A stretch of 64,000 nt of DNA, from positions 62,001 through 126,000 of IMG/VR virus record IMGVR_UViG_3300018080_000118. One strand, 5' to 3'. The notes under the pieces are model-generated. The model saw only the letters and a list, made by a program, of their open reading frames with translations. It did no database searches and was not told the DNA's origin. A program made the position numbers and the translations under genes. This DNA is from a virus. This document shows positions 1-64,000 of this stretch, piece after piece. The stretch's first letter is position 1; every line of letters starts with the position of its first letter.

Positions 1-2
1 AG

Positions 3-518
3 GTCGAGACCATCTTCACCACCCACGGGGAGATGGCGGAGCATCAGCGCGCCCTGGAGGAGCAGACGTCTTTCCGGTGGCAGCCTACCGCAGTTGAAAT
101 TTATAAGAGCATGTTCTACGACATCAGCCCGATGAACGATGCTGACTGGGATTATTATCTGCGGCGTCTGCGTGTATCAGAGCGACAGCACAAGCGCGCA
201 GCCCGAGACATGACCACGTCGGAGTTCAACGTCCGAGAAGGGCTGCGGCCAAACTTCCGAGAGACCATGGAGGTGGCGCAGCTCCAGCTGCAGCGTGCGA
301 TCAACAACCTCTACGACATCGGCATCGACGCCACGACGAAGCGCCTTGCTACCATGCTGGGTCTCTACACGAAACTGGGGGCTGCAACTGGCGAGGAGCT
401 GCAAACCAAGACAGACAGCCGCTTCTTCGAGACCATCCGCATCACCGACGGCCCGAGCGAGTTCAAGGTGATCGACGACATCCAGACACCCAAGGTGGCG
501 CGGGTAAAGCATGGCTAA
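3..518 (+). CDS. Unidentified protein upstream of terminase, 5' end cut by window
   Basis: The reading frame is open from base 3, and the first ATG (base 33) has GGGGAG directly against it with no usable spacing, so the gene probably begins before the window. The visible part is about 170 residues, charged and mostly helical, with no motif I recognise. Its last 8 bases overlap the start of the terminase large subunit gene, so the two are translationally coupled. The position would suit a small terminase subunit, but I see no clear helix-turn-helix, so that remains inference. Confidence 0.75.
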   Translation, partial: VETIFTTHGEMAEHQRALEEQTSFRWQPTAVEIYKSMFYDISPMNDADWDYYLRRLRVSERQHKRAARDMTTSEFNVREGLRPNFRETMEVAQLQLQRAINNLYDIGIDATTKRLATMLGLYTKLGAATGEELQTKTDSRFFETIRITDGPSEFKVIDDIQTPKVARVKHG

Positions 519-2379
519 TATTGACCCCTACTCTATGGTAACCCAGGTCGATACGCCCGTAGTGGAAATCGACATGAAGATGCGCAATGGCCTACCTGAC
601 GCCATACAGCGTATCGATGATGACGCCAACGAGTATGGCGAGGTCCGTCACCGGGACCTGAACGTACCGGACATCGTACCCCAGGCGATCTACATCGAGC
701 GCAGGCCCTTTCGGTACCGGGACATCATCAAGCAGATCGGCGGGCCGCCGCTGATCCATGACCGGACCTACCTCCGCCCCATCTACAACCTGGACGGAGC
801 CTACCCAACAGGTTCTCGCAACAAGATCCTACAGACAGCCCGGCAGGTCGAGAAGAGCACGACAGCAGCGGTGATGGGGATTACCCTCGGGGCTTCGATC
901 GAGAGTCTCAAGGGCCTCTATATTCAGCCTCGCTTCTCGCAGGTCACCGTCTTCAGCCAGCAGCGCTTCAAGAAGATCGCTGAAGAGTCTCCGAGGATCA
1001 AGGCCGAGATGCTCTCGACGAAAAACCTGTGGCAGGTGAGTGGCAAAGAGTTCAACAGCGGATCGATGTTCAACTTTCGTTCCTGTTACCTCTCTGCTGA
1101 CCCCGTTCGTGGTATCTCGACAGACTTTCTCAACGCTGACGAGCTGCAGGATTTGCCGTCTGATCAGATCCCGGTCATCGAGGAGTGCCAGTCTCACGCG
1201 CTACCAGACCGAAAGATTCGACTCTATACAGGCACGCCCAAGACGAAGATGAATCCGCTCAGTCAGCGTTACGATCGCTCGTGCATGTTCGAGTGGATGG
1301 TCAAGTGCCGGTGGTGCCCTCACTGGAATTATCTGGATGAGAAAGTCATCGGATCCAAGTTCTTCGTCTGCACGAAATGCGGGAAAGAGCTGTTTCCCAA
1401 ACGTCACAAGAACCCGGATGACGACAACGACTACGGCGGTGAGTGGGTCGCCATGAAGCCGAGCCTCCTGGACAAGTGGCAGGGTTTCCGGATCTCTCAG
1501 ATCCAGGTGCCGTTCCAGTCGTTTGAAGACGTTCTCGGCAAGCTGCACGATCCCGCTACCTCCTTTCCTGTCTTCTGCAACGAGGTGTTGGGTCTCCCCT
1601 CTGAAGAGGGAGAGCTCGTCCTCAGCGAGCACGACATTCTCCGGGTATGCGAGCCTAGGGAGATGGCCCGCCCCGAGGATCTCCCTCAGCTGGTTGGCGG
1701 GGCTCCAGTGTTCATGGGCATAGACCACGGGACAGGTGGCCGTCAGGCGGACACGCCTGGGAAGAAGCGCAATGCCGCCTCATACACCGTTGTCGTCTTG
1801 GCCTCGTGGTGCACCGACGAGAAGTTTCGAGTGTTCTACATGGAGAAGTTCCTCGGCGATCGGTCCAACCTGGCTCGACAGCCTGAGTTCTTCGACGAGA
1901 TAGCTCGCAGGTATAACGTGTACTGGGTTGGGTCAGACTGGGGCTTTGGGCACATCAACAACGAGCGTCTGCGAGACAAGTACGGTTGGGTCGACCGACA
2001 GTTCCAGGCCGGCGGCGATCCTCTCCTCCTGGAGATGCAGTCCGTCAAGCAGAAGCCCATGGTGAAGTTCGATGTAAGGGCCGGCAAGTTTGGCCGCTAC
2101 ATGATCGACCGGACCTCCTGCATGGGTATTGTGATCGACAAGATTAAGAAGGGGGCTATCCGCTTCCCCAAGAGGGAGATCATGCTTGGTTCCCCGAACG
2201 ACCAGATCCCCTTCATCAACGACTTCACATCTATCTTCGTCGAGTACGACGAGACACATGGCACGATGTCCTACGATCACACATTGCCCGACGACACCTT
2301 CCAGGCCCTCATGTTGGCCTACCTGGCTTCCGAGCAATACTATGGTCGGTTCGCCCGGACGTCCCTCCCACAGATTTGA
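511..2379 (+). CDS. terL: Terminase large subunit (TerL), ATPase-nuclease
   Basis: This is the packaging motor that drives DNA into the prohead and cuts the concatemer. The 622-residue protein shows an adenine/Walker A-like segment RQVEKST (about 111-117), a Walker B FLNADEL (206-212), a coupling motif YTGTP (about 239-243), and a four-cysteine zinc insertion (C266, C269, C287, C290) as in GpA-type terminases. The C-terminal RNase H-fold nuclease has acidic residues in FMGIDHG (D405), VGSDWG (D476) and PDDTFQA (D594/D595). It starts inside the preceding gene with an 8-base overlap. Length and motif order are those of a complete TerL. The zinc-bearing insertion is the main departure from a minimal TerL. 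Confidence 0.93.
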   Translation: MANIDPYSMVTQVDTPVVEIDMKMRNGLPDAIQRIDDDANEYGEVRHRDLNVPDIVPQAIYIERRPFRYRDIIKQIGGPPLIHDRTYLRPIYNLDGAYPTGSRNKILQTARQVEKSTTAAVMGITLGASIESLKGLYIQPRFSQVTVFSQQRFKKIAEESPRIKAEMLSTKNLWQVSGKEFNSGSMFNFRSCYLSADPVRGISTDFLNADELQDLPSDQIPVIEECQSHALPDRKIRLYTGTPKTKMNPLSQRYDRSCMFEWMVKCRWCPHWNYLDEKVIGSKFFVCTKCGKELFPKRHKNPDDDNDYGGEWVAMKPSLLDKWQGFRISQIQVPFQSFEDVLGKLHDPATSFPVFCNEVLGLPSEEGELVLSEHDILRVCEPREMARPEDLPQLVGGAPVFMGIDHGTGGRQADTPGKKRNAASYTVVVLASWCTDEKFRVFYMEKFLGDRSNLARQPEFFDEIARRYNVYWVGSDWGFGHINNERLRDKYGWVDRQFQAGGDPLLLEMQSVKQKPMVKFDVRAGKFGRYMIDRTSCMGIVIDKIKKGAIRFPKREIMLGSPNDQIPFINDFTSIFVEYDETHGTMSYDHTLPDDTFQALMLAYLASEQYYGRFARTSLPQI

Positions 2380-2441
2380 ATAATCCCGTAGTTGTGGTAG
2401 ACCTATTACGATTACAGGAGGCAGATAACGAGGAGTCCATC

Positions 2442-3593
2442 ATGGATCTCAACCCGTTGAAGTTCGCCGACTTTGCGAAGCAGGCCACGAGGGCCTACGC
2501 CGAGAAGGGCGTCGCTCTGAACGAGACTATCGCGAAGCTCGCCGACGAGAACAACCTCTCACCCATGCAGATCCAGCGTGTCGTTGAGATCGCCAACAGC
2601 GAGACCAACCAGCGCCTGTACAAAACTGCAGGGGACAAGACCTTCACCTTCGAGCTCGCGTCGCTGGAGGGCGTGCGGGCCAAGCTCCATTCCTCGGAGC
2701 CGACCGTGAAGACGGCCCAAGTCCTCGACGTGCTGTTCCCGTCGAAGCAGGCGAAAACCGAGAAGCTGGCCTCCTCGATCGAGAAGATTGCCGCTGGCCC
2801 TGCACGTGCCGCCACGGACCCTCTGATGGAGAAGCGGGCCTCCATGGCCTTCGAGTCTCTCCTGGCCGAGGGCAAGAAGCGTGTTGCCAAGCTGCAGCTG
2901 GAGAAGATCGCGGCCGAGATGGAACGAGACACGGCCTACAACGCCCTCAAGGATCGAGCGAAGGAGTATGTGATCCTGCACCACGGCAAGATGGCGGACA
3001 TGTACAAGTTCGCCTGTCTCGCACGGCCGGACGACCAGGAGCTCTGGAAACAGCTCTTCACGGACATGCGGCAGGACCTGATGAAGCTCGGGCAGCCTGT
3101 GGACCGCGCGCTGGTGGACGAGAAGTTCGGAGATTTCGAGACTCCCACCGAGGTGATCAACGGGAACCATGCGATGCTGATCGAGCTCGACACGTTCAAG
3201 AACAAGATCGGCGAGATCGACCGTACCTCCGGCAAGCTGGCGCTCTACAACGACGCGCCGGACCCTGTGGCGATCGGCGTGGAGTCGATCGTCACCAACG
3301 AGGACGTTCGCCGCTCCCTGGGAGAGGAGGCCGAGAAGCTCGCAGCCGAGGCTCCGAATCTCTCGGACGATGAGCTGCTGAAGAGAGCCGCGAAGATGCC
3401 GTTCTCCAACGCCGCAGGTCGTGCGGCCTCTTGGGCCGTGCAGAATCCCTGGTACTCCATCCCGCTGGGCTACCTCGCCTACAAGGGTCTTCGCGACGTA
3501 GGGAAGGGTGTCGGCCGTGCCGTCCAGCGCACGCGGCAGCCGTTCTACCTGGAGCAGCCGGGCAACGAGGGCTTCGCCGGATTTAGGAGATAA
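2442..3593 (+). CDS. Head-region protein of unknown function
   Basis: I chose the ATG at 2442 because AGGAG lies 6 bases upstream. The frame is open further back, but no better site is visible. The 383-residue product is helical and charged, with a moderately hydrophobic stretch near its C-terminus (WYSIPLGYLAYKG). It carries many copies of a short pattern, lysine then L/I/V/T then alanine then a small or acidic residue (EKLAS, EKIAA, AEKLAA), which recurs in neighbouring head-region proteins but not in tail proteins. It lies between terminase and protease, where a portal is common, but it is short for a portal and shows no portal features. It is probably an internal or scaffold-associated virion protein. 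Confidence 0.8.
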   Translation: MDLNPLKFADFAKQATRAYAEKGVALNETIAKLADENNLSPMQIQRVVEIANSETNQRLYKTAGDKTFTFELASLEGVRAKLHSSEPTVKTAQVLDVLFPSKQAKTEKLASSIEKIAAGPARAATDPLMEKRASMAFESLLAEGKKRVAKLQLEKIAAEMERDTAYNALKDRAKEYVILHHGKMADMYKFACLARPDDQELWKQLFTDMRQDLMKLGQPVDRALVDEKFGDFETPTEVINGNHAMLIELDTFKNKIGEIDRTSGKLALYNDAPDPVAIGVESIVTNEDVRRSLGEEAEKLAAEAPNLSDDELLKRAAKMPFSNAAGRAASWAVQNPWYSIPLGYLAYKGLRDVGKGVGRAVQRTRQPFYLEQPGNEGFAGFRR

Positions 3594-3595
3594 CC

Positions 3596-4342
3596 ATGCC
3601 GATGTTCGAAAAGTACGCGTGTCTCTACGGTGACATCAAGTTCACCCAAGAGGAGCGCGACGAGATTGCTGACTTCGTGTCCGGCATCGTCAAGTGCGCC
3701 CACACGAACGACGTGGGGGAGTGGCGCAAGCTCGCCCATCGGCACTTCGACTACGTCCCGAAGAGCACCCTGGAAAAGATCGCCCGCTACTGCGAATATC
3801 TCTCGGTGACGGAAGGCGACGGCATCCGTCGTGCGATCAACGGCGATGGCCTCACGAAGGAAGCGCTGTTCGGGCGCAGGAAGGCCGCGCCGAAGATCAG
3901 CGTCGGAACAGCTGCCGCCAAGGCGGCTCCGTCGAGGATCGGAAGTCTGGTCCAGAGCGGGCTGCTCCCGGCACTGGGCGTGGCGGCGGTTGGGCTACCC
4001 ATGCTCATGAACGGTCTGGAGAGCATGGCCCGTACGAGGTCTCTCAAGAAGTCTCTCCAGCGCGTCATGCGGGATCATCCGGAGCTGCGGCACGACCCGA
4101 ACGCGGGCCGGTACTTCCAGGCCATCTCTGACTTCGCGCCGGCTGTGGCGACGAACCCGCTGTTGGCAGGGAACGTGATGAAGCAGCTGCACCAGATCGG
4201 GCCATCGGCTCTCACGCCCGCCATGATCAAAGACCTCCTGGGTGTCCAGGAAACCGCAACGAAGATGCGCGGAGCAAACCAGGAGAACATCAAGGACCTG
4301 GGCCGCTCCATCCTCGACCTGAGCAAGACCGTGAATAACTAG
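3596..4342 (+). CDS. Putative internal head protein with hydrophobic segment
   Basis: This 248-residue protein starts 2 bases after the previous stop, behind AGGAGA. The N-terminal 100 residues are charged and helical. Residues about 117-139 form a hydrophobic stretch rich in L, A, V and G that could cross a membrane. The rest is helical. It contains LEKIAR, a variant of the K-I-A pattern shared by the head cluster. I do not recognise a family. The position and shared pattern suggest a virion component made with the head. Confidence 0.78.
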   Translation: MPMFEKYACLYGDIKFTQEERDEIADFVSGIVKCAHTNDVGEWRKLAHRHFDYVPKSTLEKIARYCEYLSVTEGDGIRRAINGDGLTKEALFGRRKAAPKISVGTAAAKAAPSRIGSLVQSGLLPALGVAAVGLPMLMNGLESMARTRSLKKSLQRVMRDHPELRHDPNAGRYFQAISDFAPAVATNPLLAGNVMKQLHQIGPSALTPAMIKDLLGVQETATKMRGANQENIKDLGRSILDLSKTVNN

Positions 4343-4343
4343 C

Positions 4344-5576
4344 ATGAGCGACAATCCTTCAATCCGGTACAACGTGCGCCGAGTAGTCGGCACCGGCTCT
4401 GATATCCCCACGTATATTCCTGGGGCGATCAAGGGCCTGTCTGCCGAGGACGAGCATGAGCTGGAGGCCGGACGCCGAGGCGAGAACAAGACCGAGAACC
4501 AGCGCATGGTCGATCTTCTTCGCAAGCGCGAGTACCACAAGCAGGAGCTGTCCTCTGCCAAGGATCTCATTCGGATCGCCAAGGAGAAGACCGCGAGCTT
4601 CAACCTCGCAGGCCATCTTCTCGACGACATGGACTTCGAGAAGGAGGCTCTCAAGATTCCCGGAGGTAAGCTGCTCGGCGGTTTGTTTGGCAAGATGAAG
4701 GGTGGTGGGGGCAAGGTACTCGGCGGCCTGAAGAACCTGGTCCCCGGGAAAGCACGGGTACCGCTGCCACCTAAAAGCTCTGGGTGGGGGGCAGTTGACG
4801 CTGCTGCTGGGAAGGTCCCCAAACCCAAGCCCGCACCGACTCCCGCCGCTTCTCCGGCCGCCGCTGCACCAAAACCTTCCGCACCAGCACCTCCTCAAAA
4901 GGAGATGCTCGATGTGCCGAAGTCCGATTATCGGTATGGTCTTGGTAAGGGCGATGTCGCCCCGCCGAAGGTGAAGACCGTCACGGACGCTCCCGGTGCC
5001 GCCCCTGGTGGGGCAGGCTCTCCTGGTTCCGCTCCCGGAGGAATCGGCTCTCCTGGAGCAGCCGACACGCTTCCCCCCGGCACTGTGCGCCACGGTACTG
5101 ACGTCTCGGGCGTTACCGGCGGCAAGCCGGGCAAGGGTATGTCCCAGGCCGATGTAGACTCCGCCGTCAGCAAGCAGATCAAAGACTACGATACCAAGCG
5201 CCAGGCTCTGGAAAGCATGACCGACGTTGAGGCGCTGGAAGCCCAAGCTAAGTTGACCGGGCAAGATCCCGGGTGGCTAAAGAAATTTTTGGCGAGCAAC
5301 AAGGGCCAGATCGCTGCCCAGATGGGTCTCGCAATGTTCCCGTATCACATGATCCCAGGGCTCGATAACCCAGACAGCACCCTTGCTCAGATGGCACCGA
5401 TGGCCGCTTTTATGGTTGGCCCCGGTGCCATTTCGAAGTATGTTGGAGCCGGGGCAGCTCGGGGTCAACTGGGTAAGGCCATGGCTGCCGGCTCGTGGGC
5501 TCCCAAGACGGCTTCGCGGAAATATCAGTTCGAAGTCACAGCAGTGACAACTCCAGGAGTGATCAGGAATGGATAA
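4344..5576 (+). CDS. Head-region protein with long Pro/Ala/Gly linker
   Basis: The 410-residue product has a charged helical N-terminus (about 1-100, containing KEKTAS and FEKEAL), a glycine-rich patch with GGGGK, a long disordered Pro/Ala/Gly section (about 145-260), and a C-terminal part with two hydrophobic stretches around AQMGLAMFPYHMI and MAAFMVGPGAIS. The last residues (AVTTPGVI) are encoded by a copy of the dispersed 21-bp near-palindrome, and the gene overlaps the next start by 8 bases. No family is recognised. A role as an injected or internal head protein is only inferred. Confidence 0.75.
   Translation: MSDNPSIRYNVRRVVGTGSDIPTYIPGAIKGLSAEDEHELEAGRRGENKTENQRMVDLLRKREYHKQELSSAKDLIRIAKEKTASFNLAGHLLDDMDFEKEALKIPGGKLLGGLFGKMKGGGGKVLGGLKNLVPGKARVPLPPKSSGWGAVDAAAGKVPKPKPAPTPAASPAAAAPKPSAPAPPQKEMLDVPKSDYRYGLGKGDVAPPKVKTVTDAPGAAPGGAGSPGSAPGGIGSPGAADTLPPGTVRHGTDVSGVTGGKPGKGMSQADVDSAVSKQIKDYDTKRQALESMTDVEALEAQAKLTGQDPGWLKKFLASNKGQIAAQMGLAMFPYHMIPGLDNPDSTLAQMAPMAAFMVGPGAISKYVGAGAARGQLGKAMAAGSWAPKTASRKYQFEVTAVTTPGVIRNG
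5545..5565 (+). promoter_or_regulatory. Dispersed 21-bp near-palindrome, copy a
   Basis: The site reads TGACAACTCC, one base (A), then GGAGTGATCA. Its AGGAGT half is the ribosome-binding site of the protease gene that starts at 5569. It is one of seven copies in the window. The two 10-base halves are inverted repeats apart from two positions. Confidence 0.7.
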
Positions 5577-7110
5577 GCGGGCAACGCTGATTCTGGAACC
5601 AGGCATAGAGAAGCACATTCTCCCTGCCTCTGACCCACGGTGGGGTCCGTCCTACCTTCCGATCCACTCTCGCTCTTTCGAGAAGCTCGCGTCGGAGTGT
5701 TACGTACCCGCTAAGCTGCTGAAGCTCATTGGCAGCCTGAAGCCTCGCAAAGAGGGTCGCTACGTGCACGTCAATGCGGTCGGCGCTCTTCACGCATGGG
5801 GGAGCAACAAGAACGGCGACGCTTTCCCGAAGTGGAGTCTTCAGCACGACTCCCCACCGCCGGACATTTTGTCCTTCATGAACGACAAGGGTCTCAGCGT
5901 CCCGACCGAGTATGGTCTGGAGACCTTCGAGACCTATGCCTTTCCTTTCGTGTTCCACGACAACAAGGACCCGCTGAAATCCATTGGAGAGAAGGTGACA
6001 TGTGCCGCCTACAACGACCAGATGGAGCGGGTGGAACTCATCATCTTCATTTTGGAGAGCCGCGCACCGGATCTGGTCCGTAGGATCGACGCTGGTGATC
6101 CTATTCCTTGGTCGATGGGATGCAAGGTCCCCTTCGACGTGTGTTCCATCTGCAAGAACACAGCAAAAAACCGGAGCGAGTATTGCTCGCACCTACGGAC
6201 CCTCATGAATGTGACCCTGCCCGACGGCAGGAAAGTCTATGCGTTGAACTGGTTCCCCCGGTTCTTCGATATCAGCTACGTCGTGTCCCCTGCATGGACT
6301 GAGGCCTGGTCGCTACGAAAGGTGGCGCACTGTGAGCCCTCCATGGCCGTGGCCACCCCAACCGGAAGTATCATTACCGCGTTTACCCCGGCGGAGCTGG
6401 ACTTCGAGAAGATCGCGTCGGCACAGGTCAGGTTCCACAAGGCGGCTGTTCTGAAGAGAGCGGAAGAGAAGGCAGCAGAGATCGACAAACGTGTTCCGGC
6501 CGAGAAGGGGCAGGACAACCTCGGCAGGTCTCCGATCAAGCCTGCTGTCTACCGGCAGCTGAAGGCGATCGTCGGTGAGCACAAGGACTCGCAGCGCGCA
6601 CTTCCCATAGAAGAACTCCAGGGCTTGAAGGATAAGCACTCGCTGGGCGACATCCTTGGTGGCGCTACCGCGTGTGGCATCCAGCTCAAGAAACCGGAGA
6701 TCGAGGTGCTGACCGATGGCGACGCCAAGAAGCTTCCCGACTCTCTCGACTTCGAGAATCCACCACGCGGGATCTTGTCTGTCCTGAAGAAGTGGATGCC
6801 GGATCGATCGCTCTTCGATCCACCGTTTGCCAAACGGGTTATCCGGATTATACGTATAAAGAAGGACGCGGGCGGGATCGACAAGAAAAGTTCTCGTTCG
6901 AGCTCGGCCGCGTACAACAAATACTGCGAGCTACTCCAGGGAGTCGATGTCGACAAGCTCGCATCCAAGGCCAACGAGTGGGAGATTCTGGAGGCCCGCA
7001 GCCCAAATGCAGTTGACCTATCTCTGGTCAATGTTAAAACTGCGGGTGTAGGAGAAACGCTCCGGGCAGTTCTACCCTTTGTCGTTGGCGCGGGGCTTCA
7101 CAAGAGTTGA
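5569..7110 (+). CDS. Putative head maturation (prohead) protease
   Basis: This probably cleaves head proteins during capsid maturation. In the 513-residue protein, H130 (FVFHDNKDP) followed about 50 residues later by S182 (PWSMGCKV) matches the His...Ser arrangement of the herpes-assemblin-like phage proteases, with a GEKV...MERVEL segment between them as in that fold. A zinc-like cluster follows (C192, C195, C206, H208). The C-terminal half is charged and holds FEKIAS and VDKLAS, copies of the K-x-A pattern, which may mark self-processing. The gene lies upstream of the small acidic proteins and capsid gene, as proteases often do. The start at 5569 has AGGAGT 8 bases upstream. The catalytic assignment is by motif only. 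Confidence 0.62.
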   Translation: MDKRATLILEPGIEKHILPASDPRWGPSYLPIHSRSFEKLASECYVPAKLLKLIGSLKPRKEGRYVHVNAVGALHAWGSNKNGDAFPKWSLQHDSPPPDILSFMNDKGLSVPTEYGLETFETYAFPFVFHDNKDPLKSIGEKVTCAAYNDQMERVELIIFILESRAPDLVRRIDAGDPIPWSMGCKVPFDVCSICKNTAKNRSEYCSHLRTLMNVTLPDGRKVYALNWFPRFFDISYVVSPAWTEAWSLRKVAHCEPSMAVATPTGSIITAFTPAELDFEKIASAQVRFHKAAVLKRAEEKAAEIDKRVPAEKGQDNLGRSPIKPAVYRQLKAIVGEHKDSQRALPIEELQGLKDKHSLGDILGGATACGIQLKKPEIEVLTDGDAKKLPDSLDFENPPRGILSVLKKWMPDRSLFDPPFAKRVIRIIRIKKDAGGIDKKSSRSSSAAYNKYCELLQGVDVDKLASKANEWEILEARSPNAVDLSLVNVKTAGVGETLRAVLPFVVGAGLHKS

Positions 7111-7133
7111 TCGGTTTACAGAAGGAGTGAGCG

Positions 7134-7562
7134 ATGGACGTCATGGAACTTCTCAAGAAGCTCGACGCAGACGGTGAGCTCGACAAGACCGCCTCGGTCG
7201 GAGTCGCCGACGACGATCCCATGGTGAAACTGGCCCAAGACATTTTCTCGGGTGGCCAGCTTTTCGCCAGAGGGTTCATCGCCGAGCTGCAAAAGCAGGC
7301 GGCGGAGGGCGCGACAGCCGAGCCTTCCACCGGAGACGCCGCGAACGACCAGTCCAACTGGAAGAGCGTGGCAACCAAGATCCAGGCCCGCCATGCGGTG
7401 CCCGGGCAGCCCGCGCCGAACACAGTCGGCGGATCGGGCGGCGGCGTGACCCAGAAGAAGACGCCCGGTGAGAACCCCGGCGTCACCTACGAGGCGGTCG
7501 CGCCCCCGCAGAAAGACAACCCCAATCCCCCGGAGCAGGCGGGCAACGTCAACACGAAATAG
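7134..7562 (+). CDS. Small head-region protein, disordered C-terminus
   Basis: A 142-residue protein preceded by AAGGAGTGA. The N-terminal half is acidic and helical with LDKTAS, MVKLAQ and FARGFIAELQKQA. The last segment resembles the short GF-x-(D/A)E-x-QK sequences found in two other small proteins of this window. The C-terminal 70 residues are Pro/Gly/Asn-rich and probably unstructured. No family is recognised. Scaffold or internal-protein roles are possible. Confidence 0.72.
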   Translation: MDVMELLKKLDADGELDKTASVGVADDDPMVKLAQDIFSGGQLFARGFIAELQKQAAEGATAEPSTGDAANDQSNWKSVATKIQARHAVPGQPAPNTVGGSGGGVTQKKTPGENPGVTYEAVAPPQKDNPNPPEQAGNVNTK

Positions 7563-7577
7563 CCGAGCGGCTATTTC
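7556..7577 (+). other. Perfect 9-bp hairpin over a stop codon
   Basis: GAAATAGCC and GGCTATTTC are perfect inverted repeats separated by the tetraloop GAGC. The stop codon of the preceding gene lies in the left arm. No uridine run follows, so it is not a classical terminator. RNA processing or attenuation between head genes is possible. Confidence 0.5.
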
Positions 7578-7614
7578 TGCCGGGAGATGACAAGCACGTT
7601 CAAGGAGGAAATCG

Positions 7615-8082
7615 ATGACTCTGAGCGAAATCGTTCAGGCCCTCGACGCCCAGGAATTCGAGGTGAAGCTCGCCGCCGTGGAGCAGGCATACCAGGGTGA
7701 CGAAACCCGGAGCCAGCTCTTCTTCGAGGCCACCGAGCTCATCAAGGAAGCCGAGGCCAAGGGCGAGTTCGGCGGACCCCTCAGCAACTCCCAGTTCCTG
7801 TCTCTGTGCACCCAGGTCGTGGAAGACCAGGTCGCCGAGATGGCCAAGACCGCGTCCGACGAGTCGGGCGAGGCCGAAGCCCAGGACGAGAGCGACGAGG
7901 AGCTGACCAAGGAAGCCCAGGAAGAGCTCTACGCCTACGGGCAGCTCGCCGCCGAGGCTCTCGCGGAACACGGCATCACCGCCGAGGATCTGGAAAAGGT
8001 CGCCTCCGAGGAGGAGGCAGAAGCTCTGGGCCGCGCCGCCGCAAGGCTCGTGGTCGCCAAGCTCGACACCGAAGAAGAGTAG
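7615..8082 (+). CDS. Acidic helical head-region protein, scaffold candidate
   Basis: This 155-residue, strongly acidic, almost entirely helical protein starts behind AAGGAGGAAATCG. It contains five K-x-A pattern copies (EVKLAA, AKTASD, TKEAQE, LEKVAS and IKEAEA). High charge, helicity, small size and position between protease and capsid gene are typical of scaffolding proteins, and the repeated pattern could be where the protease cuts. This is inference; there is no sequence family I can name. Confidence 0.75.
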   Translation: MTLSEIVQALDAQEFEVKLAAVEQAYQGDETRSQLFFEATELIKEAEAKGEFGGPLSNSQFLSLCTQVVEDQVAEMAKTASDESGEAEAQDESDEELTKEAQEELYAYGQLAAEALAEHGITAEDLEKVASEEEAEALGRAAARLVVAKLDTEEE

Positions 8083-8085
8083 CCA

Positions 8086-8328
8086 ATGCTAAACGCCGAA
8101 GCCATCAAGCAGGCCCTCGCTGGCATGCAGAAGAAAGCCAGCGAGGAGAACCGGAGCAAGCCCGTCAGTGAACAGATTGACGAGCTTGTTACGACACTGT
8201 CCGGCGTGATGGACGACGGCGAGAAGCAGGCGCAGCTTCAGAAACGGGCGTTCGACGAACGGAGAGAACAGGTGACCATCGCCAAGATTCTCGCCGGGAT
8301 CGACGCCCTCTCTCATCAGGGAACCTGA
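8086..8328 (+). CDS. Small helical head-region protein
   Basis: An 80-residue helical protein starting 3 bases after the previous stop. It contains MQKKASEE, another K-x-A pattern copy. No family is recognised. The tight spacing puts it in the same head operon. Confidence 0.65.
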   Translation: MLNAEAIKQALAGMQKKASEENRSKPVSEQIDELVTTLSGVMDDGEKQAQLQKRAFDERREQVTIAKILAGIDALSHQGT

Positions 8329-8329
8329 G

Positions 8330-8716
8330 ATGAGTAACGTCGTGATTCCTGCGACGTTGGCTGCTCGACTTCGGGACAAGCTCACAGAGCAAGACCACCT
8401 GGTCAAGCTGGCCAACGGTCAAAAAGATGAGGCTATGCAAAAGCTGGCCGCCGTTGAGTTGGAACGCACCATCCTTCGGGAGGTGATCCAGCTCGTGGCG
8501 GACGGCGTGTATGAGCCTGATGAGGCCCTCCACAAGGTCGCAGAGTTTCTGGAGAGGCCTCAGGAACTAGAGGTAGTCAAGGCGGCTCATGAGCTAGGTC
8601 TGGATCGGATCCCGACCCTCGGAACGCCAGTTTCTGAATCTGCTCCTGTTGACAAAGGCAATGACAATCCTATCATGGAAGCATTGCTAGGCATGCAGGA
8701 CCAGGGACTCATCTGA
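8330..8716 (+). CDS. Small head-region protein
   Basis: 128 residues, starting one base after the upstream stop. The N-terminal 85 residues are helical, with LVKLAN, MQKLAA and LHKVAE spaced through them. The C-terminus is less ordered. The function is unknown. It shares the K-x-A pattern with the other proteins of the cluster. Confidence 0.68.
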   Translation: MSNVVIPATLAARLRDKLTEQDHLVKLANGQKDEAMQKLAAVELERTILREVIQLVADGVYEPDEALHKVAEFLERPQELEVVKAAHELGLDRIPTLGTPVSESAPVDKGNDNPIMEALLGMQDQGLI

Positions 8717-8732
8717 ATAAAGGAGAATGGCA

Positions 8733-9251
8733 ATGACTCAGCCACGGAAAAGCGAATCGATCGTTTCGGTCAATGCGAAGCTGACCGCTTTCGATCTGCG
8801 ACACCTCCGTTACCGCGACGCCACCACGGTGATCGAGGAAGGGCGCTTCGTGATCGACGACGGCACGACCGGCTTCGGCCGCCTGGCCATCAACACGGAT
8901 GGCGTCGCCTACATCAACTTCCTGGTGTCGAGCGCACCCTCGGTCCTCGACGAGCAGACCGATCCCTTCGATCCGTCCGCTCCCGTCCAGGCTCTCGAAG
9001 CCGGCGGCCTCGCAGGCATCCAGGGTTCCGGCATCGAGCTCGGCATCCCGCTGGACCGGTGGTACAACGCCGCCGTCAGCGTCCCTGCCGTGGGGAAGCA
9101 CGTGACCCTCAACACGCTGGCACTCGGCGCGGGCAAGCCCGAGGCCATCGCGACGGGCTCCCTGACCGGCCTGATCAGCTTCGGCGTGATCACCCGGATC
9201 GTCGGAGACACCGTGTTCTTCCTGTTCAACTCGATCGGGACACGCTACTAG
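8733..9251 (+). CDS. Probable capsid decoration/stabilisation protein
   Basis: There are two in-frame ATGs, at 8727 and 8733. The second is preferred because AGGAG (8721-8725) is 7 bases before it and only 1 base before the first. The 172-residue product is beta-rich with alternating Val/Ile/Thr/Gly and few lysines, unlike its helical neighbours. It lies just upstream of the capsid gene, the usual place for a head decoration protein. Family membership is not certain. Confidence 0.65.
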   Translation: MTQPRKSESIVSVNAKLTAFDLRHLRYRDATTVIEEGRFVIDDGTTGFGRLAINTDGVAYINFLVSSAPSVLDEQTDPFDPSAPVQALEAGGLAGIQGSGIELGIPLDRWYNAAVSVPAVGKHVTLNTLALGAGKPEAIATGSLTGLISFGVITRIVGDTVFFLFNSIGTRY

Positions 9252-9265
9252 GTCTGACCCAGGTA

Positions 9266-9293
9266 TTGACTCCGAGCTTCGGTCGGTCATAAT
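9266..9293 (+). promoter_or_regulatory. Sigma-70-like promoter for capsid gene
   Basis: TTGACT (9266-9271), 16 bases, then CATAAT (9288-9293), in the 79-base gap before the major capsid gene. The same -10 hexamer appears in a second candidate promoter at 63101-63106. Confidence 0.6.
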
Positions 9294-9330
9294 ACCTGCA
9301 AAGTGAAACCTCTTTTCAAAGGAGTGAACG

Positions 9331-10524
9331 ATGAGCGACGCCTTCAACGTCGAACAGTTCAACGCCCTCTTCGGGCAAGCTGTCGAAGCAGGCGGCGAGG
9401 CCCTCACGAAGCTCGGGCAGGCCAGTGGCCTGTACATCCAGCAGAAACTCCGTGAGAACGCTTTCTGCCGCAAGATCATCCCGCCCAAGGTCGTCACCGA
9501 GAAAGAGTGCCAGCGCCGCGTCGCGGACGAGGGCCTCGAATACATCGATGACCTGGAGCCGGATTCCATCGCCATGCACATCAACTGGCGCGGCGAGCCG
9601 GAGAAGACCTACCTGCAGGCCCCGCGCTACGCGATCCGCCTGCACACCATCTCCTCGGACAAGATCGTCAAGTCCGAGCAGGAGCTGCGGTCCTACCGCA
9701 TGCCCCTGACCAAGGTCCTGGAGCAGAACATCGCCAAGGACATCCAGGAGCAGGAAGACGTGACCTTCATGAAGCACGTCAAGTCCGGCCTGTTCCTCGC
9801 CACACGGCACCGCTACAACAGCCTCGTCACCGACGGCGTCGTGACCGGCGGCACCGCGACGAAGAACTTCGGCTCCAGCCAGGAGTTCATGCGGTACCTC
9901 TTCCAGAAGGACAAGGGCGGCACCGGTGCATGGTCCGCCATCTCCTCGTCCAACCTGAACCGCAGCGACGCGATCTACTCCAACATCATCCTCTCCGACG
10001 AGGACGACTGGAACCGCGTGGTCCTCAAGGACCTCGTGAAGATCCCCGCCGCCCGCGAGCAGAAGGCTCGGACCTTCCTGATCCACGAGATCACCTGGAC
10101 GGACGTCGTGGCGTGGTCCCTGACCGAGGCCGGTCTGGAGATCACCTCCGAGATCGTCCGTGACGGATACAAGTACACCACCGTCGGTGGGTACACGTTC
10201 GTCACCACGATCCGCGACAACAACCAGCTCGTGGAACCGGGCGTCATCTACGTCTTCCCCGCGCCGGAGTTCCTGGGACGCATCCTGGTCCTGGAGAACA
10301 CCAAGTTCTACATCGACAAGCGCGGTCGCTTCATCGAGATGGAGGCATGGGAAGACATCGGGGCGGGCTTCGGCAACATCCGGGGCCTCGGCGTCATCCT
10401 CCTCAAGGGTGCGCGGATGAGCATCCCGGTGACGTGGCAGGACACGGCAGGCACCGCAACTGCCGCCGGCAACTTCACGATCATCAACGACAACACCCAG
10501 GCCTCCCTCCCCGCGCTCTCGTAG
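9331..10524 (+). CDS. Major capsid protein
   Basis: This 397-residue protein is the best candidate for the shell subunit. It lies after protease, scaffold-like and decoration-like genes, has its own promoter and an AAGGAGTGA ribosome site, and ends at a strong terminator. Codon use is extremely biased toward C/G-ending codons, as expected for the most abundant virion protein. The composition is a mixed alpha/beta fold with an acidic N-terminal helix (FNALFGQAVEAGGEAL), a long central part and a beta-rich end. It lacks the K-x-A pattern common in neighbours. The call rests on context, length and codon bias. Confidence 0.82.
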   Translation: MSDAFNVEQFNALFGQAVEAGGEALTKLGQASGLYIQQKLRENAFCRKIIPPKVVTEKECQRRVADEGLEYIDDLEPDSIAMHINWRGEPEKTYLQAPRYAIRLHTISSDKIVKSEQELRSYRMPLTKVLEQNIAKDIQEQEDVTFMKHVKSGLFLATRHRYNSLVTDGVVTGGTATKNFGSSQEFMRYLFQKDKGGTGAWSAISSSNLNRSDAIYSNIILSDEDDWNRVVLKDLVKIPAAREQKARTFLIHEITWTDVVAWSLTEAGLEITSEIVRDGYKYTTVGGYTFVTTIRDNNQLVEPGVIYVFPAPEFLGRILVLENTKFYIDKRGRFIEMEAWEDIGAGFGNIRGLGVILLKGARMSIPVTWQDTAGTATAAGNFTIINDNTQASLPALS

Positions 10525-10552
10525 CGTAGGGCCACGGCCATCACGGGACACG

Positions 10553-10600
10553 AAGCCCCGCCCGCTCACTCACCTGTGGGCGGGACGGGGCTTTTTTGTT
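10553..10600 (+). terminator. Rho-independent terminator after capsid gene
   Basis: A GC-rich hairpin (AAGCCCCGCCCGC pairing with GGGCGGGACGGGGCTT) is followed by TTTTTTG. It separates the highly expressed capsid message from downstream genes. Confidence 0.85.
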
Positions 10601-10611
10601 AGGGGCAGCAG

Positions 10612-10815
10612 ATGAAGGGCACCTTCTTCGCCGGGTTCGCCGATGAGATGCAGAAGCTCGGAAAGATGTCCAAGCGTAAGCGTCGTGCGGTCCAGACGGC
10701 CCTTGCCGGCCTGGGTCTCGGCGTGGTGGGCGGCGTGACCGAAGGTATCGTCAGCCCCATCACACAGACACTCTTTGAGCGCCGCATGAAGCGCAAGAAG
10801 AAGGAGAAGAAATGA
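10612..10815 (+). CDS. Small basic membrane-like protein with FADEMQKLGK tag
   Basis: This 67-residue protein has the N-terminal segment FFAGFADEMQKLGK, a Gly/Ala/Val-rich hydrophobic stretch (about 33-50), and a lysine/arginine-rich tail. The ten residues FADEMQKLGK recur exactly near the N-terminus of the protein encoded at 19849. The start has GGGGCAG upstream, just after the capsid terminator. The stop overlaps the next start by 4 bases (ATGA). Function unknown. The shared N-terminus suggests a targeting or docking tag. Confidence 0.68.
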   Translation: MKGTFFAGFADEMQKLGKMSKRKRRAVQTALAGLGLGVVGGVTEGIVSPITQTLFERRMKRKKKEKK

Positions 10816-11198
10816 AGGAAGACACCAGCAAGCCCAGTGTCGGTAAGAAAACCCGGGCCAAGTGGGTCAGCCGAGATCTGAAGCGGGGGCTGGTCGCGGG
10901 GAGCGCCGGGCTTGTTGGTGGCTACCTTGTCCGCAAGGCCAAGGAGCGCCGGGACCGGAAACGCCGCGTGGAGAAGCTCAAGAAGGCTCTCGGCGGACGC
11001 AAGCTTATCATGATCGCTGTCGGGAAGCCCAGCAGCGACGAGAAGCGAGCTGCGTTCTACCTGGGGGTCGAGGACGAGCTTCGCAAGCTCAGCGCCAGGA
11101 TGCCGCGGCCCAAGCCTCCTACCTACCCCACTCCCAAGCTACCGAAAAGACCACCAACGCCTCCGACCGTACGGGCGGTCAAGATGCCTGGTGGATAA
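10812..11198 (+). CDS. Small basic protein with proline-rich C-terminus
   Basis: 128 residues, coupled to the previous gene by an ATGA overlap. It is strongly basic, with a glycine-rich hydrophobic patch (about 25-40), then AAFYLGVEDELRKLS, a looser relative of the FADEMQKLGK segment, then a proline-rich tail. No family is recognised. A virion or DNA-contacting role is possible. Confidence 0.65.
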   Translation: MKEDTSKPSVGKKTRAKWVSRDLKRGLVAGSAGLVGGYLVRKAKERRDRKRRVEKLKKALGGRKLIMIAVGKPSSDEKRAAFYLGVEDELRKLSARMPRPKPPTYPTPKLPKRPPTPPTVRAVKMPGG

Positions 11199-11214
11199 GT
11201 AAGGAGACGTCAGA

Positions 11215-11793
11215 ATGCACACAGCAAGAGTTACATGGTTCGGGCCGGAGGGCAAGCTGCACCTCCAGCTCAAGAGCTTCCCTGCGCGGCGAGAGGTTAA
11301 GTGTCGCCTGGACGAGATCACGCTCCCGGAGAGGAAGCGGCACCGAGATCAGCTGCTGGTCCGTCGCAGTGACGGCGCGCTGATCAACGTGGGTCGTCTC
11401 GTGCCGGAGAAGGAGGCCGTTGCGGCCATGGAGGCGTGCCCTATCGTCGATGACGGGCACACGGGTTTCTTCGTCGCACTGCCCCGGGGCTACGGGATCG
11501 TGGACAACCAGGAGACCAGCCAGCTGAACGTGGTTCCCGCTGGAGAGATCCCTCCGATGAGCGAGCCGCTGCCGGAGATGTCCAAGCCACCCATCATCTC
11601 GGAACCTGAGGAAGAGGTGGTCGAGGAGCCGGACGCCGAGGAGCCTCCCGCAGAGGAGGAGCCCCAGGCCGAAGTGGTCGAAGAAGCACCCGAGGAAGAG
11701 CCCGAGCCAGAAGAGGAACCGGACGAAGAACCTGAGGAGGAGCAGGAAGAGGTCGAAGAAGACGACGATCTCCTGGACCTCATGGGAGATTAG
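11215..11793 (+). CDS. Protein with long glutamate-rich C-terminal tail
   Basis: 192 residues starting behind AAGGAGACGTC. The first 110 residues look folded and beta-rich. From about residue 120 onward the chain is almost all E, P, D and V, ending in LLDLMGD. Such polyacidic tails are intrinsically disordered and can mimic DNA or mask basic partners. The family is unknown. Its position among neck genes suggests a virion or assembly protein. Confidence 0.72.
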   Translation: MHTARVTWFGPEGKLHLQLKSFPARREVKCRLDEITLPERKRHRDQLLVRRSDGALINVGRLVPEKEAVAAMEACPIVDDGHTGFFVALPRGYGIVDNQETSQLNVVPAGEIPPMSEPLPEMSKPPIISEPEEEVVEEPDAEEPPAEEEPQAEVVEEAPEEEPEPEEEPDEEPEEEQEEVEEDDDLLDLMGD

Positions 11794-11795
11794 CC

Positions 11796-12302
11796 ATGGC
11801 GCAAAGATTCCAGGTTCCCAAGTACCTGGTCGACAAGCTTCGCCGCTTCCTGCAGGACTACGCAGAAGCGAACGAGCTGCTCGACGAGAAGGAGTCCAAG
11901 GACATCTTCCTTGCGGAGATGCTTGTGGATGCTCTGAGCCGGTACAACCTCATCGAGCCCTCAGGGCCGAATCTCAACATCACGCTCGAAGGGGCCACCA
12001 GCGAGGAGGCCCTCTTGCTCGTGGACGAGGCAGCGGCCCGAGTCCTTACCTCAGTCTCCATCCGGATGCAGCGCAACATGCTGGAGTACGTGGACGGGAA
12101 TATCCGCCAGCAGATCAACGATAAGTGGCAGTTCTACAACACCACGATCGCGCGGCTGCGTGGCGGCGATGCCGGCAACGGCTTCGACAAACTGGTGAAG
12201 GAGCGTAAAATAAAGAAGAACTGCGACAACGCGTGGGGCTTCGTACACACGGAGCTTTACGATGGCTACCGCGACGGTGGCTACGTAACCGTCTGGGCAT
12301 AG
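11796..12302 (+). CDS. Neck/connector-region protein, unknown
   Basis: A 168-residue helical protein beginning 2 bases after the previous stop. Residues 1-120 are predicted helical from composition, with NLIEPSGPNLNITLEG between helices. Nothing diagnostic is visible. Its place between capsid and sheath genes is where head-completion and connector proteins are normally found. Confidence 0.68.
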   Translation: MAQRFQVPKYLVDKLRRFLQDYAEANELLDEKESKDIFLAEMLVDALSRYNLIEPSGPNLNITLEGATSEEALLLVDEAAARVLTSVSIRMQRNMLEYVDGNIRQQINDKWQFYNTTIARLRGGDAGNGFDKLVKERKIKKNCDNAWGFVHTELYDGYRDGGYVTVWA

Positions 12303-12312
12303 GAGCAATAGC

Positions 12313-12720
12313 ATGGCTGTAGTAGAAGACCAAGGCAACATCCTGGTTCACGGTCGTTTCGGTGCGCTCCAGGTCGCAGTGGATGGTGACGACACGGAAG
12401 TGGCAATCCCTTCGGGATCAACCCACGCCGAAATTCACCAGGAGACCCAGTTCCAGAACATCCTCTACAGCATCACTGGCCTCGTGGACTCGTGGTTCGT
12501 ACTGCCACCCGGCCCAAGAGATGAAGCAGACGCTCCGTTCCGTGTCGCCCTGAGTGGTGCGGCTGGAGTAGACCCCAACCGAAAAATCTGGTTCCGGAAA
12601 GCCCGCCAGATCCGACAGATCACCAGGCGTCCTTCACTGATCGGACACTACACCGACCCGCGCAAGGACATCTGTGATGACGTGATCGGCAAACTGACCG
12701 TTACCTTTACCGAGGATTAG
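12313..12720 (+). CDS. Virion protein, first of a tandem duplicated pair
   Basis: 135 residues, beta-rich. It shares with the following gene the segments GNILVHGRFG, LQVA, THAEI, ETQFQNI, FRVAL, FRKARQIR and the end DDVIGKLTVTFTED, so the two arose by tandem duplication. Length and beta content suggest a small capsid or neck structural protein. Spacing to the next gene is 2 bases. Confidence 0.72.
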   Translation: MAVVEDQGNILVHGRFGALQVAVDGDDTEVAIPSGSTHAEIHQETQFQNILYSITGLVDSWFVLPPGPRDEADAPFRVALSGAAGVDPNRKIWFRKARQIRQITRRPSLIGHYTDPRKDICDDVIGKLTVTFTED

Positions 12721-12722
12721 GT

Positions 12723-13292
12723 ATGGCCATCACAGAGAAGCTCGGGAATATCCTGGTTCATGGGCGCTTCGGCGGCCTCCAGGTAGCCCAGGATGGTTTC
12801 GACACCGTGGTGCTGGCCCCGGCTAGCTCCACCCACGCCGAGATCTTCCAAGAGACGCAGTTCCAAAACATCTTCTACAGCCTGGATGGCTCCGCTAACT
12901 CATGGCGGCCACTCCCTCCTGGCGCGAAGGACGAGACGGGCTCCGCGTTCCGCGTGGCCCTGGGAACAGCGACCTCCATCTACTTTCGCAAGGCACGCCA
13001 GATTCGGCACATTACGAAGCGCCCAGGATACTCTGGACGTTTCGCCGGAAATTTCGACGCGTCTGCGGGAACACCGGCGCTGGCTGATGGCTCCGGAGTG
13101 GGCAAGGACTATTACTTCGTCAGCGTCGCGGGCACCTATGACTTCGGCTCGGGCGGCATCGCCCTCATCATCGGAGATTGGGTGATCTACGACGCCAGCA
13201 CCAACACGTGGATCAAGGCCACCGAGGATCCTCGTACGTGGCTTTGCGACGACGTGATCGGGAAGTTGACGGTAACCTTTACCGAGGACTAG
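12723..13292 (+). CDS. Virion protein, second of a tandem duplicated pair
   Basis: 189 residues, paralogous to the previous protein across its length. It is longer because of an insertion of about 55 residues between RQIRHITKRPG and DDVIGKLTVT. The insertion (GVGKDYYFVSVAGTYDFGSGG...) resembles short repeats of phage fibre and decoration proteins. Both copies keep intact frames and good ribosome sites, so both are probably used. Confidence 0.72.
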   Translation: MAITEKLGNILVHGRFGGLQVAQDGFDTVVLAPASSTHAEIFQETQFQNIFYSLDGSANSWRPLPPGAKDETGSAFRVALGTATSIYFRKARQIRHITKRPGYSGRFAGNFDASAGTPALADGSGVGKDYYFVSVAGTYDFGSGGIALIIGDWVIYDASTNTWIKATEDPRTWLCDDVIGKLTVTFTED

Positions 13293-13294
13293 CC

Positions 13295-13696
13295 ATGAAG
13301 CTCGAAGAGTTCCTCAAGAACGCGACGGCCAACATCCAGAAGCCGCCCCCACCTCAGCTCATGCTGAAGAAGAACTTCAGCGTCAACTTCACGACGCAGT
13401 ACGGGAGCGCGATGCCCGATGGTCGGCCGGCTCCGCTGAATATAGGCAGCATCCCAGGTACGAAGAACCCCGTGGACAACCAGCCCTGGGAGGTCGTGGT
13501 CCCGGGCCTGCAAATGGCGCTCTCCGGCGTCAAGGTGGATCGCATCGCCGGTGTCGTCACCGAGCGTGCGGGGGACCACATCATTGTGGGTATCCCTGTT
13601 GGCATGATGGACCAGAAGCAGTTCAAAGAGCAGCTTGAAAAATTCATCAAGGTGCGGAAACGGTACGACCCCTCCGCAAGATTTGTTCCCACATAG
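13295..13696 (+). CDS. Small neck-region protein
   Basis: The ATG at 13295 is used because it follows the upstream stop by 2 bases and has GAGGACTAGCC before it. The frame is open further upstream, but inside the previous gene. The product is 133 residues with a proline patch (KPPPPQ) near the N-terminus, a beta-rich middle and a charged helical end. No family is recognised. Confidence 0.7.
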   Translation: MKLEEFLKNATANIQKPPPPQLMLKKNFSVNFTTQYGSAMPDGRPAPLNIGSIPGTKNPVDNQPWEVVVPGLQMALSGVKVDRIAGVVTERAGDHIIVGIPVGMMDQKQFKEQLEKFIKVRKRYDPSARFVPT

Positions 13697-13697
13697 G

Positions 13698-13724
13698 AGC
13701 TCGATAGTGCGTCGTCGAGCTTTT
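13698..13724 (+). terminator. Probable rho-independent terminator
   Basis: AGCTCGA and TCGAGCT are separated by 10 bases and followed by TTT. It lies in the 84-base gap before the next gene, which therefore may have its own start signal. Confidence 0.5.
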
Positions 13725-13780
13725 GACCGAGGCGGCCGTTCCGGGCCGAGACGCGCCTGACAGCAAAGTGGTAGTTCACA

Positions 13781-14704
13781 ATGGTCGTCTTCGATAAGCT
13801 TCATTCCGGGGAACCTGCGGTGTTCGTTGAGATCGCCAGTCGGGCCTCCGTGATCGTGTCTTGGCGTATTCGCCCGACCAATGAAGACCTGTCAACGATG
13901 ACCGTGAACGTCTCCCGAGCCTACTCTCCCGAAGGTCCGTTTGAGTCGCTGGCAGACGTGATAGCGACAGACAACGTCTTTCGAGACGTGAACGCACATC
14001 TTCGGGACAAGTGGCGAGAGATTTACTACAAGCTGCGGCTAACGAGTCCGGACGCCATTGAGGACGAAACGAAACCCGTTGGGTTGCGGACAACACCAGA
14101 GCTCGAAGCTGTGGCAATCCGCAGAAGACTCGACCTGCTGCTGAAGTTCTCCGGCATCCCGTGTCTCATTTACTCGCGGAAGCACGAAGGGGAACGCTGT
14201 CCCAACTGCTGGGATCCAGTTCTTAAAAAGGTAGAGTATTCCAACTGTCCTCAGTGTTTCAACACAGGCCGCCTCGGTGGCTACTACCACCCTGTGCTCA
14301 CACAGGTGAAGATAGACCCAGTTCGCAAGATGAACGAGCCGGGCGATACCTTACGCCAAGTCGAGCAGACCACGGCGCTGGTCGCCTACTTCCCTCTCGT
14401 CAAACCCCAAGACATCATCTACGAGGTAAACGCTGGCGAGAGGTGGCGCGTGGTCACGGTCGACCCGACCGAGAAGAAGCGCAGCATCGTTCACCAAGAC
14501 CTCTCGATGGTCAGCTTGAACCCCGGGGATATCGAGCACAAGATCCCCATCCCCGGGAGTGGACTGACCCCCATCATCAAGCCTCGTCAGAACTGGTGGA
14601 TCGAGCGGGACCGTCCGATTGTCCGGGACAAGGAGAGCCTTCCGGCAGATGAGCAGGAAGGGGTGGACGAACAAGATGTGGACTTCTACGAGGTATACTC
14701 GTAA
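13781..14704 (+). CDS. Neck-region virion protein with Cys4 zinc site
   Basis: This 307-residue protein has a beta-rich N-terminal half (Ig-like alternation, with RPTNEDLSTMTVNVSRAYSP) and a central metal site with two CxxC pairs (CPNCWDP and NCPQCFNTGR). The second half contains GERWRVV, suggestive of a small beta domain. The stop shares a base with the next start. Its place among neck proteins supports a connector role. No exact family can be named. Confidence 0.75.
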   Translation: MVVFDKLHSGEPAVFVEIASRASVIVSWRIRPTNEDLSTMTVNVSRAYSPEGPFESLADVIATDNVFRDVNAHLRDKWREIYYKLRLTSPDAIEDETKPVGLRTTPELEAVAIRRRLDLLLKFSGIPCLIYSRKHEGERCPNCWDPVLKKVEYSNCPQCFNTGRLGGYYHPVLTQVKIDPVRKMNEPGDTLRQVEQTTALVAYFPLVKPQDIIYEVNAGERWRVVTVDPTEKKRSIVHQDLSMVSLNPGDIEHKIPIPGSGLTPIIKPRQNWWIERDRPIVRDKESLPADEQEGVDEQDVDFYEVYS

Positions 14705-14892
14705 TGCCAAAGCCTATCCCTGAAGACGAAATCGTAGACCCAGCCAGGATCAAAGCGATGCTGCCCAAGAAGCCCGAGGAGATCGGGCCGGGATCTATCG
14801 GGGCATGGCTGGAATGGCTGCGGCACCAGCGGCCCGTACGCGCCAAGTTTGTAGGGCCGGCTGACAACTCCGGGAGTGATCAAAAGAAGTGA
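14704..14892 (+). CDS. Small protein, unknown
   Basis: 62 residues starting on the last base of the preceding gene. It is proline- and charge-rich. Its last residues, DNSGSDQKK, are encoded by near-palindrome copy b, so the element extends into the coding end of this gene. Function unknown. Confidence 0.6.
   Translation: MPKPIPEDEIVDPARIKAMLPKKPEEIGPGSIGAWLEWLRHQRPVRAKFVGPADNSGSDQKK
14862..14882 (+). promoter_or_regulatory. Dispersed 21-bp near-palindrome, copy b
   Basis: TGACAACTCC, G, GGAGTGATCA, located 6 bases before the GTG start of the HK97-gp10-like gene and inside the end of the preceding small gene. Confidence 0.7.
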
Positions 14893-15341
14893 CGCTCGCG
14901 CTCATCATGCTCGACGATGAAATGACGGACGAGGCCGTGGCTGAGTTCGCCAGTAAGCTCAAGCCTGGTCTTCGAGAGGCACTGCGTCGCAGCACCAAGA
15001 CCGGGTCAGGCGATCTCGCCGACAGCCTTAGCATTCACGTCGAGGGTCGCAAGGTTATCCGCATCACATCCTCAGCGCGTTACGCGGTCGCTTTGGACCG
15101 AGGCACGCGTTCCCGCATTATGTGGGGCTTGATAAACAAGGTAGTGCCACTAAAACTCTCCGGAGGAACAACGATATTCAGAAGAGTGACGTTGTCCTCT
15201 TTGATTCGCGGAAAATGGAGGTACCCTGGAACTCCTGGTCTCAACTTCGTAGAGAAGGGGGCGCAGTTGGCCAAAGCCTTTACTGACAGCCCCGTAGGAT
15301 ACAGGATCCAGAAACCTCCTTCAGTCGTGGCCACTGTGTAG
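14889..15341 (+). CDS. HK97 gp10-like neck/tail completion protein
   Basis: 150 residues. Family hallmarks are a helical N-terminus, then a beta core with YAVALDRGTRSR and a C-terminal YPGTPGLNFVEKGAQLAKAF, the usual pattern (x-G-T-R ... PG-x-x-F) of HK97-gp10-like neck proteins that link head and tail. Start: GTG at 14889, with GGGAG from copy b 12 bases upstream. A downstream ATG at 14907 is an alternative. It lies just before the tail genes, as expected. Confidence 0.7.
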   Translation: MTLALIMLDDEMTDEAVAEFASKLKPGLREALRRSTKTGSGDLADSLSIHVEGRKVIRITSSARYAVALDRGTRSRIMWGLINKVVPLKLSGGTTIFRRVTLSSLIRGKWRYPGTPGLNFVEKGAQLAKAFTDSPVGYRIQKPPSVVATV

Positions 15342-15351
15342 GAGCAGAAAG

Positions 15352-15657
15352 ATGGCAGACAACCTGATGGGTGATGCCGAACGCGAACTCGCCAAGTCGC
15401 TGGCCGAGATCTGCGGACAGGACCTGGAGAAGATCGCCTCGGCGAAGGGCGAAGAGCTCGACTTCGATGCGATGCTCCAGCAGGCCGATCCGGAGACGGT
15501 ACCGGGGCTGCAGAAGATCGCGTCCGTGCTCGACATCGAGATGGATCAGCTCGTCAACGATCCCAACTTCCGGGAAGGGGTCAACCACGAGCTGGACAGC
15601 CGAAAGAGCGAGTGGGTGCCGTTCGCAATGAAACTCGCAGGACTTGCTGATGACTAA
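15352..15657 (+). CDS. Small helical protein with K-I-A-S motifs
   Basis: 101 residues, acidic and helical. It contains DLEKIAS and LQKIAS, two clean copies of the pattern that marks head-region proteins, and ends with KLAGLADD. The stop overlaps the next start by one base (TAATG). Function unknown. It may be a further maturation substrate or chaperone. Confidence 0.68.
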   Translation: MADNLMGDAERELAKSLAEICGQDLEKIASAKGEELDFDAMLQQADPETVPGLQKIASVLDIEMDQLVNDPNFREGVNHELDSRKSEWVPFAMKLAGLADD

Positions 15658-16346
15658 TGGGTACACCCGACTACAAGGATGTGCAGACGCCAGTGGGGAA
15701 CCCGCTGCGGTACGCTCGGCGCGCGATGATCGAAATCCTTCAGAGCGCGTTCGAGTCCGAGTATCTCTACACGGACACAGACGGAAGTCGGGTAGTCAAC
15801 CCTTTCCTCATCAAGTTCCAAGAGGACGGCGAAACGGCAGAGGATTCGAGACTGGTGATCGCGGACGGCTGGACCAACGAGTTGGAGCAGACGGACCCGC
15901 GACCCATGGTCATTGTGAACCGGGGGGACTTCGGTTTCCTTCGGCTGAGCGTAGGGCAAGGAAAATCTCACGGGTGGCCGGATTACGACGTGGAGAACAA
16001 GACCAAGACAGAGTCGTACGCCGATCTCACCGAGATGCCCTTGTCGCTGAGCTGCCTAGCAAGGCAGGAATTGGAGGCTGAGGAACTAGCGTGGGCATGT
16101 GCACTTTTCATTCGGATGCTTCACTTCGAGCTGATGGCGAAGTCGCAACTCTTCAAGATCAGTCTCCCGAGAGTGGGCGCTCCGGCCATTGTGAAGTCAG
16201 ATGCTCAAATCGACTTGGTCCTCACCCCCGTGACATTCACTGTGAATCAGACAATGCAGTGGACGGTTACGAGGCCCGTGAGACTCGGTAAGCTCGTCTA
16301 CCAGTTCTTCGTGGCGGGAGAAGACGAACCGTTCGTAGAGGTGTAA
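15657..16346 (+). CDS. Probable tail terminator / neck protein
   Basis: 229 residues, mixed alpha/beta, sitting between the gp10-like gene and the sheath gene, where a tail terminator is normally encoded. Visible features: an N-terminal helix with ARRAMIEILQSAF, a beta-rich middle, an LSCLARQELEAEELAWACALFIRML helix, and a beta-rich end. The assignment comes from position and fold-like pattern, not a diagnostic motif. Confidence 0.55.
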   Translation: MGTPDYKDVQTPVGNPLRYARRAMIEILQSAFESEYLYTDTDGSRVVNPFLIKFQEDGETAEDSRLVIADGWTNELEQTDPRPMVIVNRGDFGFLRLSVGQGKSHGWPDYDVENKTKTESYADLTEMPLSLSCLARQELEAEELAWACALFIRMLHFELMAKSQLFKISLPRVGAPAIVKSDAQIDLVLTPVTFTVNQTMQWTVTRPVRLGKLVYQFFVAGEDEPFVEV

Positions 16347-16348
16347 AC

Positions 16349-19300
16349 ATGGCAGAGAGCCTGAGACCGGATATCATCGTCACGCAGGTGTTCGACACGC
16401 CCCAGCCGACGGTGCCTGTTACCAATCTTCCCGTCTGCTTCATCGGACTGAACCGGCAGTTCGTGTGGCGGGAGAACGCCGGGTCCTTCGAAGGCGGACA
16501 GCCTGGCCAGCAATACTTCTTCCCGAATCTGAGCGCAGGGGCGGTCATCGAGCAGCCGGGGGCAACCCTGGATGTGGCCGAATTCCCCGACGTTCTGGAG
16601 CCGCACGTCTACATCCAGAACGTGCACGGGGTGGGAGAGGTGACTGGCGGGGATCTCACCTACGCTTTCGCCACGGATCCTCCCACGTTCAGCATCAGCC
16701 CGTCCGCGTCCGTGGTCTTCGAGATCGCGACGGGGGACGACGGTTCGTACTCGGCCGCGACCGGGTACTTCCTCGACAACGAGGCTGACTTCATCGAGGA
16801 CCAGGTCGCTGCCGCAGACGAGATCCTCGTGCTGCACAACGATGGCAGCTACTACAAGGCCTTCGACGTGGTGGACATCCTGTCGGACAACCAGCTGGAC
16901 GTCCTGCGGGCCAACAAGGCCACGACGCCGGCTCTTCCGACGGCTGCCCTCACTGCCGAGGATGCCTTCGGGTTCCGGACCATCACCGATACGAACCAGC
17001 AGCTCATGTCGACAGGCGTCGACATCGGGGACCTGGTGACGATCGATGGCTGGGATCAGGTCACGAGCGTCCTGGGGGGCGACTACGGGGCCGCAGGCAC
17101 CGGCACAGGCACCCCGGCCACGTCGCGCCTGTTCACCGACGCGAGCAAGGACTTCGCTGCTGCGGGTGTCCTCGCTGCCGACGTGATCTTCTCGGCCGAC
17201 TCCCTCGGCGACTGGGTGCCTTTCTTCCAGGTGACTGGCGGCATCGGCACCACGCAGATCACCGATGTCGAGAACATTGTCACGAGTCCGAGCGCCATCC
17301 CGGCCCTGACCGCCAGCTCCACGGGCGTCCCCTACGACGTCATGCGCTACAGCGCTCCTCGGGATCTGACCGGCGGTGCCGTGGTCTCCTCCACCACAGG
17401 TGAGTACGACGCCCAGGGCGTCACAGCCTGGACCTTCACACCCTCGGTCTCCACGAACCGCATCTTCCACGATGCGAGCGCGGTCTACACCTCGGGTACC
17501 GTGGTCGCCGGTGACGAGATCGTCATCGACGTCATCGCCAGCGGGCCGCCATACCTGAAGCCAGGCAACTGGCCACAGTTCGTGGTCGTGTCCGTCCTGT
17601 CTGCCACCGACCTGGAGATCAGCCAGCACGACAGTAACGTGCCGCTGCCGACCGCGACGGTTCTCAACCCCTCCTTCGTGAGCTACGAGATCCGTGACGC
17701 CACGTCGGTGACCTCCAACACCGCCGGGTCCTACACCGCCGAGGGCGGTGGTGGTGCCCCTGCGGGCCAACGCCGGATCACGGCAACCGGGAAGGACTTC
17801 GTCACCGCTGGCGTGATCGCTGGAGACTTCATCCAGGATCTGGCAGGGAACACCCTGTTCACCATCGTCACGGTCCATCCGTCGGGTACCGGCACTCTCG
17901 ATGTCCAGAACATCGTGCCTGGCAACCCACCGGCGGCATCAAGCGATGCCCGATTCGCCTTCTACGTGAACGACCAGAACCCGGCGATCCTGGAGGTGGT
18001 GAGCGTCGACTCCGAAACCGTGATGACCGTGAAGAACACATTGTCCGGTTCGCCGGGCACCGGGGCCTACCCCGGCCTGTTCGTCACCAACATCACCTTC
18101 GCGGACACCGGCCAGGACGTCACCTACAAGATCAACAAGACCCAGACCGGGACTGCCCTGGAAGGCACCGTGCTCTGCACCTACACGGCACGCAGGAACG
18201 ACTACCTCAACTCCATCGTGCCAGTGGACATCAACACCTACCAGACGGTCCTGGGTCCTCCGGTCCCGGGCAACGACCTCTCCCTCGCTTTCAAGAAGGT
18301 CTTCGAGGTCCTGGGTGCCACGGCCTACTTCGTCCAGGTCCCCAACGACACGCTCGACGACTGGACCGAGGCCTTCACCCTGGCCGCCAACGAGATCATC
18401 TACATCCCTGTGCCGCTCACGCAGCGCGAGGACGTGATCCAGCTGACCAACACGCACGTGACGGAGTTCAGCAAGCCCGAGAAGAAGCGCGAGCGCATCT
18501 CCTACGTGTGTCACAAGGAGGTGGTGCAGACAACGCGGCGTTCCGCGACCTCAGCCATGACCTTCACCAAGAGCGCGACGGGAGTCACCAACGTCGTGTC
18601 CACGGCCGTCGACCTGACCGCCTACGGCACGATCGTCGGCGATGTGCTCTCGGGCACCTTCAACGACGGGACCACCGACTACACCATCACCAACGCCCGG
18701 ATCATCAGCATCACCCCGTCCACCCCCGCCGTGGGGCAGTCCACCATGCGCGTGGTGGCGGACGCCTCGGTGCCGGTGTCCAGCTCGGGCACCGTCGCCA
18801 ACTGGAACGTGAAGAGCAAGCCCCTGAGCCTGCTCCAGCGTGCCCAGCAACAGGCCGCCTACACCACGGCTATCTCGAACCGCCGTCTCCGGAACCTGTG
18901 GCCCGACACGATCGAGGACACCTTCACGGACGAGACGGCAGGCGAGGGGTCTTCGACAGGCTTCTTCGGTGGCGGCGACCAGATCGCCACCCTCGGTGGC
19001 GAGTACCTCTGCGTCATGGAAGCAGGGAAGCGCGCCAACGAGAATCCGAGCCAGCCGCTGTCCAACTTCCCAGCGGGCAGCATCCACAAGATCATCGACC
19101 CCATGGGTGACAACATCACCTACCAGGATATCATCCTGGACGGAGGCAACTACTACATGGAGCACGAGGGCGACGACCAGCCGCCCAAGGCGATCCGGGC
19201 CATCTCGACGGACACGAGCGACCTCTACAAGCTGGAGGACAACGTCCCGTCGCAGATCGACTCCTTCGCCAGGAAGCTGCGGTCGCAGCTCAAACCCATG

Positions 19301-19513
19301 CTCGGCCCGATCGTCATCGACGAGCCGTTCTTCGACCTGATCTCCACCAACATCCAGGCCGTCAAGGACGACGTGCTGCAGGAGAAGGAGCTGCGGGAGA
19401 TCGTCTTCCTCAGCATCGAGGAGGATCCCAACCAGGCCGACCAGTTCCTCGCCAAGTTCCGGGTGACACCGTTCATCTCCGGGGCCAAGGGTGAGATCAC
19501 CATCTACATCTAA
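16349..19513 (+). CDS. Probable tail sheath protein
   Basis: The 1054-residue protein is the largest in the left arm. The N-terminus (RPDIIVTQVFDTPQPTVPVT) and the C-terminus (FLAKFRVTPFISGAKGEITIYI, a beta hairpin after a long helix-rich segment) are like contractile sheath proteins, whose terminal strands link neighbours. The middle 600 residues are repeated beta domains rich in T, S, G, V and D, with recurring phrases such as AAGV(L/I)A(A/G)D that suggest tandem inserted domains. It is larger than the usual 450-700-residue sheath, fitting a large myovirus with extra surface domains. GC3 bias is very strong, so expression is high. Confidence comes from size, position and end patterns. Confidence 0.66.
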   Translation: MAESLRPDIIVTQVFDTPQPTVPVTNLPVCFIGLNRQFVWRENAGSFEGGQPGQQYFFPNLSAGAVIEQPGATLDVAEFPDVLEPHVYIQNVHGVGEVTGGDLTYAFATDPPTFSISPSASVVFEIATGDDGSYSAATGYFLDNEADFIEDQVAAADEILVLHNDGSYYKAFDVVDILSDNQLDVLRANKATTPALPTAALTAEDAFGFRTITDTNQQLMSTGVDIGDLVTIDGWDQVTSVLGGDYGAAGTGTGTPATSRLFTDASKDFAAAGVLAADVIFSADSLGDWVPFFQVTGGIGTTQITDVENIVTSPSAIPALTASSTGVPYDVMRYSAPRDLTGGAVVSSTTGEYDAQGVTAWTFTPSVSTNRIFHDASAVYTSGTVVAGDEIVIDVIASGPPYLKPGNWPQFVVVSVLSATDLEISQHDSNVPLPTATVLNPSFVSYEIRDATSVTSNTAGSYTAEGGGGAPAGQRRITATGKDFVTAGVIAGDFIQDLAGNTLFTIVTVHPSGTGTLDVQNIVPGNPPAASSDARFAFYVNDQNPAILEVVSVDSETVMTVKNTLSGSPGTGAYPGLFVTNITFADTGQDVTYKINKTQTGTALEGTVLCTYTARRNDYLNSIVPVDINTYQTVLGPPVPGNDLSLAFKKVFEVLGATAYFVQVPNDTLDDWTEAFTLAANEIIYIPVPLTQREDVIQLTNTHVTEFSKPEKKRERISYVCHKEVVQTTRRSATSAMTFTKSATGVTNVVSTAVDLTAYGTIVGDVLSGTFNDGTTDYTITNARIISITPSTPAVGQSTMRVVADASVPVSSSGTVANWNVKSKPLSLLQRAQQQAAYTTAISNRRLRNLWPDTIEDTFTDETAGEGSSTGFFGGGDQIATLGGEYLCVMEAGKRANENPSQPLSNFPAGSIHKIIDPMGDNITYQDIILDGGNYYMEHEGDDQPPKAIRAISTDTSDLYKLEDNVPSQIDSFARKLRSQLKPMLGPIVIDEPFFDLISTNIQAVKDDVLQEKELREIVFLSIEEDPNQADQFLAKFRVTPFISGAKGEITIYI

Positions 19514-19524
19514 AGGAGCCTGAC

Positions 19525-19836
19525 ATGGACGCGAAGGAAATTTTCCTGAACGGCTTCTACGGCGTGTTCGAGAAGACCGCCTCGGAAGACGAGAAAAAGG
19601 AAGAGCCCAAGAAGGAAGAGGGCGAGAAGAAGCCTCTGCCCTTCTTCATGAAGAAGAAGGACGAGGACAAGAAGGAAGAGAAGAAAGAGGACAAGAAGGA
19701 AGAGAAGAAGGAAGAGGGCGAAGAGAAAGCCGCCTCCGTCTTCATGGACGGCTTCTCCGACTTCTTCTCCAAGGTCGCCGAAGAGGAGGCTGACAACCCC
19801 CTCGACGCTTTTCTGAAGCGGATCGGCAAAGCGTAG
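19525..19836 (+). CDS. Lys/Glu-rich small protein
   Basis: 103 residues, mostly alternating K and E (about 25-75), a single highly charged helix. Flanking it are two related segments, FLNGFYGVFEKTAS at the start and FMDGFSDFFSKVAEEE near the end. These look like two copies of the hydrophobic GF-x-(D/x)-F-x-K-(T/V)-A tag seen in other small virion-region proteins. No family is recognised. A linker or chaperone is possible. Confidence 0.68.
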   Translation: MDAKEIFLNGFYGVFEKTASEDEKKEEPKKEEGEKKPLPFFMKKKDEDKKEEKKEDKKEEKKEEGEEKAASVFMDGFSDFFSKVAEEEADNPLDAFLKRIGKA

Positions 19837-19848
19837 GAGGCGGAGCCT

Positions 19849-20088
19849 GTGTTCTACGAAGCTTTCGCTGACGAGATGCAGAAGCTTGGCAAGGACTGGA
19901 TCGCCGGAGCCACCAAGAACAAGGGGGGCCTCCACAGATCTCTCGGTGTGCCGGAAGGGGAAGACATCCCGGACTCGAAGATCGAGGCCGCTGCCAAGAA
20001 GAAGGGTCGCGTGGGGCGGCAGGCAAGGCTCGCCGAAACGCTCAAGGGTCTTCGAAAGAAGAAAAAGAAGAAGGACGGGGAGAAGTAG
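19849..20088 (+). CDS. Small basic protein with FADEMQKLGK tag
   Basis: 79 residues from a GTG start behind GGAGGCGGAG. The N-terminus FYEAFADEMQKLGK matches the tag of the protein at 10612 over ten identical residues (FADEMQKLGK), encoded with several different codons, so the protein sequence is conserved rather than the DNA. The rest is lysine/glycine-rich. Function unknown. Confidence 0.66.
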   Translation: MFYEAFADEMQKLGKDWIAGATKNKGGLHRSLGVPEGEDIPDSKIEAAAKKKGRVGRQARLAETLKGLRKKKKKKDGEK

Positions 20089-20124
20089 CTCCCACCTTCA
20101 CCACACCGTATAAGGAGATGAGCT

Positions 20125-20871
20125 GTGGCTGGAACAACCTTTCTGAACTGGAACTGGGCCAAAGAGCACGTCCAGGCCGAACTCACCAACGGTGAGTACA
20201 TCTCGGCCGAATCCACGCTCCTCCTCGCAGGGCCATCCAGGCTGGAGTATCTCCTCACGCCTGGCGCGGACCTTCAGCAGGTGAAGAGCTCGCTCTACCC
20301 CATCGGCCTGATCCAGAACTTCATGATGGCCCAGAACCGCTTCCTCACGAGGCTGTTCGAGGTCGGCTCCAAGCGGGCGTACTTCGTGGCCGGTCGTCTG
20401 GCAGCCAACTTCCAGATCAACCGTGTCATGTTCTTCGGGCCGTCGCTGCTGCGTCTGCTCTACGCCATCGCGCCGAGCAACATCGAGAACTTCGGGGGCA
20501 ACCCGTTCACCTTCGCCGATGACACGCAGCCAGGATCGTACTTGGCTCAGAACCAGACCGTGTCGCCGCCAAGGTACGCCGCCCTCTTTCCGCAGCGCCT
20601 GCTGGCCGCGCCCGGCTACGGCGGCACCGCCGGCAAGGACAACCGGGACTTCTTCATCAACCTGGCCTCCGACCTGTTCCAGATCCCCTTCGGCTTCGCT
20701 GCCATCTTCAAGGACGCGAAGAACCGGCCCTACGGTGCGTGCTACCTGCAGGAAGCGCTCATCGAGGCGCACAGCATGGGGGTGGATGCGAACAACGTGG
20801 TGATCGCGGAAGGTGTGAACGGGCAGTTCGACCAGGTCGCGCCGATCCAGCTCATCACCGCAACCGACTAG
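20125..20871 (+). CDS. Virion structural protein, tail tube candidate
   Basis: 248 residues from a GTG start behind AAGGAGATGAGCT. The body is a mixed fold with MAQNRFLTRLFEVGSKRAYFVAGRLAANFQINRVMFFGPSLLR and many aromatic residues. Following the sheath candidate, it is the most likely tube protein of this arm, but no tube motif is diagnostic. Its TAG stop sits in CTAG (20868-20871), which is also the stop of the convergent sigma factor gene. Confidence 0.6.
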   Translation: MAGTTFLNWNWAKEHVQAELTNGEYISAESTLLLAGPSRLEYLLTPGADLQQVKSSLYPIGLIQNFMMAQNRFLTRLFEVGSKRAYFVAGRLAANFQINRVMFFGPSLLRLLYAIAPSNIENFGGNPFTFADDTQPGSYLAQNQTVSPPRYAALFPQRLLAAPGYGGTAGKDNRDFFINLASDLFQIPFGFAAIFKDAKNRPYGACYLQEALIEAHSMGVDANNVVIAEGVNGQFDQVAPIQLITATD

Positions 20872-21845
20872 GAATCAATCGGCCTGTGACGACGGAGCTC
20901 AAGATACAGCTTCTTGAGCCCGTCGTTTTCTATTTGGCGGATTCTTTCCTTGGTGACGTTGAACATGTCGGCGAGGCTCTGCAGCGTCTCCTCCGGGTAC
21001 CCTAGCCCGTAGTGTCGCCGGATGATCTCTTCCTCGTGTGGGTCCAGCACCCTCATGGCTCCGTGCAGCGCGGTGAAGGTCTCGGTGTTGATGGCAGTGA
21101 TGGGGATAGGTGGGATGCCCGGATCTTCTGCGTCACAGATCTCGATAGGGATGTTGGTGATCGCAGAGGTCTGGAAGATGTTGAGGGTGCTAGCACTCCA
21201 GCCGATGTGGTCGGCTACCTCTTCGTGCGAGGGGCGTACTCCTTTGAGCTCGGTTAGGTTCTTCTCGCCTTTCTTGAAGTCCCTCATCAGCTGCTTGGCT
21301 GCTGGAGGCTTCTGACCATCTACGAACTCTAGTCCTTTTCTGATGAACGAGTCGATCCAGTGCACGGCGTACGTTGAGAAGCGCACGTTCCGAGAGAGGT
21401 CAAACAGCTCAATCGCGCGGAGCAGTCCGTCTGTACCGTAGGACACGAGCTCCATGGCATTCGGATCATTCTGGCTTCGGAACCGCAACACCCGGGAAAG
21501 GACAAGGCGCATGTTATGCAGGATGAAGGTTTCCCAGGCAGCTCGGACTTCGTTGTCAGAGGGTCCGGAGGAGTCTTCGAGGAGCTGGTCGAGTACGCTT
21601 GCGATGTCATCGGCGGGTAGCAGCTCCTCAACAAGATCTTGCCCATTGTAGAGGTCGACTCCGAGCTCCACGCAGTCAAGGAATTCCGTAATCTCCTCGT
21701 CGATCTTGTCAGATTCCGGCGGGGGGAGGCCCTTGATTGTTCTCAGCAAGCGACGCTCCTCCTTCGCGGAGAGCGGGGCCTTGCTTCTGAACTTCTCGTA
21801 GTACCCTCGGAAGTCTTCCTGATGTCCTCGGTTACCTGCGCTCAT
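20868..21845 (-). CDS. Sigma-70 family RNA polymerase sigma factor (first of two)
   Basis: This redirects host RNA polymerase to phage promoters. The 325-residue protein starts at the ATG at 21845 (ATGA overlap with the upstream gene). It shows region 2 (HNMRLVLSRVLRF ... LLRAIELFDLSRNVRFSTYAVHWI), region 3 (RPSHEEVADHIGWSASTL) and region 4 with a helix-turn-helix (LQSLADMFNVTKERIRQIE). The N-terminal 90 residues are acidic and do not match region 1. It is encoded last in the leftward operon, sharing its stop bases with the convergent tail gene. A second, divergent sigma factor lies at 61339. Confidence 0.88.
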   Translation of the reverse strand: MSAGNRGHQEDFRGYYEKFRSKAPLSAKEERRLLRTIKGLPPPESDKIDEEITEFLDCVELGVDLYNGQDLVEELLPADDIASVLDQLLEDSSGPSDNEVRAAWETFILHNMRLVLSRVLRFRSQNDPNAMELVSYGTDGLLRAIELFDLSRNVRFSTYAVHWIDSFIRKGLEFVDGQKPPAAKQLMRDFKKGEKNLTELKGVRPSHEEVADHIGWSASTLNIFQTSAITNIPIEICDAEDPGIPPIPITAINTETFTALHGAMRVLDPHEEEIIRRHYGLGYPEETLQSLADMFNVTKERIRQIENDGLKKLYLELRRHRPIDS

Positions 21846-22297
21846 ACAGGGAACTCCTTCGCCACAAGCGTGGCAATCATGTTCATCATGGTGGGAGCCC
21901 TGTACTTGTTGACGCGGAGAATGGTGACGTCCCAGTTGGAGCGCCACAACGGGTTGAGGCCCGCCTCCACTTCGACGTCGTTCTGGACGTCAGCCACAGT
22001 GATCACGGGGCCACAGATCTTGGTCTGGAAGAAGAGGCTCATCTCAGCCATCATCTTCTGCGAGAGCTTGATGAAGTGGAACACCACCTTTGACGTCGTC
22101 TCCGTCAGAGGGATCACAGCGTACTCCATTTCGCCCTCGCGCAGCTGCTTCTTGTGCCACTGGATGTCGACCTCTTTGTCCCCCGCCTCCAGGCCTTTCC
22201 GCACGAGATCCAGGTCTTCCTGGGTGAAGGAGGACAGAGCCTCCTGGTATTCCGGGTCTCCCGGCTGAAGGATCTTGCTCTTCTTCTCTTCACTCAT
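21842..22297 (-). CDS. Unknown protein upstream of sigma factor
   Basis: 151 residues. The start follows TTAGGAGACGTCGTA. An acidic N-terminal half (GDPEYQEALSSFTQEDLDLVRK) is followed by a beta-rich half. No family is recognised. Its 4-base overlap with the sigma gene suggests coordinated production, and a sigma partner or anti-sigma role is possible but not shown. Confidence 0.72.
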   Translation of the reverse strand: MSEEKKSKILQPGDPEYQEALSSFTQEDLDLVRKGLEAGDKEVDIQWHKKQLREGEMEYAVIPLTETTSKVVFHFIKLSQKMMAEMSLFFQTKICGPVITVADVQNDVEVEAGLNPLWRSNWDVTILRVNKYRAPTMMNMIATLVAKEFPV

Positions 22298-22703
22298 TAC
22301 GACGTCTCCTAATTGGAATCAGTATATCAGCATAGGCGGCGAATACCCGGACCAGATCCTCAAACTTGAACCTGGAGAAATATCGCTCGACGATGCTGCC
22401 GATGAACCTGCCGTACCCGGAACAGTTGTCGTGCTCGAACGCGAGATCTGCAAAGTGGTCTGCGGCGTCGTCGCTGATCTTGACGTACGCCACGTTGTTC
22501 CGCTTCTCATTGACGATGCAGCCTTCGTACGGGCGTGCGTTAGCTATGTAGTCACGGATAGCCGCACGGATAATATCCTCCCGGTTTCTCTGCGACTCCA
22601 CGCTCAGGCGCTGCAGCGTAGCATACGCCTTGTCGTTCAGACCTATTCGGATTTTCTTTCGGAATCTGAACGGGAAGCGGGGATAGCGAACTCGTTTTCG
22701 CAC
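22290..22703 (-). CDS. Probable ribbon-helix-helix DNA-binding protein
   Basis: The GTG at 22703 gives 137 residues. The segment KKIRIGLNDKAYATLQRLSVESQRNREDIIRAAIRDYI (residues about 15-52) has the strand-helix-helix layout of ribbon-helix-helix regulators. The rest is a mixed domain ending in RRRRNE. The start is uncertain because the gene overlaps the zinc-ribbon gene by 61 bases and no strong ribosome site is visible. RHH proteins bind inverted repeats, so it is one candidate regulator for the dispersed near-palindrome; this is speculation. Confidence 0.6.
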   Translation of the reverse strand: MRKRVRYPRFPFRFRKKIRIGLNDKAYATLQRLSVESQRNREDIIRAAIRDYIANARPYEGCIVNEKRNNVAYVKISDDAADHFADLAFEHDNCSGYGRFIGSIVERYFSRFKFEDLVRVFAAYADILIPIRRRRNE

Positions 22704-22846
22704 TCGTGACACTGGTACACCTCGCCCGTGTTCGCCGTGGCTTCTTTCACAAGCTCGCCCTCTTTGACGATCGTCGTACAGGCTGCTCGCTTCTGTGTCT
22801 TGTAGCTGCCGCACAGGGGGCAGCACACCGCGCCGTACTTTTCCAT
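22643..22846 (-). CDS. Small zinc-ribbon protein
   Basis: 67 residues starting after AGGAGGAGCAG. Two CxxC pairs (CPLCGS and CHECEN, with CC before the first) form a zinc ribbon of about 40 residues. The C-terminus overlaps the RHH gene. Such small ribbons often bind nucleic acid or polymerase. No specific family can be named. Confidence 0.65.
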   Translation of the reverse strand: MEKYGAVCCPLCGSYKTQKRAACTTIVKEGELVKEATANTGEVYQCHECENEFAIPASRSDSERKSE

Positions 22847-22899
22847 CTGCTCCTCCTGTCGTCCTTCAAGGTTATTGATGCCCATATTTTGGTCGAAGT

Positions 22900-22927
22900 A
22901 AAATAAAGGCCCCGGTTACCCGAGGCC
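22900..22927 (-). terminator. Rho-independent terminator after RuvC gene
   Basis: On the minus strand GGCCTCGG, loop GTAA (containing the RuvC stop codon), CCGGGGCC, then TTTATTTT. This ends the long leftward message, so the zinc-ribbon/RHH/sigma group needs its own promoter or read-through. Confidence 0.7.
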
Positions 22928-23428
22928 AGCTAGAGCGACCGCAAGGGCATCGGCGCGGTCCTGCTCGTTTTCTTTTAGATCAAGATCGAACTGGGCATTG
23001 ATGACGGTGCGAATTCTACTCTTGCCGATACGGCTGATCTCGCCCCGCTTCTTGCCCCTCTTCTGCTGCGGGGAGAGCGCTTTCACGCCAATGCGCGCCA
23101 TGACCGTGTGGACCGCTAGCGTCTGTGGCTCGATCTTCCCGTAAAACATAGAGGCGAGCGTCGCCGTGGCGATGTAGTTCTGCAGGATCTTCACGACCTT
23201 CTGGTTCCGCATCGACGACATCTCTTCGACGGTGACACGGTCTGGGCGGTACTCCTCGATGAGGGAACCGATGTGTGCGAAGAGGCGCGCCATCCTGTGA
23301 GGGTGTCGGAGATTCTCGTTCAGCTCTAGGACGCCGGAGGCTATGTGCTCCAGCTCTCCGTCGCCGCCTTTTACGACGGCCCACCCTACCAGCTTGCTGC
23401 TTGTGTCGAGGCCCAGCGATGTGATCAT
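22916..23428 (-). CDS. ruvC: RuvC-like Holliday junction resolvase
   Basis: This cuts four-way junctions, needed to resolve branched replication intermediates before packaging. The 170-residue protein has the RNase H-fold acidic set: D8 in SLGLDTS, E69/E70 in TVEEM, and the paired C-terminal acids in EQDRADALAVALAG. KIEPQTLAVHTVMARIG before the C-terminal acids is also RuvC-like. The start overlaps the upstream stop by 4 bases. Length is normal for the family. Confidence 0.85.
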   Translation of the reverse strand: MITSLGLDTSSKLVGWAVVKGGDGELEHIASGVLELNENLRHPHRMARLFAHIGSLIEEYRPDRVTVEEMSSMRNQKVVKILQNYIATATLASMFYGKIEPQTLAVHTVMARIGVKALSPQQKRGKKRGEISRIGKSRIRTVINAQFDLDLKENEQDRADALAVALAGLG

Positions 23429-23712
23429 TTCTCATTCCTCACCAGTATCTCGTGCCCTCCGGCGACCTCGATATACTTATACTTGTCTCCGTCCATGACG
23501 AAGTGATCGCAGGAGCTGCTGAGCATAATCATCTCAGCACGACCTTCTCGTTGCTCCACGTCGCAGAACTTCCCGGCACTCTCCCAATCCTTCACCGGGT
23601 CGCCGGTGTTGAATACCGTTTTGCTCTTCCCGATACGTACCTCGATACCACGATACGTATCTTGATCTACATCATTATAGAGGATGCTGATCATCCCCAG
23701 TTTGTTGCTCAT
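23425..23712 (-). CDS. Unknown small protein
   Basis: 95 residues, beta-rich, overlapping both neighbours by 4 bases. It contains YRGIEVRIGKSKTVFNTGD and VAGGHEILVRNEK. No family is recognised. It is part of the recombination operon by spacing. Confidence 0.7.
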   Translation of the reverse strand: MSNKLGMISILYNDVDQDTYRGIEVRIGKSKTVFNTGDPVKDWESAGKFCDVEQREGRAEMIMLSSSCDHFVMDGDKYKYIEVAGGHEILVRNEK

Positions 23713-24140
23713 ACATCACCCCTCCCCGTGCCCAGGTCGGGCACGTCCCACTGCATCTTCTCGCGCTGCTTCTTCATAGCTTTGATCATTTTGGCGCGCT
23801 TCGATGGTGGGATCTTTTCGAAGGGGAGCGAGACCGGAGCTTCCGGGATGGCTGTGAAGGGGATCGTCCCGAAGAGATCTACGAAACGTCGATAGACGTC
23901 GTGCGGTGAGATGTGATCAAACCGCTTCTTCGGGAACATCCACCTCGGAAGCTCCAGCTCGAAAGGTTCGTCCATGGGCGTGAGGTACGCAAAGTCCAAG
24001 GACTTCACGCTCCCCTGAACCGTTACCACGCAGTAGATGAAGTGAGCCTTGATCCGATACATCCCCTTATTGTATCGGATGTCCCCGACCTTGATGGTCC
24101 AGAACGGCTCAAACCTAGGCTTCGGTTCTTGCTTCGCCAT
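23709..24140 (-). CDS. Unknown protein in recombination operon
   Basis: 143 residues, with aromatic- and proline-rich beta segments (RFEPFWTIKVGDIRYNKGMYRIKAHFIYCVVTVQ) and a basic helical end (KRAKMIKAMKKQREK). Function unknown. Confidence 0.7.
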   Translation of the reverse strand: MAKQEPKPRFEPFWTIKVGDIRYNKGMYRIKAHFIYCVVTVQGSVKSLDFAYLTPMDEPFELELPRWMFPKKRFDHISPHDVYRRFVDLFGTIPFTAIPEAPVSLPFEKIPPSKRAKMIKAMKKQREKMQWDVPDLGTGRGDV

Positions 24141-24151
24141 GGTCGCTCCCC

Positions 24152-24643
24152 TTAAACATCCTTGAAGGCAGCCCTCGCTTTTCTCGACAGTTCGTGGGCT
24201 CGCTGCATGTGCTTACGAAGCTGTGACTGTCGTGGGCTGTCGTTGTCTTTCTTGCGGCGGGATATGACGTGGAACGAACAGCCGCCGCCCATGGGCTGTG
24301 CTATTCCTTCGTTCACACGTTTCCAGATACGTTTGATGAGAAGGCGTGCCTTCTTGTTTGTCTGCGTATCTGGTCGGTACAGGGCGTCCAGGGCTGCCTG
24401 GGAATCAGTATACACATGGAGATAAACAGACCTCGGCGCGACGCCAAACGACCGAAGCACTTGGGGCAGTAGCTCAAGACCCGTCCATATTGCAGTTAGC
24501 TCAGCCCGCATCTGGTTCATCCTGGAGTGCAGGGGGAGTCGTATTTCGAAGTACACCTTGCTTGGGTCCTCCGCTTTTACGACCACCCCCTGTCCCCCGA
24601 TCATCTTGCCTACTGCTGCATCAACAAAGAGAAGCAGCTCCAT
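24152..24643 (-). CDS. RNase H-fold protein (small)
   Basis: 163 residues with the first three acidic positions of RNase HI: D8 in LLLFVDAAVG, E48 in MRAELTAIWTGLELL, and D in VYTDSQAALDAL. The fourth site is weak: the usual histidine plus aspartate segment is replaced by ISRRKKDNDSPRQSQ. It is probably an RNase H-like nuclease that removes RNA primers or hybrids, or a diverged relative. A second, more canonical RNase HI lies at 41672. Confidence 0.68.
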   Translation of the reverse strand: MELLLFVDAAVGKMIGGQGVVVKAEDPSKVYFEIRLPLHSRMNQMRAELTAIWTGLELLPQVLRSFGVAPRSVYLHVYTDSQAALDALYRPDTQTNKKARLLIKRIWKRVNEGIAQPMGGGCSFHVISRRKKDNDSPRQSQLRKHMQRAHELSRKARAAFKDV

Positions 24644-26335
24644 TTATTTGCACTCCAGCTTGTGCTTCTTGCACAGCTCCACGGACCAGTCACGGATGGC
24701 CTTCAGACGATCGAAGCCCGAGATCCCAGGGTTGTTCTCGTTGATGTCTTTGATCTTCGTCGCCAGGTCAGCCTGGGTGATGTGGCCCTCGCTCTTGAGA
24801 AGGGCAAGGTTGGCCTTGGAGGCTTCGCGGACATCCGCCTCGGTCTCCTCTTCCTCCTCTTCCTCCTCCGACTCCAGCAGGTCGTCGGCGAGCCCTTCTT
24901 CTTCGGACTCCTCTTCCTCGGACTCTTCCTCGGCTTCCTCTTCGGACTCCTCCTCAGATTCCTCCTCGGATTCCTCCTCCTTCTTCTTCTTCTTGGAGGT
25001 CTTCTTCTTGGAAGCCTTTTTCTTCTTGGGGGCGACGAGCTCCTTGGCCTCCTCGTTGCTCAGGCCGTAGGTCTCCGGGTCGGTGAGCAGCATCATGAGC
25101 ACCTTCTTGCGGCTCATGCGTGCGGTGACCTTGAAGCCCATGAGGTCTGCCATCTTCTTCAGCTCGTCGTCGTCCAGAGCGAGGAGCTCCTCGGTGGTGA
25201 GCTTCTCGACGGCCGGCGCTGCCTCCGGCACGCTGTCGAAGAAGCGGCCCGAGGTCTTGGGGATGAGCGCCTTGTCGACCTCGACGGGTGTCTCGCGGAC
25301 CTGCCCCTCCTCGACCTTCATGATCTTGGCGGCGCGTGTCTTGGTCGTGGCGAGAACCATGACCTTCTTGTATGCCTTGAAGGCCGCGAAGACGGACGAG
25401 ACGAGACGCTTGTCGGCCAACTTGCGAAGCTCCGCAGGGAGCTCCTTCAGGGCCTCTGCGTCGGACACCACGAGGACTGGCACGATGCTCTTGGGCAGGA
25501 AGCCTGCGAGCATGTTGAGGGCCGCGTCTGCCGACAGGAAAGACGGCTTGGCGTCCTTCGAGTGGTTGGCGGTGAACTCCTGGAGCGCCTTCTCGAAGAG
25601 CTGGCTCGCCGAGTAGTCCCCGTAGATGGGGTGCTCCCGGAGGATACCCAGACACGACTCGATGATCTCCTGAGCCGCACCGGTCTCGGGCTTGAGGACG
25701 AAGTTCTTGGTCTTCTGGCCGCTCTTTCCGGCTTCGATGCCGAGCGCCTTGTTGACCGCCTCCTTCATCTTGGCCCGGTTCTTGTACTCCTTGCCTGGCA
25801 CGGACTGGGCAATGAGTTTCTGGAGCTTCTTGCCGCTGATCGCCCCTTCCTTGAAGCCCCGGTAGATGATGTGCACGTGGCTCGGGGTGATCTTCTTGAA
25901 CATCTTGGTCTCGATGCCCATCTCGACGAAATACTCCACGAGGCGCAGAGAATTCGCCACGGTGCCGGGATCGATGTTCAGATGCTCGTTGCAGAAGTCC
26001 GCGAAGTTCGCACAGTTGTGCTTGAGGTGAACCTCCTCCTGCTTCATCTTCGCGAGGATGACGGCCTTGTGCTTGTCAGCGTCGTCGCTCGCGTCGATCT
26101 TGGTGGCCAGCATACGCTGCTGCGCCTTCAGCGTGTTCGGGATCTCGTACCCGAGCTTGCTCAGGTCGGTGGTCATGAGCTCGCCCGCTGCTGCGGCGGT
26201 CCCGACCTCGGCCTTCTTCTCGACCTTCTTCTTGGCCGCCTTCTTCTTTCCGGCCTTCTTGGCTTTCTTCGCCGGGGCCTTCTTCTTGGAGGAAGCCTTC
26301 TTCACGACCTTCTTCTTTGCCTTCTTCTTTGCCAT
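24644..26335 (-). CDS. Large protein with histone-H1-like lysine tail
   Basis: 563 residues. Residues 1-43 are almost only K and A (MAKKKAKKKVVKKASSKKKAP...), like the tail of histone H1-type DNA-binding proteins. The middle is helical and charged with no motif I can name. Around residues 440-515 is a K/E block (KKTSKKKKKEEESEEESEEE), then a final helical domain (LALLKSEGHITQADLATKIKDI). The gene is in the recombination cluster and a DNA-binding or nucleoid-like role is likely, but the enzymatic function, if any, is unknown. Confidence 0.75.
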   Translation of the reverse strand: MAKKKAKKKVVKKASSKKKAPAKKAKKAGKKKAAKKKVEKKAEVGTAAAAGELMTTDLSKLGYEIPNTLKAQQRMLATKIDASDDADKHKAVILAKMKQEEVHLKHNCANFADFCNEHLNIDPGTVANSLRLVEYFVEMGIETKMFKKITPSHVHIIYRGFKEGAISGKKLQKLIAQSVPGKEYKNRAKMKEAVNKALGIEAGKSGQKTKNFVLKPETGAAQEIIESCLGILREHPIYGDYSASQLFEKALQEFTANHSKDAKPSFLSADAALNMLAGFLPKSIVPVLVVSDAEALKELPAELRKLADKRLVSSVFAAFKAYKKVMVLATTKTRAAKIMKVEEGQVRETPVEVDKALIPKTSGRFFDSVPEAAPAVEKLTTEELLALDDDELKKMADLMGFKVTARMSRKKVLMMLLTDPETYGLSNEEAKELVAPKKKKASKKKTSKKKKKEEESEEESEEESEEEAEEESEEEESEEEGLADDLLESEEEEEEEETEADVREASKANLALLKSEGHITQADLATKIKDINENNPGISGFDRLKAIRDWSVELCKKHKLECK

Positions 26336-26347
26336 CAGGCACTCTCC

Positions 26348-27322
26348 TTAGAAACATAGAAAATTGAACGGACAGCGTTTTGCCCTTGCTTGCGTCTTCT
26401 TGTTACAGACCCCTACGAGGTCCTCCCAGCGGCGCTCAGCCACCAGGCCATTGACGGTTCCGATGTACTGGCGTGTCCAGCGCTCCACCTGCGGGTCACG
26501 GGTCATGCAGAAGTTCTTGATGTCTTTCTGTACTGCCCCTTTGTTGATGTAGCGCAGGATGCCGTATTTCGCGCCCAGTAGCCACATGTAAATCTGCAGC
26601 TGCGCGGCATCCTTGCTGTTGGGGTCCTTCAGCCGCTCCCACAGATACGGATCGATCGTCTTGATGTCGACCAGTACGAGGTCGCCTTCAGCGGTTCTGA
26701 GGATGACGTCCACATACCCACTGATTTGCATCTCCTCATCGATGAAGTGGTACTCCATGTACTGCCACGCACCCTTCTCCTTGCAGGGGATTTCTCGGAT
26801 CACCTTCCCTTTGCCGTTCCTCACGGCCACCACATTCCTGCATGGCTTCGTGGGATGCGGCATCAGGCTGCTGGTCTCCTCCCGGTGGCAGTTGGAGCAG
26901 CGCCAGTGACCGAGCACCTGTGCGCTCGGACCAAAATACTTCTGCTGCTCCATCTCGTGGATAGCCGTTCCGACGTCGAAGGTGCGCTGCATGCGGTAGT
27001 CGAACAGTCTTCGCTTCAGCGCGAAGGGGATCTCCTCTGGGCCGCCGTGTACTTCCATCACGGCCTCCAGCATCGGATCCAATGGGCCGTCGACGCCCTC
27101 GCCGAGGAGTTCCAAGAGTATTCGTTCGATGACGTCTTTCTTGAGGCAGGGCGATGCCAGGCCCGAGGGGTTGAAGCGGGCGTTGGCTTTGCGCGCCTCT
27201 CTACCGTAGAACTCCTCTCGTCCTACCTTTGCTATCCTGTCCAGGTCTACCGGCATGTCTGTTGTTACCTTCGGTCGGAAGGCTACAGCCACGCCAGCCA
27301 GCCCTGCGGCTAGTCCTTCCAT
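26348..27322 (-). CDS. PD-(D/E)XK nuclease, RecB/Cas4-like
   Basis: This is probably an exonuclease for recombination or DNA processing. The start at 27322 follows GGGGGAACC. In 324 residues the RecB-family motifs are H in VGTAIHEMEQ, D in QISGYVDVILR, D-x-K in LVLVDIKTID, and Q/Y in AQLQIYMWLLGAKYG. Cysteines are placed near the N-terminus (SPCLKKD), in the middle (CSNC plus C) and at the end (CPFNFLCF), resembling the iron-sulphur or zinc arrangement of Cas4-like nucleases. No CRISPR array is present, so a phage recombination role is more likely. Confidence 0.78.
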   Translation of the reverse strand: MEGLAAGLAGVAVAFRPKVTTDMPVDLDRIAKVGREEFYGREARKANARFNPSGLASPCLKKDVIERILLELLGEGVDGPLDPMLEAVMEVHGGPEEIPFALKRRLFDYRMQRTFDVGTAIHEMEQQKYFGPSAQVLGHWRCSNCHREETSSLMPHPTKPCRNVVAVRNGKGKVIREIPCKEKGAWQYMEYHFIDEEMQISGYVDVILRTAEGDLVLVDIKTIDPYLWERLKDPNSKDAAQLQIYMWLLGAKYGILRYINKGAVQKDIKNFCMTRDPQVERWTRQYIGTVNGLVAERRWEDLVGVCNKKTQARAKRCPFNFLCF

Positions 27323-27330
27323 GGTTCCCC

Positions 27331-27564
27331 CTATAGTAGAGGTTCGTGTTTTTCGAAAAATGCCTGCCACTCCTTGTCTTTCCAGGGCAGGACCTCCTCT
27401 CGTGGCAGCGTGACGTCTTCCAGCGTTGCGTCGTTGAACGCGATGTGGACTTCGGTCTCGCCAAACACGAGCTTCTTGAGATGGTTGAACGGGTTGTTCC
27501 TGAGAGCTTTCAGGACCACCACGGACTCTTCATCGGTCAGCTGGATGGTATCCTCTTCACTCAT
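27331..27564 (-). CDS. Unknown small protein
   Basis: 77 residues, acidic, starting inside the end of the uracil-DNA glycosylase gene (8-base overlap). No motif is recognised. Helical N-terminus and beta middle (EVHIAFNDATLEDVTL). Confidence 0.65.
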   Translation of the reverse strand: MSEEDTIQLTDEESVVVLKALRNNPFNHLKKLVFGETEVHIAFNDATLEDVTLPREEVLPWKDKEWQAFFEKHEPLL

Positions 27565-28150
27565 CTGCCATCTCCTTGGCCCGCAAGATGTGCTTAGCGA
27601 TCTTTTGGATCAGCTTGGGGTCGTTCCCCCTGTGTGCCACGTAAGCGGGATGGTACGTGGGAACACACCAGGCCTGTGCGCCCTCCTTAGCCATGCCGAC
27701 TACGTCTCGCATGGTGACCTTGGTGGGGGCCTGGTTGTATAGCGCTGCAACGGCAGTCTTGCCCATGGCCACGATGACCTTTGGGTTCAGGACCTCCAGC
27801 TGCTGGCGCAGAAAGGGCTGACAGTTCTGGATCTCTGCCCAGGTCGGTGTCCTGTTGCTGGAGCCGTTACCCTTCGTTGGGCGGCACTTCAGAGCGTTGA
27901 TGATCATGATCTTCTCGCGCCGAATACCAGCTTGGGCTAGTGCCTGGGCGAGGATCTTTCCTGCAGCCCCGACGAAGGGTCGAGCTGCCAGGTCTTCTTC
28001 CTCTCCCGGAGCTTCACCGACGAAGACAATGGGGGAGGACACGTTACCTTCGCCGAAGACCCTGTTCCGAACGTGTGGGATAATCTTGTCGCACTTTTCG
28101 CACGAGCAGATCTCTCCCCACACTTTCAGCAGCTCTTCCTTTTTATTCAT
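27557..28150 (-). CDS. Uracil-DNA glycosylase, family 4
   Basis: This removes uracil from DNA. The start at 28150 uses GGGAGT of near-palindrome copy c. In 197 residues the family-4 marks are the motif GEAPGEEED with GxPFVG-like ARPFVGAAG, NALKCRPTKGN, and YHPAYVAHRG (the second active-site motif). Four cysteines for the Fe-S cluster are visible: C16 and C19 (CSCEKC), C87 and C103 (LKCRP and QNCQPF). Overlap of 8 bases with the preceding gene. Confidence 0.88.
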   Translation of the reverse strand: MNKKEELLKVWGEICSCEKCDKIIPHVRNRVFGEGNVSSPIVFVGEAPGEEEDLAARPFVGAAGKILAQALAQAGIRREKIMIINALKCRPTKGNGSSNRTPTWAEIQNCQPFLRQQLEVLNPKVIVAMGKTAVAALYNQAPTKVTMRDVVGMAKEGAQAWCVPTYHPAYVAHRGNDPKLIQKIAKHILRAKEMADE

Positions 28151-28355
28151 GATCACTCCCAGAGTTGTCATCGCGCCCCTGATCCTTCGGCAGCACGGCA
28201 AGAACAATGGGCTGCATCTTCTCAGGACACATTGCCCAGTGAGTGTAGTCTCCTTCGACGCCGTCGATAGGTTCGCCTACGAGCTTCTCAAACATCACGT
28301 TCTCGTGTGTGCCCTGACAGCGAGCGCAGTTGCGAATGGTAATCGGACGTAGCAT
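28143..28355 (-). CDS. Small CxxC protein
   Basis: 70 residues starting on the last base of the upstream stop (TAATG). NCARCQG plus WAMCP suggest a small metal site. The C-terminus, DNSGSDHE, is encoded by near-palindrome copy c. Function unknown. Confidence 0.58.
   Translation of the reverse strand: MLRPITIRNCARCQGTHENVMFEKLVGEPIDGVEGDYTHWAMCPEKMQPIVLAVLPKDQGRDDNSGSDHE
28150..28170 (-). promoter_or_regulatory. Dispersed 21-bp near-palindrome, copy c
   Basis: On the minus strand TGACAACTCT, G, GGAGTGATCA. Its last base is the A of the uracil-DNA glycosylase ATG, so the Shine-Dalgarno site and the first start-codon base both lie in the element. Confidence 0.7.
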
Positions 28356-28654
28356 TACTTTGGCCTCAAGATCTCGAACTCTTCCTCGGTGAGCTTCTTC
28401 TTCAGAAGCTGCCACACCGAACCGGGGACCACGACAAAGTGCCGTGGCCTGCCCAGCTCCTCCTTCTCCAGTACGTCGATGTCGATGAACGGTATCTTGC
28501 CCATCTTCTTCCCGTCGCGCCAGAGCTTGTCCAGCATCTTCGGAGTTACGTTCACGCCTTTGGCTCTCGACGACTTGCCTTCGCACAGGAAGAATTCGTC
28601 CAGGGTATCCCCCTTCTCCTTCTTCCCGCAACCAGAGCCTGCCGTCTTGGCCAT
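28355..28654 (-). CDS. Unknown protein, possible PD-(D/E)XK-like fold
   Basis: The ATG at 28654 is preferred because AGGAG lies 7 bases upstream. The open frame before it runs through the end of the recombinase gene and is basic low-complexity. The 99 residues contain LDEFFLCEGKSSRAKGVNVTPKMLDKLWRDGKKMGKIPFIDIDV. An E-x-K followed by a helix and GK-x-P resembles phage nucleases of the PD-(D/E)XK type, but the motif set is incomplete. Confidence 0.6.
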   Translation of the reverse strand: MAKTAGSGCGKKEKGDTLDEFFLCEGKSSRAKGVNVTPKMLDKLWRDGKKMGKIPFIDIDVLEKEELGRPRHFVVVPGSVWQLLKKKLTEEEFEILRPK

Positions 28655-28700
28655 GCCGTGTCTCCTCTCAATGCTGGTCTCATGCTCCTCGGACTGACGC

Positions 28701-30236
28701 TTACTCTTCTTCAAGGAGGTCGTCTGTGAGGCTTGCTGCCTCTTCTTCTGCTTCCTTTCTAGCGCTTTGTCGACGTGCTTCTTCGATAGCCCTGTAGTTC
28801 TCCGGCTCATCTCCGAGAGCAACCCCGAGGCAGAGGCCGGGGACTTTCTTTTCGACTTCCTCGAAGGTTTGCTCATAGTACCTCCGCGCCGACTCGAACG
28901 GCGAGTAGCAGTAGTCCTCGAAGCGCAGATGCGCCCGGGCCGTCGTGCTCATCATGAACACGCCCAGCCAGAACCTGCACTCCATCTTGATGTCTTCACG
29001 GCTCAGGAAAGCCTTGACGTCACTGACCTTCTTGAAGGTACGCCCCAGTACGATGTACTTGGACTTCTTCTCCTCGAACAGTCCCAGGTCCTGGAGGACC
29101 GTGTAGACCTTCTCGGCGTCGTCGGTGTCGCCGGGATAGAAGGGGATTCGGTTCATGCTCACAGAGTTGGTGTAGAGTCTGAAGGTCCCCTTGCCCCCGT
29201 CGGGCAGTCCGGCCTTGTTCTTCGACACGCCAAAGTGGGTATCGATGAAAGCCGTGAATGGTAGATCGCCCTTTCCAGCGTTCTTCTTCGTGTAGGTGAA
29301 CTGGATTCGCTGGTCCGCGAAGATCTTTGGACCGCCTCCGCCGGCCTCTATCTTGCGAGGACGCTTGGCAGAGATGTCCATGATGCGGTGGTTCGTCCAG
29401 ATCACGGTAGGGTGGGTGCCCCACTGATTGGATGTCTCCAGTTGCGCGGCTGCGAGGCGTCGCAGACCGTCCCAGTTCATGCGGGCACGGTCAGCTACAT
29501 TCCTCTGGCCTGCGGCCTTCCCCAACGCCTCGTCCGAGATCACTGAGTTCATGGAGTCGATGACCACAAAGTCCTTTGCCCCCGTCTCCAGCACGCGCTG
29601 GAGAAACGTGTAGAGGGCACCTCCTGCTCTGGGTCGCACAATGTGCAGGTTGGCCTTGCGCCCCTTCGGGACCAGGACCTTGAAGCCGCCTGTCTTCTGG
29701 GTCTTTTCCTCGAACCCTGTGCCCAGGCGGCAGCCCCAGATGTCCATCCAGATGGGGTCGCAGGAGCGTTCGATGTCTGCGATGACACCGGTCATGAGTC
29801 TGTTCTTTCCGCAGCGGCAGGTCTCTACGACTTCCCCGGTCTCCTCGTCTACCCACTCGACGGAGAGGGTGTTGCAGAGGCGGCAGGTTCGCAGAAGCGA
29901 TCCGGCCATGATATAGGAGAGCGTACTCTTGCCCTGCGACTGGTCTCCGTTGAGCTCGATGCAGCTTCCGATGGTGGGGCAGAATAGAAGGTCCACTTCG
30001 ACCAAGCCCGTGAAGATCCGTGGATACCTCTGCACCTCCATCTGAGCCGCGTCACTGGTGAAGCTTTGGAACTCCTCCTCGGCCAACACTTCTTCGAAGC
30101 TCAGCCGGGCTTTCTTCTTTGCGGCAATGTCGTCGCGCTCTTTCAGTGGTGTATCGCAGACGGCTTTCTTCTTGCCCTTGCTTTTCTTAGCCGCCTTCTT
30201 CGCGGGCTTCTTCTTGGTGGCTTTCTTCTTCGCCAT
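28701..30236 (-). CDS. RecA/UvsX-like recombinase with zinc insertion
   Basis: This is the strand-exchange ATPase of phage recombination. The 511-residue protein has a lysine-rich N-terminal tail (1-24), then the RecA core: Walker A GDQSQGKST (about 98-106) and Walker B KDFVVIDSM. It departs from RecA by a four-cysteine insertion just after Walker A (CRLC and TCRCG), probably a zinc site. A segment with QWGTHPTVIWTNHRIM corresponds to the post-Walker B strands. The C-terminal tail is acidic. It ends 1 base before the Lys/Arg-rich gene's neighbour region and heads an operon with helicase genes. The family is secure; filament details are not. Confidence 0.82.
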   Translation of the reverse strand: MAKKKATKKKPAKKAAKKSKGKKKAVCDTPLKERDDIAAKKKARLSFEEVLAEEEFQSFTSDAAQMEVQRYPRIFTGLVEVDLLFCPTIGSCIELNGDQSQGKSTLSYIMAGSLLRTCRLCNTLSVEWVDEETGEVVETCRCGKNRLMTGVIADIERSCDPIWMDIWGCRLGTGFEEKTQKTGGFKVLVPKGRKANLHIVRPRAGGALYTFLQRVLETGAKDFVVIDSMNSVISDEALGKAAGQRNVADRARMNWDGLRRLAAAQLETSNQWGTHPTVIWTNHRIMDISAKRPRKIEAGGGGPKIFADQRIQFTYTKKNAGKGDLPFTAFIDTHFGVSKNKAGLPDGGKGTFRLYTNSVSMNRIPFYPGDTDDAEKVYTVLQDLGLFEEKKSKYIVLGRTFKKVSDVKAFLSREDIKMECRFWLGVFMMSTTARAHLRFEDYCYSPFESARRYYEQTFEEVEKKVPGLCLGVALGDEPENYRAIEEARRQSARKEAEEEAASLTDDLLEEE

Positions 30237-30623
30237 TTATTCCTTCCCCTTGGGCTTCTTTGCGCCCCAGATTTTGTCGACGCCCACGCGCTCCAGTACA
30301 TCGTTCTGGAACCGCTGGATGGTGTGGAGGATCTTTGCGTTGAACGGCTCCAACACCTTGTCGAAGCTGTCCAGGATCTGCTGCTGTGCGGCAGGATCCG
30401 CGATCGGCATCTTGATGAAGATGCTCGTCTGCAACGACGTGTAGTCCCCGAACACGCCGGCCATGGTGATCGAGTTGCCGAAGGTCACTTCCCCCTCAGC
30501 GTCTTCGATTTCAGCGAGGTCTTCGTGCAGTTCGGCGATGGTGCTTTTGCTACCGTCGCGTTCCTTTTTGACGGCCTTTCCGGTCAAGCTTGCTTTGGAG
30601 CCCCGCTTCGATCTGCGTGCCAT
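30237..30623 (-). CDS. Unknown protein between recombinase and helicase
   Basis: 128 residues with a basic N-terminus and a mixed fold (GEVTFGNSITMAGVFGDYTSLQ). The first 74 bases lie inside the 3' end of the helicase gene; GGAGACACAACT precedes its ATG. Overlap and spacing suggest a helicase or recombinase accessory factor, as UvsY is for T4, but I see no sequence evidence for that. Confidence 0.65.
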   Translation of the reverse strand: MARRSKRGSKASLTGKAVKKERDGSKSTIAELHEDLAEIEDAEGEVTFGNSITMAGVFGDYTSLQTSIFIKMPIADPAAQQQILDSFDKVLEPFNAKILHTIQRFQNDVLERVGVDKIWGAKKPKGKE

Positions 30624-32112
30624 AGTTGTGTCTCCGATAGAAGCCCAGACACCCTTTCATCCGGGCTATGTGTGTTGGGAATGGGATGATGGGATGCACG
30701 GCCACAGGTTTCATCTTGCCGCGCATAGAGCGCTCTATCCTGCCCACGGCCTGCTCCACCGTGTGCTTGCCCACCGGACCAGCGTAGAGCGCTCCGTCTT
30801 TTCGCTGGACGTCTAGCCCCTTACCGGCCTTACCAAAGGTGGTGAGGGTCACAGGCTTCTGCAGAGCCAGGGCGTTCTTGCGCCGGGCTTCTGCGTTGGT
30901 GGCGTTGCCGAGGTACAGCCCCGACACGTCACCATGAATCAGCGTGAGCATCAGGTGCAGGTGTGTCAGGTGATCTCGTCGTCGAGAGAATACAAAGATG
31001 TCTCGACCCGCTTTCAGGAAGGTGCCGATCGTCTCGACGATCCAGGATGTATACGTGGGGTCGTCGCAGAGCATTCGCTCTACGGCAGCCTCGTTATAGT
31101 CGTGGAATTTGTAGAGGCTTGCACAGTGGTCCTTGAGCACGTGCGGCGATGAGGTACCGAGGCTCTTTGCCGTGTCGCACTTCTGGCACTCGTACCGGCA
31201 CGTCATCTTCTCATGGAAGCGGCACCAGACGCACTTGAACCAGGTGTGCTTGTCGTTGGGCGTCGGGTCTGACCACTTCAGGAAGTCCGTGTTCACTCCG
31301 TAGAAGAGAGCCCGGGCCTTCTCGGTCTTCCCCTTCATCTCAACGACCTTGGTGCCGAGCATCTGCTGGAACACCCACTCATGACCATCTCGGCGTTCGC
31401 TGGTAGCCGATAGCGCAAGGCTCCAGTTGAAGTTGATGTTGAAGATCGTCTGGGAAAAGCATGGCGCGGAGAAGACGTGGGCCTCGTCGACAACGACCAT
31501 GCCCACCTTCAGCGGGCGCTGGTGTGCCATATAGGTCTGCGCCATGCAGATGATCACGTCTCCACGCATGTCGAAGCGCTGAATACCTCCCAGCATAGAC
31601 ACTTGGCCGAACTTCCGATGGAGCGCCTTTTGGCTGTCCAGCGGCATGATGAATGAGATCTTGGCGTCGGGCAGGTGTGTCTTGATCCTCTCACACCACT
31701 GCTCGGCCAAGTTGTCCTGGTCTACGAGGACTAGCGCCTTCTGCGGCTGCAGCGCCGACATGATGTAGAGCGCGGCCACGGTCTTTCCCGAACCAGGTCG
31801 AGCGTTCAGGAAAACCCCGAGTTGCTTGCGGAGCACCGAGATGGCCTTCTTCACGCCTGTCTGTTGCTCGGGCCACAACGCGCCCTTGAAGCGAGGGAAC
31901 GATAGGTCATGTTTGGACAGTTGCTTGTTCTTGGCGCTCAGCAGTAGGTCTGTCCCGTGAAAGTAGCGCGGAACCAGGACGCCCTCTGGTGTCTCACGGT
32001 AGACGTAAAACTCAGAAGTCTTCCCGTTATAGTCCACGCTCTCTGCCTTCAGCCGGTGCTCAACCGACCGGAATTCTTCGTGGCGCAGTAGTAACGGTCC
32101 TTGCCTGATCAT
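30550..32112 (-). CDS. SF2 DEAH helicase, UvsW-like, with zinc insertion
   Basis: This probably unwinds branched DNA or R-loops during recombination-dependent replication. The start at 32112 (MIRQGP) is preferred; an upstream GTG overlaps the neighbouring gene. In 520 residues, helicase motifs are Q-like WPEQQTGVKKA, motif I NARPGSGKT, motif II VVDEAHVF, motif III LALSAT, and motif VI QAVGRIERSMRG. Between the two RecA-like lobes a Cys cluster (CVWC ... CRYECQKC) adds a metal site. The 3' end overlaps the next gene by 74 bases. Confidence 0.85.
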   Translation of the reverse strand: MIRQGPLLLRHEEFRSVEHRLKAESVDYNGKTSEFYVYRETPEGVLVPRYFHGTDLLLSAKNKQLSKHDLSFPRFKGALWPEQQTGVKKAISVLRKQLGVFLNARPGSGKTVAALYIMSALQPQKALVLVDQDNLAEQWCERIKTHLPDAKISFIMPLDSQKALHRKFGQVSMLGGIQRFDMRGDVIICMAQTYMAHQRPLKVGMVVVDEAHVFSAPCFSQTIFNINFNWSLALSATSERRDGHEWVFQQMLGTKVVEMKGKTEKARALFYGVNTDFLKWSDPTPNDKHTWFKCVWCRFHEKMTCRYECQKCDTAKSLGTSSPHVLKDHCASLYKFHDYNEAAVERMLCDDPTYTSWIVETIGTFLKAGRDIFVFSRRRDHLTHLHLMLTLIHGDVSGLYLGNATNAEARRKNALALQKPVTLTTFGKAGKGLDVQRKDGALYAGPVGKHTVEQAVGRIERSMRGKMKPVAVHPIIPFPTHIARMKGCLGFYRRHNYGTQIEAGLQSKLDRKGRQKGTRR

Positions 32113-32155
32113 GGTTCTACTTTTACCCCATGCGTATAAAGAAAGCAAGAAAAAT

Positions 32156-32908
32156 TTATTTGTCCACACGTCGGGGGGTGTGAACTTCTAACGCTTTCCT
32201 TATGACAGGAAATAGCGTTGTCCTGGTCTCACCGCACAGTTTCTCCAGCTGGTTCAGCATCCACACATCGATGTCTGGGAATCGCGCCAGGTTTACGCGA
32301 ACTCCTGGCCTGCATGCCGGCGAGAGCGCCCGGTACGTTCGGCATGACCAAGGCCTTACCGGGTAGATTAGACAGTTGCCTGTAGGTCCCAGCGCCGGGC
32401 AGAAGCCGCCGCATTCTGCGTAGGCAACTCCGATAGACGGGGTGGCCATAACGGGGATCGGCTCCTCAGTCACGCCCATTGCCAGAAGGCAGCTCTCCAT
32501 TGTGGTCGTTGTCCTAGCGAGGCTTTCCCGGAGTAGGCGCTGGGTCTCTCGATCGATGGTCTTTGCCCAGTGCTCTATTGCCAGCACTTCCAGCTTAGAG
32601 GTGACAATGGTGAGTCGACGACAGCAGTTGTTGCACCCCTCATCGCCTGCGCAAAGGGTAAAGCCTTGTTTCTTTAGATTTGCCCGCCCCTTCTTCAGCA
32701 AGTTCATGCCTAGCCGGATGAGCTTCCTGAAGGCGACGTGCTGCTTGCGGTCCTTGGTCAGGAGCATCTTCTTTACAGACTGACGAAACTCCTTGGCCTG
32801 CTTCTTCGTGAGAACGCCTTCGAACATGGCCGCTGAGTAGATGGTATCCGGCAGATAGGCTACGATCTCTTCGGCGCTCTTTTTTCTTTCTTCCGCAAAG
32901 TAATCCAT
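32156..32908 (-). CDS. YkgJ-family cysteine cluster protein
   Basis: 250 residues. The YkgJ-type signature is present: CNNCCRR for the CxxCC half, then GGFCPALGPTGNCLIYPVRPWSCRTY, i.e. C, then C-x-x-Y-x-x-RPxxCRxY. Such clusters bind zinc or iron; the molecular role is unknown in most members. The N-terminal 80 residues are helical and basic. It is not usual in phages, so either host acquired or a phage-specialised member. Confidence 0.78.
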   Translation of the reverse strand: MDYFAEERKKSAEEIVAYLPDTIYSAAMFEGVLTKKQAKEFRQSVKKMLLTKDRKQHVAFRKLIRLGMNLLKKGRANLKKQGFTLCAGDEGCNNCCRRLTIVTSKLEVLAIEHWAKTIDRETQRLLRESLARTTTTMESCLLAMGVTEEPIPVMATPSIGVAYAECGGFCPALGPTGNCLIYPVRPWSCRTYRALSPACRPGVRVNLARFPDIDVWMLNQLEKLCGETRTTLFPVIRKALEVHTPRRVDK

Positions 32909-33153
32909 GTCTGCACCGCCATTATGGCCACAATGACCTCCGCCTGTGTGGCACCACCAAACTTATCCCCTAGAACTTTCAGACACCCCAGAGCTGTGCG
33001 TCGAAGCGGCGAGTACGGCAGCCCTGCTGACGCCTGCACCACCGCTTCGACGAGCTCTTCGGGATGCTCGAAGATGAACTCAGCTACCGAGGCCCGGAGG
33101 CTTCCAGAGCTTGACGGTTCCTTTCTTGACGAGGTCGGCTTGTTCGTTTCCAT
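32860..33153 (-). CDS. Unknown small helical protein
   Basis: 97 residues from the ATG at 33153. Alternating helices (SVAEFIFEHPEELVEAVVQASAG) and a basic end. It overlaps the YkgJ-like gene by 49 bases and its upstream neighbour by 74. No family recognised. Confidence 0.58.
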   Translation of the reverse strand: METNKPTSSRKEPSSSGSLRASVAEFIFEHPEELVEAVVQASAGLPYSPLRRTALGCLKVLGDKFGGATQAEVIVAIMAVQTWITLRKKEKRAPKRS

Positions 33154-33481
33154 CGTCGAGCACCTTCTGCAGAGGGATGACCACATGGTTCACTTCTTCT
33201 GGGATACCCAGCAGCCGCCGTGCCGTGTCAATAGGCTTAGGCGCTCTGTTGTTCACGAGGATGCCTTTGGGGAGCATCCAGGCCTGCGGAATGAGAGCCA
33301 CGTAGCAGCCCCAGTCTCGGCTTGTGATGAGTTTCTCAGACCACATCACGCTGCAGGCGTTGCAGAGGAAAGGTTGCTGGTCCTTCGGTAGCTCTACGTC
33401 GCCTCCTGGATCTACCATGGCGGCGGCGATGTCGTCGCTCTGGCATGACGGACACCTGTCCGGATAGTTGAAAACGATCAT
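33080..33481 (-). CDS. Zinc-ribbon protein, unknown
   Basis: 133 residues. RCPSCQSDD and FLCNACSVMW form a treble CxxC pair near the N-terminus, about 30 residues apart, typical of a zinc ribbon. The rest is mixed. Start behind AAGGAGGGACC. Confidence 0.7.
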   Translation of the reverse strand: MIVFNYPDRCPSCQSDDIAAAMVDPGGDVELPKDQQPFLCNACSVMWSEKLITSRDWGCYVALIPQAWMLPKGILVNNRAPKPIDTARRLLGIPEEVNHVVIPLQKVLDDGNEQADLVKKGTVKLWKPPGLGS

Positions 33482-33490
33482 GGTCCCTCC

Positions 33491-33982
33491 TTATAGAGAC
33501 GCTGCTTCTTCGATAATATCCTCCATGACGCGGCGGTCGGTACGCTTCAGGATCATCTTAATCCCTTTGAATCGGGCCTTCAGATGTCTCCACGTTACCG
33601 CTACATTTGCATGGATTCCATCGAAGAAGAATTCTGTGTCATCCATGCCATGGCTGGTGTTTGGCTCGTGCTTGGCCCCCATGAGAGCGAAGTGCCGCAC
33701 AAAGGCGGCAACGGCTTTCTCCGGGGTAGCGTACACGGTGCCCTGTGGTTCGCTTCCGACGCCTCCGTCAGAAGGTGAGGCATTCTCAGCGGTGATGCCT
33801 CGCATCCCGTAGACGATGCAGCGGTTGATGTCGCGGAACTTTCCAGGCATGAAGGAAATATCATCTCCGATATGCAGGATACCCCAGTCGTATCCCCGCT
33901 TGGAGACACGAATGATGCCCCCGGACGCTACGTGCGCCGAGGCGACCATTTTGAAGAGTTGCTCTTCTAGTTGATCGTGCAT
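33491..33982 (-). CDS. Unknown protein
   Basis: 163 residues from the ATG at 33982 (MHDQLEEQ), which lies inside the end of the preceding gene; an in-frame start 18 codons upstream is possible. The middle has GYDWGILHIGDDISF and a TVYATPEKAVAAFVRHFAL helix. No family recognised. Confidence 0.65.
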   Translation of the reverse strand: MHDQLEEQLFKMVASAHVASGGIIRVSKRGYDWGILHIGDDISFMPGKFRDINRCIVYGMRGITAENASPSDGGVGSEPQGTVYATPEKAVAAFVRHFALMGAKHEPNTSHGMDDTEFFFDGIHANVAVTWRHLKARFKGIKMILKRTDRRVMEDIIEEAASL

Positions 33983-34488
33983 GTCTCGACCCTCGAACCG
34001 TAGACAAGTGTCTCGTAGAGTGGGTGTTCCGAGCATATCATGCTCGCCGGCTCATCGTCCTCGTACTCCCGCACCTGCGCCACGGTGGTCTTCACCTTGT
34101 GTTTCTCGAAGTGCGAGTCTACAGCGTTGATCGCTTGACGCTCGTCGGAAAAGGCGAGCACCCTGACGTCGCTCTCGTGCTGGAGGATGGCGATGTGTAC
34201 CTGCAGTCCACGAAGGACATGAGCCTCCATCAGGACGTCGCCTTTCAGGCCAGCGTGGATGGCGAGCTCCTTGTACCGTTTCTTGGCGTGGTCCTGCACG
34301 TTCTCCACAGTGCGCGGAGACATGCGGGGATCTCTGGTGGCGCTCTTCACGATCTTGCCGAACAGGTCCTCGTAGTCCGGGAGTCTCGGCGAGGTGCCGT
34401 GCGCCTTCGATGACTGGATCTGCTGTTTCACGTCAGCGACGGCGTCGTCGATCTCCTTGCGATAGATGTCCTCTTCACTCAAAGGCAT
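33967..34488 (-). CDS. Unknown helical protein
   Basis: 173 residues, acidic N-terminus, helical throughout, ending in a beta-like SMICSEHPLYETLVYGSR. It starts within the polymerase C-terminal gene's last bases (14-base overlap), so it belongs to the replication operon. Function unknown. Confidence 0.68.
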   Translation of the reverse strand: MPLSEEDIYRKEIDDAVADVKQQIQSSKAHGTSPRLPDYEDLFGKIVKSATRDPRMSPRTVENVQDHAKKRYKELAIHAGLKGDVLMEAHVLRGLQVHIAILQHESDVRVLAFSDERQAINAVDSHFEKHKVKTTVAQVREYEDDEPASMICSEHPLYETLVYGSRVETCTIN

Positions 34489-35608
34489 GTTTGCGTTCCT
34501 CCATATATTCCTCTAGGGGGATGATCCTCTTCGCCCTTTGCGGGGTGAAGGTGGGTAAGTCCGATGACAGGAAGGTCTGCGCCCAGGATTTTTGTTGAGA
34601 AGACAGCATGGCAACGGCGCTCTTCTTGACGATGCGGTCTTGCTCCTCCAGCTTGAGATACTCCTCCCAGTCTGTCGGCTTGAAGAGGCGCGGCTCAGCT
34701 GCCGCAGCAAGCTCGTCCAGGCTCTTCTTCTCCGTGACCGTTGGGTCTTTCACCTTGGCGAAGAAGGTGCCTACCTCGGGCACTGTATCGTCGTCCTTCT
34801 GCTTCCAGGTCTTGCAGATCTTGGCGCTGGCCAGGAGCGGCACGTCCATCACGAAGAAGGGATATTCCATGATGAACTTGACCATCACAGCACACTGCTG
34901 GGCGGTCTCTTCGGGAGCCTCGAAGACGTACTCGTCGTGCACCTGGATGACAGGCCGGAGTCCCGCGAAATCAGGCTGGTTGAAGATGAACTCCATGAAG
35001 GCCCACATCTGTACTTTCATGATGTCAGCGGCGCTTCCCTGGATCTTGCTGTTGTAGATCTTTCCGGCAGCGACCCTCTCGTAATTATCGAAGTGTCTAA
35101 GCCTGCCGCAGACCGTAGAGAATACGCGGGTGCCCTCCCACCAAGAGCGTCGCAGCTCCTCGTGATAATCGAACACCCCCGCGTAAGTTCGATGAAAGGC
35201 GTTGACGTATCTTTCCGCCGCCGCCACATCGTAGATCTTGGTGCCCGGCTTGTACAGCCGGGCATACCTCGCGAAGTTCTCAGCACGCATGCCGTACATG
35301 AGGCCGAAGTTCAAGTTCTTCGCGAGCTTCCTCGGGACGCCCATCCTTCTGGATGTCTCGGAGTGAGGATCACCCGTGTAGAAGGTGTATCCTTCGAAGT
35401 CCTCATGCTCTCTGTACACACCGAGCAGCGTTGGGTCGTGCGTGATGTGCGCCCCCAGGCGCAGTTCAAGCTGTGACAAGTCACACACGATGAGTACGTA
35501 TCCCTCAGGAGCCTCGAAGACGTCCCGAATCTCTGGGCCGAGTTTCTGGATACGATCGTCGTACTCGCTGGCCTTGTTACGTGAAGGGATATTCTGGAGT
35601 TGTGCCAT
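34475..35608 (-). CDS. DNA polymerase, family A, palm/fingers half (split gene)
   Basis: This part carries the polymerase active site. The 377-residue chain begins AQLQNIPSR, which is the LQNIP element found immediately after TGRLSS in every pol I. Motif A is VCDLSQLELRLGAH (catalytic D), motif B is RKLAKNLNFGLMYGM (R, K, F/Y, G), and motif C is VIQVHDEY (catalytic HDE). All catalytic residues are present. An upstream GTG (35617) is an alternative start. The upstream half (exonuclease and thumb) is a separate gene at 35952, with another gene inserted between. The two halves probably assemble into one enzyme. Confidence 0.88.
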   Translation of the reverse strand: MAQLQNIPSRNKASEYDDRIQKLGPEIRDVFEAPEGYVLIVCDLSQLELRLGAHITHDPTLLGVYREHEDFEGYTFYTGDPHSETSRRMGVPRKLAKNLNFGLMYGMRAENFARYARLYKPGTKIYDVAAAERYVNAFHRTYAGVFDYHEELRRSWWEGTRVFSTVCGRLRHFDNYERVAAGKIYNSKIQGSAADIMKVQMWAFMEFIFNQPDFAGLRPVIQVHDEYVFEAPEETAQQCAVMVKFIMEYPFFVMDVPLLASAKICKTWKQKDDDTVPEVGTFFAKVKDPTVTEKKSLDELAAAAEPRLFKPTDWEEYLKLEEQDRIVKKSAVAMLSSQQKSWAQTFLSSDLPTFTPQRAKRIIPLEEYMEERKHAFE

Positions 35609-35927
35609 TGTTTCCACCAGGACGGGGGTTGCGGGCCTGTTTGTCTCGGCGTAATTTCCTCGCCAGGATCAGCCCCTTGAGAACTTCTATGCCCTCAAGC
35701 ATAGAGCAGTTATTTTCCTTCATAATTTGGTCTAGGGCGATCTTCGCTGCCTCGATGACCAGCGTGAATCGAAGCTCGCCCGCGCCTCCGAACCATGGGG
35801 ATATCTCCGTGACAGGAGAGTTAGGCTCCTTCTTCGAGCAGAGGATAGCAAAGGAGGTTAAATGGCCTCCGTAGTTTTGGTGTATCTCTCGGATCACTTG
35901 GCCAAGCTCTATCTGCACTTCATCCAT
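35577..35927 (-). CDS. Protein encoded between the two polymerase halves
   Basis: 116 residues. The ATG at 35927 is the start, with AGGAGT of copy d upstream. It overlaps the following polymerase gene by 32 bases. The sequence is helical with SCSKKEP-like basic C-terminal part (ARKLRRDKQARNPRPGG). It shows none of the LAGLIDADG, GIY-YIG, HNH or intein motifs that usually explain split phage genes. Its function and how it came to sit here are unknown. Confidence 0.7.
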   Translation of the reverse strand: MDEVQIELGQVIREIHQNYGGHLTSFAILCSKKEPNSPVTEISPWFGGAGELRFTLVIEAAKIALDQIMKENNCSMLEGIEVLKGLILARKLRRDKQARNPRPGGNNGTTPEYPFT

Positions 35928-35947
35928 GATCACTCCTAGAGTTGTCA
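35927..35947 (-). promoter_or_regulatory. Dispersed 21-bp near-palindrome, copy d
   Basis: On the minus strand TGACAACTCT, A, GGAGTGATCA. It starts 5 bases after the stop of the polymerase N-terminal half, and its last base is the A of the inserted gene's ATG, so it sits exactly at the polymerase split. Confidence 0.7.
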
Positions 35948-35951
35948 GGAC

Positions 35952-37328
35952 CTATCCAGTAGAGCTCGACCAGCGCCCTGTCCTGGTTCCTGTCGAGTTG
36001 AAGGTTACGTGCACCTTGGACTTTTTGTTTGGGTCGTTCCTCACCTGCTCCAACAGGCCGATGATAAAGTTCTTGTAGATGATCTGCACAGAACGATAGT
36101 CGAGGATCGCCTGTGCAATGGGATGCTCGATGCGCTGCAGCACCTCTGTCTTGGTTGAGTAGGCCCATGGCTCGTGGGCGATGCCCGCGACCTTGCTGCG
36201 CTTCGTACCCTCCGGCGGTGTCACTCCGAGATCACGATAGATCACCTCGGGGAGATCCTTGTTGGACCGTACGTTGAACTCGCGCTTTGCTATGGCGTGG
36301 ATGTTGGCTTCGAACTCTTCTAGCAGCGGCTCACTACGTTCTCTCAGACCGTCGAGCTTGCCCTCGTTCACGTAAGCCCCGTGCGCCGTCATCTGCAGGG
36401 AGCCCAGATGGTTCGACTCCTCGATCATCAACCATGTCCGCAGCTTGGCCTTGTCGATCCAGCGCATCAGTTTGAGGTAGAGCCTCCAGCACTGAATCGC
36501 ATCGTCCAGAGCGTACTTCTTGAAGAGCTGGTACGCCAGATGGTCGTTCTCTTGCATCTTGAGTTCGAGGACTATCGTCTTTTTTTGTACGATGTCGTGA
36601 AGCTCCTCTAGCACGGCATCGAGCTCGCCCTTTACTTTTTCGGCATAGTCGCGCTTCATCTGGTTGAACTCTTTGCGCGGTGTGAGCCCCTTCATGTCGG
36701 GCCACAGCTCATCGAGCTCTTTCTTCCCTGCGCGTGTGCGCTCTCGGGCTTCCTTCTTCAGGAGACGTTCCTTCTCACGAGCTTCCTTGTGCAGCCCCTT
36801 TATCTGTTCGCTGAGAACAAGATTGGCCTGGTAGAACTCGGAGTCCACAGTGGCCTCCCTAAAGGAGACCATGCGGTGCTTGAAGTGAAGCATGGCCTGA
36901 CCTTTCAGGCCGAGGTCATCCTCCTCGTTGTACATCCAGGCAAGGAGCCGCGTATCGGCTATGCGTGCCTGGACCTCGCGGATATCGATACACCCGCTCC
37001 AGTGAGCAACGAGGAGATCGTAGTTGTGGTAATGGGCTACGGCTGCAAGATCTGACTGCTTGAGCAGACCGCGCAGGAAGGCCGAAGTGGTTTTGTTCCA
37101 CTCCAACACGAGGGCCTTAAAGGGACGATGCTTTCCTGTGGCTAGAGAGAGCAGGACCGGCCGAGCAACCATGGCGTTAGTTGTCGGCCGGTCCCGTTCA
37201 TCAACACACTCGAAGTCGAAGGCAAAGCCTCCTACTTGCTTGGCCACGTTCCAGAATCGGCGGAGTTGCTCAGTCGTCCCAGGGGTTCCCCTCTTCTTCG
37301 CTCTCTTCGCCTTCTTCCTCTTCTTCAT
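35952..37328 (-). CDS. DNA polymerase, family A, exonuclease/thumb half (split gene)
   Basis: The 458-residue protein contains the 3'-5' proofreading domain: Exo I FAFDFEC (D-x-E), Exo II HYHNYDLLV and Exo III YALDDAIQ (Y-x-x-x-D). A long charged coiled coil (about 190-240) and a thumb-like part follow. It stops at STGTRTGRWSSSTG, where an intact pol I would run on into PNLQNIP. The rest is the next-but-one gene. A lysine/arginine-rich N-terminus (MKKRKKAKRAKKR) is likely an added tail. The start is uncertain since it overlaps the SSB-like gene by 59 bases with no clear ribosome site. Confidence 0.85.
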   Translation of the reverse strand: MKKRKKAKRAKKRGTPGTTEQLRRFWNVAKQVGGFAFDFECVDERDRPTTNAMVARPVLLSLATGKHRPFKALVLEWNKTTSAFLRGLLKQSDLAAVAHYHNYDLLVAHWSGCIDIREVQARIADTRLLAWMYNEEDDLGLKGQAMLHFKHRMVSFREATVDSEFYQANLVLSEQIKGLHKEAREKERLLKKEARERTRAGKKELDELWPDMKGLTPRKEFNQMKRDYAEKVKGELDAVLEELHDIVQKKTIVLELKMQENDHLAYQLFKKYALDDAIQCWRLYLKLMRWIDKAKLRTWLMIEESNHLGSLQMTAHGAYVNEGKLDGLRERSEPLLEEFEANIHAIAKREFNVRSNKDLPEVIYRDLGVTPPEGTKRSKVAGIAHEPWAYSTKTEVLQRIEHPIAQAILDYRSVQIIYKNFIIGLLEQVRNDPNKKSKVHVTFNSTGTRTGRWSSSTG

Positions 37329-38694
37329 CCTGGCTTTCCCAGTATTCGACGATGGCCTTGATGGTGGCCTTTCGTTTCACCTTGCCCTTCTTGTCGCGCA
37401 CAGGTTCTACGCCCAGCTCCTGCGCTTCCGCCACCAGGGCCTGAATGGGGGTCTCTTCCTTGTCGAGAAGGCGAGCCTGGAGATCCTCGATGGTCTCCTC
37501 CTCTTCATCTTCGCCTTCCTCAGCTTCCTCAGCTTCCTCTTCCTCTTCGGCTTCCTCGGCTTCCTCGACGCCCGCTTCTTCGTCCTCGTCCTCGTCGTCG
37601 ATCTTGTCGCCGAGATCAGTGAGGCCAGGAGTGGGGGTCTCTGTGGGGCCGGAGAAGTTGCCTTCCAGGGAGATCATGCCGAGACCACGGCTAGCCGGTG
37701 CGTCGTCTTCGTCGTCTTCGTCGTCGGCTGCTGCTGTGTCGTCGAGCTTGAGGCCAAGCTCCTTCGCCACGTGGGCGTCGAAGCCTTTCCCCGGGTCGTG
37801 CTTGAGGTACATGCTCACGTGCCGCTGCATGATGGCCGTGACGAGCTCCTCGTGACGCTTGGCCGGGAAGACGTTGTCTGCTGCTCCGTCCAGGACGGGG
37901 TAGCAGCGATCGATGTCCACGGGATAGTAGATCGTGTCGATCTGGTCCTGCTCTACGGTCTTGTCGAGCTGGGCAACCCAGTTGGTGCCAACTCGGGAGG
38001 CGTTCTGCTCCATGCCGCGCTGAACCTTGAAGACGGTGCCGATGACCGGCAGGCCACGAAGATGGCGCTCCTTGAGCCCGTCGCTGACAGCGCGCTGGGT
38101 AGAGTCACTGTCGAGCACGAGGAGCCGGGGCGGTTGGTGGTAGGTGATGCCCCTCTTGTCGACCATGGGCTCGTTCTGTGGCCGCAGGTCGATGACGCCG
38201 CCCACCTGAATGATGGACCACCTGTCGCCGAGAAGCGCGCACATCGGACACTTCACTCCCGTTGACAGGACCTTCGGGGCTTTGGTGTCCGGGTCGAACC
38301 CGTACTTGAGCCCCAGGCACCGGACCTTCTCGCGACGATAGAACTTGCCGCCGCGCTTGCTGGTGCCACGACCGATAGCCACGGTGTGGACGACGATGGG
38401 GAGCGGAAGCTGGGCGATCACGCACAGCCCGCTTTCTCCGTTCTTGAGCGCCCACGAGTAGGTCTTGGGCTTCGTGCCATCGTCGTAGGGTTTGGTGGGC
38501 GAGCGCTCAGCCCAGATGGGACCCCACACCTCGGGGCCGCGCTGCTGCGACTCGGCCGAGTCCTTGGCGGCACCCGTTACGAGCTGCAGCTCCATAGGAA
38601 GACTGGAGATGTCTTCCTCCTTGGTGAGCTCTGCCTGGATGTCTGCAAGAGAGCTACCAGCGCTCTTCTTGCCCTTACCTTTCTTCTTTGCCAT
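37270..38694 (-). CDS. Putative ssDNA-binding protein with acidic tail
   Basis: 474 residues, starting MAKKKGKGKK (short lysine tail). The core (about 55-330) has CLGL ... KCPMCALLG, a possible zinc site like that in T4 gp32. Residues about 330-440 are nearly all D and E, with another acidic end (DEEEEEGEESEEEGNPWDD). Acidic tails typical of single-strand-binding proteins recruit partners and compete for DNA. Position between polymerase and primase supports SSB. The family is not confirmed by an obvious OB-fold motif. Confidence 0.6.
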   Translation of the reverse strand: MAKKKGKGKKSAGSSLADIQAELTKEEDISSLPMELQLVTGAAKDSAESQQRGPEVWGPIWAERSPTKPYDDGTKPKTYSWALKNGESGLCVIAQLPLPIVVHTVAIGRGTSKRGGKFYRREKVRCLGLKYGFDPDTKAPKVLSTGVKCPMCALLGDRWSIIQVGGVIDLRPQNEPMVDKRGITYHQPPRLLVLDSDSTQRAVSDGLKERHLRGLPVIGTVFKVQRGMEQNASRVGTNWVAQLDKTVEQDQIDTIYYPVDIDRCYPVLDGAADNVFPAKRHEELVTAIMQRHVSMYLKHDPGKGFDAHVAKELGLKLDDTAAADDEDDEDDAPASRGLGMISLEGNFSGPTETPTPGLTDLGDKIDDEDEDEEAGVEEAEEAEEEEEAEEAEEGEDEEEETIEDLQARLLDKEETPIQALVAEAQELGVEPVRDKKGKVKRKATIKAIVEYWESQDEEEEEGEESEEEGNPWDD

Positions 38695-38710
38695 GTACGT
38701 TTCCTCCGCT

Positions 38711-39670
38711 CTAAGAAGGTTCTAGAATTCTAGGTTTCTTTATGATATCAAGGAGAGTTTCCGCGTCAAGATGTTTCGGATCTTTCTCCAGCTTTTCGTC
38801 CCAGGCTTCGATACCCAGCGCCCGAATAGCCGCAATAGTCGAATCGATGACCATGCGTTTTCGGTGGTCGGTGTCGTACACGTCCGGGTCCAGCACAATG
38901 ATAGCCCGGCGTATCCTTGCTTTTTGCAGCAAGACTCCTTTCATTTTGGAATAGCTGACGCCCATGAGAGCTACAGCAGGAACACCACACTGCCAGCAGT
39001 GCAGCACGTCTAGCTGGCCCTCTACGATCAGAACCGTTTGACCGCGCCATTCCCGTAGGCGGTGCTCTCCGTAGAGATGGAAGTACGGCTCGTACTCCCA
39101 CACGGTCCAGTATTTCCTTTCCTCTTTCCGCAGTCGACGCGCTGCCGCTCCGACGACGATGAGCTTCCCTTGTCGATAGGACATCGTTGGGAAGATGAGT
39201 GCTTCGTGCTCTGAACTCCAGACGACGTTATTCCTGATAATCCCGGGGTCTGTTATTCCCTTTGTCTTCAAGAACTCGATCGCGGCTGCCGGATATGGCT
39301 TGCCGATCAGAGCCCGTGCTTCGTCTGTGTAGTCGTGAGGTTCTTCGCGCCATTCGGTGCGCACACCCGTGCCGCGCCCATCGTTGCGGTCCACCCACTG
39401 GACGAGCTTAGCAAAGCGGCCTCCTGGAGTCTTTGCTGAGATTTCCTTTACGGCGTACCGTAAGGACTTCTTATACTCGCAGGCATGACACTTTAGCCAG
39501 GACTCCCCCGTGGGCTCGATGCTCGCGGTCATCGACGGTACTCGGTCTCGTCCGTGCTCGTGCCGCCATTGCGCGAATAGGCATGGGATGGCTATGTGCC
39601 GGGGACCGCTCTTCCTCATGACCGTGACACCGAGGGCGCGGAGAACCTGAGTTAGGTTTGCTTGGTCCAT
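38711..39670 (-). CDS. DNA primase, DnaG/Toprim type
   Basis: This synthesises RNA primers. The 319-residue protein has an N-terminal zinc-binding part (IPCLFAQWRHEH ... WLKCHACEYKK) and a Toprim domain with VLIVEGQLDVL (catalytic E) and IIVLDPDVYD (D-x-D). It is shorter than DnaG and lacks a clear helicase-binding C-terminus. The downstream gene encodes the DnaB-like helicase, with a 5-base gap, so the pair works together. Confidence 0.85.
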   Translation of the reverse strand: MDQANLTQVLRALGVTVMRKSGPRHIAIPCLFAQWRHEHGRDRVPSMTASIEPTGESWLKCHACEYKKSLRYAVKEISAKTPGGRFAKLVQWVDRNDGRGTGVRTEWREEPHDYTDEARALIGKPYPAAAIEFLKTKGITDPGIIRNNVVWSSEHEALIFPTMSYRQGKLIVVGAAARRLRKEERKYWTVWEYEPYFHLYGEHRLREWRGQTVLIVEGQLDVLHCWQCGVPAVALMGVSYSKMKGVLLQKARIRRAIIVLDPDVYDTDHRKRMVIDSTIAAIRALGIEAWDEKLEKDPKHLDAETLLDIIKKPRILEPS

Positions 39671-39675
39671 AGTCT

Positions 39676-40968
39676 TTACCCGAATCCTCCGCTGTCGTCA
39701 CCTCCGTATTCCACGGCCCCGACGACCGAGTAGTCCATAGTGATAAAGTTCCAGTTATAGCGAAAGGCCCGGATGTCGTCGGCCTCTCTGGCTTCACCAA
39801 GGATGAGGTCTACCTGCCGTGATTTCTTCAGCTTTACGTCTCGTACCAGGTAGACCATGCCGTTGGCCTCCTGACCGATAGCGTCACCGAAGGCCAGGTT
39901 GCCCAAGTGGGCGCTGCCTCTTCCTCGTTGTGCTCGGTTGAACTGCGTGGTGAGCATCCATGCTGCAGGAGAGGACACAGCACATCGGCCGTATCTCCTC
40001 ATAAGCCGCTGGATCTGCTCCCACCCTTTCTCGTCGTCCTGCTTATCCATGCGGTAGAACGCATCTACTACGATCATGGTCGCACCAAACGACTTGCCCA
40101 TAGCGGCGATTGCTTCGGGCGTCTTGGCCTGTCCAGGGCCAACGATCTTGATTCGTTGCCCCAGCACTCCGCTCTTCAGATCCTCCAACAGGGCGAAGTA
40201 TTTCTTGCGGTCCTTCTTGCTGAGCTTACCTTTCACCACCAGGTTGTAGCTGATGCCGCCAACGAGGCAGGCCATGCGTTTGGCAAGCTCCTCTTGGGTC
40301 ATCTCGAAGGACACGAACAATACTTTGTGCCCCTCCATTATGGCGTGCTTGCCACAGATCAGGGCGAACCAGGACTTGCCCGTCTTTGGCCTTCCAGCGA
40401 CCACGTAGACGCGGCCGATTTTCCAGCCAACAAGCTCGATCTGAAGGAACTCAAACGGGATGGGTATGCCGACGGCTTCTCCTCGTTCGAGCTTCTCATA
40501 CTCCTTCCTCAGCGTGTCTGCCATCTCGCCCAACACCACGGGTCGTCCCTGGTCGAAGGAGAATTTCGCTCCGACCGAGCTGAAGATCTCAGCGGCCTGG
40601 TCGGTAATAGCGTCTAGCGATAGCGCCTCATCCGGCACCGATGCCGGCAGCATCTCGTCAATGGAGACGATCGCCCCTCGGAGCTCATGTCGCCACCTGC
40701 TGCGATAGATCTGCTCCCAGTAGAGGCTCGCTGTCTTAGACGGGCACTTCCGGTGTATCTGGATGTCCGGCGCGAGCTTCAGTAGGTGTTTCGCGCTGGG
40801 CATGTCGCCGTGCTTCCCTCGTACCCGCGTGATCTCTTCAAAAGCTACGGCGTACGGCAGGGGTAAAACTTCAGGGTCGAACCCTTTGGTCTCCAGGTCA
40901 TCAAGCTCTTTGGGCTTGAACAGCACCCGAGTGATGAGCTGGGACTCCGGGCTTATGAGGAGATCCAT
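39676..40968 (-). CDS. Replicative DNA helicase, DnaB-like
   Basis: This is the hexameric helicase driving the fork. In 430 residues, an N-terminal helical domain (about 1-160) is followed by the RecA-like core: H1/Walker A GRPKTGKSW, then LFVSFEMTQEELAKRM (H1a), Walker B TMIVVDAFYRM, H3 with LTTQFNRAQRG and an arginine finger-like end. Adjacent primase supports the role. No intein is present. Confidence 0.88.
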   Translation of the reverse strand: MDLLISPESQLITRVLFKPKELDDLETKGFDPEVLPLPYAVAFEEITRVRGKHGDMPSAKHLLKLAPDIQIHRKCPSKTASLYWEQIYRSRWRHELRGAIVSIDEMLPASVPDEALSLDAITDQAAEIFSSVGAKFSFDQGRPVVLGEMADTLRKEYEKLERGEAVGIPIPFEFLQIELVGWKIGRVYVVAGRPKTGKSWFALICGKHAIMEGHKVLFVSFEMTQEELAKRMACLVGGISYNLVVKGKLSKKDRKKYFALLEDLKSGVLGQRIKIVGPGQAKTPEAIAAMGKSFGATMIVVDAFYRMDKQDDEKGWEQIQRLMRRYGRCAVSSPAAWMLTTQFNRAQRGRGSAHLGNLAFGDAIGQEANGMVYLVRDVKLKKSRQVDLILGEAREADDIRAFRYNWNFITMDYSVVGAVEYGGDDSGGFG

Positions 40969-40978
40969 TACAGCTTCC

Positions 40979-41446
40979 TTATGACGTAAGTTCGACGATC
41001 TTCTCGAAGAACTTGAGGCCCTCTTTTACCTTAGCGGCGTCGTCTACGATGGTAGGCTTTCCGTCCCGGGCTCGTTGGTATAGGACGCCCTTCAGGCGAC
41101 GCTGGTCCTCCGCCGAGGCCTGGTTTACCTGCCGTACGATCAGCAGGTCTACATCAGCAATAGCGTCTGACATCATCTTTTCGAGAAGAGGTACCGGTTT
41201 GTTTCTCAGCTCCCTATCGGATACGCCTATGGCTGTGATCTCCAAAGCCGCGTCCAGATATTCAATAGAGCCTCGCAGGAGTCTTGCTTCTTGTTCGTCG
41301 TCTTCGATTATGTAAGCGTGCTCAGCCTCTACCTTCACTCCTCCATCGAGCGACTGGACTCTGCGAACCATACCAGGAGAGAACCCGGCTGCTTTCATCA
41401 GGCCCAGTGCAATGTCCATCGTGTGTATCTTCTTGTCCCAGAGCAT
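40979..41446 (-). CDS. Unknown protein in replication operon
   Basis: 155 residues from the ATG at 41446 behind GGAGAATAAAG. Helical with several acidic helices (YIIEDDEQEARLLRGSIEYLDAALEI). No family. It overlaps the upstream gene by 125 bases, the longest clean overlap in the replication region apart from the cassette. Confidence 0.65.
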   Translation of the reverse strand: MLWDKKIHTMDIALGLMKAAGFSPGMVRRVQSLDGGVKVEAEHAYIIEDDEQEARLLRGSIEYLDAALEITAIGVSDRELRNKPVPLLEKMMSDAIADVDLLIVRQVNQASAEDQRRLKGVLYQRARDGKPTIVDDAAKVKEGLKFFEKIVELTS

Positions 41447-41681
41447 CTTTATTCTCCGCTTCTTCTACGTACCTCAGAAACGACGCGTACTCTGGCTCCT
41501 CCAAAAGTATTTCTTCCAACCTATCGCTCCTTGCATGGAACAGGTGATAGAACACAAGGAGCTTTTTGAGCACGACGTCTCGTTCGAGCATCCACTTGTC
41601 GGGACCTTCTACAGCCATGCGCTCTTCGATATCGTTAAGCGCAACATTCAACCCAATCCAGTCCTCGACGTTTATTTCCAC
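41322..41681 (-). CDS. Unknown small protein, overlapping neighbour
   Basis: 119 residues. The N-terminal 80 residues look like a folded helical protein (VALNDIEERMAVEGPDKWMLERDVVLKKLLVFYHLFHARSDRLEEI as overlapping helices). The last 40 lie inside the next gene in another frame and may be an additional tail. Start follows the preceding gene by overlap of 10 bases. Confidence 0.58.
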   Translation of the reverse strand: MEINVEDWIGLNVALNDIEERMAVEGPDKWMLERDVVLKKLLVFYHLFHARSDRLEEILLEEPEYASFLRYVEEAENKDALGQEDTHDGHCTGPDESSRVLSWYGSQSPVARWRSEGRG

Positions 41682-42370
41682 TGCATAGCCTCCGCCAGCT
41701 TCTCAGGAAGCGCCTCGAACGAGTCGCCGTTACATGGTGGCGGGTTGTACTTGTGCCGCATCACTGTGCTGCGGTGACCGAAGTCTTCGTCTTTGCAGGC
41801 GAAGCGGCGACAGTGGAAACACTGGGAACAGACGTCGATCTCTCTGACGCCATCGAACCCATCTCGTGTTGCATGTAGCTCCACGCACTTCTTAGCTCCG
41901 AGGTCCACCAGCTCGTTCCAGACGAGTTTCCGGTGTCCTCGGATGTGGTGTATCAGAACATTCGGCCTGGCAACGAGGTCCCGTATGCGGACGATGAGGT
42001 CGATGTTCTCCTTCGGCGACCAGTTTGTGTCGTACCGAAGGCATCCTTGAGCGTACTGACTGTCTGTCCAGATCCTCACCTCTTCTTCGGCCTGGATTTG
42101 CTCACGGAGCATTTCGGCGGCGAGGCGCACAGCACTCAGCTCCATGGTATTGTTGGTTATGACCCCCACATCGTTCTTCTCTCTGGTGAAGAGCCTTCCG
42201 GCGATGCGGTAGCCGTGAAAGAGGTACTCAGAAACCAGTTCTTTTTCTCGCTGTCTGAGAACTGGTGTGCCTTGAAGAACTACGGCGCAGACACCGCCGT
42301 AGTTGGCCCCGCCGTCCTCACGCTTTCGCGTGCAGTCGACGGAGCCATCTACGAAGGCATAGTTGGTCAT
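41672..42370 (-). CDS. Ribonuclease HI with C-terminal Cys-rich extension
   Basis: This degrades RNA in RNA-DNA hybrids, for example primers. The 232-residue protein has all four RNase HI sites: D8 in AFVDGSV, E in TNNTMELSAVR, D in IWTDSQYAQG, and H plus D in HHIRGHRKLVWNELVDLGAKK. Residues after about 180 form an added cysteine cluster (CSQCFHC plus FACKDED). It overlaps both neighbours by a few bases. The smaller RNase H-fold gene at 24152 lacks part of this set. Confidence 0.86.
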   Translation of the reverse strand: MTNYAFVDGSVDCTRKREDGGANYGGVCAVVLQGTPVLRQREKELVSEYLFHGYRIAGRLFTREKNDVGVITNNTMELSAVRLAAEMLREQIQAEEEVRIWTDSQYAQGCLRYDTNWSPKENIDLIVRIRDLVARPNVLIHHIRGHRKLVWNELVDLGAKKCVELHATRDGFDGVREIDVCSQCFHCRRFACKDEDFGHRSTVMRHKYNPPPCNGDSFEALPEKLAEAMQWK

Positions 42371-43410
42371 GCGTCTTCTTTCTCCACCAGGGCGGTGAGA
42401 GCCTCAGCCAGGACCTCTTCGGTCTTCAGGCCGTTGCCAGAGGAGAGTTCGTTGAACTCTTCCCCCTCGACTGCCAGGGCACAGTGGGCCTGTGCACCCT
42501 TCTTGAGAGACACGGCGATGAGGCCACGCTTCCCGTCCGCGACCTTGCTCAGGTCGCCGAACATGAGAAGGCCTACCATGTCCGGTGCGCCCAGCGTCTT
42601 CTCGATGACGGGGAGCGCTGCCGGGAGAGGGGTTCCTGGCTGTCCGGGCTTCGAGGGCATGATGCGCTCCCGGACATCGACGAGGGTGTAGCCCTCCTCC
42701 TGTACCCACACGAGACACACAGGTGCGTTGGACTGCAGCTTCTTGAATGCTTCGGCCCCAGCGTTGGCCAGAGCAACGACTCCGTCCTTCTGGCTTTCCC
42801 CGTCGATCAGCGGGTTCACTGCACTGGTTCCGGCGGGGACGGTGATGCACGGAAGCTGCAGCTTCGACAGCAGACCCACGTCCAGGGTCATGCTCTCGCG
42901 GCTGTCGTGGCCAAAGAGATAGTTGCCGACGGCGCGGACTCCGTCATACCTCTGGAACTGGACCTGACGGCTGATCATCGACCGTGTCCAGTTGAGGGTT
43001 TCCTGGGTCTGACTGCGGGGGTCTTTCTCCAGGGTGCGGATCGAGATCTTGCAGGTGTCGGGATCCACCTGCAGGGGCAGGCCGCCGCCCATGTGCTTCT
43101 CGACGGCCTTGAAGAGCACGTCGATGTAGAACGCCCAGTCGCGGTGTGCGTTGACGTATTCCCATGTCAGCGCAGCGGTCTCCTCCTCGTAGGCCGCGTC
43201 GGAGAGGTGCAGCCGTCTGATCAGCGCCTCCTTGGTGTCGCGGATCCACTTGTTCATGTCCACGAGCTTCTGCTTGAGATCAGCGGCACTGATGCTGCCG
43301 ATACCGTTGAGATCGATGTCCGGAACCTCCGTCACGTCGACCTCGTCCCCGACCTGCAGGATGCGGTCCCCCACCTTGTAGGTGTTCTCACTAATGATAG
43401 AAACGAGCAT
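42367..43410 (-). CDS. Unknown protein, abundant-type codon bias
   Basis: 347 residues behind AGGAGGAGAAC, with strong C/G-ending codon bias for this arm, suggesting high expression. The middle has a zinc-free mixed domain (FYIDVLFKAVEKHMGGGLPLQVDPDTCKISIRTLEKD). Its end overlaps the RNase HI start by 4 bases. No family recognised. Confidence 0.75.
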   Translation of the reverse strand: MLVSIISENTYKVGDRILQVGDEVDVTEVPDIDLNGIGSISAADLKQKLVDMNKWIRDTKEALIRRLHLSDAAYEEETAALTWEYVNAHRDWAFYIDVLFKAVEKHMGGGLPLQVDPDTCKISIRTLEKDPRSQTQETLNWTRSMISRQVQFQRYDGVRAVGNYLFGHDSRESMTLDVGLLSKLQLPCITVPAGTSAVNPLIDGESQKDGVVALANAGAEAFKKLQSNAPVCLVWVQEEGYTLVDVRERIMPSKPGQPGTPLPAALPVIEKTLGAPDMVGLLMFGDLSKVADGKRGLIAVSLKKGAQAHCALAVEGEEFNELSSGNGLKTEEVLAEALTALVEKEDA

Positions 43411-43430
43411 GTTCTCCTCCTAAAACGTCG

Positions 43431-43451
43431 TGACCACTCCACGAGTTGTCA
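43431..43451 (-). promoter_or_regulatory. Dispersed 21-bp near-palindrome, copy e
   Basis: On the minus strand TGACAACTCG, T, GGAGTGGTCA, one of the more diverged copies. Its first three bases are the TGA stop of the initiator gene, and it ends 20 bases before the ATG of the next gene, so it fills the 38-base gap. Confidence 0.65.
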
Positions 43452-44471
43452 TATTTTTATGCGTGTGACCCTTCCCTTGAAGGCAGGATCGTCCAATAGG
43501 TCGCCACTGCTTTCGTCCTCGTACTCCTTGAGGATGCGTGGTAGGAAGGACGCGAGAGTTGTGATGCTGATCATCCACCCCTCCTCCCTCCCTCGGCTCT
43601 TGAAGAACTTCGACTGCAGCTCCGACCAGTTGTCAGGCAACCACTGGCAAAGGAGCTTGTACTGCTCCGGAGCCTTCATGCCTTGGCGCGACAGCATACC
43701 GCGAACACGAGTAAGGGCGGTAAGGGCTGCATGCCTATGGGGTGGCGATACCTCGATGCTGTGCGAGTTCATCGCACTCTTGAAGCGGGAGAACCACTTT
43801 GACCCATCCCACTTCGTCACAGACCTCGGCACCGTCTCTTTGTGGGCCGCCGAGAAGTCTGGGGGTTTGGCTTTCTTGCCACGAGGAATCGAGGGCTGAT
43901 CCAGGCGACGCTTTGCTGCGTCCTTCGCCTTCTGCTCCTGGGCCTCCTCGTGGGCCAACGCTTTCTGGATTGCTGGGTCTTCTTCCAGTAGATCCATTAG
44001 GTCCATTCCAGAATCCTGCCCTATGTCTGTTTCTTTTTTGTCTTCTTCTTCTTTGTCCGCCACTGACGGCGGTATCGGCCCGCCACTGGTGGCGGAATCG
44101 TCCCGCCATATTTGGCGGTCCGGTCCGCCAGATTCGGCGGGGCAGGAATCAAGATCTAGTGGGTGGGACTCGAAGGGTGTGTCACATGAGGTGTACAGGT
44201 CAGGTATGTGGGCGAAGACAGTGACGCCTGATGTGCCCATTCTCTGGCGGATCTCGATCAGGCCGAATTTCTTGAGTTCTGCGATGTACCGCTCAACCGT
44301 CCTCAGCCCCATGCCCATCTCCTCGGCCAGCCGTTCCTGCCCAACCAGGCAGTAGTCCTTGTCCAGGCATCTGGACTTGACGAAGGTGTAGACGACCTTG
44401 GCTCCGAGGGATATCCGCGTATCGTAGAGCAGCGCGTGGGGTATCGGAACGAAGGCGTACTCAATTCCCAT
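43449..44471 (-). CDS. Replication initiator-like protein (HTH + internal origin)
   Basis: This is the likely origin-binding initiator. In 340 residues the N-terminal 100 form a winged-helix/HTH domain (SLGAKVVYTFVKSRCLDKDYCLVGQERLAEEMGMGLRTVERYIAELKKFGLIEI as overlapping helices). Residues about 105-150 are a disordered linker with PAESGG, SATSGGP and PSVADK, encoded by the iteron array. After an acidic stretch, a C-terminal helical domain (about 210-340) could recruit the helicase. This is the lambda O arrangement: HTH, origin in the linker, partner-binding end. It ends at copy e of the near-palindrome. Confidence 0.74.
   Translation of the reverse strand: MGIEYAFVPIPHALLYDTRISLGAKVVYTFVKSRCLDKDYCLVGQERLAEEMGMGLRTVERYIAELKKFGLIEIRQRMGTSGVTVFAHIPDLYTSCDTPFESHPLDLDSCPAESGGPDRQIWRDDSATSGGPIPPSVADKEEEDKKETDIGQDSGMDLMDLLEEDPAIQKALAHEEAQEQKAKDAAKRRLDQPSIPRGKKAKPPDFSAAHKETVPRSVTKWDGSKWFSRFKSAMNSHSIEVSPPHRHAALTALTRVRGMLSRQGMKAPEQYKLLCQWLPDNWSELQSKFFKSRGREEGWMISITTLASFLPRILKEYEDESSGDLLDDPAFKGRVTRIKI
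44024..44140. other. Candidate replication origin: four iterons in initiator gene
   Basis: Four 16-bp units of the form CCGCCA, four bases, T/C-GGCGG lie at 44057, 44080, 44103 and 44125 (start-to-start spacing 23, 23 and 22). Arms are near-identical, while the central four bases vary. Next to them is a pyrimidine-rich, AT-rich tract (44024-44056) that is a strand-asymmetric candidate unwinding region. Confidence 0.68.
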
Positions 44472-44766
44472 TCGCCCCCCTTTCCGCTGCCACGAGTTTC
44501 GCGTGTTCCTCTTCCGTGTCCGCTTCGAGGATCAGCTCTTCCTTGATCAGGTCCTCCATCCACCACTCACGGATACCGTTGGCGATGAATCTGTGGCCGT
44601 GGACCTCACGAAAGATGCGCGCCCAGGTACGGGCCGGGTCGAGATCGCCGCGAGAGGCAAAGAGGGGGATGACCTGGAGGAGCTGCTCCATGGCTACCAA
44701 CTCTTTGCCGTCGAAGTCGAACTCGATACGGAATCCGTTCCCTCGCCGCAGGAAGTCAACTTTCAT
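44461..44766 (-). CDS. Unknown protein
   Basis: 101 residues with EMD-like acidic end, upstream of the initiator gene with 11-base overlap. MKVDFLRRGNGFRIEFDFDGKEL is a beta strand followed by helices. Unrecognised. Confidence 0.66.
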   Translation of the reverse strand: MKVDFLRRGNGFRIEFDFDGKELVAMEQLLQVIPLFASRGDLDPARTWARIFREVHGHRFIANGIREWWMEDLIKEELILEADTEEEHAKLVAAERGANGN

Positions 44767-45217
44767 GGTACCTCTTTACTGGTTTGCCCAGAAGTTCCGC
44801 GAGCAGATCGACATCAGCCGGATCGCCCGGGAGGTCAAGACTCATGGAGCCCGCCTCCACGAGCCGAATGAGGCCGGGCAGGATCGCGATCTTGCCTGCC
44901 GACTCCAGTAGCCCCATCTCGCGCTCCGTCTCTCCGACAGCGTGCGAATGTTGGTCGTGCATAGAGAAGAATCTGAAGTTCCCCTCCACCCGGACGTATT
45001 TGTACATCTCGCCGACTTGTAGATCATCGTAACTGAAGAGTCCGATGAGGCGGTTGGTATCCAGGGCGTGGTCAATGAGGGTGTCAAGGAAGTTGATCAG
45101 CCCATCTGCATGATGGGAGTCGCGCATTGTCACTGGCAGCGGATGAAGGGTTTCAAGAAGCCAGTTTCTCTGCGCGCGAAGCAGATCCCAATCCACTTTC
45201 GACAACGGTCCCGACAT
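44756..45217 (-). CDS. Unknown protein
   Basis: 153 residues; the ATG at 45217 is supported by AAGGAGGCGTCGT. Mixed alpha/beta (VRVEGNFRFFSMHDQHSHAVG). No family. It is the first gene after the terminator at 45239, so it should have its own promoter, not identified. Confidence 0.7.
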   Translation of the reverse strand: MSGPLSKVDWDLLRAQRNWLLETLHPLPVTMRDSHHADGLINFLDTLIDHALDTNRLIGLFSYDDLQVGEMYKYVRVEGNFRFFSMHDQHSHAVGETEREMGLLESAGKIAILPGLIRLVEAGSMSLDLPGDPADVDLLAELLGKPVKRYHES

Positions 45218-45238
45218 ACGACGCCTCCTTTTCGAGGG

Positions 45239-45279
45239 AAAAAAGGCCAAAGGCTTTTATACCACGAGAGCCTTTGGCG
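45239..45279 (-). terminator. Rho-independent terminator
   Basis: On the minus strand GCCAAAGGC, 15-base loop, GCCTTTGGCC and TTTTTT. Perfect nine-base stem. It ends the message of the gene at 45304 and separates it from the initiator operon. Confidence 0.82.
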
Positions 45280-45303
45280 TCAAGAAGATTTTACTAGTTT
45301 TCT

Positions 45304-46002
45304 TTATTTCTTTACACGGGGTAGCTGGACAGAAAACCACTGGTTGTAGAAGGTGGCGTGGCCTAACGCTATATGTAGGTACACCTCTCCTTCGAAAATT
45401 CTCAGAATATCTCGGACGGTCTCTGTCAGCAGAGTCACTCTCCGCCTATTGGGGGCGCTGTCCGTCTCCGGCCCGTAGTCTCCCTGCTCCCCAACGATGT
45501 AGTATTGGCTGTTGGTCCTGATGTCTTTCAGCGCGTGAGGTATCGGTTCGCGTAGCTGATCTATGTGGAAGAACGGGTCGTCGTTTCGTTCCTCCATCAG
45601 TGCGACCATCTCGCTGTACCTCTCTGGGTCCTCGTCATCGTGATGCAGTATGTTGATGCGGACGCAGTCCCTGCGGAACACTACACGCACTCCGTGCACA
45701 CCCCGCAGCTTCGTCGGCCTACAGCCCAAGTAGTCGTGGCCTCCCACGGAGATCATGTCTGCGTAGGCGTTGGAGCTGAACAGTACGCGCTTGTTCGGCG
45801 AGATCTCGCTGAGCGTAGCGTCTTCAAAGGGGGGCTTCGGTTTGTGGTGGACCAGCAGCGCTTCGAAGAAGTTGAGGGACTGGTCAGCAGCTTTCTCCAC
45901 CTCTCTGGTGTTGCCGCTCGATGTCCGGTGCTGCCCATAGGCAACCAGCGCCTCTTTCACCTTCGCTCGAATTTGGACCGAGGCTTCTTCGTACGGTGTC
46001 AC
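45304..46002 (-). CDS. Unknown protein next to ubiquitin-like cassette
   Basis: 232 residues. GTG at 46002 is chosen because AAGGAG lies 8 bases upstream; longer starts run into the terminator hairpin. Pattern: an acidic helix-rich N-terminus and a beta-rich middle (VLFSSNAYADMISVGGHDYLGCR). It has terminators on both sides, so it is a single-gene unit. Function unknown, and a link to the cassette is not shown. Confidence 0.68.
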   Translation of the reverse strand: MTPYEEASVQIRAKVKEALVAYGQHRTSSGNTREVEKAADQSLNFFEALLVHHKPKPPFEDATLSEISPNKRVLFSSNAYADMISVGGHDYLGCRPTKLRGVHGVRVVFRRDCVRINILHHDDEDPERYSEMVALMEERNDDPFFHIDQLREPIPHALKDIRTNSQYYIVGEQGDYGPETDSAPNRRRVTLLTETVRDILRIFEGEVYLHIALGHATFYNQWFSVQLPRVKK

Positions 46003-46018
46003 GCCGTTTCTCCTTTGT

Positions 46019-46060
46019 CTAAAAGAAAAGGAGACCCCCGCGCAAAATGCGGGGGCCTCC
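46019..46060 (-). terminator. Rho-independent terminator after the cassette
   Basis: On the minus strand GGAGGCCCCCGC, loop, GCGGGGGTCTCC, then TTTTCTTTT. It ends the E2-JAB-E1-modifier message and begins immediately after near-palindrome copy f. Confidence 0.85.
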
Positions 46061-46061
46061 T

Positions 46062-46082
46062 TGATCACTCCGGGAGTTGTCA
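46062..46082 (-). promoter_or_regulatory. Dispersed 21-bp near-palindrome, copy f
   Basis: On the minus strand TGACAACTCC, C, GGAGTGATCA, between the stop of the ubiquitin-like gene and the terminator. Unlike most copies it is not next to a start codon. Confidence 0.68.
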
Positions 46083-46086
46083 CGGT

Positions 46087-46407
46087 CTAGCCGCGATCCT
46101 TGGGGGCGGGCTGGAACATGACTTCGTCGCCCGGCTTGGTCACGTAGGAGTCGTTGACCTTGTCGCCGTTGACGAGCGGGATCATGTTCTCGCGCAGGTC
46201 GAACTTGTCCCACAGGGCGCTCTTGATCTGGCCGATGGTCTTGCCCGGGGGGAAGTTCGAGGTGGGGTAGTCCTTGTAATCCGAGGTGGCGCGGCGTTCC
46301 ACGCGCACCTGGGCCTGGGGAGCCTCGGCGGTCTCGGCGGCCTCGGCGCGGCGGGGCTGGTTCACGTTCACGTCGATTTCGATGCGGGCGTCGGGATCAC
46401 TACTCAT
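46087..46407 (-). CDS. Ubiquitin-like beta-grasp modifier protein
   Basis: 106 residues from the ATG at 46407 (AAGGAGAAACC upstream, ATGA overlap with the E1 gene). After a 30-residue acidic disordered N-terminus, residues about 35-105 read as a beta-grasp fold: strand RVERRATSDY, GKTIGQIKSALWDKF helix, IPLVNGDKVNDSYVTKPGDEVMF strands. The chain ends KDRG, with a single glycine rather than the Gly-Gly of ubiquitin. Position after JAB and E1 genes indicates the conjugated modifier, like the Prok_Ub protein of PRTRC cassettes. Fold call rests on pattern and context. Confidence 0.72.
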   Translation of the reverse strand: MSSDPDARIEIDVNVNQPRRAEAAETAEAPQAQVRVERRATSDYKDYPTSNFPPGKTIGQIKSALWDKFDLRENMIPLVNGDKVNDSYVTKPGDEVMFQPAPKDRG

Positions 46408-47126
46408 GGTTTCTCCTTCCTGGTAAGAGGCTTGCTCCACATAGGCCGCATACTCGGCCCAGTGGCGTCAAATAGAACTTCGTTGACGGAGGGTGCCGCG
46501 TCCGTCCTCCACCTGAGGGACCACCATGCGCAGAGCATAGAGGTGGCCGCCAGCAGATTTGCAAAGACGAGCTGCGGTTGCGACTGGACGATCTCCATGC
46601 AGGACGGATCATCTGGGAACTTCCCCGGCATCGAGGTCATTTCAGGATGCACCTCGTCGATTGTCGGGGTCAGATTCTTTCCGCCCTGTCGCATGAAGAT
46701 CTGGCACTGGCCGTCGTGGTACTCGTTGCCACCAATGAACAGGGCAACATCTCGCAGCTTCAGCGCCTCTTGCTGAACAAAGAGCCGACTCGGGTGGTTG
46801 TCGACTCCCACGAAGATATCAGCATCAGTCTGCCAGTACCAGCGTTTCGCTGTCTTGACAGTCTTCGGGCTGAATGCTTCGGGTACGCTATGTAGGCGCA
46901 CATTTCTTGGTCTCAGCTGTTCTTCCAGCATCTTGACCAGGGCCGACGCTTTGCCCATGCCGATGGTGCCTGGGCCGAACTGCCGGGCAGTATTGCTTCT
47001 CTCGATCGTGTCTGGATCGACAAAGAAGATTTCGCTCGGAACGTCGGAGTGTTCTAGGAACCGTACCAGCGGCACGGATAGATGATAGCCTATGCCCCCA
47101 CAACCGATGACGATGATGTTTTTCAC
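46404..47126 (-). CDS. E1-like (ThiF-family) activating enzyme
   Basis: This adenylates and transfers the modifier. 240 residues from a GTG at 47126 in a GTGA overlap with the JAB gene. Features: nucleotide-binding VIGCGGIGYHL (about 6-16), FFVDPDTIERSNTARQ (about 35-49, D and N/R of the E1 family), FVGVDNHPSR (about 105-113), and PSCMEIVQSQPQLVFANL with C176 in the place of the catalytic cysteine of PRTRC-type ThiF proteins. It overlaps both partner genes by 4 bases, so expression is coupled. No zinc CxxC pair is evident. Confidence 0.85.
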   Translation of the reverse strand: MKNIIVIGCGGIGYHLSVPLVRFLEHSDVPSEIFFVDPDTIERSNTARQFGPGTIGMGKASALVKMLEEQLRPRNVRLHSVPEAFSPKTVKTAKRWYWQTDADIFVGVDNHPSRLFVQQEALKLRDVALFIGGNEYHDGQCQIFMRQGGKNLTPTIDEVHPEMTSMPGKFPDDPSCMEIVQSQPQLVFANLLAATSMLCAWWSLRWRTDAAPSVNEVLFDATGPSMRPMWSKPLTRKEKP

Positions 47127-48604
47127 GGAGCCTCCCACACCTTGTCGGCGGCGTAGGCGAGGTGGTCGATGCAGGTCTCAACCTGGTGATACCCCTTCAT
47201 GCCGGGCTTGAGTTTCTTGCCGATGCCGAGGAGTCTCGTGAGTAGCTTGTCGTGCTCCTGCGGAGAGAGGGTCCACGAGATACGCCGCACCATTGTCGAG
47301 ACCTTGTCCCAGTAGGTGGATATGCCAGAAGCCTCAGCTTGCGTGATCTTCAGCATGACACCCTGCAATGTGGGCATCTCTCCAGGGTCAGGGCGAGTGA
47401 GCGCGAGCGAGTCGTCCTCGATCAGCTCCATGTTGGTTGGCTTCACGAAGTCAGTGAGGTCCGCCTCCCGTATCCTTTCGTAGGTGAGGCTGCGAGGATA
47501 GTTGCTGTGGTATCTGCTCCTCGTACTGCCCCGCCGCTCTGACGAGCTCTTAGCTGCACTCGCCTTTTTCTTTTCCTCGGCTGCGCGTTTCATCATCTCT
47601 CGGCGTACCAGCAGCCAGTTGTTGATCTGGCCGTTGAAGGCTTCGTCTCTGTGCTCAGTGGCAAAGAGATCGGAAATGTTGAGTGGGATGCGGACGTCGC
47701 CGTCGCAGAAGGAGAGCACCAAGGACTCCTGGGCCTTGTCGAGGTTCCCCACAGTCATGTGGAATCCGATGTGAGGAATCTCGTGCTTGTTGTCTGTACC
47801 GCTGGAGAAGGCGGCCATTGCCCCGTGACTGTGTATGGTGCCCATGCAGCGCAGAACTTGTAGCTCGTTGCCGCAAGAACATACCACCTCTTCCCTGGGG
47901 TTGACCGTCATGGTGATGCGACACTTGCTACAGAAGTGCGTGCCCAGCTCGAAGCGCAGGTGTGCGCTACTCTGGCCGAGCGTCGTTGGTAGAAGGAGCA
48001 GGACGTCCCGTGGGCGAAGAATATATCGCCGAGAGTCGTTCTCCGATTGGGGAACGGGTCGAGGGACTCGGTGCATCACCAGGATGTCCTCGCTCTTGTG
48101 ATCCCGGTATGCTTCCCTCATGAACCTCACCATCCTGTGCAGGACGGTCCTGTGGATCAGAGGGTGGCTCCCCAGGAAGATCGCTGGCTGCATCGGCAGG
48201 TCCAGCTTCCCCATCTTCCGGCCCACCGTCTCCGGGTTCTTGGTCATCGTGTCCAGGACGATGTCCGTCCACTTCTTCAGGAGTGGCGGCATCTCCCAGG
48301 CTGACAGTGATGTCGACGTGGTCGGCAGGGAGCTCTGGGGTGACAGTGATGAGTCCGACGACGGGTCCGTCGAAGTCGAACTCGACTTCGATGTGGCTGG
48401 GAGGCCGAGGTTGCTCAGGTCGCTCCTCAGCTCCCTCGTCAGCTTCTCCTTCAGGTAGTCCCTCAGGATGTTCTGGTTCTTCGAGTCCTTCTTCAGGGGC
48501 TTGATCACCGTCAGCTCCTTCAGGTGCGTGACTTTCATCAAACCCTTCTTCGTCAAGAGAATCCCGTCTGTAGTCGGGATCTCCAGGTGGATCTTGTTGT
48601 TCAT
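47123..48604 (-). CDS. JAB/JAMM isopeptidase-like protein
   Basis: 493 residues. The JAMM motif is complete: H258-S-H260, seven residues, S268, two residues, D271 (GTIHSHGAMAAFSSGTD), which binds zinc in deubiquitinases. Just before it, C225, C228, C242 and C244 make a zinc ribbon. Residues 1-70 (lysine-rich, well biased codons) and 70-100 (mostly S and T) precede. The first 638 bases of the gene also encode a second open frame (see 47967-48914). It overlaps E1 by 4 bases. Role: removal or maturation of the modifier. Confidence 0.84.
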   Translation of the reverse strand: MNNKIHLEIPTTDGILLTKKGLMKVTHLKELTVIKPLKKDSKNQNILRDYLKEKLTRELRSDLSNLGLPATSKSSSTSTDPSSDSSLSPQSSLPTTSTSLSAWEMPPLLKKWTDIVLDTMTKNPETVGRKMGKLDLPMQPAIFLGSHPLIHRTVLHRMVRFMREAYRDHKSEDILVMHRVPRPVPQSENDSRRYILRPRDVLLLLPTTLGQSSAHLRFELGTHFCSKCRITMTVNPREEVVCSCGNELQVLRCMGTIHSHGAMAAFSSGTDNKHEIPHIGFHMTVGNLDKAQESLVLSFCDGDVRIPLNISDLFATEHRDEAFNGQINNWLLVRREMMKRAAEEKKKASAAKSSSERRGSTRSRYHSNYPRSLTYERIREADLTDFVKPTNMELIEDDSLALTRPDPGEMPTLQGVMLKITQAEASGISTYWDKVSTMVRRISWTLSPQEHDKLLTRLLGIGKKLKPGMKGYHQVETCIDHLAYAADKVWEAP

Positions 48605-48914
48605 GATCTGGGCCTCGGTTACAGGTGGGACAAAGGGGTGATTCGGAACGCCTTCCGTTCCTGTATAGACTTCTCAGGATGACGGCCATGCCGTCCATGC
48701 TGCCGTCATCGATGTGGTGGGATGAAGACCTTCCTTCGTCATCCAGCAGGTCGAGCACCTCCCTGAGCTTGTATCGATCAGGGTCTACAGTATGTCTGTA
48801 ATGTATGGTGCGCGGATAGGCCGCTTTGAGTCGACGAGCCATCGTTTTGTAGAAGGTTTGCTCGTCCGGGGTGACCCGTGGGAGTCGCTTGATTGCACGG
48901 ATCATATCATCCAT
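47967..48914 (-). CDS. Overlapping ORF upstream of JAB: zinc knuckle plus acidic region
   Basis: 315 residues. The non-overlapping N-terminal part (48605-48914) looks like real coding: MDDMIRAIKRLPRVTPDEQ and CPTCNRGPD. It then enters the JAB gene in another frame: D/E/G/P-rich, then HIEVEFDFDGPVVGLITV (around 48300-48420) with good codon bias, whereas the last 110 residues look like out-of-frame sequence. It may be a separate protein, or the first part of a fused protein joined to JAB by +1 frameshifting or a sequencing error. The E2-like gene overlaps its start by 8 bases. Confidence 0.55.
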   Translation of the reverse strand: MDDMIRAIKRLPRVTPDEQTFYKTMARRLKAAYPRTIHYRHTVDPDRYKLREVLDLLDDEGRSSSHHIDDGSMDGMAVILRSLYRNGRRSESPLCPTCNRGPDHEQQDPPGDPDYRRDSLDEEGFDESHAPEGADGDQAPEEGLEEPEHPEGLPEGEADEGAEERPEQPRPPSHIEVEFDFDGPVVGLITVTPELPADHVDITVSLGDAATPEEVDGHRPGHDDQEPGDGGPEDGEAGPADAASDLPGEPPSDPQDRPAQDGEVHEGSIPGSQERGHPGDAPSPSTRSPIGERLSAIYSSPTGRPAPSTNDARPE

Positions 48915-49575
48915 TAGAGCCTCCTACAGTGTCGCCGAATGCGCCGGCGTCGCGCCACTCGATTTCGGAGAAGCTCGATTGCCAGTCTTCTTCGTGCCTT
49001 TGTGTCCAGGCGGCCCATCTGTCCAGCATGCGCGTGAATTGGCCATCAGCGCCTTCCCTGAAGTCGCGGGGCATTGCCTCTTTCGCGTACGAGATGTGAT
49101 CGGTGTTGTGCCGGGTGCGCTCCACCTGATTCACCACGTGGTCGATCCGGAACACGAGGCACTCATCCTGCGAGGCGAACATGACTCCGCTGGCGCAGAT
49201 ATCACCTTGGAGGGTTCTGTTCGGGAACGGAGCCTGGTAGACCCGGGTCTCCATGGAGGTTGGCAGGTCGAGCATGAAGTGTTGCTTGACCGTCCGGATA
49301 CCGCCGTTCTTCATGATGACGGTGTAGAGCCGGTGCGGCATAGCTACGGTGAAGACCCGATTCGCCTGATTCATTTCGCGGACTTCCGCACGTCGGATGA
49401 CGGCGATGACAGTCTTATCGCTGTCCTCGGAATAGTAGACGGTGCCAACCGGGAGCAGCGGTGTTGTGACGCTGTTTCTGGAGATCGCTCTCCGGAAATC
49501 TTCAACGGGCACGATGTCGTGCGTGGTCTCTTCGACGAGCATCGCCACGCCATCTGTTATTACGATCTTCTGCAT
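48907..49575 (-). CDS. E2-like protein (PRTRC protein B type)
   Basis: 222 residues. The key segment is ETRVYQAPFPNRTLQGDICASG (about 109-130, shown here in overlapping part): proline-rich PFPN then G-D-x-C, with C127 in the place of the E2-type active cysteine of PRTRC B / Prok-E2 proteins. Before it are beta strands (PHRLYTVIMKNGGIRTVKQH). It lies first in the cassette, overlapping the reverse transcriptase gene by 16 bases and the next ORF by 8. It is the likely carrier of the modifier between E1 and target; the cysteine has not been shown to be active. Confidence 0.62.
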   Translation of the reverse strand: MQKIVITDGVAMLVEETTHDIVPVEDFRRAISRNSVTTPLLPVGTVYYSEDSDKTVIAVIRRAEVREMNQANRVFTVAMPHRLYTVIMKNGGIRTVKQHFMLDLPTSMETRVYQAPFPNRTLQGDICASGVMFASQDECLVFRIDHVVNQVERTRHNTDHISYAKEAMPRDFREGADGQFTRMLDRWAAWTQRHEEDWQSSFSEIEWRDAGAFGDTVGGSNG

Positions 49576-50708
49576 AGTGTCCTCAGATGTTTGAGCTCAC
49601 CCCTCCACGTCTCGCCTTTCTCGTCCTTGCCTCCGAAGAAGTAGGGCTTGAGTTGCGGCGACACAGCGCAGATGGCGGCGATCTTGCCTTGGACTTTCTT
49701 GAATCCGCGCCGGGTGATCTTCCTGACATTTCCTTCTTTGTCGCGGAAGTGGCCGGGCGGTACCTTTCCCTCTTCGATGTCCATGATCATGCGATGGATG
49801 CGGCCTCGCCAGTACCGGCGCTGCCGCCGTCTGGCATTGACCGTGTCTTGTCCCACGACCACGCCGCAGACTTCGAGGCGCTGCGGGGCCTTGAACTTCT
49901 TGGTCTTCTTCTCTTTGATCTTGAAGTCGCAGTCCTCGACGATGACGCGGATAGGGTGCAGGATGTTGTGCAGCGCCCACACACGCCTGTCTCGATTCCT
50001 GCGGCTGACGTTCATTCCCCGTTGCAGTCTTCGCCGAACCTCTTTGGGCGGCAGGTCGTAGTTCGAGCTGATGGTGATGTCATCGGCGTACCGTGTGTAC
50101 GCGATGGGATCCATGCGCGGCCGCCTGAATGGGGCGCACCCGTCCATCGGCTCTCGTCTCCACGCCTCGCATAGGCGCGCGATACGGTAGTCCAGTTGCC
50201 GGGCAGCGATGTTGGACAACATCGGGCTGGATGGCGCACCCTGGGGTAACCCGCCGTCGAGGAAGCAGGCGCGCATGACCAAGGCAAACAGCCAGTCCGG
50301 GATGTCGACGTCGTAGCGCAGCGCCTCGCCTACGACTTTCGGGGTGCACGAAGGGAAGAAGTCCTTGAGGTCGATCTTCAGCAGGTACTTATGGCCCATG
50401 TGCGGCTGTGCGTTCGATCGCAGGTTTCGTTCACGCCCGGGCTTTTTCCGGATGAACGCGTGCGCGTACTTCGATGGCCCGTACAGACGGCCGAGCTCGC
50501 GCGCGATGAGCGTCTGCAGCTTCTTGAGTCCTGGCAGCGGTTCTTGGATCTTCCGCATGCCCCCCGTGCGCTTGGGGATGAGGACCGTCGGGTGGTAGTC
50601 TTTCTCGGTTGCCACCCAATCCGGGTCTTCCAGGAGGTCCTGGAACCCCGCATCACCGTCCGCCAGTTGCAGCGGAAGAGTGAGCTGTTCAAGCTCCTCT
50701 ATGAACAT
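49560..50708 (-). CDS. Retron-type reverse transcriptase
   Basis: 382 residues with the RT core: PKRTGGMRKIQEPLPGLKKLQ (RT1-2), NAQPHMGHKYLLKIDLKDFFPS (RT3; the NAxxH motif of retron RTs precedes catalytic D), LPQGAPSSPMLSNIAARQLD (RT4), TRYADDITIS (RT5, catalytic DD), and VCGVVV (RT7-like, in the place of the retron VTG). The basic C-terminus likely binds its RNA. Retrons make a branched RNA-DNA hybrid from a nearby non-coding RNA. Candidate structured regions lie upstream (50753-51084). The start overlaps nothing; the end overlaps the E2-like gene. No DGR repeats are seen. Confidence 0.85.
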   Translation of the reverse strand: MFIEELEQLTLPLQLADGDAGFQDLLEDPDWVATEKDYHPTVLIPKRTGGMRKIQEPLPGLKKLQTLIARELGRLYGPSKYAHAFIRKKPGRERNLRSNAQPHMGHKYLLKIDLKDFFPSCTPKVVGEALRYDVDIPDWLFALVMRACFLDGGLPQGAPSSPMLSNIAARQLDYRIARLCEAWRREPMDGCAPFRRPRMDPIAYTRYADDITISSNYDLPPKEVRRRLQRGMNVSRRNRDRRVWALHNILHPIRVIVEDCDFKIKEKKTKKFKAPQRLEVCGVVVGQDTVNARRRQRRYWRGRIHRMIMDIEEGKVPPGHFRDKEGNVRKITRRGFKKVQGKIAAICAVSPQLKPYFFGGKDEKGETWRGELKHLRTLCRRS

Positions 50709-50752
50709 AGTTCATTCTCCACAATAGGGTCTGGGTAAAAATCTCAGTAAAA

Positions 50753-50789
50753 GGAGGACGGGGTGGATTTCGCTAGGTCCACCCCGTCC
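50753..50789 (-). terminator. Strong hairpin, terminator or retron RNA element
   Basis: GGACGGGGTGGA and TCCACCCCGTCC form a perfect 12-bp stem around a 10-base loop. On the minus strand it is followed by TCCTTTTA. It fits a terminator for the small gene at 50815 but could instead be part of an RNA used by the reverse transcriptase. Confidence 0.55.
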
Positions 50790-50814
50790 AAAGGATCACG
50801 ACGTTTCTGGAGGA

Positions 50815-50904
50815 CTACTTTCCTTTGCCACCGGATTTCACGCCTCCCCACAGGCGATCCAGGTCCCAGCTGGATGCTGCGGTCTTCTTGGTACCCTTCT
50901 TCAC
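50815..50904 (-). CDS. Very small basic protein
   Basis: 29 residues from a GTG at 50904 with AAGGAGTGTCTC upstream. Sequence: basic start (VKKGTKKTAASS), then WDLDRLWGGVKSGGKGK. The clear ribosome site and the following hairpin support translation; its place next to a reverse transcriptase could mean an accessory or a chance ORF. Confidence 0.5.
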   Translation of the reverse strand: MKKGTKKTAASSWDLDRLWGGVKSGGKGK

Positions 50905-51009
50905 GAGACACTCCTTATATGAGATGAGTCGGGAAAACAGCAGGCACCTGAATCTGAGTGGTTGAGGCTGAGGTTGAGTCTTGGGTCGGCGGCTGAATCT
51001 ATATGTTTG

Positions 51010-51084
51010 TAGGAGGAACACCGGAGTAAAAGTCACCGGCTTGAAGGCCAGTGGCCCAACGGGGCCGGTGACTCGGGGTCTCCT
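51010..51084 (-). ncRNA. Candidate structured RNA or terminator upstream of reverse transcriptase
   Basis: AGTCACCGGC (51031-51040) and GCCGGTGACT (51064-51073) form a perfect 10-bp stem with a smaller GGCC/GGCC hairpin inside. Flanking AGGAG and CTCCT extend it to 51010-51084. On the minus strand the stem is followed by TTTTA, so a terminator for the gene at 51134 is the main alternative. The 229-base stretch 50905-51133 holds no convincing gene. Confidence 0.42.
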
Positions 51085-51133
51085 GAAGAGTTGAGGGTTG
51101 GGTCAGGTAGCTGCGAGGGATGGTGTGGACGAC

Positions 51134-51466
51134 CTACTCGTCGTCGTCGTCGTCGCCCATGAGCTTGGCCTGGGCCTTGTCGATGGCGCGCTGCTTGCGC
51201 GCGAGCGTCCTGCGCTCCGCCTTGATTTCCCGGGTCAATTCCTCCACGGCCTCGTCTTCCGCCATGTAGCGGTCGACGGTGCTGTTGAAGTCCTCGTCCT
51301 CGGTGTCATCTTCGGCGAGCAGGTAGCTCGCGCCGTAGACAGCGCCGCCACCGACCGTGAGGCCGATGCCGATGCCTGCGGTGATCTCGGCGGCCGACTT
51401 GTTGGTCTTCTCCACAGCCAGACCACTCGGCAGCTTTCCCTTTCCTGCGTCTCTGAATTTCTTCAT
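51134..51466 (-). CDS. Small membrane-anchored coiled-coil protein
   Basis: 110 residues behind AGGAGGAATCC. A hydrophobic, glycine-rich stretch (about 29-50, ITAGIGIGLTVGGGAVYGAS) could span a membrane. It is followed by an acidic, coiled-coil-like region and an all-D end (GDDDDDE). Function unknown. It is the first gene of the leftward operon, next to the divergent region. Confidence 0.7.
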   Translation of the reverse strand: MKKFRDAGKGKLPSGLAVEKTNKSAAEITAGIGIGLTVGGGAVYGASYLLAEDDTEDEDFNSTVDRYMAEDEAVEELTREIKAERRTLARKQRAIDKAQAKLMGDDDDDE

Positions 51467-51595
51467 TGGATTCCTCCTGTAAAACGTCGGTTGATCATGA
51501 GCTCCACAAGCGCCCCCAGTGGGCGCGTGTTAGCGATAAGCTCACGTTCATTATTCTTTTGACAGAAATAGGCTGTTTTTTGGACCCTTTCGTTC

Positions 51596-51601
51596 TATAA
51601 T
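51596..51601 (+). promoter_or_regulatory. Candidate -10 element before right-arm structural genes
   Basis: The 177-base gap 51467-51643 separates divergent transcripts. TATAAT sits at 51596 but I find no -35 at normal spacing: TTGACA at 51559 is 31 bases before it. A GCGCCC/GGGCGC hairpin lies around 51509-51525. The area likely contains the start signals for both directions. Confidence 0.35.
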
Positions 51602-51643
51602 TCTAGATGCCTAGTTTTCATATCCTTTTTGGAGACGTCTCTC

Positions 51644-52357
51644 ATGGCTGAACCTGGCTCCATCGGCAAGAAGCCACAGGGGTCCTTCGTCAACACAAGT
51701 CAGATGGTCGACGACATCAAGCGCAAGAAGGAGCTTGAGTCGCTCGAACAGATGAAGGATCGGAAGGAAGAAGAGGCTCTGGAGGAAGAGGAGAAGAAGC
51801 AGAACGCGGAGATCGACAAGCTCCTGCCCGAGCGTGTCGAGTCTGCCTTCGGCGAGCTTCCCTACGCAACCTTCAAGGAGCTCTATCAGGACGTATTCGA
51901 TGCAGTGGCCAACAAGGACCACTGGTCTCTCGGATACGTCTCCCATGCGATGGACTTGTACGACGGTGTGCCCGTCCGAGTCCGTACGCTGAGGAAACGC
52001 GAGGCCGACGTGCTGCGCGGGGTGGCTCCCAAGGGCGCGGCCTATCCGGGCGCGGACATCGACCAGTTCAATGCGGAACGGGCGGAGTACGAGACTGTCC
52101 GCTTGCTGGTCTGTCTGCAGCAGTTCGGCGAGATCCAGTTCGAGGATAGCGTGAAGCTGTCGCTCGCCAACTTCTCTGAGTGGCGTGAGTCCAAGGACGC
52201 CAAGGCCCGTGCCGAGCAAGTCGACGACCTGCCTGACGAGGTGATCTCTCTCCTCGGAGCCGTCATCAACGATACGATGGTCGCGTATCGCTGTGCGATG
52301 ACGGAAAACTTAAAAAACCAATTAGCACCTCTCTCGCGTACTACCGCCTCCGATTAG
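51644..52357 (+). CDS. Tail assembly chaperone (short form)
   Basis: 237 residues from the ATG at 51644 (GGAG 9 bases upstream; a TTG at 51629 is less likely). It is charged and helical with a long coiled coil near residues 25-60. Near its 3' end a slippery A AAA AAC signal makes part of the product continue into the next frame, giving an extended protein as in lambda G/GT. Position immediately upstream of the tape-measure candidate supports the assignment. Confidence 0.72.
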   Translation: MAEPGSIGKKPQGSFVNTSQMVDDIKRKKELESLEQMKDRKEEEALEEEEKKQNAEIDKLLPERVESAFGELPYATFKELYQDVFDAVANKDHWSLGYVSHAMDLYDGVPVRVRTLRKREADVLRGVAPKGAAYPGADIDQFNAERAEYETVRLLVCLQQFGEIQFEDSVKLSLANFSEWRESKDAKARAEQVDDLPDEVISLLGAVINDTMVAYRCAMTENLKNQLAPLSRTTASD

Positions 52358-52371
52358 TGCTGAGAGGGGTG
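52312..52371 (+). other. Programmed -1 ribosomal frameshift signal
   Basis: A AAA AAC at 52312-52318 in the correct frame, a 7-base spacer, then a stem: CACCTCTCTC (52326-52335) with GAGAGGGGTG (52362-52371), ten pairs with one G-U. The -1 frame is open through the stop of the first gene into the second ORF. The fused protein would be about 342 residues. Confidence 0.75.
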
Positions 52372-52671
52372 GATCTCACCCAACACGGACACCTCGAACA
52401 GATCGATCTCCTTGAGGCGGAGAAGCGTGATCTGCTGATGAGGTTCATGGACCAGGTGGTTAGCATCATGGCCTCGGCTGGCTCCTCGCCCGAAGCCATG
52501 GAGTTGATTAAGCGGCTCAAGGAGGTCTACTTCATAGGGTACGCCGAGAAGCGAAAGATGGAGAGTCAGAAGGCGGCCCAGGAGCTCCTCGAACTTAGCC
52601 GCAAGGTCTTCCACGTCGCTCCAGGCGTTCGCGGTGGCCCCTACCGACTCACCGTTCAGGACGGACAATGA
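52357..52671 (+). CDS. Tail assembly chaperone, frameshift extension
   Basis: As an independent ORF it begins with GTG at 52357 (TAGTG overlap), 104 residues, helical (QIDLLEAEKRDLLMRFMDQVV). More probably it is read as the C-terminal extension of the preceding gene by the -1 shift at 52312. Its own start has no good ribosome site. Extensions of this kind bind the tape measure while the tail is assembled. Confidence 0.68.
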   Translation: MLRGVDLTQHGHLEQIDLLEAEKRDLLMRFMDQVVSIMASAGSSPEAMELIKRLKEVYFIGYAEKRKMESQKAAQELLELSRKVFHVAPGVRGGPYRLTVQDGQ

Positions 52672-53231
52672 GCACAGAATACTTCTCCTCCGTCGTCATG
52701 AACCAGACCATCGACATGGTGCTGAAAGGTCTGCGGGATCTCCGTTCCGCTGACCTCAGCCCATTCTACGAGCAGCCCGAGGCGGTCCCGGCAGGCTACA
52801 CCACAGAGACGTATCCCGGGGTTCGCGAAGAGATGCTGGACAACGAGCTACCTGTCGTGTCGCAACCCGCCTTCTCTTCACAGCTCTCGGACGCAAATGG
52901 TCAGGAGCTGTTCGTAGAGTTTCTTGGGGATGCCGGGCTTGTTCAGACGGAGTCCGGCGATGACTTCACACAGGAGGCTCATGCTGATTCTCTACCTGAT
53001 CTGGGTGATATTGGTGATCTACTTACGAGGCTGTCTGACGAAGGCGTTGTCACTCTTGATGTAGAGCGCATCCGAGAGATCGCCGAGCTGGTCAACATCC
53101 CTAGACCTCCCGGCGTCCTGAATCATCTCCTCATCCCTGATCCGGATCCTATCGGCGAACTGGAGCCGATCATCTCAAGACGATTCGCTCGGATGAGACA
53201 GTACCTTCGCAGCTACTTTTCCACGGAATAG
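52668..53231 (+). CDS. Tail-region protein, unknown
   Basis: 187 residues, overlapping the previous stop by 4 bases. Acidic, Pro-rich in the N-terminal half, helical later (LLTRLSDEGVVTLDVERIREIAEL). Between chaperones and tape measure, where another chaperone or tail protein may be found. No family. Confidence 0.66.
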   Translation: MSTEYFSSVVMNQTIDMVLKGLRDLRSADLSPFYEQPEAVPAGYTTETYPGVREEMLDNELPVVSQPAFSSQLSDANGQELFVEFLGDAGLVQTESGDDFTQEAHADSLPDLGDIGDLLTRLSDEGVVTLDVERIREIAELVNIPRPPGVLNHLLIPDPDPIGELEPIISRRFARMRQYLRSYFSTE

Positions 53232-53234
53232 CCC

Positions 53235-56200
53235 ATGATTCCGAACCCAGGACACCCCTCTCAGGAGCAAGCCGCTCGGGCCATGTCTCAGGCCGATGCC
53301 TTCGTCCAGCAGACGCGGCAGCAGGCGCTCCAGTCTATGCAGTCGCAGCACCAGACCTATACCGGTGGTGCTCAGCCTGGCGTCCTCACTTACGCCGGAC
53401 ACGGCGCAATGATGACCGCAGGCGCGACCATGCGCGCTGGCCAGAGCGTCATCTCCGGTGCAGCTACGGCCATGGGTGCCGGGGCTTCGCTGGCGCAGCC
53501 CATCTCTCAGCAGGTAATGCAGGCCGGTGCGGGGGCTCGGCCCGGACTGATGCCGCAAGGGTTTTTCGGGATGCTGTCGACGGCCTACGCCCCACGATGG
53601 TTGCTACCTCATGCGGGTATGGCCTTCGGGATGGAGTCAGCCGTTCGTCGAGAGTTTGCTCAGGAGGAGTTGGGTCGTCGCTGGGACATGTTCGGACGCA
53701 GGGCGGCTACCGCCGGCGCGGACTTCCTTAGCCTTGGTGTCACCTCTCACCTCATGCGACGCACCGGCATGGAGGCCCGCATCTTCACAGAGATGCAGAC
53801 CGAGCGCTCCCTACAGCAGCGTCTTGGTGTCGTGCGTGGGAGCCAATACTCCGCAGCGACTGGGTTCGGTGTTCGCCGAGGCTTTCTTACGGAAGGCGGC
53901 GGTGCGGAGGCTATGCAAGAGTTAATGGGCGGTGCCGCTAATCTTCAGGCGGCTTTTGGCTACAGCAGTGACCAGCTGAACACCCTCACCCAGACGGCCA
54001 TGGGCGCTATTACGCCCGGACGTCTTCAGACCGCAGCTATGGGTCGCGGTGGCGGCATGCAGGCTCTTGGTAAGGAGATCAGCGGCATTCGCAGTGAGCT
54101 GGCTCGCGCCGCCAGAGAAATGCAGATGACCGAGGAGGAGGCCGTCAAGTTTTTCGAGCAGCTCAAGGGGACCATGGAGGTCACCACCGAGGGTTTCAGA
54201 GGGTTCAGAGAAGGAGCCCGGCAGGCCGCGCTCAGCGGTCCGTTCTCTCAGGCGCAGATGGGGCAGATTGGTATACAGGGACGGGCTATGGGTCTGGCGA
54301 ACTATATGGACCCAACTGTCATGCAAGGCGAGGCTTTCTCCCGCGCCAACGAAATCGCCGAGTTGCGTCGCCAGGGTGTCATCCGGTCCGAGACACTGCT
54401 GCGCGAGGGCGGCGGCACTGGTGCTGACGCCATGGCAAGAATGCTGATGGCCAGAATGCAGCGTCAGATGGGCGCTGTTGGCGCAGGGAGAGCTAACGAG
54501 TCACTGATTTTGGCGCAGGCCAACCCCGGAGCCTATCAGCAGGGTCTTCAAGGTCAGGGCTTTCTGGGCAGGCAAGGAGCCATCGCCGGCGCTTTGATTC
54601 GTGATCCTTTCGCTCTTCGCCGCGCTCGACAGAATCCCTCAGTTCGCCGGACTGTGGCGATGAACCTGGAGCTCGACGCCTTCATGGAGGGTCAACGCAT
54701 TGCAGCCATTGATCCTGCGGGTCAGCTGGCGGCTCCTGAGATCTTTGCTCAGCGCATGGGCTTCGGCTCTGTCGAGGAGGCGTTGCCGCAGTACGAAGAG
54801 GTCGAGGCCCGGATGTTGGGCGCTCGGACACGCATAGAGCAAGCAGGTATCCGTGGCGACAGCCAGCAGCTGGCTAACTTCGCACTAGCTTTCGGCAAGC
54901 TTGGGGGCTACGAGACCCAGGCTATCGTTAGTGCCATGACCAACATGCAGAATGTCCAGGATATGGACGTCGGAGGTATGTCTGCCAAGGGTCTCCGGTC
55001 GGCGGTGCGAAGAACCATGGCAGAAATGCAGGTGCAGGCCGCCGGGCGAACGTACGGGCAGTTCGCGGCCAATATGCACGTTGGGGGTGCGGCCCAGTCC
55101 ATGGCCAATAGGTTGTTGTCTGGCTCAGTCGAGAGGTACAAGCTCCCCCATCAAGCACGCGGCACCGTGCAGAATGCCATTAGCCTTGAGACGGCGAGTC
55201 TTCGCACCACACAGACAGTGCGCGGTGATGGCTACTACGCACCACCAGAGCTCGTAGAGACGTGGAAGGCCTACACACCAGAACGTGTGAATGAAATGAT
55301 CGGCCGCCTCCGTGCCCAGGATCCCAAGATGACTGACGAGGAGCTTGCGAAGGCCATCCTTGGTAATCGTGCAGGCTGGGATGTTGAAGAAGGTAGGCGG
55401 GGGTTCCTTGGGCTTGGAGGTGTTGGTGTAACTCGGTCGCGCCTCACAATCAAGAACAACAAACTTGTCCGCGAGACTCAGCGACTGGCAATGAACAACG
55501 ACCTCGATCGAGACTGGAGTCAGCGAAAAGCGGAAATCATGGCAGGCGGTGACTGGTCTACCACCGATGTTGAGGTGTTCGGGGAGAGTGGCGATGTGGA
55601 TGCCGCCGCCCGTCTTGCGCTGGCTGCTACACAGGCAGGAAGAGCTACCCGGATCAGATCCTTTTTCGATCCGAATGTGCGCGAGGCTCGCATGTCTATG
55701 CGGGAGCTTGTGCGCTCTTCTCCGACGGGTGTTGACCTTCTGAGGCGATCCGTCGGCGGTTTCATGGTCCCGGCTGGCGCTGACGGGACCCTCAAGAGGA
55801 TGTCCTACATCCAGGGAGATCTGACACAGAAGAAGCTAATGAACATGCTCGACTGGGAAGACAACTCCATGCTTAGTGGGGCCATGTTTAAGCAGCGAGC
55901 ACTCAACCCCGTCACAGGGCTGATGAGAGCGTTTTCATCGAGAGGCGGTCTGGAGGACTTCGCTGCGCTACAAGAGGCTATCCCGTATGAGACGTTGAAG
56001 TCCGTCATGGAGAGCTACGCAGAGGGCAAAGACATTAACATCAAAGCCGCTGCCACGGACAAGAAGGGCATGCAAAAATTCATGTCGGAGCTCGGGGGCA
56101 AGAAGAGAGTAGAGTTTGTCTTTGACCTGATGAAGTCCGCGATAGGTCGTTCAGATGAGTTGGCACGAACCGCCCCTCGCGGGGACACACCGGAGAACGC

Positions 56201-56261
56201 CGTCTGGGTGAAGAGCGCCCTCCAGAGAAATACCGCGACACCAGATGCTAGGACAGAGTAA
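53235..56261 (+). CDS. Probable tape measure protein
   Basis: 1008 residues. The protein is rich in A, G, Q, M and R with long helices; the N-terminal third has a small-residue pattern (GGAQPGVLTYAGHGAMMTAGAT) as in membrane-active parts of tape measures. It follows the frameshifted chaperones, the single best clue. A tape of 1008 residues would set a tail about 150 nm long at the usual 0.15 nm per residue; this uses the general rule and is not measured. No lysozyme or peptidase motif is seen. Confidence 0.72.
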   Translation: MIPNPGHPSQEQAARAMSQADAFVQQTRQQALQSMQSQHQTYTGGAQPGVLTYAGHGAMMTAGATMRAGQSVISGAATAMGAGASLAQPISQQVMQAGAGARPGLMPQGFFGMLSTAYAPRWLLPHAGMAFGMESAVRREFAQEELGRRWDMFGRRAATAGADFLSLGVTSHLMRRTGMEARIFTEMQTERSLQQRLGVVRGSQYSAATGFGVRRGFLTEGGGAEAMQELMGGAANLQAAFGYSSDQLNTLTQTAMGAITPGRLQTAAMGRGGGMQALGKEISGIRSELARAAREMQMTEEEAVKFFEQLKGTMEVTTEGFRGFREGARQAALSGPFSQAQMGQIGIQGRAMGLANYMDPTVMQGEAFSRANEIAELRRQGVIRSETLLREGGGTGADAMARMLMARMQRQMGAVGAGRANESLILAQANPGAYQQGLQGQGFLGRQGAIAGALIRDPFALRRARQNPSVRRTVAMNLELDAFMEGQRIAAIDPAGQLAAPEIFAQRMGFGSVEEALPQYEEVEARMLGARTRIEQAGIRGDSQQLANFALAFGKLGGYETQAIVSAMTNMQNVQDMDVGGMSAKGLRSAVRRTMAEMQVQAAGRTYGQFAANMHVGGAAQSMANRLLSGSVERYKLPHQARGTVQNAISLETASLRTTQTVRGDGYYAPPELVETWKAYTPERVNEMIGRLRAQDPKMTDEELAKAILGNRAGWDVEEGRRGFLGLGGVGVTRSRLTIKNNKLVRETQRLAMNNDLDRDWSQRKAEIMAGGDWSTTDVEVFGESGDVDAAARLALAATQAGRATRIRSFFDPNVREARMSMRELVRSSPTGVDLLRRSVGGFMVPAGADGTLKRMSYIQGDLTQKKLMNMLDWEDNSMLSGAMFKQRALNPVTGLMRAFSSRGGLEDFAALQEAIPYETLKSVMESYAEGKDINIKAAATDKKGMQKFMSELGGKKRVEFVFDLMKSAIGRSDELARTAPRGDTPENAVWVKSALQRNTATPDARTE

Positions 56262-57148
56262 TGGGCAATCGCACCAAGCCAGGACAGAAGCCAGGACCGC
56301 TTCCGCGCTACAACGATGTGGTGAGCGGTCTCGGCGGCGACATCACAGGGAGCGGCCTGTCCCAGACGCTTGAGACCTATACTCGCACGGCTGGCCGGAT
56401 TGACTCCTGGACCTGGACCGCGTTTCTGCGCGAGTTCCCAAAGGTGCGCGCCTTGCGCTGGCAGGACGTCCCAGAGAGCGAGCTCTTCCGAGAGAAGCTG
56501 AACACAGGCCGCGTCTTTGCGGACTATGACGAGGATCCGGCTGTTCTGGTGATCCGGCGCATCAAGAATCCTACTGAGTCTGAGGCGCAGGTGGAGTACC
56601 GTAAGATCATCGGCTTGAGCGGGGAGGCCTCTCCAGCTGCGCGCCGCCCCTCCACGCTACCGATCGTCCTGGCTACCGACCGCTTCCTCATCCAGCAGGT
56701 GAGCGAGGTAGACGACGAGCGTATCGGGCCGAGGTACAATTTCGGTACCCCACTGGTCTACTCTGTGGGACGCTCTGCGCGCATCTACACCTACGGCGGC
56801 TGGCTCATTGACAACATCAAGGACGGCAGCGCCCAAGCCCAGTGGTGGGTGGCGTACAACAAATACATGCGGGGATCGAAGTGCATCCAGAACAAGTGCT
56901 TCGCCGAGATCTACTATAGGAACAAGATCCGGCGCGGCTATCTTATGCACACCAACATGAGCGAAGATGCAGCGCAGCCGAGTCGGGCGCAGTTCGCTTT
57001 CTCATTCTTTGTGACCAGCGAAGCTTTCTTCTCCGTGAAGAGAGTGAGTGCCTATGACGCGCCACCCCCGGATGGTCCTTCTCGGGAAGTTCCCGCCGAT
57101 TACCAGTACGGCTTTGCTGGGGACGCCGGTGGAGGGGTGGCAGTCTAA
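56261..57148 (+). CDS. Baseplate/tail-tube-end protein
   Basis: 295 residues starting on the last base of the previous gene. A beta-rich body with YGGWLIDNIKDG, QWWVAYNKYMRGSKCIQNKCFAEIYYRN and a beta end. The following protein has a similar layout (an unusual FTIQGFIYD...YDQYMR...KGY part), so the two could be related structural proteins at the tube-baseplate junction. Family not named. Confidence 0.62.
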   Translation: MGNRTKPGQKPGPLPRYNDVVSGLGGDITGSGLSQTLETYTRTAGRIDSWTWTAFLREFPKVRALRWQDVPESELFREKLNTGRVFADYDEDPAVLVIRRIKNPTESEAQVEYRKIIGLSGEASPAARRPSTLPIVLATDRFLIQQVSEVDDERIGPRYNFGTPLVYSVGRSARIYTYGGWLIDNIKDGSAQAQWWVAYNKYMRGSKCIQNKCFAEIYYRNKIRRGYLMHTNMSEDAAQPSRAQFAFSFFVTSEAFFSVKRVSAYDAPPPDGPSREVPADYQYGFAGDAGGGVAV

Positions 57149-58020
57149 TGGCAGATCCTAGCCTGAAAACCTTGGATCCTCGTCGGTACTACCTTAGGAG
57201 CCTGGCAGACATCCAGGGTCTGGAGGAGACGGACTTTCGCTGGCTCACCATGCGCGTGTGGCCTCTTGGTGTTCGCGGTAACATTCGCAACGATGTGAAG
57301 CCTACAGAAGTCATGAGCGACTTCATCATGCAGAACATCTCGCAGATGGATCGTGAGCGCTCTCACGTGGTTCCCGGTGTCCGCGACAACGTGAAGGTCT
57401 ACTTCTTCGATCGGGAGATCAGGCAGTTCACAATCCAAGGTTTCATCTACGACATGCCCTTCGATTCGCGACAGCAGCAGGACGGCAATCTTCAGGCGTA
57501 TGCGTACACCAAGTTGCGTACACTCTACGACCAGTACATGCGGACGTCGGTGGCTGCTCGGAAGGGGTACATCGTCGAGCTGGACTACGGCCAGTTCAAC
57601 ATCTACTGCACGCTCACCAACATGAGCTCCACCCTTACGTCGGATACCCCAGTCATCTACGTGGTGTCTTTCGTGGTTCTCGTAGAAGCTGTTACGATCA
57701 AAGACAACATCATGCCGGGCGACTCCACTACAGTGAGGAACACCATCAGCTGGCGCAGTATTGAGCAGCCTCTCATCGACGAGCCGAACCATCCGTCATC
57801 AGAAGCGATTGGTATCGTCTCTCGCGAGGCCGGAGTGAAAATCGGCTTGGCCGATAGTTCCTACATGCTCAACGTCTTCAACCCCACACCGCAGCCTCCG
57901 CAGCTGCAGACGGGTGTTGAGAAGGCGCTCCTTTCTTCCGCGAAGCCTCCTCAGCTTCTCGATCAGTTTCCGCAAAAGTTTCCCGTGAAGGCCAAACGCA
58001 AGAGTAGTAGAGGGGCATAA
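57148..58020 (+). CDS. Baseplate/tail-tube-end protein
   Basis: 290 residues; its ATG overlaps the previous stop by one base. Mixed alpha/beta with REIRQFTIQGFIYDMPFD, LRTLYDQYMRTSVAARKGYIVELDYGQFNIYC. The C-terminal 70 residues are proline- and lysine-rich. The layout resembles the preceding gene. Its role as a baseplate hub or tube initiator is inferred from order. Confidence 0.62.
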   Translation: MADPSLKTLDPRRYYLRSLADIQGLEETDFRWLTMRVWPLGVRGNIRNDVKPTEVMSDFIMQNISQMDRERSHVVPGVRDNVKVYFFDREIRQFTIQGFIYDMPFDSRQQQDGNLQAYAYTKLRTLYDQYMRTSVAARKGYIVELDYGQFNIYCTLTNMSSTLTSDTPVIYVVSFVVLVEAVTIKDNIMPGDSTTVRNTISWRSIEQPLIDEPNHPSSEAIGIVSREAGVKIGLADSSYMLNVFNPTPQPPQLQTGVEKALLSSAKPPQLLDQFPQKFPVKAKRKSSRGA

Positions 58021-61000
58021 TGCCGAGGCTTGAGAGAAAGCTGAGTGACTGGCGCGTGTTCATCGACGGCGTCGAGGTCCCACACCAGGGCTTCACCATC
58101 ACGTGTGGCCGTAACTCATACGCGACCGGGCAGCTATACCTGGAGCCTGACAAGGTGGTGCACGAGTTTCGGCCAAACTCGCTCATTCATTTCTTCTTCT
58201 GGGACAGCACCGATCCTCGCCAGGACGAGCTCGACAAGTACAAGCTCTACATGGAGGTCGAGCTCCTCGGCCCGGGCCATTCGAAGACTCCGCAGCATCG
58301 CAGCATGGCTGTTCACTTTGCAGGCCTCTTTCGGATCTTTTCCCGGCACCGCATGTTCATGTCCTCTATTGGCCAGAGCTTCCAGACTCCCTACATCACG
58401 GGGGGCTATGCGATCCCCTCTATCGCACAAGGCGTCTCGGGCCGTGGTGATTCGTTCTCCTTTCTGGCCCTCGCCAAGTCATTCGATCCAGACAACGCGG
58501 GGACTCCGGGGGACAAGGCTCCTTTCCGAACCAATCCGGACAGCAACTTCGCAGAGAGGCTGTTGCCCCTCATCGCGTATCTCAGCAGCTACAACGGTTC
58601 GCAGCGGCTCTCTGTCATCAGGAGCAGGCTCCTTAACAAGATCGCCGCCGTCCCCGACTCCACCATCGGAGGCATGATCCCAGCCACTCTCAGCAACCTC
58701 GCCTTCCAGCAGCTCAAGGGGCAGATCCGCGCAGACCATACCTACCTCGATCTGTTCACCCACTTCTGTGGCCAAGCGTTTCATTCCTGGTATCAGGTCC
58801 CCACGCCCTACTACGCTCCGAGAGACAAGAAGCTCAAGATCCCGGACGCGCAGACAGGTCAGCTGGTGGAGTTTCCCGCACAGCCAGGTGACAAGGGCAA
58901 CATCCTCAAGATGCCTCAGATCAAGGAGGCAGATCTCGATATCTTCTCCTTCGTCAGGGACTACTATCGTAACGACTATATCCTGGCCCCCGAGCTCTTC
59001 TACGCGATGCCCCCTCCGTGCAACTTCATCATGCCGGAAGACATCGACCAGCTGAGCTATCAGCGTACCTACGACAACGAACCCACTCGCGTGATCTTGA
59101 ACGAGAAGTATTTCTCCCAGGGCAAAGCAGCCTACTTCGCCCCCTCTACCATCCTTCGATCCATGCCGGAACAGGATCGTTCCCGGGTCACAGCGGCTGA
59201 ATTCTTCAGCTCCAACCTGAACGGCTTGGGCCAAGCTACGACGGCCGGCAGCAGTAACTCTCCGTACCAGGCGGCTCCTCACGTCAACAACAAGACCGCC
59301 GGTAGTGTGAACCTCCTGTCCGTTCTCAGCGAGGACGAGATCGAGAAGGGTATCATCTGTCGACGAGACACCAATCCGTTCGAGCTCTTCACAGCGGTAG
59401 CCCGGTATTTCGACGATAAGGAAGATCTGACCCAAGCGTTTGCCTCAGAGAAGAATCGGGCTGAGCGCATCAACCAGAAGGGTCTGAGCGACTATGAGCG
59501 CATCATGACGACCCTGGCTGATTACCGGTACCAGCTCGGAAAGGCAGAGAGAAACGCCAGTGTCTCCTGTCGCGGTCTTCGCTGGATAGCTCCTGGCTTC
59601 TCCACCATGATCTTCGACAACGACTCTTCCTATCTTGCCTTTGTTGAGAGCACCACGCTCACAGTCGACATCGCTACGGGGAACGAGACCACCAACGTAG
59701 GGCTCTCCCGCGTACGGACCATTCCGCGTGTCACCAAGAAGGAGGCAGAGAAGCTGGATAAGAAGTTCCAGAAGGAGCGTGACAGCCGGTCTTCGCAGTA
59801 CGGGGAGATCTCTGGAAAGTACCAGGCGAAGATCACAGCTGTGGAGGGACACATCCGCGAGTTCGAGAAGGCTATGCGTAATGTGTCAGGCTATGTCACG
59901 AGCCTCGATCTCCTCAGCCGTCGTGAGGTCAGTAGCGCAGGCTTCACCCCCGAGACCAAACTTCTTGCGTTGAAGATCCGGGCGTTCGGTGGAGACGTGA
60001 CGGTTCCTGCGGCTACGCTGGCTCCCCTGCAGGCAGCGGCAACCTCGCTCAACAGCATGGCCACGCCGATCCGGTCAGCGCTGTATGGGGGACAGCGTAG
60101 CGAGACAGCCGAGAGATTCTATCAGGACGAGAACCTGACCACCAAGGCATCGCTGCCGGGGAAGGCGACGGAAACACGCACGAAGAGCATCACCGTCTTC
60201 TCTGAGGAGCGAGGAACCTACAAGTACACCAAGACATTCACGACACGAGAGCGCTACGAGCGCGGAGACTATACATCGTATGCCGGGATGGATTTCCCAG
60301 TGTTCCTTGACGCTCAGCTGGATCCGAGTGTTTTCGTCGTCTCTGACGATGCCCAGACTGTCACCCTCACCCGAGAGATCCTGAAGACCATGAAGGTCCA
60401 GGGCGAGCAGCTGGGCAGGCAGATCCTATCGTTCCTCCGTGCCCAGGAGAAGGCTCTTCAGACAGCTTCTGACGAAGGTACGGTGGCTGACGTCGATACG
60501 CTCGGAGACAACGCCATCGCCACGGCGGTCAAGGCGGCGGAGCTCAACGAGGACTACGTGCGGTCGTACTTCAGCGAGCTCACAGGCTTCCAGCTCCCGC
60601 CTACATGGTTCAACAAAGGCTTTCTGCTCACACGCACCATCGATAAGATCTATCAGGCGCTGCTTGGAACCCAGCCGTTCTACGGGAGCGACACCGAGTT
60701 TGGTAAGGATCTGCAGGGGGCGGACCCGTCGTCGGAGCTGACAGCAAAGACTCTGTATGACGAGTACGGTAATTTCCTGCGCATCGTCGACAGGCTCTTC
60801 CCTATCCTCGACGACGACTCGGGCATCTCCCCCCGCCGTACAGGTGGTAGCACCAAGTGGGAAGAGCTCTCGCAGCAGCCCGAGACAGAGATCGGACCAG
60901 GGCCGTGGGTGGACCAGAATGTACAGAGCCGAGTGGCCACCAGCCTGCGCCAGTTCCTCGACATGCACGCGCTGAAGCTAGAGAAGCAGATGTCCGATCA

Positions 61001-61349
61001 GCCCACGCCCGAAGAGTTCTGGCTGATGGTGCCGCGCAACCCCCAGGACGAGAATACGATCTTCGACTTCATCGTGGACGAGTGGGAGATGTTTCCTGAG
61101 CTCAAAGACAGTCTGGTGTCGGCACCCAATCAGCTGCAGCAGCTCTTCCGTCAAGGTCTTGGCAGCCTAGGCATCGACGTTCCCGACGTCAGCGCCAGTC
61201 CAGGTGATCCGATTGTGCAGCAGCTCCGAGCAGAGGCGAAGCAGTCTGACCACCCTTCCGCTCGCTACCTATTTCGATCTGCGCGACAAGAGATTATACT
61301 TAACTACTCCAAGAGACATTTTGGTCCGAGGGCATTCGATGGCCGCTGA
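58020..61349 (+). CDS. Large baseplate hub-like protein
   Basis: 1109 residues, the longest product in the window. The N-terminus (LSDWRVFIDGVEVPHQGFTITCGRNSYATGQLYLEPDK) resembles the beta start of phage hub proteins. A coiled-coil section around 570-630 (EAEKLDKKFQKERDSRSSQ ...) is followed by more mixed domains. No lysozyme or glycosidase signature is apparent. The end overlaps the sigma factor gene by 11 bases. Hub is favoured by position after the tube-end proteins. Confidence 0.6.
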   Translation: MPRLERKLSDWRVFIDGVEVPHQGFTITCGRNSYATGQLYLEPDKVVHEFRPNSLIHFFFWDSTDPRQDELDKYKLYMEVELLGPGHSKTPQHRSMAVHFAGLFRIFSRHRMFMSSIGQSFQTPYITGGYAIPSIAQGVSGRGDSFSFLALAKSFDPDNAGTPGDKAPFRTNPDSNFAERLLPLIAYLSSYNGSQRLSVIRSRLLNKIAAVPDSTIGGMIPATLSNLAFQQLKGQIRADHTYLDLFTHFCGQAFHSWYQVPTPYYAPRDKKLKIPDAQTGQLVEFPAQPGDKGNILKMPQIKEADLDIFSFVRDYYRNDYILAPELFYAMPPPCNFIMPEDIDQLSYQRTYDNEPTRVILNEKYFSQGKAAYFAPSTILRSMPEQDRSRVTAAEFFSSNLNGLGQATTAGSSNSPYQAAPHVNNKTAGSVNLLSVLSEDEIEKGIICRRDTNPFELFTAVARYFDDKEDLTQAFASEKNRAERINQKGLSDYERIMTTLADYRYQLGKAERNASVSCRGLRWIAPGFSTMIFDNDSSYLAFVESTTLTVDIATGNETTNVGLSRVRTIPRVTKKEAEKLDKKFQKERDSRSSQYGEISGKYQAKITAVEGHIREFEKAMRNVSGYVTSLDLLSRREVSSAGFTPETKLLALKIRAFGGDVTVPAATLAPLQAAATSLNSMATPIRSALYGGQRSETAERFYQDENLTTKASLPGKATETRTKSITVFSEERGTYKYTKTFTTRERYERGDYTSYAGMDFPVFLDAQLDPSVFVVSDDAQTVTLTREILKTMKVQGEQLGRQILSFLRAQEKALQTASDEGTVADVDTLGDNAIATAVKAAELNEDYVRSYFSELTGFQLPPTWFNKGFLLTRTIDKIYQALLGTQPFYGSDTEFGKDLQGADPSSELTAKTLYDEYGNFLRIVDRLFPILDDDSGISPRRTGGSTKWEELSQQPETEIGPGPWVDQNVQSRVATSLRQFLDMHALKLEKQMSDQPTPEEFWLMVPRNPQDENTIFDFIVDEWEMFPELKDSLVSAPNQLQQLFRQGLGSLGIDVPDVSASPGDPIVQQLRAEAKQSDHPSARYLFRSARQEIILNYSKRHFGPRAFDGR

Positions 61350-62040
61350 TCCTGATCTCGATCTTATCAAGAGAGCGCAGCGAGGCGACATCCTGGCGCG
61401 CAACGAGCTGCTACGCAAGTACAAGCCCATGCTTAACCGCATGACCATGGCCTACGTGCGGGCTCCTGTCCCTTCCGCAGCTATCCAGGGCGAGGCCATG
61501 AAGATCTTCATGACGGCCTTGACGCGCTACAATCCGCGCCAGAAGGTCCTTTTCAAGACTTTCCTGGAGACGCAGCTTAGAGGGCTCTACCGCTACGTGA
61601 ACGCGAACAAGAACGTGGCTCGTGTGCCTGAGCACCGCATCCTCCAGATCCGCCGCTTCCAACAGGCCAAGAACCTGCTGTTCGCCACGAAGGATAGGGA
61701 ACCCACACACGACGAGATGGCCGATCACCTGGGCTGGAGCCAGCAGCAGGTCCAGATGATGGACACGGCTCTCTCGCGCAAGGACCTCTCTGTCACACAG
61801 GCTGCCGAGTCCGGCATCGCCGACCCAGCCACCTTCTACAACCGCATGGGCGAGACCTTCGAGTTCATGTACTTCCAGATGACGCCAGAGGAGAAGCTGG
61901 TCTATGACTACTCCCTGGGTGCTCACGGGAAGAAGAAGCTGAAGTCTGTGTCGGCCATCTCCAAGGCGACACGCATCCCGCCTGACCGCATCTACTCCAT
62001 CAAGCGGCGTCTGGCCAAGAACGTCATGTCTGTGGTCTAG
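61339..62040 (+). CDS. Sigma-70 family sigma factor (second)
   Basis: 233 residues from the ATG at 61339, overlapping the hub-like gene. Region 2 is LIKRAQRGDILARNELLRKYKPMLNRMTMAYV with FKTFLETQLRGLYRY; region 3 REPTHDEMADHLGWSQQQVQMM; region 4 MTPEEKLVYDYSL ... SVSAISKATRIPPDRIYSIKRRLAK (helix-turn-helix). Region 1 is absent. It ends the right-arm operon at a bidirectional terminator, and as a late-operon gene it may drive late promoters. It is distinct in sequence from the factor at 20868. Confidence 0.85.
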   Translation: MAADPDLDLIKRAQRGDILARNELLRKYKPMLNRMTMAYVRAPVPSAAIQGEAMKIFMTALTRYNPRQKVLFKTFLETQLRGLYRYVNANKNVARVPEHRILQIRRFQQAKNLLFATKDREPTHDEMADHLGWSQQQVQMMDTALSRKDLSVTQAAESGIADPATFYNRMGETFEFMYFQMTPEEKLVYDYSLGAHGKKKLKSVSAISKATRIPPDRIYSIKRRLAKNVMSVV

Positions 62041-62042
62041 GT

Positions 62043-62070
62043 AAAATAAGGGGCGTGAGCCCCCTATTTT
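62043..62070. terminator. Bidirectional terminator
   Basis: AAAATAAGGGGC, GTGA, GCCCCCTATTTT. With A-runs on one side and T-runs on the other, it serves both the sigma gene and the convergent lipoprotein gene. Confidence 0.82.
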
Positions 62071-62279
62071 CCGTAGTATTCCCTGTCTCGCCTGGTTTGT
62101 TCTTCCTGAAACTTGCGGTAGAGCTCGTCGTTCTCCGCTTGCTCGCGAGCACGCCGCTCGCGATCTTCGCGATTGGCGCGCTCTTCCCACGTTTCAGGTC
62201 CTCGTGGCTTTTCTTCTTTGGGGCAGCCACATAGTAACCCCATGAGACAGAGAGCTACAGTTACCAAGAGAATCCTCAT
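62064..62279 (-). CDS. Small lipoprotein (spanin-like?)
   Basis: 71 residues. A 15-residue hydrophobic signal with a lipobox-like LCGC (C19) is followed by a highly charged coiled-coil (about 25-70). Size and layout are like outer-membrane spanin subunits of phages, but no inner-membrane partner is seen nearby, so a host-surface lipoprotein is possible. The end runs into the terminator. Confidence 0.66.
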   Translation of the reverse strand: MRILLVTVALCLMGLLCGCPKEEKPRGPETWEERANREDRERRAREQAENDELYRKFQEEQTRRDREYYGK

Positions 62280-62439
62280 AGCTTCCTCCTAGAAAAAGAA
62301 TGCTCGCTGGTGAATTCCACGCGGTATAGAGATGGCCATCGTCACCGGTGAAGTCCCAAATGGTGTCGCCATGTGCCATGGTGCGGATGTGCCGCACGTC
62401 TTCTCCCGCCTGGCACTCGTACTTGAGCTGAGAGATCAT
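62194..62439 (-). CDS. Unknown small protein overlapping lipoprotein
   Basis: 81 residues. The first 55 read as a folded beta-rich segment (QLKYECQAGEDVRHIRTMAHGDTIWDF); the rest lies in the lipoprotein gene in another frame. The 86-base overlap lowers confidence. Confidence 0.48.
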   Translation of the reverse strand: MISQLKYECQAGEDVRHIRTMAHGDTIWDFTGDDGHLYTAWNSPASILFLGGSYEDSLGNCSSLSHGVTMWLPQRRKATRT

Positions 62440-62454
62440 GAAGGTTTTGGGCTC

Positions 62455-63042
62455 TCACCGTTCCTCCGTGCCTCTAAGTGATACTCCGTTGTCGCGAAGA
62501 TACCGCCTTACGTAGACCAGCGCCGCCACGCCAAAGCCCTTGAGTTTTAGAAGATCTTCAGCGGTGTGCTCCAGAAGATCTCCAATGGTCTTGATGCCCA
62601 CCTTATTGAGCGCATTCCTCGCGTGGACGGGTAAATTCGCTTCGCTAGTTTTGATGCTCCTCAGGGCTGCGCGTGTCTGTATGCGCCATCTTTTGACCTT
62701 CTCGGCGAGCTCCTGCGTCATCGTGGTCGTTCCAAATAGCTCATCTGCTAGCCAGCCACGCGCGAGTAGTGCCTCAACAAGGTCCGCTTTGTGCAGCTGC
62801 AGTTCGTCGAGGTTGTAGCTCCGGTCTGTGGGAGGTTCGGACGAGGCGCTCATTTTTACGTAAATGACGAGTCGTTTTCGATGACAATCCCACTCGGGCT
62901 GTTGTTGGACGACGCCGTGACAATTATCATCTAACCAGATGACAGTGTCTTGGTACGGCACAAACGGCATCTCCGTCGCCCAGGACAGATAGACGATGTT
63001 CTGGCTGTCTAGCTCGATGCAAGTAGAAAGGGTTATCTCCAT
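62455..63042 (-). CDS. RNA polymerase alpha-CTD-like domain protein
   Basis: 195 residues. Residues about 133-191 (EANLPVHARNALNKVG, then IKTIGDLLEHTAEDLLKLKG, then FGVAALVYVRRYLRDNG) follow the alpha subunit C-terminal domain of bacterial RNA polymerase: an AxNAL-like helix, a GI-K-T-I-x-D-L segment and a K-G-F-G hairpin. The N-terminal 70 residues are a beta-rich domain, and a helical linker joins them. Alone, a domain of this kind can bind DNA or transcription factors, so the protein could alter host RNA polymerase recruitment. The start at 63042 follows ATTGGAGGAAATAGT. Confidence 0.72.
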   Translation of the reverse strand: MEITLSTCIELDSQNIVYLSWATEMPFVPYQDTVIWLDDNCHGVVQQQPEWDCHRKRLVIYVKMSASSEPPTDRSYNLDELQLHKADLVEALLARGWLADELFGTTTMTQELAEKVKRWRIQTRAALRSIKTSEANLPVHARNALNKVGIKTIGDLLEHTAEDLLKLKGFGVAALVYVRRYLRDNGVSLRGTEER

Positions 63043-63077
63043 ACTATTTCCTCCAATGAAAAAGAACTGAACGTCCC

Positions 63078-63106
63078 TTGCATAGATCCTAAGGTCTCTT
63101 CATAAT
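63078..63106 (+). promoter_or_regulatory. Sigma-70-like promoter
   Basis: TTGCAT (63078-63083), 17 bases, CATAAT (63101-63106). The near-palindrome copy g begins 11 bases downstream. Faces the gene at 63138. Confidence 0.55.
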
Positions 63107-63117
63107 CCTTATGACTC

Positions 63118-63138
63118 AGACCACTCCCGGAGTTGTCA
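63118..63138 (+). promoter_or_regulatory. Dispersed 21-bp near-palindrome, copy g
   Basis: The plus strand reads AGACCACTCC, C, GGAGTTGTCA; the minus strand reads TGACAACTCC, G, GGAGTGGTCT. It lies between divergent genes. Its last base is the A of the ATG at 63138, and GGAGT supplies that gene's ribosome site. Confidence 0.66.
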
Positions 63139-63416
63139 TGGCGGTTATGCCAGAATTCAGAACCGTGCGCCTCGTACAGCAGAGCGAGTGGTACGGCCCG
63201 CAGTACCTCAACAAAGCTCAGCCGGGGGATCTCTTGCTCCTCGGTGATGTGTCTCAGCGGCCTGGCGGCTTCCTTCGTATCAAGAAGGCGTCGGTCTTTA
63301 TCACCGTGACACACGAGCAGGTGTGGGCGGGGAAGTTCGTGGAGTGGCCACGGCCGAGGGATGGGATCAAGGGCTTCTACATCCGGGGCAATCGCGTGGT
63401 GTTCGAGGCTGCGTAA
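63138..63416 (+). CDS. Unknown small protein under a promoter with near-palindrome
   Basis: 92 residues from the ATG at 63138 (GGAGT 5 bases upstream). Beta-rich (FRTVRLVQQSEWYGPQYLNKAQPGDLLLLG). No family. It is the only plus-strand gene in the final kilobase, with its own promoter and terminator. Confidence 0.68.
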   Translation: MAVMPEFRTVRLVQQSEWYGPQYLNKAQPGDLLLLGDVSQRPGGFLRIKKASVFITVTHEQVWAGKFVEWPRPRDGIKGFYIRGNRVVFEAA

Positions 63417-63418
63417 AA

Positions 63419-63446
63419 GAGAAGGCCAGAGCCTTCTCATTTTTCG
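63419..63446 (+). terminator. Terminator after the small plus-strand gene
   Basis: GAGAAGGC, CAGA, GCCTTCTC, ATTTTT. The A-run on the left lets it serve the convergent gene too. Confidence 0.78.
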
Positions 63447-63880
63447 AACTTCTTTTTGAGACGCTCGAACTCTTTCCGTTCACGCTCTTCGCGAGCCTTT
63501 CTCTTTTTGGCTTCGCGTTTCTTGGCGGCAGCTTTGGCGTTCTTGTTTCTCTCCAGCCTCTTCTGTAGCTCCTCTTTAGTCTCCAGGCGGTACCCATATA
63601 GCTCGTTCTCCACGCCGCCTTCATAGTCCGGCCTAGGGTCAATGGTGACTTGGCGATACCCCTGCTCTTCATAGTAGTCGCGCACCATTTGAAGGCGGTC
63701 CATTACCTCAGAGATAGGGCCTAGAAAAGCGCCCTCATCGTACAGGCTGAAGATGACGCTGCTGACGCCCAACTTAGCGTCGCCTTGCTTGTACTGCGTG
63801 GTGGCCAGCTGCTTCCTGATCCACTTGCGTCCATCTTTCCTCGGGGTGAGCGTGTCCTTCGTCCTCTTCTTCTTCGACAT
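63437..63880 (-). CDS. Unknown protein with basic coiled-coil end
   Basis: 147 residues. N-terminal 90 mixed (VIFSLYDEGAFLGPISEVMDRLQMVRDYYEE), C-terminal 55 K/R/E-rich coiled coil (KRLERNKNAKAAAKKREAKKRK). It overlaps the preceding gene by one base (TGATG). Function unknown. Confidence 0.72.
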   Translation of the reverse strand: MSKKKRTKDTLTPRKDGRKWIRKQLATTQYKQGDAKLGVSSVIFSLYDEGAFLGPISEVMDRLQMVRDYYEEQGYRQVTIDPRPDYEGGVENELYGYRLETKEELQKRLERNKNAKAAAKKREAKKRKAREERERKEFERLKKKFEK

Positions 63881-64000
63881 CAGTCTTCCTCCTCTTCGGC
63901 GAGGTGCCCGAATTCTTCGTAGATCTCGCCGCAGAGGCGCACGAGTCTCTTCATGGCCGCTTTTTCGTCTTCGTCCATGTCTTCGAACTCGTCCTCTGTC
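63880..64000 (-). CDS. Partial acidic protein, cut by window end
   Basis: The last 39 residues are visible: EDMDEDEKAAMKRLVRLCG and a helix ending EEFGHLAEEEED. The frame is open to the window edge. Too short for a family. Confidence 0.6.
   Translation of the reverse strand, partial: TEDEFEDMDEDEKAAMKRLVRLCGEIYEEFGHLAEEEED

What the first reader, a model, noticed from the sequence alone, without database searches (positions are those of the whole stretch)
46087..49575. Complete ubiquitin-like conjugation cassette in a phage
E2-like (C127), JAB/JAMM (full HxH-x7-S-x2-D), E1/ThiF (GCGGIG, catalytic-type C176) and a beta-grasp modifier are encoded in one direction, with 4-base overlaps between JAB, E1 and modifier and a terminator after the modifier. 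The set matches PRTRC-type proteins A, B, C and ThiF, but no ParB-like partner is seen in the window. The modifier ends in RG, not GG, after an unusual acidic N-terminus. Such systems can modify host or phage proteins, or counter or mimic antiviral Bil/CBASS-type conjugation.
Basis: partly seen in the sequence, partly recalled or inferred. Interest (0 to 1): 0.85.

Follow-up and report, generated by a model that had tools for sequence, protein, structure and literature searches.

The report
Phage reverse transcriptase–ubiquitin-like operon
A large bacterial virus carries a complete ubiquitin-like protein-tagging pathway in one operon with a reverse transcriptase, and the same unexpected pairing recurs in several unrelated groups of phages, which points to an undescribed phage system joining RNA-to-DNA copying with protein tagging.

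Summary
On the minus strand of a 136-kb phage record lie an E2 (Prok-E2_D-like, PNRTLQGDIC, Cys127), a JAMM protease (full motif), a ThiF-type E1 (Cys176) and a beta-grasp modifier ending in RG. The E2 start overlaps the end of a retron-clade reverse transcriptase (RT; 49560-50708), and terminators lie on both sides of the set.

This is a recurrent architecture. All four relatives found through a flanking gene carry RT-E2-X-JAMM-E1-Ubl, at 39% RT identity or less. Related RTs sit next to other phage cassettes in at least three further lineages. In one, 73 of 80 loci picked by E1 alone have the RT just downstream, usually after a conserved structured RNA.

Canonical retron RNA was not found in the window, and two relatives have no room for it. 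ParB is absent, so PRTRC membership fails. RG is the family's normal [K/R]G tail.

Best reading: a reversible ubiquitin-like conjugation pathway (likely) functionally tied to an RT (very likely). The RT or its nucleoprotein is the most probable regulated partner, by analogy with CBASS type II (inferred). I found no publication describing the pairing, though the library was limited.

The parts
49560..50708 (-). retron-clade reverse transcriptase, 382 aa, first gene of the unit (NAQPH, KIDLKDFF, LPQGAPSSP, YADD, VCG in place of VTG)
   Evidence: RVT_1 1.2e-16; retron St85 RT 1e-46; PADLOC RT-TIR_XII 2e-50; Ec86 RT is best PDB match; motifs; only RT in the record
48907..49575 (-). E2-like conjugating enzyme, 222 aa, Prok-E2_D-like, Asn119 and Cys127 invariant, PN-x4-G-x-I-C
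   Evidence: AF2 model pLDDT 82; 16-base overlap with RT
47967..48914 (-). ORF X: N-terminal ~100 codons are coding and have their own Shine-Dalgarno; the rest overlaps the JAMM gene in another frame. Positional counterpart of the small divergent gene between E2 and JAMM in relatives
   Evidence: codon-phase analysis; relatives' X ORFs; synonymous-shuffle test
47123..48604 (-). JAMM/JAB isopeptidase, 493 aa, complete metal-binding motif, with a CxxC...CxC zinc-ribbon-like insert shared with the nearest relatives
   Evidence: Prok-JAB 7e-4, PRTRC_A 6.5e-5; alignment; AMSH are the best (non-significant) PDB profile matches
46404..47126 (-). ThiF-type E1, 240 aa, GCGGIG, Cys176
   Evidence: PF00899 5e-14; invariant residues; 4-base overlap with JAMM
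46087..46407 (-). beta-grasp modifier, 106 aa, ending ...KDRG
   Evidence: homologues after E1 in L063, L066 and L101 ending KERG, KSRG, NEKG; AF2 plus Foldseek hits to ubiquitin folds
46028..46062 (-). intrinsic terminator after the modifier
   Evidence: 14-pair stem, T-rich tail
50756..50789 (-). perfect 12-bp hairpin followed by TCCTTTTAC, 47 bp upstream of the RT start; read as the terminator of the upstream unit
   Evidence: the same hairpin + CTTTTAC signature occurs at 51053-51034 and upstream of RT in L066 and L101

Best explanation
The locus is one phage operon, RT - E2 - X - JAMM - E1 - Ubl. The E1 adenylates the modifier's C-terminal Gly (...DRG). E2 Cys127 accepts it and attaches it to a target, and the JAMM protease removes it again; in relatives with tandem or extended modifiers it presumably also matures the precursor. 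The RT is part of the system, not a bystander. The most likely logic is the one known from CBASS type II: a nucleic-acid-handling polymerase whose activity or complex is switched by an E1/E2 pathway and reset by a JAMM protease. The RT, or a protein on its RNA/cDNA complex, would be the main thing modified. The unit sits at the head of the replication region and is inherited as a core module of this phage family. Directly shown: gene set, order, conserved catalytic residues, modifier fold, recurrence with RT. Inferred: conjugation chemistry, target, direction of control. My estimates: RT functionally linked 0.9; functional Ubl conjugation 0.85; RT or its complex as the regulated partner 0.4.
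For: (1) RT and E2 overlap by 16 bases, with terminators on both sides of the six genes. (2) A scan with the flanking gene 51644-52357 returned four relatives; all four (L063/L064/L066/L101 contigs) carry RT-E2-X-JAMM-E1-Ubl at the same place, and their RTs form one clade with the window (99/98). (3) Loci picked by E1 alone: 7 of 50 have a related RT within 9 kb; expected about 0.006 if independent. (4) A second E1 family: RT 10-1559 bp downstream on the same strand in 73 of 80 loci; 4 of 7 misses are contig ends; 59 of 75 have a JAMM-motif ORF just before E1. (5) Other orders also keep the RT: Ubl-E2-JAMM-E1-RT in L069 and L078, with the RT after E1 in L112 too; RT-LigA-E2-JAMM-E1-Ubl in L020 and L034. 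(6) Catalytic residues invariant: E2 N119/C127 (31 of 31), E1 C176, JAMM E172/H258/H260/S268/D271. (7) Modifier tails [K/R]G in most lineages; beta-grasp model.
Against: E1-E2-JAMM cassettes without any RT exist in related phages (L174, L176, L177) and in plasmids (L002-L007), so the RT is not obligatory. L066 and L101 RTs have YCDN instead of YADD, so catalysis may be dispensable or altered there. The L064 modifier ends KSQSN, without Gly. The E2 model has no significant PDB match. RT C-termini lack a Gly that could be conjugated as CD-NTase is in CBASS. Nothing here identifies a target; the RT-as-partner step is by analogy.
Confidence: 0.6

Rival explanations
1. Retron-type defence or exclusion system: the RT with a template RNA makes an RNA-DNA complex that senses a competing phage or a host defence, and the Ubl pathway is the effector released by it.
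For: The RT belongs to the retron clade. In the second lineage the E1-RT gap holds a conserved structured RNA: 5 of 7 pairs with compensatory changes; a model from 12 loci gave 79 hits, all on the same strand. Retrons pair RT with variable effectors (established knowledge).
Against: No such RNA and no Rfam match in the window. In L063 and L064 the gene upstream ends about 40-57 bp before RT, and in L069, L078, L112 and L013 RT abuts or overlaps the previous gene. The cassette is a core gene set at a fixed position, not a variable cargo island.
Confidence: 0.2
2. Replication or genome-maintenance module: Ubl modification acts on phage replication proteins (as SUMO and ubiquitin act on PCNA), with the RT handling RNA-DNA intermediates.
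For: The unit heads the leftward replication operon (DnaD/initiator-like 43449-44471, DNA polymerase). NAD-dependent DNA ligase sits between RT and E2 in L020 and L034. Related cassettes on plasmids lie near replication or partition genes.
Against: Position alone is weak; early operons also hold anti-host genes. Related phages lack the RT.
Confidence: 0.2
3. One reading: a stand-alone Ubl cassette that modifies host or phage proteins, or counters Bil/CBASS, with the RT an unrelated neighbour.
For: RT-free cassettes exist in phages and plasmids.
Against: RT linkage recurs in several lineages and gene orders far above expectation. It is kept in all four relatives found by a flanking gene.
Confidence: 0.08

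Closest known systems
Type 6d ubiquitin-like operons of Iyer, Burroughs and Aravind 2006 (PMC1779556; Ub-like, JAB, E1, E2, helical protein), the class to which Prok-E2_D and PRTRC cassettes belong
   Same: Ub-like protein, JAB, stand-alone E1, stand-alone E2 without the classical His, and a small divergent extra gene
   Different: Carried by a phage as a core gene set, headed by a reverse transcriptase; very divergent sequences; zinc-ribbon-like insert in JAMM
PRTRC plasmid/ICE system (TIGR03735, TIGR03736)
   Same: Distant similarity of JAMM and E1
   Different: Scores far below cut-offs; no ParB in the record
Retrons (types I-XIII)
   Same: RT of the retron clade with an NAxxH motif; associated genes
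   Different: No msr-msd RNA found; VTG reads VCG; no published retron with E1/E2/JAMM/Ubl that I could find
CBASS type II (CD-NTase, Cap2 E2-E1, Cap3 JAB; PMC10097602)
   Same: A nucleic-acid or nucleotide polymerase paired with E1, E2 and JAMM enzymes
   Different: RT in place of CD-NTase; separate E1 and E2; dedicated Ubl; RT C-terminus lacks Gly
Bil (BilABCD) antiphage conjugation
   Same: Four-part Ubl/E2/JAB/E1 set
   Different: Phage-borne with an RT; no library match to Bil; sequence relation not otherwise tested

Membership tests
Type 6d Ub-E2-JAB-E1 cassette | stand-alone E1, E2 with active-site Cys, JAMM with full metal motif, beta-grasp Ub-like protein in one operon | tested here: met
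Type 6d Ub-E2-JAB-E1 cassette | E2 with an absolutely conserved His C-terminal to the Cys | tested here: inconclusive
   window has RHNTDH after Cys127, but the position is not invariant in A6
Type 6d Ub-E2-JAB-E1 cassette | extra rapidly diverging helical protein | tested here: inconclusive
   ORF X and its counterparts lie between E2 and JAMM but show no recognisable homology
PRTRC system | PRTRC ParB-family protein | tested here: not met
   no PF02195 match in the 136-kb record
PRTRC system | components above the NCBIfam cut-offs | tested here: not met
   22.6 vs 101.8 and 44.3 vs 144.75 bits
Retron | RT of the retron clade with NAxxH and VTG motifs | tested here: inconclusive
   clade and NAQPH met; VTG replaced by VCG throughout the window clade
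Retron | msr-msd non-coding RNA next to the RT | tested here: not met
   no Rfam or model match; relatives L063 and L064 have no room upstream. An RNA unlike known families cannot be excluded in the window's 425-bp gap
Retron | RT-dependent msDNA | not testable with these tools
   needs experiment
Diversity-generating retroelement | RT of DGR type | tested here: not met
   RT scores as retron type and motif B reads LPQGAPSSP
Diversity-generating retroelement | TR/VR repeats | not tested
   repeats were not searched
CBASS type II | CD-NTase and fused E2-E1 (Cap2) | tested here: not met
   E1 and E2 are separate genes; the first gene is an RT
Bil | BilA-D homologues | tested here: inconclusive
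   no Bil-named match in NCBIfam or PADLOC, but presence of such models was not verified

The most novel reading that the evidence does not exclude
Phages encode a distinct class of system in which a retron-clade reverse transcriptase (with its own structured RNA in some lineages) works together with E1, JAMM protease and usually E2 and a [K/R]G-ended modifier: reverse transcription and ubiquitin-like conjugation as one switchable machine.
Probability: 0.45. Interest if true: 0.93.

Novelty: new variant of a known kind. Interest (0 to 1): 0.82.

Why it matters
No function of phage-borne type 6d-like cassettes, and no link between reverse transcription and ubiquitin-like conjugation in prokaryotes, was found in the literature searched. 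The recurrence across phage lineages makes a small, testable hypothesis. It would extend the polymerase + E1 + JAMM logic of CBASS to reverse transcriptases, and give a minimal phage system for studying the origin of ubiquitin-type signalling.

Tried and rejected
- Single-protein scans of viral contigs with E1, RT or JAMM found no relatives; alignments were needed.
- PRTRC membership: rejected.
- Canonical retron RNA upstream of the window RT: Rfam, folding and the second-lineage RNA model gave nothing. The strong hairpin at 50789-50756 is read as a terminator.
- CBASS-like conjugation of the RT C-terminus: no conserved terminal Gly.
- DGR or group II intron RT: motifs and family scores favour the retron clade.
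- A frameshift joining ORF X to JAMM: codon phase alternates, but relatives have separate X and JAMM genes. Open frame by chance 0.8-1.5%; left open.
- E2 fold search against PDB: no significant hit; the E2 call rests on family homology and motif.
- Hand-picked hairpin counts are biased by selection; the model search is the fairer test.
- The key retron survey papers tried by DOI are not held.

Full report
OBSERVATION. The record is a 135,946-bp IMG/VR virus contig with terminase large subunit, major head protein, DNA polymerase and sigma factor, so it is a phage. The window protein matches are weak but coherent: E1 to ThiF at 5e-14, JAMM to Prok-JAB at 7e-4, E2 to Prok-E2_D at 0.009, modifier to MoaD-like families at about 0.1.

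WHAT WAS MISSED. The gene immediately upstream, 49560-50708, is a reverse transcriptase of the retron clade (retron St85 RT 1e-46; PADLOC RT-TIR 2e-50; Ec86 RT the best solved relative). Its stop overlaps the E2 start by 16 bases. It is the only RT in the record. A GC-rich hairpin with a CTTTTAC tail lies 47 bp before the RT and a strong terminator lies after the modifier, so the six genes look like one transcription unit. Between E2 and JAMM lies an ORF (X) with a good Shine-Dalgarno whose first ~100 codons are coding.

COMPONENT CHECKS. E1: the nucleotide-binding and adenylation residues and Cys176 are invariant across divergent relatives. JAMM: Glu172, His258, His260, Ser268 and Asp271 are invariant, and AMSH proteases are the best, though non-significant, profile matches in PDB. 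E2: Pro80, Asn119 and Cys127 are invariant in 31 relatives. The stretch PNRTLQGDIC has the same Asn-to-Cys spacing as the HPN...C active site of classical E2s (established knowledge), and 25 of 31 relatives match PF14460. The E2 model is confident (pLDDT 82), but no solved fold matches significantly. Modifier: the model (pLDDT 71) matches only ubiquitin, Ubl and MoaD-like folds at the top. Its tail is of the family type: KDRG here, KERG, KSRG, NEKG, GRKG, GNKG, GEKG and GTKG elsewhere; L026 and L033 carry a short extension that would need trimming; L064 lacks the Gly.

RECURRENCE WITH THE RT. Scanning viral contigs with the E1 alignment gave 50 loci, 7 with a related RT within 9 kb. Scanning with the RT alignment gave 80 loci; 24 RT loci in all lie near an E1, including the best and second-best RT matches to the window. 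L063, L064, L066 and L101 have the window's exact order, and the same three diverging neighbour genes. Their RTs group with the window RT at 99/98 support, with identities of 39% or less, so the association is old. RT-associated RTs fall in several separate clades: a rumen-type lineage with RT-(LigA)-E2-JAMM-E1-Ubl (L020, L026, L027, L033, L034); L069 and L078 with Ubl-E2-JAMM-E1-RT (L112, similar, lies on a long branch); L013; and a large lineage with JAMM-E1-RT. For the last, 80 loci were chosen by E1 alone, and 73 have the RT on the same strand 10-1559 bp downstream; four of the seven misses are contig ends. A rough expectation from the number of such RTs in the collection is about 0.01. 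This estimate ignores phylogeny and near-copies, but the effect is far beyond them.

LIMITS OF THE ASSOCIATION. Cassettes without RT exist in phages (L174, L176 and L177, none in the whole record) and in plasmids. Of 24 loci from bacterial and archaeal genomes, only one had an RT, on the other strand.

IS IT A RETRON? By RT sequence it is close: NAQPH is the retron NAxxH motif, though the VTG motif reads VCG in all five members of the clade, and two members have YCDN at the active site. A non-coding RNA is the defining retron feature. In the window a 425-bp gap precedes the RT, but it holds a small ORF and two terminator-like hairpins, gives no Rfam match, and in L063 and L064 there is no room. 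In the JAMM-E1-RT lineage the E1-RT gap does hold a conserved structured RNA: five of seven consensus pairs show compensatory change, and a covariance model built from 12 loci found 79 matches over 88 loci, every one on the coding strand, many in held-out loci just after E1 and many again downstream of the RT, and none in the window lineage. So some relatives look like true RNA-dependent RTs; for the window this is not shown.

MECHANISM. Shown: gene set, order, invariant catalytic residues, modifier fold, recurrence. From established biochemistry of these families: E1 adenylates the modifier C-terminus, E2 Cys carries it, JAMM cleaves it. Inferred: that the RT or its nucleoprotein complex is the regulated partner, by analogy with CBASS type II, where a polymerase-type enzyme is paired with E1/E2 and JAMM enzymes (PMC10097602). 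Core components common to all RT-bearing lineages are JAMM, E1 and RT, which fits that analogy. Rivals are a retron-like sensor with a Ubl effector, and a replication or maintenance role suggested by position and by the ligase gene in one lineage.

KNOWN OR NEW. The conjugation part fits the type 6d operons of Iyer et al. 2006 (PMC1779556). PRTRC membership fails (no ParB; scores far below cut-off). I found no paper linking RTs with such cassettes, but only openly licensed papers were searchable and two key retron surveys were not held.

Noticed in passing
L195-L274, E1-RT gaps (e.g. L238:6676-6733, L239:6697-6755) and again downstream of RT (e.g. L226:8601-8658, L239:12277-12339): A conserved structured RNA element lies between E1 and RT and often recurs downstream of the RT; 79 model matches, all on the coding strand. 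It may be a retron-like RNA family present in several copies.
   Followed up: partly
L063, L064, L066 and L101, just upstream of the RT start: A 12-13-residue hydrophobic micro-ORF sits directly before the RT (MLLLALSAICAVI, MIFLDFLASLIN, VILTVLRALIAAL, MILAVLKALLAAL); no clear counterpart in the window.
   Followed up: no
window 47967-48914: The 315-aa frame of ORF X stays open through 212 codons of the JAMM gene in another frame (0.8-1.5% of synonymous shuffles) and codon phase briefly favours it at 48434-48290: overlapping gene, frameshift or chance.
   Followed up: partly
L066 RT 9004-10056; L101 RT 9001-10104: RT active site reads YCDN instead of YADD while the whole cassette is kept.
   Followed up: no
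L064:13682-14125: The modifier ends KSQSN and lacks the C-terminal Gly, unlike all near relatives.
   Followed up: no
L020:4522-6540, L034:4258-6333: NAD-dependent DNA ligase (confirmed by Pfam in L020) sits between RT and E2 in a rumen-type phage lineage.
   Followed up: partly
window 24644-26335, 28701-30236, 37270-38694 (minus strand): Three phage proteins begin with long Lys/Ala-rich, histone-tail-like stretches (MAKKKAKKK..., MAKKKATKKKPAKKAAKK..., MAKKKGKGKK...).
   Followed up: no
window 34475-35608 (minus): The DNA polymerase ORF covers only part of its family profile (phrog_17 981-1285 of 1445), so the polymerase may be split among ORFs.
   Followed up: no
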